DNA of 33,438 bases from a virus, in the IMG/VR virus record IMGVR_UViG_3300006923_000077, positions 1-33,438 of that record; one strand, given 5' to 3'. The notes under the pieces were generated by a model. The model worked only from the letters and a program-made list of their open reading frames with translations, did no database searches and was not told where the DNA came from. A program made the position numbers and the translations under genes. This document shows, in pieces, positions 1 to 33,438 of this stretch (the stretch's first letter is position 1; every line of letters starts with the position of its first letter).

Positions 1-588
1 AACCATCCCGAACGTCTCCCAGAAGCCCACAGGGATGCTCTCGCGGCGAGCCCAGAGGGTCTGCGCGGAGGCTGTGACCATGTGGTGCCCTTTGTAATCC
101 CACTCGTCTTGGCAGACGTTTCCGACACTAGCCCCGAAGAACTGCTCGGCTGTGTCCTTCCACTGCTGGGCGAGGTCGGTCTTGGGGACGACAACCAGGG
201 TGGGGGTATTCATCTGGGCGGCTACGGCAGTACCCATCACGGTCTTCCCAGAGCCGCATTTGGCCTCTAGTAGCCCTCCATAGCATCCCATTCGGAAATG
301 TGACAGGAGGCTCTTTACGGACGCCTCCTGGCCTTCTCGCCACGATCCCTTGAACTGCGGCCAGACTCGGGGACGGTTGAGGGTCATATCCCGGAGTTTC
401 AGATCCAATTCTCGGGCGTAGGCCCACTCGCGGGGAACACCAATCAGACCTGGACGGGATTCGTCGAAGAGTTCAATCTCCTCGTTGGTCCCCTCGGGCA
501 TGAGGGTAAGTCTCCGCTTGATCCGCTTCAAAGGGAGTCCCTCCTTAGCAAGCCAGAGCATTCGGTCGTAGTCGGCTTTGATGGTCAT
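1..588 (-). CDS. SF2 DNA/RNA helicase, 3' end cut by window edge
   Basis: The first 196 residues are visible and the frame is still open at base 1. After about 85 residues with no recognised domain comes a superfamily 2 helicase core: a Q-motif-like stretch (WREGQEASVKSLL), Walker A AKCGSGKT near residue 115, motif Ia LVVVPKTDLAQQW and a motif Ib-like MVTASAQTL. The DEAD/DEAH box and the C-terminal RecA lobe would lie outside the window. Phage proteins of this type (UvsW or ResIII-like) unwind branched DNA during recombination-dependent replication or repair. That role is inferred from family and from its place after polymerase and methyltransferase. The start ATG overlaps the stop of the preceding 50-residue gene as ATGA, so translation is probably coupled. 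The family is well supported; the exact subfamily is not. Confidence 0.85.
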   Translation of the reverse strand, partial: MTIKADYDRMLWLAKEGLPLKRIKRRLTLMPEGTNEEIELFDESRPGLIGVPREWAYARELDLKLRDMTLNRPRVWPQFKGSWREGQEASVKSLLSHFRMGCYGGLLEAKCGSGKTVMGTAVAAQMNTPTLVVVPKTDLAQQWKDTAEQFFGASVGNVCQDEWDYKGHHMVTASAQTLWARRESIPVGFWETFGMV

Positions 589-737
589 TCAATCACCCAG
601 AGGTGGTGGTCATCGGGAACAAACGTAAGTGCAAATTGTCCACTAGCAGAGCCCGTCGCTCTTACAAGCCAACCATCTGGAACCCACATTCTATGCGTGG
701 AGGCTGTGACTGCCTCCCACTTGCATTTGTTAGCCAT
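585..737 (-). CDS. Small hypothetical protein, 50 aa
   Basis: This is a 50-residue frame (begins MANKCKWEAVTASTHRMWV, ends HHLWVIE) fitted exactly between two real genes. It starts with ATG 8 bases before the end of the methyltransferase frame. It is preceded by a good ribosome binding site, AGGAGAG, inside the methyltransferase 3' end, and its TGA stop overlaps the helicase start as ATGA. It has four tryptophans, no membrane segment and no motif I recognise; its pattern suggests a small beta-rich domain. The tight coupling on both sides is the best evidence that it is a gene. Function unknown. Confidence 0.7.
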   Translation of the reverse strand: MANKCKWEAVTASTHRMWVPDGWLVRATGSASGQFALTFVPDDHHLWVIE

Positions 738-1455
738 GTATTCTCTCCTCTGCTATTTTGAAGTAACCGGTGTCAAGTTCAATTCCGATAAAGCTTCTGT
801 TGGTGTTTAAGCAGGCCACTCCGGTCGTGCCTGATCCCATCGCGAAGTCGAGGATAGTCTCTCCCTCTTTGGTGTAAGTCTTTGCAAGGTACTCCATCAG
901 CGATACGGGTTTCTGCGTGGGGTGTACCTTACCACTGTTTGCTTCCCACTTGCCTGTGATAATCGTATCGGGATTCCTGTGGGTGTAGGTGCGGGTCTTC
1001 TTATCGGAGCCGTTCGTGTTCATCTGGTAGGCCGACTGCTTCCCCTTCTTCCCGTAGTTCTTCACCGTTACCGGCTTGTTTCTTTTGGTCATCTGCGGAT
1101 AGTAGTTTAGCTTACCCTTCCCAAAAACCAAAACGCTCTCGTGCTTATTCATGGGCATGATCTTCGCGTTGATAAAGTTGCGAGGGATATGCTTGTCCCA
1201 CACCCAATCATACTTGAACTTTTTGAGGTTGCTGTTGACGAGTATGCTGGTGAAGGGTTGTCTCGCCATTAACACAATCGCCCCTTTGGGTTTTATGACT
1301 CTCTCCAACTGCTCCCACATCGGCCCGAGGGGGATAACAACATCCCACTTACAGGCTGTTGTGCCATAAGGTGGGTCGGTAAGGACCATGTCAACGGAAT
1401 TATCAGGGAGCGTCTTCATCACCTCGATGCACTCGCCTTGTCTTAGGTCGATCAT
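730..1455 (-). CDS. DNA amino-methyltransferase (N6-adenine or N4-cytosine), beta class
   Basis: This 241-residue protein should transfer a methyl group from S-adenosylmethionine to an exocyclic amino group in DNA. The catalytic motif IV, DPPY, is at residues 27-30. The SAM-binding motif follows near the C-terminus (ILDFAMGSGTTG, about 201-212), preceded by HPTQKPVSLMEYL at 178-190. This order (DPPY first, SAM motif last) is that of beta-class enzymes. The length is normal for the core without a separate target recognition domain. No restriction partner is seen, so it is most likely an orphan phage methylase protecting or marking phage DNA. Its ATG overlaps the polymerase stop (ATGA). Whether the target is adenine or cytosine cannot be decided here. 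Confidence 0.93.
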   Translation of the reverse strand: MIDLRQGECIEVMKTLPDNSVDMVLTDPPYGTTACKWDVVIPLGPMWEQLERVIKPKGAIVLMARQPFTSILVNSNLKKFKYDWVWDKHIPRNFINAKIMPMNKHESVLVFGKGKLNYYPQMTKRNKPVTVKNYGKKGKQSAYQMNTNGSDKKTRTYTHRNPDTIITGKWEANSGKVHPTQKPVSLMEYLAKTYTKEGETILDFAMGSGTTGVACLNTNRSFIGIELDTGYFKIAEERIHG

Positions 1456-3293
1456 TTCATCTCGTTCCAGTTGGCTACAGTCTTAATGTCGGCTCTCACA
1501 GGAACTGACATCTGGACAGCATGTTCAAGGTGATAGACAACATCCTTTTTGACCTTCGCTTCCATCCCATGCTTACACTCTACGACAACCTCGTCGTGAA
1601 TAAAATTAACAAAGTACGCATCGGTGTTCCAGATCCCTTCGTCGATCCACTGCTGCCGGAGGTTGACCAACGCGATGGCGATGTATTCAAAGGCTGCGGA
1701 TTGGATCGGGAAGTTCACAAACTGGTTGAAGCAATGCTTGAAGTGTTTCTTCAATTCCTCGCGGGTGATCCTTCTCTTCCTGCCGAAGATGTTGGTGACA
1801 ACTCCATCGGTGTTAAGAAGTCTCTTCATGCGTTGGTGGTATCTCTTCACCCCGCTGTATGTGTTGAGGAACTGCTCGACAATGTCGTTCCATTGCTGCT
1901 CAGAAAAGTCTGGATACTCATACCACATTCGGCGTCCCGAGGCTGCGTAGATCAGAGAGAAGTTGCACTGCTTACCGTAGGACCTGTTCCCTTGGAGAGC
2001 AGAGACTTGGTCGGTGGTTTGCTGATGAAGATCTAGTCCATGCCAGAATCCATTATCTTCATCTTCGTACACTCCGCAGTTGGGGCAGGTGTGTTGGATA
2101 ACGATGTTAGATCCCGAGGCTCCACAGCTCTTGCACTGCCAGTCGGTATACGCCTTGGTAAAGCCAGGGTCCCCCGTCACATGGGCACATACTCGCAACT
2201 CGATCTGAGAGAGATCGCTCACGATCATAGAGAAGCCGTCTCGTGGGACGAAGCCTGTACGAATCGAGAGGTCGTCAAAGATCTTGTCGAGTCGTGCGGG
2301 TTGGTTCTGGAGGTTAGGGTTGGTATTCCGCGTTCGTCCTGTGAGGGAGATTAACCAGAAGTTGGAGTGTATCCGGCTGTTCGGATCATCCATCGCCATC
2401 CGGGAGAGAGGTTCGACGTAGGTGCCGATCATCTGGGAGGCTGTTCGGAACTGTTTGATCTTGTGGGCGACAGGGTATCGTCGGGAGAGTGTGTCCAACG
2501 CATCTGCGTCAAGCTTCCACCACTTCCCTGTTGGCACCTTATCCAACCCTCGGGTCGAGTATCCCAGCTCATCAAAAAGTCTGACCGACATCTGGGGTCC
2601 GGACTTGATGTTCACGTTTCCTATCAACTCGTGGATTTCGGTTTCGTATTTGTCTCGGAGTTTCTGATAACCGTGGAGCAGCTCTCGGGCTCGGTCGAGA
2701 TCCCAATAGAAGCCCACGTACTCTAAGTCGGAAACCACCAAGAGAATCCTCATTCGGATCTTGATGAAGTTACCCCACAGACCCTCTCGCACGATCATTG
2801 GCTTGAGGTGTTTGTAGAGTTTCAACTCCCAGTAAACATCGTCCTTGGCATAAGCCTCGAACGTCGCCCCTCCGGCTTCCCAGGCAGGCATGTAGCTCTG
2901 CATTTGGTAACCGAATATATCGAGGACCAGATGCTCCAACTTCATCTTATTCTGCTGGCGGTTTTCGTCGAGAAGGTTGTAGCCGATCATCGGATCACGA
3001 ATCCCATTGGGGTACTCGTGGGAGTCGATAATGCCGACAGCTTTGAGACACTTGAGATCGTACTTAGCGTTGTACGCGATGGCTTCAATGTCGTCGTCGG
3101 GGAAGAGGTTTCTTATCACTTCCCGGATGACGGTCATGTCAGTCAAATAGACGGTGATCTCTTCGGTAGCAAACCCCATACCATGGAGCTTAAAATCAGT
3201 AGCCGAGAGATTGGTATCGTGGGCATGTTCTACATCGAAGCAGAACATTTTGTGTTTTCGCGCAGAGGCGATTAGATCTTGTGCGGTGTACAT
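1452..3293 (-). CDS. Family A DNA polymerase with 3'-5' exonuclease and a zinc-ribbon-like insert
   Basis: This 613-residue replicative polymerase has a proofreading domain with Exo I D20/E22, Exo II N75 and D79, and Exo III Y148-D152. The polymerase domain has motif A at D360 (SDLSQIELR), the finger helix R437-K441-F445-Y449, and motif C HDE at 566-568. There is no 5' nuclease domain, as usual in phages. Two things are odd. The tyrosine normally after the motif A aspartate is leucine (L361). Between motif A and the DLHQQ helix there is an extra segment with two CxxC pairs (C387/C390 and C403/C406), which looks like a zinc ribbon. The residue equivalent to E. coli Pol I F762 is phenylalanine. 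The gene starts just after the terminator of the DNA-binding protein gene, and its stop overlaps the methyltransferase start. Confidence 0.97.
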   Translation of the reverse strand: MYTAQDLIASARKHKMFCFDVEHAHDTNLSATDFKLHGMGFATEEITVYLTDMTVIREVIRNLFPDDDIEAIAYNAKYDLKCLKAVGIIDSHEYPNGIRDPMIGYNLLDENRQQNKMKLEHLVLDIFGYQMQSYMPAWEAGGATFEAYAKDDVYWELKLYKHLKPMIVREGLWGNFIKIRMRILLVVSDLEYVGFYWDLDRARELLHGYQKLRDKYETEIHELIGNVNIKSGPQMSVRLFDELGYSTRGLDKVPTGKWWKLDADALDTLSRRYPVAHKIKQFRTASQMIGTYVEPLSRMAMDDPNSRIHSNFWLISLTGRTRNTNPNLQNQPARLDKIFDDLSIRTGFVPRDGFSMIVSDLSQIELRVCAHVTGDPGFTKAYTDWQCKSCGASGSNIVIQHTCPNCGVYEDEDNGFWHGLDLHQQTTDQVSALQGNRSYGKQCNFSLIYAASGRRMWYEYPDFSEQQWNDIVEQFLNTYSGVKRYHQRMKRLLNTDGVVTNIFGRKRRITREELKKHFKHCFNQFVNFPIQSAAFEYIAIALVNLRQQWIDEGIWNTDAYFVNFIHDEVVVECKHGMEAKVKKDVVYHLEHAVQMSVPVRADIKTVANWNEMK

Positions 3294-3311
3294 GGCAATC
3301 CAGCAAGAGAA

Positions 3312-3348
3312 AAGAAAAACCCCGCTCTCCTAATAATAGGAGAGGGGG
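3312..3348 (-). terminator. Rho-independent terminator after the SSB gene
   Basis: Read on the minus strand, an 8-bp perfect stem (CTCTCCTA / TAGGAGAG, loop TTAT) is extended by a C4/G4 outer stem with one bulged base. It is followed by TTTTTCTTTTC. It lies 14 bases past the stop of the DNA-binding protein gene and only about 20 bases before the polymerase ATG, leaving no room for a promoter between them. Polymerase must therefore be expressed by read-through or antitermination. The inner hairpin is almost identical to one at 26634-26658. Confidence 0.85.
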
Positions 3349-3362
3349 TTTGACTGAAGGGT

Positions 3363-4298
3363 TTAGTAGCTTACCTGTTGTCCACCGGCTGGTTGACCGG
3401 GAGGACCTTGGTAACCACCTTGACCTTGCGGCGGCTGCTGATAACCACCTTGTTGTCCACCACCCTGGTTGCCTCCACCTTGGAAGTTAGTCTGTTGAGC
3501 GTTCGCCAATTCTTTCATGGCTTCCTCAACTTTCACAGGATCTGGAGCGATAAGATTCGCCCAGTCGTGGACAGCGTTGTCAGGGTACTGGGCCAGATCG
3601 ACCATTCCCTGGAACGAGAAATCATCACCAGTCTTAGGAGACTGGTTGTCTCGGCTGCGGAAGATCTTGAAGTGGGCTCCGCGAAGGGAGTGACCCATCG
3701 ACTGAAGCTCTTGCATCTTTCGCTCGAAACGCTCCATCACATTTTGCTTGAAGCAGATGATCGTCTTGAAGTTGTTGATTAACCCCTGCTTGGATTGGAA
3801 TCCAGTGCAGTCGATAGCCGACATCATCATCGCTTTGTAGCGACGTCCATCTTGTGCAGTCTCTGCACGTTGACACATAGGACAAGGAATCCCCAGCGGT
3901 TGCAAGCAACTGTAGTAGTGCTTGAATCGTTGGGCACCTTCCCCGAACTGGGGATTGTGTTCAAAGACAATGATGGGTCCACCTTGGGCGGGAGCAACGC
4001 CCCACTCCGTTAGGAAGATCACATCTTTGGACTCACCCTGCTTTATATAAAGACGATGGATCTCGTCCTTAAAATCTGTTTGGTCAGGGTTTGTCATGTC
4101 CTGTTGCATCCAATCCGGGGCTCCCGTACCAGCCTGTGGTTTCTCCGTATGTTGCGGAGTAGCTGGGGCTGCGGCGGGGGGAGTGGATACTGGAGCAGAA
4201 GGCTCCGGGGTTTGACCTGCACCAGAAAGGTAAGCAGGTGCAGCAGACTGCGGTGGGGTTTCATCTGGTTTGCCCATTGGGCTCTCTTCGTTGGACAT
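3363..4298 (-). CDS. Probable single-stranded DNA-binding protein with disordered tails
   Basis: The 311-residue product has a disordered Pro/Ala/Gln-rich N-terminus (about 1-75), a folded core (about 80-260) and a Gly/Gln-rich tail (about 268-311) ending QQVSY. The core holds a cysteine cluster (C...CPMC near 131-142, then further cysteines near 163 and 182) that could bind zinc, as in T4 gp32-like proteins. I call it SSB from that layout and from its position between primase and polymerase, not from a decisive motif. The tail is not acidic, unlike many SSBs. It has a strong ribosome binding site (AGGAGG), its own candidate promoter at 4366-4395 and its own terminator, which fits a protein needed in large amounts. 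Confidence 0.7.
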   Translation of the reverse strand: MSNEESPMGKPDETPPQSAAPAYLSGAGQTPEPSAPVSTPPAAAPATPQHTEKPQAGTGAPDWMQQDMTNPDQTDFKDEIHRLYIKQGESKDVIFLTEWGVAPAQGGPIIVFEHNPQFGEGAQRFKHYYSCLQPLGIPCPMCQRAETAQDGRRYKAMMMSAIDCTGFQSKQGLINNFKTIICFKQNVMERFERKMQELQSMGHSLRGAHFKIFRSRDNQSPKTGDDFSFQGMVDLAQYPDNAVHDWANLIAPDPVKVEEAMKELANAQQTNFQGGGNQGGGQQGGYQQPPQGQGGYQGPPGQPAGGQQVSY

Positions 4299-4303
4299 AT
4301 TGT

Positions 4304-4329
4304 CCTCCTGGGGTTCTGGGCTGTCGCCC
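4304..4329 (-). promoter_or_regulatory. SSB leader hairpin and ribosome binding site
   Basis: Just upstream of the SSB start the minus strand forms GGGC-GACA-GCCC, a GC-only four-pair stem with a GNNA-type loop. Nine bases later comes AGGAGG, spaced five bases from ATG. Phage single-stranded DNA-binding proteins (T4 gp32) are known to repress their own translation by binding a structured leader. That this hairpin is such an operator is inference only. Confidence 0.35.
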
Positions 4330-4330
4330 T

Positions 4331-5329
4331 TTAAATAATGTTCTCTGCTTGAAGCAGCGAGGTAAAGAATAGCTTATCGCACCCACCCATGTCAAGCTCC
4401 TTGGGCTTCCATGTGATGGTTCTGGGTTTCGACTGTAGGTTGACTAATTTCTTCATGCCTTCGGCTGCACCTTTGATCCCGGCGTCGTCCATATCGAAGA
4501 ACAAATAGACATGGGTGTCAAGCTCTTGGAGGATCTTTGCTTGCTCGTCGGTGACCTTCGCCCCGAACGTACAGAGGACATCAAGTTCGTGGCACTGCGC
4601 CCAATACCAGATGTTCATCATATCGAAAAAGCCTTCGACGAGGATCGTCCTGCCGTAGCCTTTCCAATGCTGCAAGCCTCCTAAGATTCGACCGGTCTCC
4701 ATGCCGAAGTAGTTGTAGTATTTGCGAGAGTCATTAACGACTGTTCGACCGACTGCTCCATAGAGATGGTCTTCGTAAGGCTCTCGGCAATAAACGGGCT
4801 GGACAATCCGTTCGTAGTCATGGTGTCGAAGATCCCACCAATCAACCATAGCTTGGGTGACGTTCCGGCTTCTTAAAAAGTGGGTAAGTCTTCCCATAGC
4901 ATCCATGCCTATTTTAGGCATGTGTGCCAAAGCCTCGTACTTCATCATTGCCACAGGTTCTACCTCCGTTGTGGGTTGATACCAGTCGTCCAACCCTTGG
5001 GTGATCTTGTCAAGGGTGTCCCCGAGGGTGACTTGATCTGAGACCTGCAGACGCATACCGAGGTCGATCAGATCCTGTCTGCCGGAAAGACTTCCCACTG
5101 TGCTGACCAGGGAGTGTAGGGGTCCTTTCTCTTGGCAGGTGAAGCAGTGATAGACAGCGGGCGTCTTTGAGTAGTTGATCGAGCAGGAAGGCTTCCCGTC
5201 TGACCCACTCTTGTGCGTCCACTTTGCCAACGGACAGGTACAGAGCATCTGCCCTTTGTCACGAAACTTCTCGTTGAAGTCGGTGACCCCTGTCCTTGTC
5301 AAAATGTCTAACGCTCGCTCACGCTCCAT
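4331..5329 (-). CDS. DnaG-like DNA primase (zinc finger plus TOPRIM)
   Basis: This 332-residue primase makes RNA primers for the phage polymerase. The N-terminus holds a CHC2-like zinc-binding region with C30/C32, H39, C49 and the pair C62-C65. A TOPRIM domain follows, with the catalytic glutamate in LVEGFFD (E232) and the metal-binding acids in FFDMDDAG (D279, D281). It is shorter than bacterial DnaG and has no C-terminal helicase domain; the DnaB-like helicase is a separate gene upstream. The ATG follows GAGGGG and overlaps the end of the preceding 58-residue gene by 11 bases. A candidate promoter for the next gene lies inside its last 70 bases. Confidence 0.93.
   Translation of the reverse strand: MERERALDILTRTGVTDFNEKFRDKGQMLCTCPLAKWTHKSGSDGKPSCSINYSKTPAVYHCFTCQEKGPLHSLVSTVGSLSGRQDLIDLGMRLQVSDQVTLGDTLDKITQGLDDWYQPTTEVEPVAMMKYEALAHMPKIGMDAMGRLTHFLRSRNVTQAMVDWWDLRHHDYERIVQPVYCREPYEDHLYGAVGRTVVNDSRKYYNYFGMETGRILGGLQHWKGYGRTILVEGFFDMMNIWYWAQCHELDVLCTFGAKVTDEQAKILQELDTHVYLFFDMDDAGIKGAAEGMKKLVNLQSKPRTITWKPKELDMGGCDKLFFTSLLQAENII
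4366..4395 (-). promoter_or_regulatory. Candidate sigma-70 promoter for the SSB gene
   Basis: On the minus strand a perfect -35 box TTGACA (4395-4390) is separated by 18 bases from TATTCT (4371-4366), four of six matches to the -10 consensus. The predicted start near 4359 leaves a leader of about 60 bases before the SSB ATG. It lies inside the primase 3' end, so chance coding matches are possible. Having a terminator directly after the SSB gene supports a separate transcription unit. Confidence 0.5.
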
Positions 5330-5495
5330 GGCTTACCCCTCGACGTAAGCTAGAACGGAAGACCCAGTGGAATTCCTCTACTTGGGGCTGACAGTAGAGC
5401 CGCTTAACCGCAAGATGCAGAGCCTGTAGAAGGTCTGATGATTTCGCAGAGACTCTATCGTTCTTATACTCTTCATAGATGGTTCTATTTTCCAT
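5319..5495 (-). CDS. Small hypothetical protein, 58 aa
   Basis: The frame starts with ATG at 5495 inside the last codons of the preceding gene (11-base overlap) and ends 11 bases inside the primase gene. The product begins MENRTIYEEYKNDRVSAKSS and is rich in charged residues, likely mostly helical, with no membrane segment or metal motif. A longer reading upstream in the same frame looks like a shadow of the neighbouring gene, so the short form is chosen. Its place in the primase operon suggests an accessory replication or host-takeover role, but no function can be assigned. Confidence 0.6.
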   Translation of the reverse strand: MENRTIYEEYKNDRVSAKSSDLLQALHLAVKRLYCQPQVEEFHWVFRSSLRRGVSHGA

Positions 5496-5739
5496 GCGTG
5501 TGTTGCCAACCGTTCTGCCAATGCGCCCACTCACGCATAATGACGTAAGGGTTCTGGTCTTTCTTCTTGGCAGCAAGACCTTCAACGTAGGGATGGTCGT
5601 CAGGTCCCCCATGCTTCCTTATCACAAACTGCTCATGGTAGAACGCCTGCGTACCAAAGGGAGCCTTCGCTCGAAAGATCTCTTCCCTATCGGTGATGTT
5701 TGAGATTGTGATTCGCTTTGGCCCCTCGTTGCGGCCCAT
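5485..5739 (-). CDS. Small hypothetical protein, 84 aa
   Basis: The ATG at 5739 opens an 84-residue product (MGRNEGPKRITISNITDREE... ending QHTHGK). Its first 53 bases overlap the 3' end of the preceding 161-residue gene in another frame. No clear ribosome binding site precedes it, so it is probably translated by coupling. The frame stays open further upstream, but there it becomes a Ser/Pro/Thr-rich string typical of a shadow reading, so that part is left out. It is rich in aromatic and basic residues. No known domain is recognised. Confidence 0.6.
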   Translation of the reverse strand: MGRNEGPKRITISNITDREEIFRAKAPFGTQAFYHEQFVIRKHGGPDDHPYVEGLAAKKKDQNPYVIMREWAHWQNGWQHTHGK

Positions 5740-6172
5740 GGTTCGTTTTGAAGGGGATGCTTTTCTTTTTCCCTTTTTGGAATCGGAATCCGGGCTTGGC
5801 GTTTTTGGCGGGGACTGCGGGGGGCTCTCCGTCGATGACGAGCTGGGAGATGGAGTCTGCGATGAAGACTCCGGCTTTGGCAGTGATGGCGTCCCCGATT
5901 GAGCCATAAGTATTTGTAAACTGCTCGACCGTAACTCCGGCTTTGCTGGCAGCTCGGGACATTCTGTGGAGGGCTTCTTCGGCATCTGTGGTCTCCTTGT
6001 TATTGAATTGTTGGTACTCCATGTACCCTTGACTGTAAAGTTTCTTAATCGGGATCTTGACGACTGCGGTACTCCAACCGGTATCGCCATACTCACCTCT
6101 GTTGTAGGTGTGGAGCCTATATTCCCCTTGGGCGTAGTCATGGTATTGGGCTATTGCTCTCACCTTGTCCAC
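5687..6172 (-). CDS. Hypothetical protein, 161 aa, in replication module
   Basis: The 161-residue protein has an aromatic, beta-rich N-terminal part (about 1-55), a helical middle (about 56-115) and a strongly basic C-terminal tail rich in Lys, Asn and His (about 120-161) that may bind nucleic acid. The start is GTG, 13 bases inside the previous small gene. I do not recognise the family. Its position between helicase and primase suggests a DNA-binding accessory factor, which is inference from context and charge only. Confidence 0.65.
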   Translation of the reverse strand: MDKVRAIAQYHDYAQGEYRLHTYNRGEYGDTGWSTAVVKIPIKKLYSQGYMEYQQFNNKETTDAEEALHRMSRAASKAGVTVEQFTNTYGSIGDAITAKAGVFIADSISQLVIDGEPPAVPAKNAKPGFRFQKGKKKSIPFKTNHGPQRGAKANHNLKHHR

Positions 6173-6327
6173 CCATGTTTGCTTTCTAATTCATCCAAAA
6201 CATCACCCCAGAGGTTTCTACGAGTTTCGCCTGTAGCATAAAGTGTCTTGTGGGGTATGTCCATCCAGCGTGGCTCTTTGCCTCCACCCCTGCGAACCAT
6301 TACGCAATACGTGAGGGGTAGTTTCAT
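6160..6327 (-). CDS. Small hypothetical protein, 55 aa
   Basis: The ATG at 6327 lies two bases after the helicase stop and opens a 55-residue product (MKLPLTYCVMVRRGGGKEPR...HGWTR). The frame continues 13 bases into the next gene. The sequence looks like a compact beta hairpin followed by a helix (ETRRNLWGDVLDELESK). No family recognised. The same frame extends upstream into the helicase, but the position right after the helicase stop favours the short form. Confidence 0.55.
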   Translation of the reverse strand: MKLPLTYCVMVRRGGGKEPRWMDIPHKTLYATGETRRNLWGDVLDELESKHGWTR

Positions 6328-6329
6328 TT

Positions 6330-7592
6330 TTATATCCCAACCGTCGCTGAGTGCGAGGTGTCGAAAACTAATTCGTCGAAGTTCATCGTAGTAAGATCCC
6401 AATTTGTTATCAGATCCTCGTGATGGTTTTCACCTTTGGAGTCACGCTCCTTCAGGTTCTTCCAGGTCATTTCGTTTTGCAATCTCTGGTCTTCGTCGGC
6501 AATCATTTCGATGACTACGTCGGGGTCGATGATCCACTCTCGGGCGTATCGGATTTTGTAACCTCGCTGCTTGTCTGTCTTTTTGGAGTTGTCGGTGACG
6601 TCTCCTTGCTGCGTAGTAACCACCCAAGGAACGTCTGACACTTCTGAAGCAGTTTGTAAATCCCCCACGATTTGAGCAGCGCTACCCCAGTCGCCTCTTC
6701 CCTTCTCGCCTGTGAAGCGGTAGCCCCCATCAACAACAACGAGGTCAGGTTCATATTCTTTGACGAGAGCAGTAACATCGGAAACCGTCTGGACGAGTTG
6801 TTTGTCAGCGATATGTATGTCGCCTTCGTCATACTTACCGTAATGGAGTTGTTGCTCCCATCTTCGTTCGGTGAAATAGTCCAACTCAGCATCTCGGAAG
6901 TCTCCCCAGGGGAGTTTGTGGTGGAGGACATCTAATCTCCTTTCAAATCGTTTGGTTGACATTTCCATGGTAACGAGTAGCACCCGCTTTCCGAGTCCCA
7001 TAGCGAAGTCGGAGAAGATACAGCTCGCCCACGATTTACCGGTGTTGGCTGTGGCAGCAATGACATGGAGCTGTCCGTTAGCCCAGCATTGGATTCGGTC
7101 GTTGAGACTGTTCCAAGGTGTAAGGACTCCAGGAAGTTCAAGAGAGGCTTGGAGGTCAAGGTATTCTTCAAATCGTTTCTCTCCATCTTGCCTAAAGGAT
7201 CGGACGACGGCTCCGCGTTTTCCAACTTGGTTTTGGAGAGCGATCTCTGCAATCTTGCGGAGGGCTGAGTCTGGGTCTTGTCCTTCAAGGGATCTGGCGA
7301 CTGCTTTGAGTTCATTGGTAATCGTCCCTCCTAGTTGGCGTTTTCGTACTTGGTCGCAGAGGTAGGCAAGGGGTTCGTCTGCCGGGGGGAAGACTAAACC
7401 CTTTATGTTGTCTTGGACTTGGGAGGGCGTCGGCCAAGCTCCAAAGTCTTGCTGGTATTCTGTTTGCCACTCAAATCCTTTTCGGGCAGTTCCCGAGAGG
7501 TCTCGTGAAGAAATTCCAGCGGTAGTTAACTCAATCAGTGACTGCTCAATAAGAACCGCTTTAAGCAGTCTCAGGCCCAGGACGTCTTCCAT
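6330..7592 (-). CDS. DnaB-like replicative DNA helicase
   Basis: This is a RecA-fold (superfamily 4) helicase that should unwind the fork 5' to 3' as a hexamer. From the ATG chosen here it has 420 residues. A DnaB-N-like helical region is followed by Walker A ATANTGKSW (about 180-188), an H1a-like block VLLVTMEMS, Walker B LVVVDGGY and a polar block VVTTQQGDV (motif H3). The start could also be TTG at 7643, adding 17 residues, but no ribosome binding site supports it; ATG at 7592 is preferred. Even so the gene overlaps the loader gene by 32 bases. The loader next to it supports the assignment. Confidence 0.9.
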   Translation of the reverse strand: MEDVLGLRLLKAVLIEQSLIELTTAGISSRDLSGTARKGFEWQTEYQQDFGAWPTPSQVQDNIKGLVFPPADEPLAYLCDQVRKRQLGGTITNELKAVARSLEGQDPDSALRKIAEIALQNQVGKRGAVVRSFRQDGEKRFEEYLDLQASLELPGVLTPWNSLNDRIQCWANGQLHVIAATANTGKSWASCIFSDFAMGLGKRVLLVTMEMSTKRFERRLDVLHHKLPWGDFRDAELDYFTERRWEQQLHYGKYDEGDIHIADKQLVQTVSDVTALVKEYEPDLVVVDGGYRFTGEKGRGDWGSAAQIVGDLQTASEVSDVPWVVTTQQGDVTDNSKKTDKQRGYKIRYAREWIIDPDVVIEMIADEDQRLQNEMTWKNLKERDSKGENHHEDLITNWDLTTMNFDELVFDTSHSATVGI

Positions 7593-8262
7593 CGGTGAAT
7601 TCTTTCTGTCGATCTTCGCGGAAGTTATGTCCTGTGACGACAATAGGTGTCACAGCTTCGCGGAGGGCTTCGGTGAGTGCTTGGTAATGGTCTTTGAGAA
7701 ACTCTGTGTTGTGGTTCGTCGTGATGATCGTACACAGGTTAGCATCTATGCGGGTACGAACCAAATGCTCAATGGCCTGCTCCGAGAATTTTACGTTTCC
7801 CTCTCGGACTTGGAGTTCATCGATGACGAGGAGAGGCACAGTTTCCGCGCGATCCTGGACAGAATACTTCTGGTCGAAAGCGTGCTGCTGGATGACTTGC
7901 TGGGGGTAAGCTCTGGCAGTGATCCAGTATCCAATGATGCCCCGCTGGCATGCCGCTTTAAGGCATATAGAAGCAAGACCTGTCTTTCCCATGGAGTAAT
8001 CTCCCATGAGGAGCAGTCCTTGACTGTCTTTGACTCGATGCTCGACATGTTCTATCCAATCTAATATGCGGGCTTTGTGTGGACACTCGCTCGGAATTTT
8101 TTCCAGAGTGCAGTACCAATGTCTTTTGGGTATCCCCATCCGCTCCAGGTGTCGCTGTGTAATCTCACCACCCCGATTGCTCGGTGTCCCAGTTTGTTTG
8201 GGCTGCTCGGTCGGCAATTCCATCTTGGCCTTTATGTCCTCCGGCTGGCTTGGAGAATCCAT
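7561..8262 (-). CDS. DnaC/IstB-like helicase loader, AAA+ ATPase
   Basis: The 233-residue protein has a disordered N-terminus (about 1-35) and an AAA+ core with Walker A GDYSMGKT (87-94), Walker B LLVIDE (144-149) and a sensor-1-like TTN (181-183). This is the layout of DnaC-type loaders, which place the replicative helicase on DNA. The helicase gene directly follows. The start ATG lies 98 bases inside the previous gene and is preceded by AAGG. A later ATG at codon 14 is possible. Its last 32 bases or more are shared with the helicase frame. Confidence 0.88.
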   Translation of the reverse strand: MDSPSQPEDIKAKMELPTEQPKQTGTPSNRGGEITQRHLERMGIPKRHWYCTLEKIPSECPHKARILDWIEHVEHRVKDSQGLLLMGDYSMGKTGLASICLKAACQRGIIGYWITARAYPQQVIQQHAFDQKYSVQDRAETVPLLVIDELQVREGNVKFSEQAIEHLVRTRIDANLCTIITTNHNTEFLKDHYQALTEALREAVTPIVVTGHNFREDRQKEFTDGRRPGPETA

Positions 8263-8953
8263 CGTTCATCGCCTTTCGCATCGCTAGAAAAAAATTCGTG
8301 CTGCACAAGATTCCTGGCGTGGGAACCTCGCAAGAGATCCAGGGTTGATTCGCCTTTACCTCTTCCCACTTCTCAAAGATGAATTTGAGGTAAGCAGTGA
8401 AGAGGGAAAGGTTGGAATCCACAAGCTTGTAGATATTCAAAACTACCTGCGCGTTTTTGGGGACGTTCAGGAAGGTGGCATTGGACGCGAAGATGTTTTC
8501 AAACTCTTCGCGGTAAATCTGGACAACTGCTTTCTTGATCTGTGGGGCTGTCGCCTGATCCAGTTGGTCCTGTGTTGGTCGTTGTTTAGTCTTCCTCTTA
8601 CGCTCTTGTTTCTCTATCGGTTCCGGCTTGGCTAATGCTTTAGTCAAAAGGGCCGACTTAATGTCGGGCTTCTTATGGGCATGCCATTTAAAGGTATGGG
8701 TAGAACTCCACCCCCCTAAAGCATATATGACTCCACCGGGGCTGTCAATAGAAATCATCCAGCCTAGGGTGATTAAAGCTGGGATAGCCATCAGAGTGTC
8801 GATTCCCAGCTCCTCTCCTAATATGTGGAGAGCGGGTGGGGTAACCTCCTTCCACTCCTTATGCCTCATAGCTAAGTAGAGAAGAACGGTACAAGGGTCT
8901 ACGCCCTTACACTTTCCGGAAGAGATAAACTCCTCGATGTTATTTATTTCCAT
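8165..8953 (-). CDS. Probable replication initiation protein, first gene of the replication module
   Basis: The 262-residue product has an N-terminal region (about 1-90) with the helix pattern of a winged-helix domain, a basic Lys/Arg/Gln linker (about 110-130) and a C-terminal helical domain (about 135-225) ending in a disordered tail. Phages commonly place such a two-part protein before a DnaC-like loader, where it acts as origin-binding initiator. The call rests on that layout and position, not on a diagnostic motif. No ribosome binding site precedes the ATG. Instead a strong promoter ends seven bases upstream, which predicts a leaderless message. The 3' end overlaps the loader gene by 98 bases. 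Confidence 0.55.
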   Translation of the reverse strand: MEINNIEEFISSGKCKGVDPCTVLLYLAMRHKEWKEVTPPALHILGEELGIDTLMAIPALITLGWMISIDSPGGVIYALGGWSSTHTFKWHAHKKPDIKSALLTKALAKPEPIEKQERKRKTKQRPTQDQLDQATAPQIKKAVVQIYREEFENIFASNATFLNVPKNAQVVLNIYKLVDSNLSLFTAYLKFIFEKWEEVKANQPWISCEVPTPGILCSTNFFLAMRKAMNDGFSKPAGGHKGQDGIADRAAQTNWDTEQSGW

Positions 8954-8960
8954 GTCCGGA

Positions 8961-8990
8961 AGTATATCATGCGGTGATGGTCATTGTCAA
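8961..8990 (-). promoter_or_regulatory. Sigma-70 promoter driving the replication module, leaderless start
   Basis: On the minus strand a perfect TTGACA (8990-8985) is followed after 18 bases by TATACT (8966-8961), five of six matches. Only seven bases (TCCGGAC) separate the -10 box from the ATG at 8953, so the expected first transcribed base is at or next to the A of ATG. The promoter lies across the 3' end of the upstream tail gene and the 13-base gap, at the boundary between structural and replication genes. Confidence 0.75.
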
Positions 8991-10916
8991 CACCGGTCGG
9001 GTAACTCTCCAGATTGTTTTGTCCTGGAGGGATGTAATATCCACCAACCACTCAAAATTGGTGGTGGTCTCTCGGGCTGTGAAGTTGACAGAGGTGGTGT
9101 CGTCCGTGTTGATTACCGTCGTGGAGATGTCCCCGCCGGAATCGTAGATTCGGAAATCCAAGGTCTGGATTCCTACTCCGGTTGTCTCAGAGTGGGTGAA
9201 GGAAATTGTATAATCCTCCCCTACGATAGTATGCTCCTGGGTGAGATCCACGGTGCCTGTGTCTGTACCTGAGGTGGGAGGTACTGCCTTGAAGGACATG
9301 ACGGTTCCCGCGAGATTGATCTTGTAGTCGCCCTCCGTTACTACCCACTGGTTGGTTGGCCCATGGAGACTTGGGTGCAGGATTAGGTTCTGCGAAGTGT
9401 AGGTCGTGGAGCCCAGATCCTCGGTGGATTCAATCACAAGGTTCTGCTTGCCCTCTCCGTCCTGCCACTGGGTGTCTATACCTACGACCAATCCCGTGAT
9501 TACAGTCTGGGTGCCATCCGTCAATTTTGGATCTCGGAATGTTACAAGATCGTTGATTGACACTCCCGGCAAGATGACAGTCTCCACCTTCCAACTCTTC
9601 TGTGCCATCTTTCTCTCTTGGAGATGACGTACCCCTACTTGGAAAAGTGTAGCGGGGTGCTCTATGTACGGATTATCGATCTGCTCGGATAAAGGTCCAT
9701 GCTTGCTTTGAAGATCGGAGTCATCTATCGTCATCTCAATCTGGAGGTCGGTCCTTTCTGTGGCAGATCGTGTGGGACTTCTCTGGGATTCCCCTCCAGG
9801 ACTTCCTCCCCCACCTGCCATGTTCCCGTTAGGAGGTCTCCCGTTTAGCCGTCTCGCCATCTCTTGGAGTGCATGATCTCCCTTCTTGTTTTTCTGATCC
9901 TCCTTGGGTTTAACTTTCTTCTCCCTCTCAGGTTGTGGTTGCCCTAGCACTGAGATGTCAATTTCGGAGGCTGCGGAGAAGAATCCTGTCACTTTCTCTG
10001 CTACAAACTTAGCACCTGTTGACCACATACCCTCCCAATGAGAGAACGTAGAACCGGCTACCACTACCTCTGCGTTTTTCAAAACCTTTTGTTCGTGTTC
10101 CTCTCCATGCTGCCTTGGAACTTCGACGATAAACTCACCTAGTTTAGCGGGCAAACCTTTGTTCATACAGCGGACTCGGGAGCCTTGACTATCACCTTGA
10201 CCTCCTTGACCAGAACCTCCTCCGGAGTCCTGCAACTCTACAGGAGAGGTAGGCATCTGCGAGACCCAGCAGCCCCGGACCTTAACGCGACTGGGGATGA
10301 TTTCTTCATTCATCGCTCGCTGGGCTGAGATGATGAACTCGTCTGGGATCGTATAAGCCGCTGCGGCTGTCAGGTCAGTCCACTCTTGGAGTTGGAGTAT
10401 CCCAACTTCATCCACATAGAGTGCGCCTAATCCCGCCTGTGCGACCCGTTTAAGCTCGTCTAGGATATTTGACCCTGTGATAGGTCCGCATACTGTGCGA
10501 GCCGCTAGAGAGACGCTGTAGATCCCTGACGGGACTCCTGCGTATTCGTCAAGGATTGTGGTAGCGGCTGCGGTGGCTTCCCCGATATTCACCTCAGTGT
10601 TGACCGGCTTCTTCGTCAGCCTCGCGAAGAAAGATTTTACGGCAAAGCCTATCATCCTCTCTGAGATTCCGGTCTTCTCGTCGATCCCTTCGAGGAGCCC
10701 GTTGACGTAGAGCTTGCTGCCGTTGAGGATGGTTATATCCCCGCTGGCTACATTGGCAACCGTAGAGGTGGTTGTGGTGGTGATGTTGATCACTTCGGCA
10801 AGATTAGTCTCGCCGTAGTTGGAATCTTTGTTCACCACTGAGAGGCTTGCGGTGTAAGAGCCTCGGTACGATGCCCTAGAGGACCAATTGATTATGTCAG
10901 AAGTCGTTATTGTCAT
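8967..10916 (-). CDS. Tail tip / baseplate-hub-like structural protein with C-terminal carbohydrate-binding-like domain
   Basis: This 649-residue protein follows the distal tail genes. Residues about 110-215 contain a pattern seen in siphophage tail-tip proteins (SNILDELKRVAQAGLGALYVDE, then a segment naming a coordinate check of the axis). A disordered Lys/Gly/Pro-rich linker covers about 330-385. After another beta-rich region, the last 140 residues look like a jelly-roll carbohydrate-binding module (NLILHPSLHGPTNQWVV... IQTLDFRIYD...). It would sit at the tail end and contact the host surface. The start ATG overlaps the stop of the upstream gene (ATGA). Family assignment is by pattern and position. 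Confidence 0.55.
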   Translation of the reverse strand: MTITTSDIINWSSRASYRGSYTASLSVVNKDSNYGETNLAEVINITTTTTSTVANVASGDITILNGSKLYVNGLLEGIDEKTGISERMIGFAVKSFFARLTKKPVNTEVNIGEATAAATTILDEYAGVPSGIYSVSLAARTVCGPITGSNILDELKRVAQAGLGALYVDEVGILQLQEWTDLTAAAAYTIPDEFIISAQRAMNEEIIPSRVKVRGCWVSQMPTSPVELQDSGGGSGQGGQGDSQGSRVRCMNKGLPAKLGEFIVEVPRQHGEEHEQKVLKNAEVVVAGSTFSHWEGMWSTGAKFVAEKVTGFFSAASEIDISVLGQPQPEREKKVKPKEDQKNKKGDHALQEMARRLNGRPPNGNMAGGGGSPGGESQRSPTRSATERTDLQIEMTIDDSDLQSKHGPLSEQIDNPYIEHPATLFQVGVRHLQERKMAQKSWKVETVILPGVSINDLVTFRDPKLTDGTQTVITGLVVGIDTQWQDGEGKQNLVIESTEDLGSTTYTSQNLILHPSLHGPTNQWVVTEGDYKINLAGTVMSFKAVPPTSGTDTGTVDLTQEHTIVGEDYTISFTHSETTGVGIQTLDFRIYDSGGDISTTVINTDDTTSVNFTARETTTNFEWLVDITSLQDKTIWRVTRPVLTMTITA

Positions 10917-12655
10917 TCGTCATCAGCCAAATAGAATTCGGGAATCACAGAGCTGTTGGATTCTTTCCCCCAAATCTGATGTTGCAGATGGAGGATCTTA
11001 TCCTTTGCTATTCTTTCCAAATCATAACGCCTAATCATCCCTTCCGATTCTAGCACTTGTGTTGCCCTAGTTGGAGGGATTACGGGCGTACCCCAAGTAT
11101 ATTGGGGATCGAATCTTAATAAAGCCCAATCATAGTTCTGGGCGATTCTTGTAAAGGCTATTGTGACGTTCTCTTTATCTCCGCTCTCGGTTGCTATTCG
11201 ATCATGGAGGTCGGTTGCGACCAAGACGTCCGCTTCCGGCCAAGGGTCGGAGAGGGCTTGGTGCTTCAACTTGGAATTCAAAGCAGAGTCATACCTCTCA
11301 AGGGCTTCCCCATCCCATTCCAATCCTGTGACGTTAACCTTCTCCCGGCGAGCCTGCCTTAAAAAGTCTCCCGTAAAGGAACCTAGCTCCAAAACAGAGT
11401 CACCCAGCGTAAGGGAACACTTGGCCGCAGCTTTGAAGATCTGCGGCATGAACGCCTGCTTTGTAAACCCATAGCGGTATTTATATTTGGCTGTCTCCTT
11501 GAGGTACTGGCTCCCTTTACAGACTGCTTCAAAATCTAGTGCCACCTGGGACTGCTCGTATCTTCGGGCGTAAGTGGCGGCATCTCTTATAGCGTCCGCT
11601 TGCATATCGGGATCTGCCAGGAAATCTAAAGTTCTATCAACCATTGCTCTTACATCGGGAACAGCCCACAAGGAATCGTTCTTTGGTTCCCACAGAGCAG
11701 GCTCTACCAACTGAGGATTGTCCTCCCCTATTAGCTCAGGTAGTGCCGTATGTTTGCTAACAATCTGCGGGTGACACAACGCCGCGCACTCTACTGTAGG
11801 GATGCCAAAACCCTCACCCTCTGATGTGGTGATTCTTAGATCGCTAAGAAGGACAAGCTCTCGAAGTTCTTCTCGGGAAAGACCCTTGTTCCAATCGAAG
11901 TCTGTGTAGATGACTTCGTCTTGTAAACCATAAAGGCTTTCCATCTTCTTTAAATCAAAACCTTCCGGATGCCCGCCCTCTTGGATCTGGTTCATTTTAG
12001 TGTGGGCTAGAAGTCTGATTCGTCTATCAGGCATCTCCTGTTTCAATTGGCGAATGTAATCAAAGGTAGCATCCCACCTCTTATGCCAAATGTTTCTGTC
12101 CATGTTAAGTACAATGAAGGTGTTGTCCCTCATTGGGGCGTTCAGCTTGTCCTCCCACTTCTCTCTAAGCTGGGATCTATCGTGCTTGAGGGGATACCAA
12201 ACTCTAGGATCATACCCATGGGGTATCACCAAAGAAGAAGGGAACACAGGTTGCCAGAGCTTTCTAGCAAACTCTGTCAAGTGTGTCAGACCTTCCGGGG
12301 GCATTCCTGTAAAGTGTAAGGCTGCGTCGTCTTTGATGGTGGAGCCTTCATAGGGGAACCAGAAGAAACAAGGACAGTTTGCAGGGGCTGAAGTTGAGCC
12401 CAGGTAACCTTGGATTCCTCCGGGATGGTGGAAGAAGATACAAGCGTCCGGTGCAACGTCGTGGATCTCAGGGTCAAGCTCTTTCATGTCAAAACCGTTT
12501 GACATTCTTCTCTCCTCTACACCCTCTATCTCTATGATGGGCATAGGGATCTGCTGGGAAAGAAGTGTCACTTCATGCCCAAGCTCTGCTAGTCCTTGGA
12601 CGAGTAGTCGGACCTGTTGGCCGAAACCCGCTAGGGAATGATGGTGATTCTCCAC
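10913..12655 (-). CDS. GT4-type glycosyltransferase fused to a SAM methyltransferase; 5' end frameshifted
   Basis: The N-terminal half is a GT-B glycosyltransferase with the GT4 signature SEGEGFGIPTVECAAL (about 278-293). A methyltransferase domain follows with VLELGSFTGDF (421-431) and the acidic loop GLEWD. It probably adds and methylates a sugar on a phage or host target. The frame as written begins with GTG and lacks the first beta strand. That strand, MKIVVCGESPSFPSG, is encoded immediately upstream from ATG 12671 in another frame and joins it through a +1 shift at TTT-C (12626-12623), giving the expected family start ...PSFPSGFGQQVRLL. This is either a programmed frameshift or a one-base insertion. 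The 3' end overlaps the next gene by four bases. Confidence 0.85.
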   Translation of the reverse strand: MENHHHSLAGFGQQVRLLVQGLAELGHEVTLLSQQIPMPIIEIEGVEERRMSNGFDMKELDPEIHDVAPDACIFFHHPGGIQGYLGSTSAPANCPCFFWFPYEGSTIKDDAALHFTGMPPEGLTHLTEFARKLWQPVFPSSLVIPHGYDPRVWYPLKHDRSQLREKWEDKLNAPMRDNTFIVLNMDRNIWHKRWDATFDYIRQLKQEMPDRRIRLLAHTKMNQIQEGGHPEGFDLKKMESLYGLQDEVIYTDFDWNKGLSREELRELVLLSDLRITTSEGEGFGIPTVECAALCHPQIVSKHTALPELIGEDNPQLVEPALWEPKNDSLWAVPDVRAMVDRTLDFLADPDMQADAIRDAATYARRYEQSQVALDFEAVCKGSQYLKETAKYKYRYGFTKQAFMPQIFKAAAKCSLTLGDSVLELGSFTGDFLRQARREKVNVTGLEWDGEALERYDSALNSKLKHQALSDPWPEADVLVATDLHDRIATESGDKENVTIAFTRIAQNYDWALLRFDPQYTWGTPVIPPTRATQVLESEGMIRRYDLERIAKDKILHLQHQIWGKESNSSVIPEFYLADDE

Positions 12656-12671
12656 ATACTACGATCTTCAT
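12573..12671 (-). other. N-terminal piece of the GT4 glycosyltransferase in the zero frame, ending after a +1 shift site
   Basis: From ATG 12671 the frame reads MKIVVCGESPSFPSGF and then runs out of phase (RPTGPTTR...) to a TGA at 12575-12573. Skipping one base at GGG-TTT-C makes it continue perfectly into the long glycosyltransferase frame. The ATG overlaps the HNH stop (ATGA), so it is positioned to be translated. The phenylalanine tRNA could re-pair from UUU to UUC, and the next zero-frame codon is CGG. Both features favour +1 slippage, but a simple extra T is equally compatible. Confidence 0.7.
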
Positions 12672-13192
12672 AATGCCCTACCTCCTTTTCTTCTAATGAG
12701 ATTCTGAATCCGGGAGATGGTAGAGGGGGCTACCCCGTACCTCTCCGATAAAACTGCTAAGGTTTCCTTACCCTTCAAGGCTCGCATCTCCTCTACTTGA
12801 TCTTCTGTAAGCTTGGAGTTCCCGTGTTTACTCCCCTCCAGAAAAGTCCCTGTCTTTTTCTTATCCTCGTAGTTATTCTGGGAGCGGGTGCCCCAAGTAA
12901 GGTTTTCTAACTTGGGGTTTCCCTGATCTCCATCTAGGTGTCGAGATTCCCAACCTTCGGGACAGGGACCTTTGAGAACCAAGAGCACTAAGCGGTGGAC
13001 TAGGTACTTCTTGCGGTTAGAGAGGGTTACCATAGGGTAACCTTTATTATTGTAGAAAGGGGTCAAAGGTTTCCAAGTCTCGGAGACCTTTCTCTTTCCT
13101 GGCCCGTTAGGGACTAGACAGCTCCACACTACCCCAGAAGGATCTACGCCATATCCAGGTTCTATTCCTGGAAGTTGTATTGGAATAATCAT
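12668..13192 (-). CDS. HNH homing endonuclease
   Basis: The 174-residue protein has a NUMOD4-like N-terminus (YGVDPSGVVWSC), an HNH nuclease core (about 71-107) with HRLV..., ESRHLDGDQGNPKLENLTWGT, and a C-terminal helix-turn-helix region (NSKLTEDQVEEMRALKG then VAPSTISRIQNL) of the kind that reads DNA at the target. Such enzymes cut one or both strands of related genomes and spread themselves. It is flanked on both sides by copies of the same glycosyltransferase 5' end, with ATGA overlaps at both borders. It is therefore a free-standing homing endonuclease inserted at or beside a glycosyltransferase gene. No intron core was recognised. Confidence 0.93.
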   Translation of the reverse strand: MIIPIQLPGIEPGYGVDPSGVVWSCLVPNGPGKRKVSETWKPLTPFYNNKGYPMVTLSNRKKYLVHRLVLLVLKGPCPEGWESRHLDGDQGNPKLENLTWGTRSQNNYEDKKKTGTFLEGSKHGNSKLTEDQVEEMRALKGKETLAVLSERYGVAPSTISRIQNLIRRKGGRAL

Positions 13193-13293
13193 GCTTGGAG
13201 TTTAGCAAAGACTTTGCCAATTTGCAAGCCTGTTGTCCAAAGCATTTTAAGTGATGGAAAAGAGGGGGACTCCCCGCAAACTACAATCTTCAT
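13189..13293 (-). pseudogene. Second glycosyltransferase 5' fragment upstream of the HNH gene
   Basis: ATG 13293 opens a 34-residue frame whose first 14 residues, MKIVVCGESPSFPS, are identical to the N-terminus at 12671. Most of those codons differ by silent changes. After a short LKM segment the glycosyltransferase homology continues in the +1 frame (FGQQACKLAKSLLNSKHD, matching FGQQVRLLVQGLAELGHE in spacing of hydrophobic residues and the final H-acid). It then stops at the HNH start. The zero-frame stop overlaps the HNH ATG (ATGA). I read it as the remnant of a related glycosyltransferase gene cut off by the HNH insertion. It has a plausible ribosome binding site (AGAAAGA) and may still be translated as a leader peptide. 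Confidence 0.7.
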
Positions 13294-13331
13294 GGGGTTC
13301 TTTCTAAATCTATTCTAAATAAAGTAAGCCG

Positions 13332-13682
13332 CTACTTGCATTTCTTACAAGTCTTCTTTGGGGGAGGAGGGTTCCTATCTGTACCCTCGTTCCCGCTTAG
13401 GCCCGCTGCCGCCCATTTGGACTGGGGGTAACCAAGCTTCTCTTCGCCATACTTGCAACCGTACTTCTCAGTTTCGACGAATCGTGCAAGGTTAAACAAA
13501 CCGGAGTCTGCGACGGAACAGCCGCAAACCCCGCATGCCATAAGCTCACCCCTTGGCTGTACCAGAGGGCACTCCCGGCAAATCTCCAGCCTTGCCAGCA
13601 TCACTTCCTTGCTTACTGTTGTTCCGTTTATTAGAGCGCTTGCTAGGCTTGCCGTTTTTTGGAAGAGGTTCTTCTTTGCCAT
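13332..13682 (-). CDS. Small cysteine-rich, probably zinc-binding protein
   Basis: The 116-residue product has a helical N-terminus (about 1-33), then a cysteine cluster CREC (about 35-38), CGVCGC (about 50-55) and YGCKYG near 75, and a proline-rich end finishing CKKCK. Two CxxC pairs plus extra cysteines point to zinc binding. Similar small proteins occur among structural and glycosyltransferase genes of phages, with no known role. The ATG at 13682 makes it overlap the glycosyltransferase gene by 137 bases in a different frame. A shorter start at the methionine of codon 28 would still overlap by 56 bases. Confidence 0.75.
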   Translation of the reverse strand: MAKKNLFQKTASLASALINGTTVSKEVMLARLEICRECPLVQPRGELMACGVCGCSVADSGLFNLARFVETEKYGCKYGEEKLGYPQSKWAAAGLSGNEGTDRNPPPPKKTCKKCK

Positions 13683-15129
13683 CGTCTATTGTATCCGTAA
13701 CTGCGAGACCTTTGACCGGAGACTTCTTAGCCTTCGGTTTCTTTTTAGTGGGTTTAGCTTCACCATCTGGATGGAAGTTTCTACGTCGAGCATCCATCTT
13801 GTTGTCTTCGATAGACATCTTACCATAACCCATCTGCTCAAACATTGCAGGGCTTTGGTGGATACCTCGACGACCTATGTACAACCCCCGGTTTACATTT
13901 GGGGCAAGCAGTAGAAAACCGGCTCTTTGCATTGAACACAAAGTCGCTGCGTCTTGCCCGGTTGCCGGGGAGTCCCAATACTTGGCAAGCTTGTCTTTGT
14001 ATTCCTTGTTAACAGGGAAGGGCTTAGTGGAGTCCTTAGCACACTTCTTCAACACCTCTCGAAACCAAGGTCGAATAGTTTTGTTGGGCCTGTCATGGTA
14101 GAACGACTTGAGGAAGAGACGTTGATACTCAAGTATGGTCGGGGACATACCTTCCCAGCATTTGCGGGAGATCAAGTAGCCCCAGAGATTTGTCCTGGAT
14201 GCGTGGACTGTAGAGAGCTGCTCCTTCTTCTCCTCGCTACCCAACAAGCACTTGCTCCAACCTTGGACTACTCCTACATTGTCATAATTCTTCTCTCCCC
14301 AGAGCATAAGATTTCGACAGTACGTCAGGTATTCGGGAGAAGGGACCATGTCGTCTTCAAAGATATAAGCGTACTTATAATCCATGTTGGTGAGGAGTTG
14401 GTGACGTGCATCGATGATGTTCCGTCCGCAACCAAGATTGATCGGCCTGTGTATACAGTGGGCATGTGGGATCAACTTTTTGGCAAGCTCTTCATGCTCA
14501 ACCATCACATGGGTGTTACCAATTAAAGGTCTGTCGATAAAGATGTAGACGGGGTGCTTCTTCTCTCGAACCTCTGGGTTCTTACAGAGACCTTCAAGGA
14601 CTTCTTTAAAGTAGCTCAACCGGTCGCATGCGATGATCGCTATAGCTGTGTCGGATTGGATAGCGGGATCATAGTCGTCCGCTAGATTGTAAGCAACCGA
14701 CTCCCAATCAAGATTCTTGGGGACTGCATTGGCTTCTTTGTAAACTACGTCGGGAAGATGGTCAGCCGCTTCTACTCTAAGCTCATCCAGCTTCTTCTTC
14801 ATAAAGCGACCAGGGTCTGCCAAATCTCGCCAAACATTAGGAGAACCCTCTGGCTTCATAGCGAAGAGACCTTTTGTCTCAATGTCTCGACCTCGCCAGT
14901 GGCCTTGGCTATTGAGCTTCATTACGACCTTTAAAGAGCCGTCCTGTTTTCGCAGTAGAAGTTGGAGACCTTCTGCAGCTCTACGAAGAGCCCAGGTTGT
15001 AATCTCTCCCCCATTCTCTACTTCCTTGTTTTCCTTTAAAGAGATTTCGTGGGAAGGTTTGTCCGGCGGGTATGCCGTGAATTTCACGGTCTCATTGATT
15101 GCGTCAGTTCCATATCCAATAAGATTCAT
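13546..15129 (-). CDS. GT-A fold glycosyltransferase (GT13/GNT-I-like) with extra N-terminal domain
   Basis: Residues about 160-400 form a GT-A glycosyltransferase: the first strand IAIIACDRLSYFKEVLEGL, the middle INLGCGRNIIDARHQLL, and an acidic metal site YIFEDDMVPSPEY replacing the DXD motif. This resembles N-acetylglucosaminyltransferase I-like enzymes. About 155 residues before it form an unrecognised beta-rich domain that may anchor the enzyme or bind the acceptor. The last 75 residues are a Lys/Pro/Ser/Asn-rich disordered tail whose DNA also encodes the start of the next gene. It probably decorates a virion or cell-surface target. It lies among tail genes, which suggests virion glycosylation, but this is inference. 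Confidence 0.8.
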   Translation of the reverse strand: MNLIGYGTDAINETVKFTAYPPDKPSHEISLKENKEVENGGEITTWALRRAAEGLQLLLRKQDGSLKVVMKLNSQGHWRGRDIETKGLFAMKPEGSPNVWRDLADPGRFMKKKLDELRVEAADHLPDVVYKEANAVPKNLDWESVAYNLADDYDPAIQSDTAIAIIACDRLSYFKEVLEGLCKNPEVREKKHPVYIFIDRPLIGNTHVMVEHEELAKKLIPHAHCIHRPINLGCGRNIIDARHQLLTNMDYKYAYIFEDDMVPSPEYLTYCRNLMLWGEKNYDNVGVVQGWSKCLLGSEEKKEQLSTVHASRTNLWGYLISRKCWEGMSPTILEYQRLFLKSFYHDRPNKTIRPWFREVLKKCAKDSTKPFPVNKEYKDKLAKYWDSPATGQDAATLCSMQRAGFLLLAPNVNRGLYIGRRGIHQSPAMFEQMGYGKMSIEDNKMDARRRNFHPDGEAKPTKKKPKAKKSPVKGLAVTDTIDDGKEEPLPKNGKPSKRSNKRNNSKQGSDAGKAGDLPGVPSGTAKG

Positions 15130-15153
15130 ATCAGTCTTCTTTCAAAATAAATG

Positions 15154-15699
15154 TTAAGTTCCAAAGGGGTGGGCTAGCCACGTACCAGGGTTGCATTGTA
15201 AACCACCTGACCATGTTATACCAAACGGAGCCAAATCTATAGAGCCTGAACAACTTCCGGGAATAGCAACTGCAAAAGGGGAATCAGCGCGAATGGGATC
15301 GGAGGCATCATAATTGCTACACTCCCCATCACCTGTCGCCCTTAGTTTAAGTATCATTGTACAGGCTGCGGCATCTACAAGTAGGTAGAGTTTTCTGTTG
15401 TCAAAATCCCCACTACAAACTCCAGGAGAACCATAGACGTCATCCACAGACTCCCAGATGTTGAAATCAGTCCCTCCACAATTTGTAATGCCTGTATATG
15501 TTACAGGTTTTCTGACATTAAAAAGGGAGCAGCTTGAGCAGGAGCTATTTGAAAAGCCTGTCCCTTGTATGTCAAAGGTTGCTGGAAGCGTGCAAGAGCA
15601 TATTGTAGGTGGGGTGGGACCCGAAGCACCGCAACAACATCCATAGAATACGCCGCTGGCTCCAAAGATAACTCCATTTGCACCTACTGAGATTGCCAT
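15154..15699 (-). CDS. Cysteine-rich structural-type protein, 181 aa
   Basis: The product begins with a glycine-rich hydrophobic stretch (MAISVGANGVIFGASGVFYG), then CCC, CSC and CSSC clusters, and carries 13 cysteines in 181 residues. The rest is Ser/Thr/Gly/Asp-rich and probably beta. No known domain is recognised. It follows the FN3-like tail protein directly (the stop TAG is adjacent to its ATG) and precedes the GT-A gene. It is therefore probably a tail-tip component or a substrate of the neighbouring enzyme. So many cysteines suggest disulfides in the virion or metal binding. Confidence 0.65.
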   Translation of the reverse strand: MAISVGANGVIFGASGVFYGCCCGASGPTPPTICSCTLPATFDIQGTGFSNSSCSSCSLFNVRKPVTYTGITNCGGTDFNIWESVDDVYGSPGVCSGDFDNRKLYLLVDAAACTMILKLRATGDGECSNYDASDPIRADSPFAVAIPGSCSGSIDLAPFGITWSGGLQCNPGTWLAHPFGT

Positions 15700-17175
15700 C
15701 TAACTACAATCGTAAACAGAGAACTTCTTGAGACAACCGTCACTGTCTAAACCTAAGACGTAAGTTGGTATAGCAGAGGACCACACTACTGCGGAGAAGG
15801 GTCCATCGGGGCACTCATCCAACTTCATTTCTAAAACTTCATTGGTGATCGTCAGACCACTTCCATAGTTGATACCTAGTGAGCAAGTCTCTACGGCTTC
15901 TAGACCTCTTCGTGTTCCAGCTCGCCCAACTAAGTGTTCATTGTTGATAGTAACTAAACCTAACTCTTCCCCGAGGACGGTGAACCCACACCCGAACTGC
16001 ATGATAGCGCGAGACTCTAACTTGACAAGCTTACGAGGTCCCATGGGGATCGGTGTGTAACTGCTGTAGTTGGATTTGCTACCGCAAGTGTACTCCTCTG
16101 AAAAGGTGTAACTCACTTGCACTGTAGGTCCTGCGGCTAAGACACTGGCTACATCGCCATAGTACGTTTCAGAGATCATTGCCCCTCCGTAGAATTGACC
16201 ACTACTGGAGTAGGATATAATACCCATATCCACTACAGAAGGTAGACTCAAACCGGGCCAAATAGCAAGATCGAGTTCAGGGTCATCGTGCATGATGGGG
16301 TCTATGCTTTCCAGGGCATACCCATCATGGCACAAATACATATTCTGTAGCCAAGGCTTTTGGTTAGGCTTCACATCACAATCTAGGTGGATCTCTTTTT
16401 TCTCTGTGCATACAAACTGCCCGCCATTGACGTTGTCGGTGAAGGTAGCTTTGGCTACCAATTCAAATTGTTGGGACTGGGTTCCGTTAGTCTCTAGTGT
16501 AGCCTTTAGGTCTGTGGATTGCTTGATAGTGACTGCGGGGATAGCTTCATCTGGATCTTGGACTATCGACCAAGCAACTCCGTCAAGTGTTGCAATCTCC
16601 CTCCCTGTAGAATCTTTACAGTCCCATTCTGTATTAAGTTTGTAGGAGGTCTTGTCCTGGCATAACATATCTGCCAGACCTTGCAGCTTCATCTTGACGT
16701 TGAAGAGTTTACACTTCTGGTCGCCACTCTTTCCTCCACTCGGTTGACTATCCCCTCCTCCTGAAGCTTGCCCTGGCTCGCAATCGTAGGTTACGGTTCG
16801 GGTTTGGGACAACTCGGAAAAGCTACCCGCCTCATCGATAGCTTGTACTCGCCAAGAGATCTCATCCCCCATCCGAATGTCAGAAATCAATTGGAGGTTA
16901 TAAGAAGTGCCAGCCTGTTTGACCGACTTCGTAGTAGGTCCTACGAAATTTGAGTTGAGGGACCACTGCAGAACATATTTAGTGGCACCTGTAACGGCGT
17001 TCCACGTAAGAACTATCTCAGAGTTTGAGGAACCGAACGTCATGTAAGGACAGATCGTAGAACCATCGTTAGGTGACGTCAGTACAGGAGCGTCCAGAAG
17101 TCCGTCAGACTTCCAAGTAGTCGCAGGCTCGGCTGAGACTATAGCAATCTTCTGACGAATCTTAGGGTCAACCAC
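15700..17175 (-). CDS. Tail protein with FN3-like domain
   Basis: This 491-residue protein has a fibronectin type III-like domain at about 28-132 (PVLTSPNDGSTI..., VLTWNAVTGATKYVLQWS, ISWRVQAIDEAG), a Gly/Ser linker near 135-150 and two further beta-rich, cysteine-containing regions. It starts with GTG one base inside the upstream stop, after a good GGAGGT ribosome binding site. FN3-like domains are common in surface-exposed phage tail proteins, where they bind sugars or stiffen the structure. By position it belongs to the distal tail or tip. The C-terminal two thirds match nothing I know. Confidence 0.65.
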   Translation of the reverse strand: MVDPKIRQKIAIVSAEPATTWKSDGLLDAPVLTSPNDGSTICPYMTFGSSNSEIVLTWNAVTGATKYVLQWSLNSNFVGPTTKSVKQAGTSYNLQLISDIRMGDEISWRVQAIDEAGSFSELSQTRTVTYDCEPGQASGGGDSQPSGGKSGDQKCKLFNVKMKLQGLADMLCQDKTSYKLNTEWDCKDSTGREIATLDGVAWSIVQDPDEAIPAVTIKQSTDLKATLETNGTQSQQFELVAKATFTDNVNGGQFVCTEKKEIHLDCDVKPNQKPWLQNMYLCHDGYALESIDPIMHDDPELDLAIWPGLSLPSVVDMGIISYSSSGQFYGGAMISETYYGDVASVLAAGPTVQVSYTFSEEYTCGSKSNYSSYTPIPMGPRKLVKLESRAIMQFGCGFTVLGEELGLVTINNEHLVGRAGTRRGLEAVETCSLGINYGSGLTITNEVLEMKLDECPDGPFSAVVWSSAIPTYVLGLDSDGCLKKFSVYDCS

Positions 17176-17570
17176 TACACACCTCCGCAGGCAAGGGCAG
17201 AGTATTCAGTAGTGACAGAGATAACCTGGAACATTCCCGAGACCGAGAAGATCCTTCCCCTAACAGTAGGAGAATCCAATTGGACAAATTGAACTTGAAG
17301 GTCATCATCCCAGTAACCGGTGAATTGGTACTCGGTGAGGGACGCGGTATTGTAAAGGTCATAGAGGACTTTGAATTCGGCGGGTGTTGCAACTTGGATA
17401 GTCCAAGACAGTGTACCATCTCCATGCACAATTAAATCATCCGCTTCCTGAAGAATTACCGCACCTGCTGTGGGTGTGGTCGTCATCCTCTTCCGGGGAA
17501 CGTATAAGCTGTAGCTAAAGGATAAAGGTAGGTTGACCGAATTAAGAGTTGCTTGATACGCCATTGCCAT
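17175..17570 (-). CDS. Minor tail protein downstream of tape measure
   Basis: The 131-residue beta-rich protein lies directly after the tape measure, the usual place of the distal tail or minor tail protein. It has the alternating pattern of a tail-tube-like or distal-tail fold (LPLSFSYSLYVPRKR, DGTLSWTIQVATPAEFKVLYDLYN, FQVISVTTEYSALACGG). The ATG overlaps the tape measure stop (TAATG) and has an AGGAG site. Assignment is by position and general fold, not by a diagnostic motif. Confidence 0.6.
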   Translation of the reverse strand: MAMAYQATLNSVNLPLSFSYSLYVPRKRMTTTPTAGAVILQEADDLIVHGDGTLSWTIQVATPAEFKVLYDLYNTASLTEYQFTGYWDDDLQVQFVQLDSPTVRGRIFSVSGMFQVISVTTEYSALACGGV

Positions 17571-20500
17571 TAGACTTCTCCTACAGACATGTTAGCACTT
17601 GAGATTGCCTTTCCGATGTGACGAGTCACGTTATCCATATCTACGTTGTTGTTGATGTCCATTCGGACTGTGCGGTTATCATTGTTATTGGTAGTTGTAC
17701 CCCCACCTCCTCCACCAGAAGGAGCTTGCCCGCCTAGTCCCATGTAATGGGAGGGTGCAAGTCGCCCTAATTGTGGACCCTTCTTTGCCAAGGTATCAAC
17801 CATTCTATCGATACCTCCGGAGACGACTGCCACGTTGGAATCCCAAGTCTGTACTAAGGAGGGACTATGGGTCTTGTTCTTATCCATCTCCCCTTTGATT
17901 TCAGACATAGTCTTCGCTACCGCTGCGACCATTCTTTGGGAGTTTACTGCCCATCCCTCAAGGAACGCATTGACCCAGTGGACGGGTGCGGCTCGGAAGT
18001 CGTTCATCACTTGGATCATGCTGGCTCGCACAGCCAACTGCATCTGGTGGACACGTTTTTGCACCTCATCGATTTTGGCTTGGACTATAGCAGGATCACC
18101 ACCCGCACCTCCTACAGCTCCCGCGACTTGAGCCTCCTGGGCTCGCTTCTGCGCGAACTGATTTACGAGTTGACCTCGGGTTCGCATACGCTCAATAACT
18201 GCGTCCAGGCGTTTGACCTCGGTGTCATTACCATGACCTAAAGCCTTAGCCCGTCGCTGCTCAAGTCTTTCCAGGTTTTGCTGGAAGCGTACTGCTGTGT
18301 CAGCAGCTCGCATAGCCAGAGCCTCTTGCTGGAAACGTATGTAGTAGAGACCTTGGTAAAGAAGTATCAATTTCTGGACACTGTCCACCTGCTTGAGGAG
18401 AGCATCGGTAACTCGCTTCTCAAGGTCCGCTTCGTTCTTTGCTACGTCAGGCTTCTTACCAAGTTTCTTATCGGCATCTTTAGCCATAGCCTCTTGGGCT
18501 TTTTGGATACGATCTCTGGCTTGAGCTGCCAATAGTTCTTCGTTTTTGCGAGCCTGCTCTCCTACGATTCCAAGCTCTTTCATCTTGGCTCGCTCTTGCT
18601 CAAGGATCTTCTCGTTCTCTAGCTTGGCAGCTTCTACCCGATTTCCTTTACGCTTGGCTTCCTCGATCTTTAATTGTCGGTTGAAGTTCTTGCGGTCCTC
18701 TCCTTGCTTTCTAATTTTCTCCTTCTCAGCTTCGGCCTCTTTCTTCTTCTTCTCAGCCACAGCCTTTGTCTCTTCTTCCACTTCCTTACGTCGTTGCGCT
18801 TCGTTGGCGCGAGCTGCCTCCTGATTCTCTACTATGCCTGCTCTCGCATCTGCTATCTGCTGTGTTAATGCCGCTATTTTTTCCAAGTTCTCCTTGGTTC
18901 TCTCCTGCTCTTCTAGAAGTTTCTTCTGGGCTTTAAGATCTTCAAGGACTACCAGCATTTTCTCCCTGGCTAACCTCAAAGCTTCAGATCTCTCATTCTT
19001 CTCATCATCAATCTTGGCTATAGTTTTGTCCAAACCTTCCAGCTCTGCATCTCGAATATCTTTGAGGAGGTCTTTGTAATCCTCTGCTCCTTCTGCCAAC
19101 TCCTCTTGGGCAGCTATGAGTTCCTGCTGGGCAAGTCTCTGGTTAACCCAAGCCTCTGTTATCGCCTCAGAGGCTAAGACCCCGTCATTCCTCATCTTCC
19201 TAACAAACTCTAGATACTCTTGGTTGTGATCATTAACGATCTGTAACTGTGTTTTGTAACCCTTTAATGTCAATTCAGCTTGGGCAAGGGCGTCAGCCGC
19301 TTCTTTACGTGCATCGAGGTCATCCCCCGCCATTCGCAGTGTAGTCCGGGCTAGCTTAACTTCTTTCTCTTGTTGGGCTATATGATACTCGTGGACCTCT
19401 ATCTGCTCTTTGACGGTTCGTTCGGTGTCTTGGACTACAATTCTTAAAGTCTTTGCAACTTTAAGACTCTTCAAGCCTACTTCGTATTGCTTCTCCCGAT
19501 TGGCAAGATCCGCTTCCAGTAAGGTCTTTGTTTCCCCATCTTCCAACCTGTTTATTGTCCGTTTAAGAGTAATCATCGTCATCATCTGCTCGTCTAAGCT
19601 TGCGGTTAAATCCTCAACGGATTTCCCACCCTCTTCCCAACTCTCCGTCAACTCATTAAGTTTTGTTCCTGTCAGCGATGCACTCTTCCCTAGATCATCA
19701 TAAAACGAGGCAGCGTCTCTAACCTCTTTACCCATCCTCTTGGCACCGTCTGAGTGCTGCATCCAGTCAAGCTGGTTCATCTGCTCGGCAGTCATACCCA
19801 TACTGGCAGCCATGTCCGAAAAGGATTGGCCTACCTTTTTTGAGTCGTCCGCTAGAAGACCAAACCAAACTAAGAGCCTTTTTGCCAAGCCAAGTAGGAA
19901 GCTTAAACCACCTATCACTATCCAAATAGGTGAGGTGAGTGCCACAATAGAGCCTATCAAGGCTCCCCCGAGAATAGCTGCGAGTCCTACAAGAATGGCT
20001 GTGAGGTATTTTACAACTATAGCGACCCCTTCTATAACTATATAGAAACCTTCCCACCCTCCTACAGCCCAGAGTACAGCCTTCATCACCGTTGCCATAA
20101 CGGTGCCTACGACCTTCAGACCTAAGTATAGACCTTCTAAGAAAGCCTTACCTATATCCCACACAGCCTTTGCCACTACGTTCAGCACCTCGGTAAAGAA
20201 CTCAAAGTCTGCAACCATTACTGCTATAATTGCAACCAGGGGTGATAAGAGAACTAAGAGTGCTGCAGCCCCTATAAGAAAGGCTTCCCAGAAAACGACT
20301 ACCAACGTGATGACTGGAATCAAGGCACCAAGGGCTGTAAGCAAAGCCCCTGCTACTCCAAGGACAACAGAGAGTGCTGCCGCTGCTGCTCCAAAAATTG
20401 CAACAGACTTTACAAAGGAGGCCACTACGTCCTTGTTAGCTTTCGCCCACTCATTGAAGGATCTTACTACACCCGTTATCTTGTCTAATGCTTTCTGCAA

Positions 20501-21589
20501 AGCGCCTTGGAAGGTTTGGAAAATTGTGATCCCCAAGCCTTGGATGATCGATTTAAGCTCGGTGAACGAGCCTATGACGGAGTCCATGCGGATCTCTGCC
20601 ATGGTTCTTGCGGCACCTGTAGCACCTTCTATGTGTCCCTGAATCTTCTTCATCGCATCAGAACCTTGGTTCTTCAGCGCAAGCATTTGTCTACCGGCAC
20701 GAACACCAAAGATCATCAAAGTGTCAGTGGCACTGATGTTGGCGTCTTCAAAAGTTTCAACAATCTCCGTAAGAGATTTGATTTCAGGGTTGATGTCTTG
20801 GATCGTGAGTCCGTACTTCCCTAAAGTCTCCTGGGCTTTCTTTGTACCCTTAGAGGCTTGGGATAATACTTGACCAAGTCCCGCACCTGAAACAGAACCT
20901 TTGATACCTGCATTGGCTAGGACACCAAGGGCTGCTGCAGTTTCTTCAAGAGATTGACCAAAGGCTTCTGCGATTGGTGCAGCTAGTTGGAAAGAGAACC
21001 CCAGCTTTTCAACAGAGGTGTTAGTGTTTGCTGCAGTAACGGCGATGACGTCAGTAACACGAGCTAGATTAGAAGCCTCGATGTTAAAGGCTCGCATCGT
21101 ATCTACTGCGATTTCAGAGGCTCGTGCAAGTTCAAGGTTACCTGCTGCAGCAAGATTAAGAACCTCGCCTACACCAGCTAATACCTCCTCAGTGTTCAGA
21201 CCCGCTAACGCCATGAACTTCATGGCTTCTGCAACCTCTGTTGCTGTAAAGCGAGTAGTCTCTCCTAACTCTTGGGCCTTTGCTGTTAGCTTGGCAAAGT
21301 TCGCGGCGGCGTCTGTGCTTGCCTCGCTGGCATCCTTCATCACCGCTTTGACATCTTGCATCGCCTGTTGGAATTTACCACCCAGGAGTACGATGGGAGT
21401 CAGGGCAGCGGCGACCGCTAGAGAGAAGTTACGAAGACCTCGACTTGCACTTGTAAGGGCAGAGCCTACCTGCGTGGCTGCTGCCCCCAACTTCTGCATA
21501 CTTGCCTGAACGGTTGTTGCACCGTTTTGGATCTGCCGTACCCCTGTCATGGAGATGTGCAGAATCGCTTGACCTAATTTACTCGCCAT
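17570..21589 (-). CDS. Tape measure protein (TP901 family)
   Basis: At 1339 residues this is the largest gene in the window. The N-terminal 60-340 region matches the TP901 tape measure core (FQQAMQDVKAVMKDASE, LGETTRFTATEVAEAMKFMALAG, NTNTSVEKLGFSFQLAAPIAEAFG). Long hydrophobic helices follow at about 390-580, then extended Glu/Lys/Arg-rich coiled coils at about 690-1150 and a Gly/Asn-rich end. It sets tail length. Using the known relation of about 1.5 angstroms per residue, the tail would be near 200 nm. It starts immediately after the chaperone frame ends. The hydrophobic part may help DNA cross the host membrane. Confidence 0.97.
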   Translation of the reverse strand: MASKLGQAILHISMTGVRQIQNGATTVQASMQKLGAAATQVGSALTSASRGLRNFSLAVAAALTPIVLLGGKFQQAMQDVKAVMKDASEASTDAAANFAKLTAKAQELGETTRFTATEVAEAMKFMALAGLNTEEVLAGVGEVLNLAAAGNLELARASEIAVDTMRAFNIEASNLARVTDVIAVTAANTNTSVEKLGFSFQLAAPIAEAFGQSLEETAAALGVLANAGIKGSVSGAGLGQVLSQASKGTKKAQETLGKYGLTIQDINPEIKSLTEIVETFEDANISATDTLMIFGVRAGRQMLALKNQGSDAMKKIQGHIEGATGAARTMAEIRMDSVIGSFTELKSIIQGLGITIFQTFQGALQKALDKITGVVRSFNEWAKANKDVVASFVKSVAIFGAAAAALSVVLGVAGALLTALGALIPVITLVVVFWEAFLIGAAALLVLLSPLVAIIAVMVADFEFFTEVLNVVAKAVWDIGKAFLEGLYLGLKVVGTVMATVMKAVLWAVGGWEGFYIVIEGVAIVVKYLTAILVGLAAILGGALIGSIVALTSPIWIVIGGLSFLLGLAKRLLVWFGLLADDSKKVGQSFSDMAASMGMTAEQMNQLDWMQHSDGAKRMGKEVRDAASFYDDLGKSASLTGTKLNELTESWEEGGKSVEDLTASLDEQMMTMITLKRTINRLEDGETKTLLEADLANREKQYEVGLKSLKVAKTLRIVVQDTERTVKEQIEVHEYHIAQQEKEVKLARTTLRMAGDDLDARKEAADALAQAELTLKGYKTQLQIVNDHNQEYLEFVRKMRNDGVLASEAITEAWVNQRLAQQELIAAQEELAEGAEDYKDLLKDIRDAELEGLDKTIAKIDDEKNERSEALRLAREKMLVVLEDLKAQKKLLEEQERTKENLEKIAALTQQIADARAGIVENQEAARANEAQRRKEVEEETKAVAEKKKKEAEAEKEKIRKQGEDRKNFNRQLKIEEAKRKGNRVEAAKLENEKILEQERAKMKELGIVGEQARKNEELLAAQARDRIQKAQEAMAKDADKKLGKKPDVAKNEADLEKRVTDALLKQVDSVQKLILLYQGLYYIRFQQEALAMRAADTAVRFQQNLERLEQRRAKALGHGNDTEVKRLDAVIERMRTRGQLVNQFAQKRAQEAQVAGAVGGAGGDPAIVQAKIDEVQKRVHQMQLAVRASMIQVMNDFRAAPVHWVNAFLEGWAVNSQRMVAAVAKTMSEIKGEMDKNKTHSPSLVQTWDSNVAVVSGGIDRMVDTLAKKGPQLGRLAPSHYMGLGGQAPSGGGGGGTTTNNNDNRTVRMDINNNVDMDNVTRHIGKAISSANMSVGEV

Positions 21590-21997
21590 CTAAAAATCCT
21601 CATGTACTGCCATGTCTGTAGGCAAAGTTGCCCTATCTTCATGGTCGTCGAGGCTCGTCGATGGTTTGAGTGAATCTAAGAATTGGGAATACTCCCGCTC
21701 CTTAGCATGCTGGGCATACCGGATACTGTCCGCTGCTATGCGGCGTTCCTCGTACTTCCTAGTCGAAATACTTCTGCCCCACTCACCAAGCTGAAAATAA
21801 GTAGCTCGGTAAACGAGGTCAGGACTCCAACTATACTCAGAGCCAAATTGGTCTACCAAATCCGCTACAGAGTTGGCAAGGTTTCGTTCGTCTGGTCCTC
21901 CAGTGCTTCGTCCGTCGTCGGGGCTTGGTCCGTCTTCCCCGATTGGAAGATCTTGTCCATCCCCATCATCATAAAAAGTTCTTTCATCTCCTCCCAA
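21590..21997 (-). CDS. Tail assembly chaperone, T-like extension reached by -1 frameshift
   Basis: This frame overlaps the upstream chaperone gene by 133 bases and lies in the -1 frame. It opens only one codon before a TTG at 21997 and has no proper start, so it should be made as a fusion, as gpGT is in phage lambda. Its own part (about 130 residues) is acidic at first (DDGDGQDLPIGED) and then helical. Candidate slip sites in the overlap are CTTTTTA (21978-21972) and GGGGAAG (21940-21934). Neither is a perfect two-tRNA heptamer. It ends one base before the tape measure start, which is the expected position. Confidence 0.75.
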   Translation of the reverse strand: MGGDERTFYDDGDGQDLPIGEDGPSPDDGRSTGGPDERNLANSVADLVDQFGSEYSWSPDLVYRATYFQLGEWGRSISTRKYEERRIAADSIRYAQHAKEREYSQFLDSLKPSTSLDDHEDRATLPTDMAVHEDF

Positions 21998-22359
21998 TCA
22001 ATAACTGCCTTTGCAGCTTCGATCAGTTTCATCCAGTCCAAGAGCGGTCGCTCTTCCCAGAACTTTGAGTCCTCTTGGGTGATGACGCCTGCTACAGAGC
22101 GTAAAGCAGGTGCAGTGGATTGGTCAGCAAGAATGCTACCAATAACGATGATCGGGTTGGCTTCGTCGTCGCCCATCATCCCAATGGTGGCAATGATCCG
22201 TACAAGGCTGTTTGCGCACTTGACAGTATCCTCCATTGAGAGTTCCCGTACAGTTAGTGTAGTTCCATCTTTGAGTGTGATCTCTCGCCCGCTGTTCAGC
22301 ATGCGTTCTGTAACTGTGACTTCTTCTGTGGGCTTTGCAGCCTTTTTCTTCTTAGCCAT
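21865..22359 (-). CDS. Tail assembly chaperone, G-like
   Basis: The 164-residue protein starts with a Lys-rich stretch (MAKKKKAAKPTEE) and is mostly helical after residue 45 (LSMEDTVKCANSLVRIIATIGM, DWMKLIEAAKAVIDWEEMKELF). It lies just upstream of the tape measure and overlaps the T-like frame, the classic layout of lambda gpG/gpGT. These proteins coat the tape measure and recruit tail tube subunits during assembly and are not in the mature virion. The ATG overlaps the preceding stop (TAATG). Function is inferred from gene order and the frameshift layout. Confidence 0.8.
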   Translation of the reverse strand: MAKKKKAAKPTEEVTVTERMLNSGREITLKDGTTLTVRELSMEDTVKCANSLVRIIATIGMMGDDEANPIIVIGSILADQSTAPALRSVAGVITQEDSKFWEERPLLDWMKLIEAAKAVIDWEEMKELFMMMGMDKIFQSGKTDQAPTTDEALEDQTNETLPTL

Positions 22360-22643
22360 TAGGCGCTCCGTATCGGTTTCTTTTTCACTCGATACAGAAC
22401 ATCCCGCAGGTTGTTTTGCTTCTGCACGAACAACTGGGGTTCGACGGAAGCTTTGCCGTTTGCGTGATCTCGAAGGATCTCGGTTAGGCGCTGGTCTGCG
22501 AAAGGTAAGTTGAATGTGAAGTAGAAGGCGTCAACCTTCTGGCGACCTTTGGACATCTCGGGGACGACGTTGATAAAGTCAACGCCCTCAAGGGTCCAAA
22601 CGTATGCTGCCATATTCAAATCTTTGGTTCTGTACTCGAACAT
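22359..22643 (-). CDS. Hypothetical tail-module protein, 94 aa
   Basis: The 94-residue product (begins MFEYRTKDLNMAAYVWTLEG) appears beta-rich at the start and helical near LTEILRDHANG, with a basic end (RVKKKPIRSA). It lies between a probable virion protein and the tail chaperones. The first ATG is supported by AGGA about ten bases upstream. A later methionine at codon 11 is possible. No family recognised. Confidence 0.65.
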   Translation of the reverse strand: MFEYRTKDLNMAAYVWTLEGVDFINVVPEMSKGRQKVDAFYFTFNLPFADQRLTEILRDHANGKASVEPQLFVQKQNNLRDVLYRVKKKPIRSA

Positions 22644-22683
22644 TAAAATTTAATCCTGTTACTCTTGTTCAAAATCTTACTAC

Positions 22684-22701
22684 CCCGCCACGATTGACGG
22701 G
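22684..22701 (-). terminator. Hairpin, possible weak terminator after the 137-aa gene
   Basis: On the minus strand CCCGTC and GGCGGG pair (one G-U) around a six-base loop, seven bases past the stop of the 137-residue gene. Only a short ATTTTG follows, so termination would be weak. It could instead protect the upstream message from 3' decay. Confidence 0.35.
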
Positions 22702-22707
22702 ATAGGC

Positions 22708-23121
22708 TTACACTACGTCTGCGTAAGGCTTGGAAACGGTGATACCCGTAGTTGTCAACGAAGTAGTCGTGATGGAAGGCGTAGTTGCCGTACCTGCACT
22801 CTTGCTCCAGACCCAACCGTAGAAACCATCGCCTGGGGGACGATTAGCATTGCTGCCGCCGATGTCATCAGAGTTGCTGTCGTTACCGACTGAAACACTG
22901 TTGGTCACGAGTTGAGCAGCGTTGGTAGACAACCACTGATCAATTGCATCACCAATAACTGCACGAGTCATCTTCATGGACGTCAACAGACCTTTAGGAT
23001 CTGTAACAGTCATCACGATAGTGCCCGAATCAACGGAAGGCGTGACAGTGAAGTCAATCCAACTCGCTTCTTTATCGGCGTAGTTATGACCTGCGCCCGC
23101 ACTAGGTTCTGAGAAAACCAT
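22708..23121 (-). CDS. Probable virion protein, 137 aa
   Basis: The product (begins MVFSEPSAGAGHNYADKEAS) has beta-rich segments (WIDFTVTPSVDSGTIVMTVTD) and a Ser/Thr-rich C-terminus (SAGTATTPSITTTSLTTTG) typical of virion surface or tube proteins. It has a strong ribosome binding site (AGGAGA) and is bracketed by hairpins at 23150-23169 and 22684-22701. That suggests a stable, heavily translated message. By position it could be a second tail tube or decoration protein. No family recognised. Confidence 0.6.
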   Translation of the reverse strand: MVFSEPSAGAGHNYADKEASWIDFTVTPSVDSGTIVMTVTDPKGLLTSMKMTRAVIGDAIDQWLSTNAAQLVTNSVSVGNDSNSDDIGGSNANRPPGDGFYGWVWSKSAGTATTPSITTTSLTTTGITVSKPYADVV

Positions 23122-23149
23122 GGTATGGTTCTCCTTTCAAAAAAGTAAG

Positions 23150-23169
23150 TTCTCCTAACAAGAGGAGAA
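23150..23169 (-). promoter_or_regulatory. Leader hairpin before the 137-aa virion gene
   Basis: The minus strand reads TTCTCCT, a six-base loop, AGGAGAA, a perfect seven-pair stem. Eight bases later comes TTTTTT and then the real ribosome binding site. It may be a partial terminator or a 5' stabiliser that shields the message of a highly expressed gene. Its 3' arm imitates a ribosome binding site. Confidence 0.5.
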
Positions 23170-23174
23170 ACGAA

Positions 23175-23420
23175 TTAAAGTTGGCCTTCTTTGAAGAGCC
23201 GTAAAGCATCTCGCCTGACACGTCGTCGCGAGATGTGTCGGTTGCTTAGGCTGGCAGAGACTGCCGCCAAACAATCGAACAGTTGCCCTGCAGTGGGAGA
23301 CGCCGAATTGTCTCGGCGTTCGCCGGGAACTCGGAAGTTCTGCACTTCAGGTTGGGTGTTAATCGACACACCTGTAAGGTACGTCTTCACCGCATCGTAA
23401 ACTTCATCAGAGTTAGCCAC
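23175..23420 (-). CDS. Hypothetical protein, 81 aa, in tail module
   Basis: The 81-residue protein begins MANSDEVYDAVKTYLTGVS and ends with an Arg-rich helical stretch (SNRHISRRRVRRDALRLFKEG). It has no metal motif or membrane segment. It lies between the tail tube gene and the 137-residue gene. The ATG is preceded by AAGGAGG. Function unknown; the basic end suggests contact with DNA or with an acidic partner during assembly. Confidence 0.65.
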   Translation of the reverse strand: MANSDEVYDAVKTYLTGVSINTQPEVQNFRVPGERRDNSASPTAGQLFDCLAAVSASLSNRHISRRRVRRDALRLFKEGQL

Positions 23421-23434
23421 AATGACCTCCTTCT

Positions 23435-23914
23435 TTAGCTGTCCACGATTGTTCCGAAATTGCCCGAGGTGTCTTTCAACACTTCAAACTGAATCTCGAA
23501 TCGAACTTCCTCTTCCCGCTGCATGTTGTATTCACGGTTATCAAACGTGATGCACTTAGGGAATGTGAATGTTCGGGTTCCACAATTAGGGCTTGAGCCG
23601 GTGATTACCAAGGCTACTTCGTCAACCCAGCAAGAGTCGTTGTACCCAAGGGTCAACGTCGAGCCAGAAAGATTGGCAACAGGTAACATGAACGCAATTC
23701 GCAACTGCTCCAAACTCACTTCGAGAATGGTAGTAGTAACATACATACGCTCAACGGATCGAGCTTTCTTCACAACACCTGCGGCTTGATCGGCAATCAC
23801 TTCGATGTACTCGGGTTCGTGACGAACCGTCGTGCCACCCATCGTGTAGCCAATATCAGTACCGTTGATTGTGATCGAAGCGGAACCAATGATAATATTG
23901 TCTGCGTCAGCCAT
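23435..23914 (-). CDS. Major tail tube protein
   Basis: The 159-residue protein has the typical opening of siphophage tube proteins: ADNIIIGSASITINGTDIGYTMGGTTV, then EPEYIEVIADQAAGVVKK, a long beta segment VERMYVTTTILEVSLEQLRIAFML and a C-terminal RFEIQFEVLKD. Length and pattern fit tube proteins that form hexameric rings around the tape measure. It follows the tail-completion genes and precedes the chaperones, the standard order. The ATG has AGGAG eight bases upstream. Confidence 0.82.
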   Translation of the reverse strand: MADADNIIIGSASITINGTDIGYTMGGTTVRHEPEYIEVIADQAAGVVKKARSVERMYVTTTILEVSLEQLRIAFMLPVANLSGSTLTLGYNDSCWVDEVALVITGSSPNCGTRTFTFPKCITFDNREYNMQREEEVRFEIQFEVLKDTSGNFGTIVDS

Positions 23915-23919
23915 AGAAT

Positions 23920-24015
23920 TTACTCCTGTTTAGGCGTCTTGCAACTACAATAGAAACGTCCACATCCACATTCAGCCCCTATTTTATCTCCGCAAAGGGG
24001 AGATACAACAGGACT
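23920..24015 (-). other. Open extension after the tail-terminator stop, coding a cysteine-rich tail
   Basis: The gap between the tail terminator and tail tube genes is open in the same frame as the upstream gene, directly after its TAA. It would add 31 residues, including CGDKIGAECGCGRFYCSCK, with six cysteines in CxC pairs. It contains no ATG, GTG or TTG in frame. This could be a read-through extension, a decayed small zinc-binding gene or chance. The last codons form the ribosome binding site of the tail tube gene. Confidence 0.35.
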
Positions 24016-24507
24016 TTAAAGGGTATCGCAGATCTGATTGACCCACCAAACGTCGCATTCGACCTGGGATCTGAAGGTGTCGTCCTCGTCATAGAAGATA
24101 GGCTCGACGTCCTGCTCCGCATATTGGGTCTGTTTATTGGAGATGGACCGGCTGGAAAAGTCCAGGAAAGCTCTATTGGTTAGAGGTCCTTCCTGGTTCT
24201 GGTCGTCCTGGTCTAGGAGGTGGGCGACTCTGTCACAGATGTCCTGGCAGACAAAGTCATCCTTTGCAAAGGCTCGGAAATGGATACGAGACTTTTTCAA
24301 CTGGCTCGGCCCATTCTCAATCGCCCTCTCCGTCTGGAAGATTACTATGGAGAGGTAGGGGTAGATTGCCGTTCTCAGAGGTTCGCCTGTCAAGATCCTA
24401 TAGCCATCGGGGTCAAGGACCTCGTGCCCTGTCAAGGTTACCAGACCAGAGGGTCCTGTATCCTCTCTAAGTTTGTTTACTATTGCTCTTCCTAATTCTG
24501 CACTCAT
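24016..24507 (-). CDS. Tail terminator / tail completion protein
   Basis: The 163-residue protein begins MSAELGRAIVNKLREDTGP and alternates helix and strand (AIYPYLSIVIFQTERA, KSRIHFRAFAKDDFVCQDICDRVAHLL). It ends with a beta segment (VECDVWWVNQICDTL). This pattern of an alpha/beta plate with an N-terminal helix matches tail terminator proteins of the lambda gpU or SPP1 gp17 type. The position just before the tail tube gene is canonical. These proteins cap the tail tube when it reaches full length. The call is by pattern and order. Confidence 0.65.
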   Translation of the reverse strand: MSAELGRAIVNKLREDTGPSGLVTLTGHEVLDPDGYRILTGEPLRTAIYPYLSIVIFQTERAIENGPSQLKKSRIHFRAFAKDDFVCQDICDRVAHLLDQDDQNQEGPLTNRAFLDFSSRSISNKQTQYAEQDVEPIFYDEDDTFRSQVECDVWWVNQICDTL

Positions 24508-24521
24508 CAGGGTCCTCTTTA

Positions 24522-25067
24522 TTAAGGGGGCGTAACGCCAGTTTTGGATGCCTTGAGGAGTGCAGCGCCTATGCGTCTGACTACGTCATCAAAGAACTTA
24601 TCGCTGTTAGCCTTCCACACAGGCAATATAGATGGATGGGCTTTAGAGCCCTTTGTTTGGAGTGTCATAATAATAGCCAGTGCTTGGCTAACTGCAGCAG
24701 ACCCACTCATCCCCATCTTCCTTCTGACATACTCGACGATTCGTGCATAGTCCGGTTTGTGTGCTGGGGCTCCCTGCTCCAGGTTAAGCCCATAAGGTAC
24801 ACCAAAGGCTCCTATGTCTACGAAGGGTCCACTGGTGTTATTAACTCCACCTTTGGCTGTCATCCTTGAGTGGTAGTCGCCTGTGAATATAGATCGGTTC
24901 TTCTTGATCTGCTTTCGGATTCTAGGAACCAAAACGTGCATCGCAGATGTACGCAGAATCTTCGCCATCGTTTGGGGCATCTGGTAGGACATGCTTGCGA
25001 TATAACGGGACCAGTGGGTTAACCCGCTGTTCCATTTAACCTTTACCGAATATACACCTGTAGGCAT
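24522..25067 (-). CDS. HK97 gp10-like tail completion / neck protein
   Basis: The 181-residue product has a helical N-terminal half with a basic stretch (ILRTSAMHVLVPRIRKQIKKN) followed by FTGDYHSRM and a GAPYGLNLEQGAPAHKPDY-like turn region (positions about 88-107). This is characteristic of the gp10/neck family: basic helix, then a loop containing YG...LE.G. It sits in the expected slot between head closure and tail terminator. Start ATG overlaps no gene but its stop leaves only 14 bases to the next. Confidence 0.65.
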   Translation of the reverse strand: MPTGVYSVKVKWNSGLTHWSRYIASMSYQMPQTMAKILRTSAMHVLVPRIRKQIKKNRSIFTGDYHSRMTAKGGVNNTSGPFVDIGAFGVPYGLNLEQGAPAHKPDYARIVEYVRRKMGMSGSAAVSQALAIIMTLQTKGSKAHPSILPVWKANSDKFFDDVVRRIGAALLKASKTGVTPP

Positions 25068-25720
25068 TAGATTAGCTCCATCACAAGAGTAGTGTGGTGC
25101 ATGTGCCCCCGGTCATCTAGCTGGTGATGTAGCCAGACTACTTGGTAGGTCTGGGCAACTCCCGCCTGGGATGTGACAGAGTAGGAAGCTCCTACAACAG
25201 TAGCCCAAGGTTGTTTGAAGATATTCTGGTGCTTGGTAAAGCCTGTAAACTCATAAGTCAAAGGGGCTACTGCATCTTCAAACTTCCAGACAGAGCTTGT
25301 CCAGTAGACTATGTAGTCTCCTGTTATAGAATCCTCATACCGATCACGAGTTTTGCTCCACGTCAAAGTCTGGGAGCCTGCAGGTGTACCTATGACAATA
25401 GTCGTAGGCATGAAGGCACCAAGCCCCGAAGGACCTGACATGTTGGGCGGGGTTCCCCATGGGACCGAGACATGGTCATTTAGCTCCACAGCCGGGGAGT
25501 AGACCATAGTCACCTTGCGAGCCTTGTCCATGTCGAACCCTGGCTTTTTCAACTCTTCATCATGTTTTGCTAAAGTGGAGATACGGCACTTGCGAGATGC
25601 GTAAATCTCCAAGGCGTTGCCCATCGTGACCCCGCCTCGTCCGTTATCAATACTTTGCAACCTCTCTACGGAGACCGTGTGGGGTAAACCGAAGAGGGTG
25701 ATCCTGGAGTTTGCTGGCAT
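25067..25720 (-). CDS. Head closure / head-tail joining protein
   Basis: The 217-residue protein (begins MPANSRITLFGLPHTVSVERLQ) has a beta-barrel-like pattern with a long loop (YSPAVELNDHVSVPWGTPPNMSG) and a C-terminal strand carrying YQVVWLHHQLDDRGHMHHTTLVMELI. This C-terminal layout, with binding and reporting strands ended by a hydrophobic run, matches SPP1 gp16-like head closure proteins. It follows the connector protein with a one-base overlap. It probably seals the neck after DNA packaging. Assignment rests mostly on gene order. Confidence 0.55.
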   Translation of the reverse strand: MPANSRITLFGLPHTVSVERLQSIDNGRGGVTMGNALEIYASRKCRISTLAKHDEELKKPGFDMDKARKVTMVYSPAVELNDHVSVPWGTPPNMSGPSGLGAFMPTTIVIGTPAGSQTLTWSKTRDRYEDSITGDYIVYWTSSVWKFEDAVAPLTYEFTGFTKHQNIFKQPWATVVGASYSVTSQAGVAQTYQVVWLHHQLDDRGHMHHTTLVMELI

Positions 25721-26421
25721 TAGTCTTCTCTCCAGGGATTATAGTCGGCGGGTGTCATCCCATCCGTTGCACCTAAGAACATGTCAACGAAGTTGATGTA
25801 CCTTGACAGAAGCCTGTCCAATTCTATGTAACCGGTTGAGAAGTCGGTCTCGTTTTCGGACCTCTTGTATGTGACTGTGAAGTCAGGCCAAACAGCTTGG
25901 ATAACATCGGGAGTAGCCATCCCGCTGGAACCTGGAATAAGGTTCTCAAGAGTCCACAATATCGTGGCTCTCTTTATGGCTGCGGGGACCGTCGAACGTC
26001 CAAAGGAACCGACAACTTTGACGTTGCTTTTGCCTTTAGGGAATCGACTTGTTTTGGTCACGCGCCGCAGTGTGTCCGCTGTACGAAGCATATCCAGGTA
26101 GTGTTCCTGGACTTTGAAGTCTTCGTCTTCTGTGTAGGTCGTTAAGACTGTCGTCCCGTCATCATCCAACTCCTCTACCGAGGTAATTGAAATGGCAGGG
26201 GCTACTATCTCAGGGGGAAAGAACAACCGATAATAGTCCCCACCATCGTAGACGACTGTCTTGGTTTGGGCATAAAACCAATCGTTGGTAAAAAGTTCGA
26301 TGAACTCCTCAACGATGGCAATCTCCGCTGTAATCTCCGCATCGGAGAAGGCAACGAGATCCGCTACCTCGCCTGCCACTTTGTGGGTACGAACGTCAGT
26401 ATAGGTAGCGTAGTTGCCCAT
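25720..26421 (-). CDS. Head completion / connector adaptor protein (gp6/gp15-like)
   Basis: The 233-residue protein has an N-terminal helical bundle (YTDVRTHKVAGEV..., DAEITAEIAIVEEFIELFTND) then a beta insertion with a YYRLFFPPEIVAPAISITSVEE block and a C-terminal helix pair. This is the pattern of the DNA-packaging or adaptor proteins that bind below the portal. The insert with PP-xIVAPxxxITSVxx is typical for such connectors. It lies first in the joining module, right after the GT9 gene. The stop overlaps the next start (TAATG). Confidence 0.7.
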   Translation of the reverse strand: MGNYATYTDVRTHKVAGEVADLVAFSDAEITAEIAIVEEFIELFTNDWFYAQTKTVVYDGGDYYRLFFPPEIVAPAISITSVEELDDDGTTVLTTYTEDEDFKVQEHYLDMLRTADTLRRVTKTSRFPKGKSNVKVVGSFGRSTVPAAIKRATILWTLENLIPGSSGMATPDVIQAVWPDFTVTYKRSENETDFSTGYIELDRLLSRYINFVDMFLGATDGMTPADYNPWRED

Positions 26422-26425
26422 TGGG

Positions 26426-27607
26426 TTACTCCATGAGGATCTCCCGAATCGCTCGGGTGACAGTAGATATGTTAGCTACTACTTTGACATCTTTACCACC
26501 CACTTTCAACCCGAAAGTGGTTCCGGTAGTAGCGTCTAAAACTATGTCGAAGTCGGCAGGATTAACCGAGGAGTCCAACTCGCAGCCTTCGGTAACGTCG
26601 TAGACCTCTCGGAGCTTACGAACAAACTCGCACCGGTCTCCTAATAATAGGAGAGACCTTTTCACAGAGACAGGTCCTACCTGCGTGGAGCGAATATCGA
26701 ACTGCGGGTCAATCGACGGTATGAGGCGTTCTGCGTCCTCTAAGACTTGCTGGACCGTGATTGCCTTCATAAGCCTTTGGGACGTCTCACAGTTGTGTGA
26801 GAGGGCCCTGGTGGGTTGTTCCAGGTCAAACCGGCAGACCGGCATCAAGTCCTGATATTCCCCGATGACGTCGGCAGGCCAAGTGTTAGAAAATAGAACC
26901 ACCCCTGGAATCTTCAAGACCCCTGCGAGGTGGGCGAATCCTGAGTCTGATCCCATGAAGAAGCTGCATCGGGCTAGGGTTGCCACCTGCTTGGACATGT
27001 CCTCATCAATGTCAGATAGCTTTGTAATGCGGTCGTCGGAGAATCCGGGTTCATCCTTGGTTCCAAGCCAGACGACGTCGCAGCCCGCTTCTCGGATCGC
27101 GTAAGCGACTTTCTTCCAGTTGTCGAAGTCCCAGACTCGATTGGGGTTGCTGGCAGTGGGGTGGATAGCCACCGTACAGTTGAGGCACTTCACCAGAGGC
27201 TTGAGCCTCTTGACCTCAAACTCCCCAGGACCGTGGGAGATACCCGCCCTCTCCGAGGCCCGCTCATAGTAGGAGCCTGCTCGGAGGCTTCGTCGTTCGT
27301 TGAAGACGTGGCTATACTCCACGAGGTAGTCAAACTTGTTTCGCGCTTGGGGGTTGTTGAACTTCTGTGTTTCGATTGCGTGGGCTATACCCTTCATACG
27401 GGTGATGAGCTTGGTCTGGTGACCTTTAACAATCGCCGTTACCTCTGCACCCGCTTCAGCGAGAACAGGAGCGAGACCTCCAATAGCTATTACAACGTCG
27501 CCTACCCCGCCTGTGAGCTTCAGGGCAATCTTCTTGCCCTTCATCTCGTCCAGGGGTGGTAAACCCTTCAAGGGTTCGTTTGAATCCACGGTAGAAAAAC
27601 CTTCCAT
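26426..27607 (-). CDS. GT9-like (heptosyltransferase-type) glycosyltransferase with C-terminal extension
   Basis: The 393-residue enzyme is GT-B fold, GT9-like. The N-terminal glycine turn KLTGGVGDVVIAIGGL (31-46) and the nucleotide-sugar site FMGSDSGFAHLAGVL (217-231) are clear, as is AIHPTASNPNRVWDFDNWKKVA. Family members move heptose or similar sugars onto lipopolysaccharide. In a phage it may modify virion or host surface. About 95 residues after position 298 form an extra alpha/beta segment I do not recognise. It breaks the head-completion series, has a promoter-like site 60 bases upstream and carries an internal hairpin (26634-26658). All three suggest it was acquired as a separate unit. 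Confidence 0.88.
   Translation of the reverse strand: MEGFSTVDSNEPLKGLPPLDEMKGKKIALKLTGGVGDVVIAIGGLAPVLAEAGAEVTAIVKGHQTKLITRMKGIAHAIETQKFNNPQARNKFDYLVEYSHVFNERRSLRAGSYYERASERAGISHGPGEFEVKRLKPLVKCLNCTVAIHPTASNPNRVWDFDNWKKVAYAIREAGCDVVWLGTKDEPGFSDDRITKLSDIDEDMSKQVATLARCSFFMGSDSGFAHLAGVLKIPGVVLFSNTWPADVIGEYQDLMPVCRFDLEQPTRALSHNCETSQRLMKAITVQQVLEDAERLIPSIDPQFDIRSTQVGPVSVKRSLLLLGDRCEFVRKLREVYDVTEGCELDSSVNPADFDIVLDATTGTTFGLKVGGKDVKVVANISTVTRAIREILME
26634..26658 (-). repeat. Palindrome shared with the SSB terminator, inside the GT9 gene
   Basis: The plus strand tctcctaataataggagag here (26637-26655) is identical to 3326-3344. Including the flanks, 22 bases match with one difference. It forms TCCTA-TTAT-TAGGA with GGTC/GACC flanks on the minus strand and encodes the residues SLLLLGD. 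No T run follows, so it is not a working terminator of the usual kind. Confidence 0.8.
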
Positions 27608-27621
27608 AAGTGCCTCTTAGA

Positions 27622-28017
27622 TTAGGGAGTGGGGCTCTGCTTCAACTCTATGAAACCTCTGCCCGCTGCTTTATAAGCTCCGGAGTCGGCGCTGTCAAAT
27701 ATCCCGATCTCCATCCGGTTCCTCCCGGCTGCAAATTTCGTTACGTTCCCTGTGTCTGCGGCAGCTACTGAAAGGGTGAGCGTGGCTGGAGCAGTTACAG
27801 ATCCAAGAGAGGTCACGGTAACTGTCGAGGTTCCTGTCTCTGTGATCGTCAGAGTCGTCGATGCGTCCCCGTTGTCTGTCCATATTTTTACCTGCGCAGT
27901 ATCAGCTACAACGAGAACAACAGGGGTTACCCCGTCCTCTTCATACAGAGAGATAGTCCAAATCTCTTTGGACTTCTGTATGAAGTCGATTGTATCAAAG
28001 TTAAATGAACCTGCCAT
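27622..28017 (-). CDS. Beta-rich virion protein, 131 aa
   Basis: From the ATG at 28017 the product is 131 residues (begins MAGSFNFDTIDFIQKSKEIW). It contains a Thr/Val/Ser-rich beta region (TTLTITETGTSTVTVTSLGSVTAPATLTLSVAA) and ends in FIELKQSPTP. The nearby ATG at 28023 sits too close to the ribosome binding site GGAGAA, so the second is preferred; it overlaps the upstream stop as TGATG. This looks like a small immunoglobulin-like or baseplate-upper-type domain. Its gene also carries the candidate promoter for GT9. Confidence 0.6.
   Translation of the reverse strand: MAGSFNFDTIDFIQKSKEIWTISLYEEDGVTPVVLVVADTAQVKIWTDNGDASTTLTITETGTSTVTVTSLGSVTAPATLTLSVAAADTGNVTKFAAGRNRMEIGIFDSADSGAYKAAGRGFIELKQSPTP
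27670..27698 (-). promoter_or_regulatory. Candidate sigma-70 promoter upstream of the GT9 gene
   Basis: Minus-strand TTGACA (27698-27693), a 17-base spacer and TATAAA (27675-27670, five of six matches) form a near-consensus promoter. The predicted start is about 55 bases before the GT9 ATG. It lies within the coding sequence of the upstream gene. Confidence 0.6.
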
Positions 28018-28316
28018 CAGCATTTCTCCAGTTCTACGGAACTTGGTCCGTCTCTGTGTAACTCTACGGCACCCGGATTAAGCACTTGCTTCTCGAATGC
28101 AACAACACTTGGACCTACTCTCGCCAAGCCTACTGTACTAACCCCCTGCTTTGTGCAGGCGACTGCACTTGGACCTTGCCTCTCTAACGAAACTGCCCCT
28201 ACACAAATAGGTACGTCAGCTATGGAGGGTATATACCCAAGCGTGATTACATCCCCGACACTACCTACAAGAGTTCCGTTCCCGAAGCCTAATGTAATAA
28301 TCGTGTTTACGGACAT
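28017..28316 (-). CDS. Small repeat protein, 99 aa
   Basis: The product has a glycine-rich N-terminus (TLGFGNGTLVGSVGDVITLGY) and then about three degenerate 20-residue repeats centred on GPS: RQGPSAVACTKQ, RVGPSVVAFEKQ and RDGPSSVELEKC. The regular spacing suggests a small repetitive beta structure, possibly a connector or spike on a fibre. The start overlaps the upstream stop (TAATG). No family name can be given. Confidence 0.6.
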   Translation of the reverse strand: MSVNTIITLGFGNGTLVGSVGDVITLGYIPSIADVPICVGAVSLERQGPSAVACTKQGVSTVGLARVGPSVVAFEKQVLNPGAVELHRDGPSSVELEKC

Positions 28317-31117
28317 TAGGTTGTCTCCGTAATGCTAGTAGGCTCCGTAGCGTCGTTCAAGGTGTAAGTCTTTGCGGGTGTACTTCCGTCAAGCTTCTTC
28401 AACGTCTTAGTTGTACTGACGATTGAGGATTCTCCCAAGTGGGCAATGATCTCGTAAAGCAATTCTGCTGCAGTACCTGCTGCTCCCGTGGATCGATAGG
28501 CTTCCGTAAGAGCTGTCGTAAAGATGTCACTTACCGAGAGATCATTAAGAGCTGCAATCGCTGACTGGGAAGCATCGTGTTCGGTCTGCGAGAGTGCTGC
28601 TGTCATCGGGACAACTGTGTTGGCACCATCGGTGCCTCTCATGTCGGTGTTCGTAGTAGTGGTGTCTACTAGATCCACATTTACTACAGCCCCGGACAAG
28701 GTTGTAATAGCACCTGCTGAAACGATGTCGGTCGCGGCTATGTTATTCAAAGCGATGATAGCCGTCTGCGTAGCATCATGCTCTGTCTGCGAGAGAGATG
28801 CCGTCATAGGAACAACGGTATTGGCTGAGTCAGTCCCCCGCATATCTGTGTTGGTTGTCGTAGTGGCTACCAGATCTACGTTGACGACAGCGCCGGAGAG
28901 TGTTGTAATAGCCCCCGCAGAGACAATATCAGTCGCTGCCACATCATTGAGTCCCGCTAGGGTGGACTGCGTTGCATCATGTTCAGTCTGACTCAAGGTA
29001 GCTGTCATAGGAACCACAGTATTAGCCCCGTCCGTCCCCCTCATATCAGTGTTAGTTGTAGTAGTAGTGACTAGGTCAACTAGATCCACATTTACAACCG
29101 CACCTGACAAGGTTGTAATCGCCCCTGCCGAAACAATGTCGGTAGCAGCAACATCGTTAAGCCCTGCGAGCGTTGCCTGTGTTGCATCGTGTTCGGTCTG
29201 TGATAAGGCGGCTGTCATTGGAACAACAGTATTAGCGCTGTCTGTTCCTCTCATAGCAGACCCATTAAGACCTGTAACATCTTCGGTGATGTCGGTAAGG
29301 GAGTGTGTATCCTTCGCGAAGCCTGTACCCTTCACATCTGTAAGGTGTGTGATGATGGTGTCTTGCTTGGCTTCTGTGGCATCCCCGCCACCACCCCCGC
29401 CGCCGCCGACATCGTCTACCGTCTTCGTAGTTACAGCATCAGCATTGTCGAAGAACACTTCAAAGTTTGTAGAAATATTGTTCGCTGTGCTTTCCGCAAT
29501 TGTGTTGTTGAGATAACCCTGTACAAGGCTGTCGGCTGCACCACCAGCGGAGATTACCATTGAACTCCAGTTAGAGGGAGCGGACGCAGCAAGTAATGCA
29601 GAGTCGGTCCCTCTCATGTCCGTATTGGTTGTCGTGGTGTTAACTGTGTTCACAGTATCTAAAACACCACTAGAGGTGTTTAAAGGGACCCCATCTGAAA
29701 GTATAGCACCCGCAACTTGGGTAAGTGTATGGGTATGCGTTGAGTTGATGATGAACTCATCGTTGTCGGCAGGTATAGAAGTTAGAGGTTCGTCAATAGT
29801 AATTTGACCATTCGTATTAGCAAAGTCCGTAATGACTCTTGCTTGACCCTCTAAAGAACCTGTCGTAAAGACAAGGGTTAAATCATTCCAAAAATCATCT
29901 ACCTCAGTCAACTCGGTATTAAACACTGTTGTAGTTGCTGCTGCTCCTGGATCGTCCACGGCGCTTTCACTCACAGAAACCGTCTGCTTGATCTGTCGCA
30001 AGTATTTAGCAGCACTATTGGCTACGTTGTGATTTGCTTTATTGATTGCCTCGTCCCAGACCCCGTCCACAATATCAGCGATTGTTGGATCATTCAAACC
30101 TGCGATTGCAGACTGTGTAGCATCATGCTCCGTCTGGGAAAGAGCGGCTGTCATTGGAACAACGGTGTTAGCTGAGTCTGTTCCCCGCATATCAGTGTTC
30201 GTAGTAGTGGTGGTGACAAGATCCACCAAGTCCACGTTAACTACGGCACCCGACAAGGTTGTTATCGCTCCGGCTGAAACGATGTCAGTCGCGGCGATGT
30301 CATTCAAACCTGTGATCGCAGATTGCGTTGCGTCATGCTCCGTCTGCGAGAGGGCTGCGGTCATAGGTACAACAGTGTTTGCAGAGTCGGTGCCTCGCAT
30401 ATCAGTATTTGTTGTACACGTTCCGATTGTTGAGTTGGACTTGTTGTAGCCAGTTCCGTCGTAGTCGAGTGCTACATTAGCAGATACCGTGCTACTATCG
30501 TAAATTGAGTAAGTATCCACTTGCGGGAGTGAACCACTACTGATTCCCATTGAAGCAGATGCCGCACCCCAGTCTTGACAATTAACATCAGGATAATTAC
30601 CGCTCATAGTAACGGCTGTTCCTAGCCACTCGCCAATATCAACTCGTTCGTTTGAATCTACAAAAGCAAGATTTGAGTTCGTCAGAGTTCCGGTCACGTT
30701 GCCAAAGTCTACTCCTGCCTCTCCTGTAGCTGCAACGTCGAGCGTTCGTCCTGCCGTTGTTGCTTGTAATGGTCCTTCAGCAGAGGCTCCGTACATCGCG
30801 TCATACACAGCTTCTTCAACGACGTGCCAAGTCATCTTGACCAGCAAGGCACCTGATTCATGGACAGACAAAACAAGCTGTCCAACCGTGTTCGTATCAG
30901 TAGCATCAAACTCGCAGTGATACATTCCAATTTCGTCGTGAACACAAGCAGTCGCATCGTTCTTTGATGCCATGTTCTGCCCATTCTTTGATAGACGAAC
31001 ATCACTAGCACTAATCGTCAGTCCGATCTCTGCCGTGTTACCATCGGTGTCGTCAACGAATGGGCCGATCAAAACATCGACTGCGGTAGATTGTTTTAGG
31101 AACCCTTGAAAACTCAT
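28316..31117 (-). CDS. Fibre-like virion protein with internal repeats
   Basis: The 933-residue protein starts with a beta-rich module of about 110 residues (MSFQGFLKQSTAVDVLIGPF..., FDATDTNTVGQLVLSVHES) that I associate with N-terminal attachment domains in environmental phages. Residues about 240 to 870 carry seven MRGTD motifs, six followed by NTVVPMTAxLSQTEHDA. In the best copies a 67- to 70-residue unit ends LSGAVVNVDLV. A Gly-rich linker (GGGGGGG near 590) separates two repeat blocks. A C-terminal cap ends in KTLKKLDGSTPAKTYTLND. It is likely an extended trimeric fibre. The place upstream of the head completion genes is unusual for a tail fibre. Confidence 0.75.
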   Translation of the reverse strand: MSFQGFLKQSTAVDVLIGPFVDDTDGNTAEIGLTISASDVRLSKNGQNMASKNDATACVHDEIGMYHCEFDATDTNTVGQLVLSVHESGALLVKMTWHVVEEAVYDAMYGASAEGPLQATTAGRTLDVAATGEAGVDFGNVTGTLTNSNLAFVDSNERVDIGEWLGTAVTMSGNYPDVNCQDWGAASASMGISSGSLPQVDTYSIYDSSTVSANVALDYDGTGYNKSNSTIGTCTTNTDMRGTDSANTVVPMTAALSQTEHDATQSAITGLNDIAATDIVSAGAITTLSGAVVNVDLVDLVTTTTTNTDMRGTDSANTVVPMTAALSQTEHDATQSAIAGLNDPTIADIVDGVWDEAINKANHNVANSAAKYLRQIKQTVSVSESAVDDPGAAATTTVFNTELTEVDDFWNDLTLVFTTGSLEGQARVITDFANTNGQITIDEPLTSIPADNDEFIINSTHTHTLTQVAGAILSDGVPLNTSSGVLDTVNTVNTTTTNTDMRGTDSALLAASAPSNWSSMVISAGGAADSLVQGYLNNTIAESTANNISTNFEVFFDNADAVTTKTVDDVGGGGGGGGDATEAKQDTIITHLTDVKGTGFAKDTHSLTDITEDVTGLNGSAMRGTDSANTVVPMTAALSQTEHDATQATLAGLNDVAATDIVSAGAITTLSGAVVNVDLVDLVTTTTTNTDMRGTDGANTVVPMTATLSQTEHDATQSTLAGLNDVAATDIVSAGAITTLSGAVVNVDLVATTTTNTDMRGTDSANTVVPMTASLSQTEHDATQTAIIALNNIAATDIVSAGAITTLSGAVVNVDLVDTTTTNTDMRGTDGANTVVPMTAALSQTEHDASQSAIAALNDLSVSDIFTTALTEAYRSTGAAGTAAELLYEIIAHLGESSIVSTTKTLKKLDGSTPAKTYTLNDATEPTSITETT
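28573..30420 (-). repeat. Degenerate coding repeats of 201-210 bp in the fibre gene
   Basis: The MRGTD methionine codons fall at 28642, 28843, 29044 and 29254, then 29617, 30190 and 30400, giving periods of 201, 201 and 210 bases in the left block and 210 in the right block. The protein units are nearly identical. The DNA differs at many third codon positions, for example four different spellings of the VITLSG region. The two blocks are parted by about 850 bases. Confidence 0.85.
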
Positions 31118-32289
31118 TAGTTGTTCCTCTGTCTATGATGGTGTGCAATTGGAACTGATAAACCACTTGCCACTTCTTCCAATTGCAAAACCGTTATTGA
31201 CTTCTCATCAATTGTGGTTGTGCCAGATCCAACGGTACGATTGACCTGGAATGTTCTTTCGTAGCTTGTTGCGGCGAGAGTCTGAACCCTTACAACACCA
31301 TGCGACCGTCGCCAATTACTCGCCCCCGGATGTTTGGCGTTTGAATACTTAAACGCTCCCGATCCATCTTCTTCTAATCTGACCCCACCCCCACCTGCAT
31401 TGGTATTGTGCCCATAGATGCAGGTTCCAATAATCAGATGGTCACCTGCTGTTGGCGTAAACGTCACGCTGGTATCTGAGTCAACCCAAGTTGACGATGT
31501 TGCAGTTGTGGACGAGGTAGAATCATCGTGGGCCACCTCTGCCCCAGTGGGAAAATCATCAAGCCGCAAGGCAACAATCTTGGGCAGACTGCAATAGACG
31601 GTGCTTGAGCCGCTGGGCCTCCTTAGTTGTATCGTTATGGTCTTGCTGGACGCTGTTAGGTTTACTTTCGAGGAAAACAAAAAGGAGGTTCTATCGAAAT
31701 CGTAGGGGCCAATAAACGCCGTCATTTTGGTGACGCCGTCAACTACAACTTTGCATTCAGTGTTGGCACCCCTCGCGTTCCACTGGGCAAGAATCAGATA
31801 TTCACCCTCGCTGGGTGGGGTGAAAGTCAAGGTTTGGGCTGTAGAATATGACGAAGATGTGGTCGAAGTCTCGGAGATCGTTGTTACAAACTCATCGTTG
31901 GCTTCTAGTCGAAGTGCAACCAAAGATTGCTGGTCAATGTAGCATGTGCCCGTTGACCCGTATCGTGCAAAATAATTTGCCTGTGTATACGACGATGGCG
32001 AGGCACCTTCTTCGTGGATGTAAAAACCCGATTGGTTGACACGGTTGGCGGTGTGAAAATACTCAGAGCTTAAATAAGCACCGGCATCTGCATCACGAGG
32101 TGAAGAATCGGTAAAAGCCGATGGCCTGTTGCCGTAGCTTGTCGTTGATCGTCGCATCATAGACGAAGCAAAACAGATATAATCCCGATTCGCGTCTGGC
32201 GTAAATGTATGCGTCAGCGATGTTACATAACTGCCCGTTGTCGAATCTTCGGTTTCAGCTTCTGCTGAATAATACTGACGAGCAACCAT
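31117..32289 (-). CDS. Virion surface protein with three beta-sandwich repeats
   Basis: The 390-residue protein is built from three related units of about 120-130 residues. Each opens with a Ser/Thr-rich strand leading to (L/V)TFTP, continues with Y/H-L-I-hydrophobic strands and closes with (L/V)(V/T)(A/V)L(R/Q)L(E/D). The units end near 132, 247 and 375. This suggests a receptor-binding or decoration protein of tandem jelly-roll-like domains. A His/Arg-rich tail (IAHHHRQRNN) ends it. The start overlaps the upstream stop (TAATG). Confidence 0.65.
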   Translation of the reverse strand: MVARQYYSAEAETEDSTTGSYVTSLTHTFTPDANRDYICFASSMMRRSTTSYGNRPSAFTDSSPRDADAGAYLSSEYFHTANRVNQSGFYIHEEGASPSSYTQANYFARYGSTGTCYIDQQSLVALRLEANDEFVTTISETSTTSSSYSTAQTLTFTPPSEGEYLILAQWNARGANTECKVVVDGVTKMTAFIGPYDFDRTSFLFSSKVNLTASSKTITIQLRRPSGSSTVYCSLPKIVALRLDDFPTGAEVAHDDSTSSTTATSSTWVDSDTSVTFTPTAGDHLIIGTCIYGHNTNAGGGGVRLEEDGSGAFKYSNAKHPGASNWRRSHGVVRVQTLAATSYERTFQVNRTVGSGTTTIDEKSITVLQLEEVASGLSVPIAHHHRQRNN

Positions 32290-32711
32290 TAGATTGGGTC
32301 CTCGATTTCTTCAAGACTTACAAGCAACCGAATCAAACGAAAGAGAATCTTGTTCTGTTGCTTCAGTACCAGTTTAACATGGTCAACTGACGCGATTGCC
32401 TCGACCTCGGCATCGGTCGGTACTGCATCAATTAGTGGTTTAATTATTGCCGCTAGTTTTTTGTTTGTGTACTCAGGGTCGGGCGTGTAGGACTCAACCA
32501 AGGCGTCGAGTTGTTCTTTCTCTGCCCTAGTTAAATCCCGAATCGTAAGCACGTCGAAGTCGCTAATTACCGGCGGGTTTTCTGGGTTTTTTGGGTCTGC
32601 CGTTCCTCGCCCATTTAATCCGTTAAGGATGCCGACAAAACCAAGGTGTTCTTCTATCTCTTCGAGTAAGAAAGAAGCACCCCAGTTGTTGTTGTATGTG
32701 TATTTAGGCAC
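32289..32711 (-). CDS. Hypothetical protein, 140 aa, possibly fibre-associated
   Basis: The product begins MPKYTYNNNWGASFLLEEIE and has a helical C-terminal half (NKKLAAIIKPLIDAVPTD, VKLVLKQQNKILFRLIRLLVSLEEI) that could form a coiled coil. It is directly coupled to the beta-sandwich gene. Such helical partners next to fibre genes sometimes act as assembly helpers, but nothing here proves it. No family recognised. Confidence 0.6.
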   Translation of the reverse strand: MPKYTYNNNWGASFLLEEIEEHLGFVGILNGLNGRGTADPKNPENPPVISDFDVLTIRDLTRAEKEQLDALVESYTPDPEYTNKKLAAIIKPLIDAVPTDAEVEAIASVDHVKLVLKQQNKILFRLIRLLVSLEEIEDPI

Positions 32712-32726
32712 TATTTAGCCCTCCCC

Positions 32727-33011
32727 TTATCTTCGGGAAACCCCAAAGGACAAGTTGGTAGTAGACGACAAAGTCTTCCCTCGGATCTCCTTGATCCCGG
32801 TAGGACTCGACTTCAAATAGACTCGCCCGCCTGGGGGAATCTGGAGGAAGTCACCCGAGTTGTGTAGATTGGGACAGTAGATCTGGGCTGCGATAGTCTC
32901 AGAGATGGCGACTTCGAGGTAGACCTCAGAAGCTCCCGCAGCAAGAACAAAGAATGGTGCGACGTCTGACGTAGTGGTCAGTGCCGCTACCCCTGCTGAT
33001 ATATCAGCCAT
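32727..33011 (-). CDS. Small beta-rich virion-type protein, 94 aa
   Basis: The 94-residue product (begins MADISAGVAALTTTSDVAPF) is mainly beta with IPPGGRVYLKSSPTGIKEIRGKTLSS near the end, a pattern seen in small capsid-associated proteins. It is the first gene after a strong terminator and has a hairpin over its ribosome binding site, so it is separately controlled. It may be a head decoration or minor head protein. The family is not certain. Confidence 0.6.
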   Translation of the reverse strand: MADISAGVAALTTTSDVAPFFVLAAGASEVYLEVAISETIAAQIYCPNLHNSGDFLQIPPGGRVYLKSSPTGIKEIRGKTLSSTTNLSFGVSRR

Positions 33012-33017
33012 GGGATT

Positions 33018-33033
33018 TCTCCTAATATTAGGA
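33018..33033 (-). promoter_or_regulatory. Hairpin covering the ribosome binding site of the 94-aa gene
   Basis: The minus strand reads TCCTA-ATAT-TAGGA followed by GA. The AGGAG of the ribosome binding site, seven bases before the ATG, is the 3' arm of the stem. It belongs to the same hairpin family as 3325-3344 and 26634-26658. Pairing would hide the ribosome binding site. Confidence 0.6.
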
Positions 33034-33041
33034 TTGTGTAC

Positions 33042-33070
33042 AAAAAAACCCGCCTAGGAATCTAGACAGG
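33042..33070 (-). terminator. Strong Rho-independent terminator
   Basis: On the minus strand CCTGTCTAG pairs with CTAGGCGGG (nine pairs including two G-U) around ATTC and is followed at once by seven T. It ends the unit that holds the 52- and 28-residue genes. Only 30 bases remain before the next start codon, so no separate promoter fits between them. Confidence 0.9.
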
Positions 33071-33100
33071 CTTTCATTTTAGCACTAGGAAAGAGGGATG

Positions 33101-33259
33101 CTACAGGTGTTTTTTGCCTTCTTGGGGGTTAATAAACAGTGCGAGTCCCCGCTCTGATCGTAGATCAAGGCGTTCCCAGTCTCCTAAGAGCTTCTTGATT
33201 GTCTTCTGCTCCCCGGACCTCCTGGTATCGTGGATCAATACCAGAGGAGCTAATTGCAT
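33101..33259 (-). CDS. Small hypothetical protein, 52 aa
   Basis: From ATG 33259 (AAGG six bases upstream) the frame gives MQLAPLVLIHDTRRSGEQKT... ending GKKHL, 52 residues, basic in the middle, without membrane segment. It lies in a stretch otherwise free of long frames and ends 31 bases before the strong terminator, a sensible position for a real gene. An inverted repeat (TGGTAT...ATACCA) lies inside its 5' end. No family recognised. Confidence 0.5.
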   Translation of the reverse strand: MQLAPLVLIHDTRRSGEQKTIKKLLGDWERLDLRSERGLALFINPQEGKKHL

Positions 33260-33331
33260 TGCAACCTTTGTAGTGTGATACCGGCTGCAGTGGATCAGTC
33301 CTTTTAGTCTGAGTCAGTTCTACGTGGACAC

Positions 33332-33418
33332 TCACAAGTAAATATCTCCAATCACCATCCCTAAAGGTATCCCCACTAAACCACCAATAACTAATCCAAT
33401 TAACAAAGTAAGTAGCAT
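33332..33418 (-). CDS. Very small single-span membrane protein, 28 aa
   Basis: A strong ribosome binding site (GGAGG, 33432-33428) lies nine bases before ATG 33418. The frame gives one hydrophobic helix with a glycine-zipper spacing (LIGLVIGGLVGIPLGMVIG) and a short DIYL end. It has no cysteine. Such peptides can be holin-like, superinfection or membrane-modifying factors. The function is not known. Between this gene and the 52-residue gene (33260-33331) I see no other feature. Confidence 0.5.
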   Translation of the reverse strand: MLLTLLIGLVIGGLVGIPLGMVIGDIYL

Positions 33419-33438
33419 CTCATTTTTCCTCCGGGTTA

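Follow-up and report, generated by a model that had tools for sequence, protein, structure and literature searches.

A marine phage carries an HNH endonuclease gene between two copies of the same glycosyltransferase start, and each copy is out of frame with the glycosyltransferase sequence after it. How did the endonuclease gene come to lie there, and how is the N-terminus of the enzyme made? Here, we address both questions in the window, i.e., the whole stretch of 33,438 nucleotides that was analysed. All features described below lie on the minus strand.

Two copies of one start flank an HNH gene

The HNH_3 endonuclease gene (12668..13192) encodes 174 aa with the HNH motif domain (PF13392, E 5e-10; 39.3 bits against a cut-off of 24.8) and matches phrog_59 (E 3e-27). 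Its start ATG overlaps the TGA of a 34-codon ORF upstream, and its stop TGA overlaps ATG 12671 (ATGA). There were no Rfam matches at gathering score in the whole window, around the HNH gene included, thus no recognised intron is present and a group I intron-encoded endonuclease was rejected.

The peptide MKIVVCGESPSFPS is encoded at 13293 and again at 12671. All 14 of its 14 residues are identical, which rules out a chance origin of the repeat, while 11 of the 14 codons and 13 of the 42 nt differ with no amino-acid change. The coordinates, both N-termini, both ATGA overlaps and the mostly silent nature of the codon differences are thus as an earlier note on this DNA had described them. Translated in +1 instead, these 14 codons give sequences that are not conserved from one copy to the other. 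Such a pattern suggests that frame 0 of the start diverged long ago and has been maintained by selection.

The same note took the two copies for the N-terminus of one glycosyltransferase, and as to their origin this stands; the frames, however, are different from those assumed. The frame that opens at ATG 12671 encodes MKIVVCGESPSFPSGF (12573..12671), runs out of the glycosyltransferase frame and stops at 12573 after only 32 codons, and the body of the enzyme is in the +1 frame. The upstream copy (13189..13293) is a frame-0 ORF of 34 codons, MKIVVCGESPSFPS followed by LKMLWTTGLQIGKVFAKLQA. Its likeness to the glycosyltransferase extends beyond the 14 residues first noticed and continues in the +1 frame as FGQQACKLAKSLLNSKHD, which is similar to FGQQVRLLVQGLAELGHE. 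The best of three frames scored 31 against a null mean of 16, a score reached by 6 of 5000 dinucleotide shuffles (P 0.0012), and comparison of this part with the family profile gave P 0.0035–0.004. Past codon 14, the resemblance is confined to the +1 frame. Against the profile, the upstream copy joined to that frame gives low scores of 5.7 and 8.9 bits, frame 0 giving 4.4 bits. Its insert is 10 nt that replace a Gly codon, the downstream insert is 4 nt, and under no joining does the upstream copy regain the invariant glycine of the family (see below). Because of this unlike insert and the missing glycine, the upstream copy may have decayed to a fragment and its +1 phase may be coincidental.

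The leader TATTTAGAATAGATTTAGAA (13302..13321), 5' of the upstream copy, matches the glycosyltransferase leader of a near relative, L005, at 18 of 20 nt, counted by eye on the alignment and without a chance control. A Shine-Dalgarno-like AGGAGG (12681..12686, judged by eye) lies 9 nt 5' of ATG 12671.

The glycosyltransferase body is in the +1 frame

The body (10913..12622) is that of a GT4 glycosyltransferase of GT-B fold with a C-terminal extension past about residue 380. It forms part of a large ORF (10913–12655) that is +1 relative to ATG 12671, with an in-frame TAG upstream of it. Assignment to GT4 is based on the presence of both a Glycos_transf_1 domain (PF00534, E 1.6e-9; 37.9 bits vs. 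26.4) and a GT-B fold, the latter in an AF2 model in which strand 2–7 and helix 15–29 lie in blocks with pLDDT of 85–91. The best PDB match of the model is 3oy2 (E 4.3e-20), and phrog_2170 is matched with 96.8 bits by the joined gene and with 91.3 bits from the internal GTG. The enzyme shares its fold, the (S/T)G(F/Y)G loop and the catalytic-domain profile with phage GT4 glycosyltransferases of phrog_2170 and with 3oy2 (Chlorella virus B736L). Unlike in those enzymes, the N-terminus is encoded in another frame and there is an extra C-terminal region. The dN/dS of the joined gene between the window and L005 is 0.042 (84 synonymous and 15 non-synonymous changes).

Joining the two frames at GGG-TTT-C (12623..12629) restores the family N-terminus. 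Against a profile of 28 relatives from which the tested sequence was left out, the joined N-terminus scores 45.9 bits, frame 0 10.6 bits, and the internal GTG start 29.3 bits. A step from GGG to GGT or from TTT to TTC gives the identical product S-G-F-G through one four-letter step. In related loci, 68 of 88 matching ORFs run through the junction without changing frame, the remaining 20 being uninformative, and every one of 32 aligned sequences has the glycine found at the break. Profile scores and ORF alignments thus show one family split across frame 0 and +1. Besides the window, L005 has the break, and so does a near-identical contig with 2 mismatches among 15,947 compared; since it recurs in two genotypes and three records, an assembly or sequencing slip was rejected.

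The best reading of this arrangement is that the resident glycosyltransferase needs a +1 frameshift, and there are hints of a programmed ribosome slip in both copies. Translation would begin at ATG 12671, with its strong Shine-Dalgarno sequence, and the ribosome would shift at GGG-TTT-C, where peptidyl-tRNA-Gly or -Phe may re-pair in the +1 frame. The predicted outcome is a normal GT4 N-terminus, with strand 1 and the SGFG loop, in a joined product that spans ...SPSFPSGFGQQVR. The programmed +1 motifs of prfB and Ty1 are CUU-UGA-C and CUU-AGG-C, respectively. Like these systems, the locus has a short frame-0 ORF, a body in +1, a P-site codon that could re-pair in +1, and a family protein restored by joining. 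In contrast to them, neither an in-frame stop nor a Shine-Dalgarno sequence just upstream of the site was seen by eye, and no whole enzyme would be made without the shift. RNA structure at the break is unremarkable (fold z of -1.62, -0.08, 0.45 and -1.22 for four stretches), so that these searches of the site gave no stimulatory signal.

Other routes around the break were considered. A phase-variable gene has a homopolymer or tandem repeat of at least 7 nt near the break, according to PMC3711429. By eye there is only GGGTTT here, and phase variation was rejected. A phage-encoded tRNA that suppresses the shift was also rejected, as no tRNA gene was found in the window or in loci L004, L005, L092 and L093, which cover part of the 63–65 kb contigs. 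In-frame TTTCGG occurs 0 times against 0.66 expected in 29 chosen ORFs, which is uninformative.

A near relative lacks the HNH gene

L005 (contig 3300025112_000010) lacks the HNH gene at the same place. Alignment shows that it has a single such glycosyltransferase gene and no upstream 34-codon frame; in this, the HNH-less genome compared, the frame was thus not seen as an independent gene. The first 66 nt of the L005 gene are identical to the downstream copy and have the same frame break. Since the downstream start is present in a relative without the HNH gene, the upstream copy would be the foreign or displaced one. L005 carries a different gene at the position of the cassette, hence replacement rather than insertion is possible.

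The cassette lies within an island of divergence from L005 that extends from 11657 to 13473 (first to last differing base). The island is about 1.8 kb long and 10–19% divergent, and the backbone around it is near-identical, a pattern expected of homing with co-conversion. Inside the island, an 86-nt patch (12606..12691) is identical in the window and L005; it contains the break and all of codons 1–22. The 3' codons of the HNH gene (from about 12691) lie within sequence common to the L005 glycosyltransferase leader. The HNH gene is a free-standing HNH_3 gene, probably of the homing type: a near relative lacks it at the corresponding position, and an exchange tract flanks it.

Origin of the cassette and of the frame break

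Based on the repeated start, the island and the L005 alignment, it appears that the HNH gene and a diverged 5' allele of the glycosyltransferase were acquired together by homing, and that the resident gene is read by +1 frameshifting; we put the probability of this account at roughly 0.45. A free-standing homing-type HNH gene would have entered the phage via recombination with a diverged relative, bringing with it that relative's pre-gene leader and the 5'-most ~100 nt of its orthologous glycosyltransferase gene. The captured piece would now be a broken 34-codon cistron whose stop is ATGA-coupled to the HNH start. On the far side of the HNH gene, the 3' end of which runs through the resident leader, the resident glycosyltransferase would have stayed whole. 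Both alleles carry a +1 frame break after codon 14–16. Homing with a foreign 5' allele was the first of two origins proposed in the earlier note, and it is the better one given the single gene of L005 and the divergent island. As the patterns used yielded two genotypes, the direction of exchange is not polarisable.

The frame break itself could have another meaning. The gene may have been broken recently when 1 nt was inserted around GGGTTT, a change that spread with the 86-nt patch, cutting off the N-terminus and leaving residual or no enzyme, perhaps made from GTG 12655. We regard this as possible, though less probable than frameshifting in an acquired-cassette setting. The patch has 0 differences as against 98 differing sites in the 949 nt adjoining it, and a start at the GTG still leaves an ORF that scores 29.3 bits. 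Since no difference falls within the patch that holds the break, the break could have spread recently through recombination, and the low dN/dS could be older than it. The break was seen in no other phage glycosyltransferase: 61 viral records contain the exact slip pattern with TTTCGG, among which the glycosyltransferases recognised by profile are those of the phage's own two contigs, and none has the break among the best 80 of at least 475 distant relatives (from at least 600 candidates) found by a family-alignment search of viral contigs. Unlike for prfB and Ty1, independent conservation beyond the two genotypes was not seen in these searches. Against a recent break, the diverged upstream copy has the same phase (P 0.0012, although it lacks the glycine that never varies in the family), and the first 14 codons are conserved in frame 0 and not in +1. 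Moreover, GTG 12655 has no Shine-Dalgarno sequence by eye, in contrast to ATG 12671 with its AGGAGG, and constraint on a recoding site would equally produce an identical 86-nt patch.

The +1 site may also be ancestral and conserved, straddled by the invariant codons of the G-loop, and exploited by the HNH element: in the captured 5' piece, non-shifting ribosomes would end right on the HNH start and reinitiate there, the break thereby providing for translation of the nuclease. We consider this unlikely.

The second origin proposed in the earlier note would make the upstream copy what is left of a tandem, paralogous glycosyltransferase, the HNH gene having taken the place of its body. This is somewhat more doubtful still. 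Old synonymous divergence would suit a paralogue and a foreign orthologue alike. However, L005 has a single gene of this kind and another gene where the cassette would lie, and the upstream leader resembles the leader of this single-gene relative. The peptide VCGESPSFP has 2 matches in the viral collection and occurs at no further place; in bacterial genomes its pattern gave 8 stretches, the translations of which, read by eye, do not continue as a glycosyltransferase.

A DNA search of phages gave no donor or relative, and no bacterial genome was found by the glycosyltransferase. Glycosyltransferase searches of phages gave 3 and 6 records, and the HNH protein 499, all below 60% identity. In viral contigs, the glycosyltransferase has 2 matches, the neighbouring tail gene 3, the neighbouring 527-aa gene 2, and the gene that replaces the cassette in L005 a single one, L005 itself. 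The HNH protein has 2 matches there, the near-identical contig and a 33% relative, near which no such glycosyltransferase start was seen by eye among the ORFs listed for 4000–6500.

Relation to known mobile endonucleases

Acquisition by homing resembles the intronless homing of seg and mob genes in T4-like phages, in which, according to PMC2988022, a free-standing endonuclease gene is accompanied by co-converted flanking donor DNA and overlaps the start or stop of its neighbour, e.g., UAAUGA at mobE/nrdA. In contrast to these genes, the endonuclease gene here is preceded by a diverged copy of the start of the gene that lies downstream, and HNH cutting is predicted.

A second parallel is found in fungal mitochondria (Allomyces atp6; Glomus atp6, atp9, cox2 and nad3), where, according to PMC3630166, mobile endonuclease ORFs (mORFs) carry a foreign gene end. 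The ORF lies between two copies of one gene end that are near-identical in protein and diverged at silent sites, one copy being thought foreign. Those endonucleases are LAGLIDADG or GIY-YIG rather than HNH, and it is the C-terminus that is duplicated, with the foreign copy becoming the working one. The phage locus would be the N-terminal mirror of this arrangement. In a strict mirror, the element would have carried the downstream 5' end, i.e., the 86-nt patch, the upstream copy would be the displaced native start, and a sloppy junction would have made the break. The patch edge at nt 67 and the break at nt 43–49 do look like a transferred 5' end, and the architecture is that of the Glomus mORFs (PMC3630166). 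Nevertheless, we consider such an origin improbable. HNH-less L005 carries the downstream, working start, so the element-borne copy is not the working one unless the element was lost there, and both copies are broken.

It is most improbable that the two insertions, which differ but affect the same ten bases, are scars left by the repair of HNH cuts and confer immunity to further cutting: the same codons are altered in both copies beside the nuclease gene, but no cut site or uncut allele is known, and phage DNA breaks are repaired mostly by recombination.

Among the matches listed, titles and abstract openings in the literature gave no case of +1 recoding in a phage glycosyltransferase, nor a phage endonuclease beside a duplicate of a gene's 5' end, which does not prove absence; the word "glycosyltransferase" has 0 occurrences in the main text of PMC5009743 and PMC3711429. 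If the +1 shift is real, the N-terminal nucleotide-sugar-binding loop of an enzyme would be made only through recoding in a phage, a case apart from the release factors and tail chaperones for which recoding is usually described. Even without frameshifting, the locus presents a homing-type endonuclease adjoining a silently diverged 5' end of a phage gene. Gene callers based on open frames would place the start of the enzyme at GTG 12655, which is probably wrong.

Duplicated N-terminus and frame break

The peptide MKIVVCGESPSFPS is encoded twice on the minus strand of the virus record (33,438 bases), at 13293 and at 12671. Between the two copies sits an HNH_3 gene (12668–13192, minus strand) with an ATGA overlap at each end. 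The copies differ in 11 of 14 codons (13 of 42 bases) without any amino-acid change. These results bear out the earlier note, which had reported an identical 14-residue peptide with only silent codon differences and an HNH gene joined to both copies by ATGA overlaps.

The downstream ATG (12671), which has AGGAGG nine bases upstream, opens a frame-0 ORF of 32 codons ending at 12573 on the minus strand, and the glycosyltransferase body (10913–12655, minus strand) lies in the +1 frame relative to it. The mechanical start of the body is a GTG, before which no Shine-Dalgarno is visible by eye. Taking TTTC (12626–12623) as a single step yields MKIVVCGESPSFPS-GFGQQVRLL..., 585 residues; shifting one codon further on leads to the identical joined protein, and a slip on GGG-T to the identical joined N-terminus.

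By sequence comparison, three tests say that the joined form is the N-terminus of the family. Against the phrog_2170 profile the joined form scores 96.8 bits, aligning from profile position 3, and the GTG form 91.3 bits. With a profile restricted to the first residues of 28 related phage enzymes, the joined form reaches 45.9 bits, frame 0 alone 10.6 and the GTG form 29.3. This test is not wholly independent, because the relatives were selected for their similarity to the enzyme and start codons were assigned to them near its residue 1. In related loci, 88 ORFs match the joined protein, and 68 of them align across the junction within a single frame; in the remaining 20 the match starts at residue 14 (a single ORF, at the end of a contig) or further on, which is uninformative. 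Gly15, located at the break, is conserved without exception in 32 aligned sequences. In the AF2 model, made with 29 sequences, strand 1 lies at residues 2–7 and helix 1 at 15–29, in blocks of pLDDT 85–91; its GT-B part is like PDB 3oy2 (E 4.3e-20), and it is poor from about residue 380 onward. Residues about 380–585 of the joined protein (10913–11530) form a C-terminal extension with low model confidence and no Pfam match, containing a VLELGSFTGDF stretch reminiscent of SAM-binding methyltransferases.

As aids to a frameshift, we found no tRNA gene in the window or in four compared loci (L004, L005, L092 and L093), no repeat visible by eye at the break, and no helpful RNA structure in the four stretches folded. 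The exact slip pattern occurs in 61 viral records, and by profile in glycosyltransferases only in the phage's own two contigs. In 29 chosen ORFs of the window, C is the next base after 12 of 135 in-frame TTT codons and after 44 of 187 TTC codons; this scarcity of TTT-C might be that expected of a shift-prone word, or simply context bias.

Comparison with an HNH-less relative

The closest records are two IMG/VR contigs: 3300025133_000100 (63 kb), with 2 mismatches in 15,947 compared bases, and the HNH-less 3300025112_000010 (L005, 65 kb), with 92.8–95.7% match in compared blocks. A third contig, L094, has only neighbouring genes in common with the window. In L005, the place of the HNH cassette is taken by a gene of about 195 aa (L005 5344–5928) without a match in Pfam or among phage records; by eye, the end of this gene is similar to the bases immediately before the upstream copy of the window. 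It is followed by the same Shine-Dalgarno and then by one glycosyltransferase with the same break. The downstream start is thus native to the lineage, and the upstream start is either foreign or displaced.

The joined genes of the two phages differ at 99 bases (84 synonymous, 15 non-synonymous; dN/dS 0.042), and third positions of the +1 frame hold 82 of these. Frame 0 past the break is not kept, since unshifted it runs for 67 codons in L005 versus 32 in the window.

From 15400 to 13474 the two genomes show 9 differences (8 within 14413–14332) and from 11656 to 10378 only 1. Inside the island 13473–11657, which contains the cassette, 25 of 133 bases differ to its left and 98 of 949 to its right. 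Co-conversion accompanying a homing event would produce such an island, and T4 offers precedents for homing with co-conversion, including a start/stop overlap at mobE (PMC2988022). The island is not specific to homing, because the genomes are mosaic elsewhere too, and either of the two may have received DNA. Mosaicism is strong at 17982–17789 and 16289–15889 (23–32 differences per 100 alignment columns), and high-difference blocks adjoin long near-identical stretches such as 15400–13474.

Within the island, an 86-base patch (12691–12606) spanning the leader, codons 1–22 and the break has no differences (probability about 8.5e-5 at the island's rate, assumed uniform). Constraint on a recoding site or a small recent exchange would each produce this identity. 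If a recent exchange spread the patch, the break may be young; the low dN/dS would then be uninformative on life with the break, and the upstream copy would be the sole, and modest, sign of its age.

The upstream copy

Past codon 14, frame 0 of the upstream copy (34 codons, 13293–13189) scores poorly against the enzyme. Its +1 frame, LKCFGQQACKLAKSLLNSKHDYS, aligns with GFGQQVRLLVQGLAELGHEVTLL at a score of 31 versus 12 and 9 in the other frames (6 of 5000 shuffles equally good, P 0.0012). In the profile test the +1 continuation gives P 0.0035 and 0.004, with 5.7 and 8.9 bits for two joinings versus 4.4 for frame 0. Because these absolute scores are low, it is only suggestive that this copy is split as the downstream one is, with its start in frame 0 and its continuation in the +1 frame. 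In place of the Gly codon there are ten bases upstream and four downstream, both insertions being +1 relative to a normal gene. The invariant glycine is gone from the upstream copy, and this copy may be no more than a decayed remnant. The overlap between its frame-0 stop and the start codon of the HNH gene falls at the conserved GHE/KHD codon position, and its leader has 18 of 20 bases as in the L005 leader (counted by eye on the alignment, without control).

Proposed mechanism and known systems

Most likely, recombination placed an HNH homing-type cassette, together with the 5' end of a diverged allele of the glycosyltransferase, ahead of the resident gene. Translation of the nuclease would be coupled to the 34-codon remnant; the resident glycosyltransferase would be translated through coupling or from its own Shine-Dalgarno, and its ribosomes would shift by +1 at GGG-TTT-C. 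By codon rules, the product would be the same whether tRNA-Gly re-paired on GGU or tRNA-Phe on UUC. The proposal in the earlier note that homing brought in a foreign 5' allele was partly right, the frame break having been overlooked; its other reading, that the HNH gene replaced most of a paralogous glycosyltransferase, finds no support.

The locus works like intronless homing, perhaps with programmed +1 frameshifting. The nearest published architecture that we met comes from fungal mitochondria, in which an endonuclease ORF is associated with a foreign gene end (PMC3630166). There the duplicated part is the C-terminus, and the proteins stay highly identical despite diverged DNA, whereas the phage locus duplicates the N-terminus and its working copy is the one present in the HNH-less relative. 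Among the literature matches listed, there was no phage glycosyltransferase with +1 recoding and no phage endonuclease with a duplicated gene 5' end.

Other features of the window

At 5485–6172 two long ORFs overlap in different frames, either as overlapping genes or through a second frame break, and L094 is arranged alike at 3570–4266. Two further overlapping ORFs (21590–22359) lie beside the tape-measure gene (17570–21589, PF10145), presumably in the position of the tail-chaperone frameshift pair. In the translation of a 933-aa ORF (28316–31117), a TNTDMRGTDSANTVVPMTAALSQTEHDATQ-like repeat occurs several times. The same-strand ORFs 13332–13682 and 13546–15129 overlap by 137 bases; the protein of the latter is 100% identical in L005, and that of the former differs only near its C-terminus.
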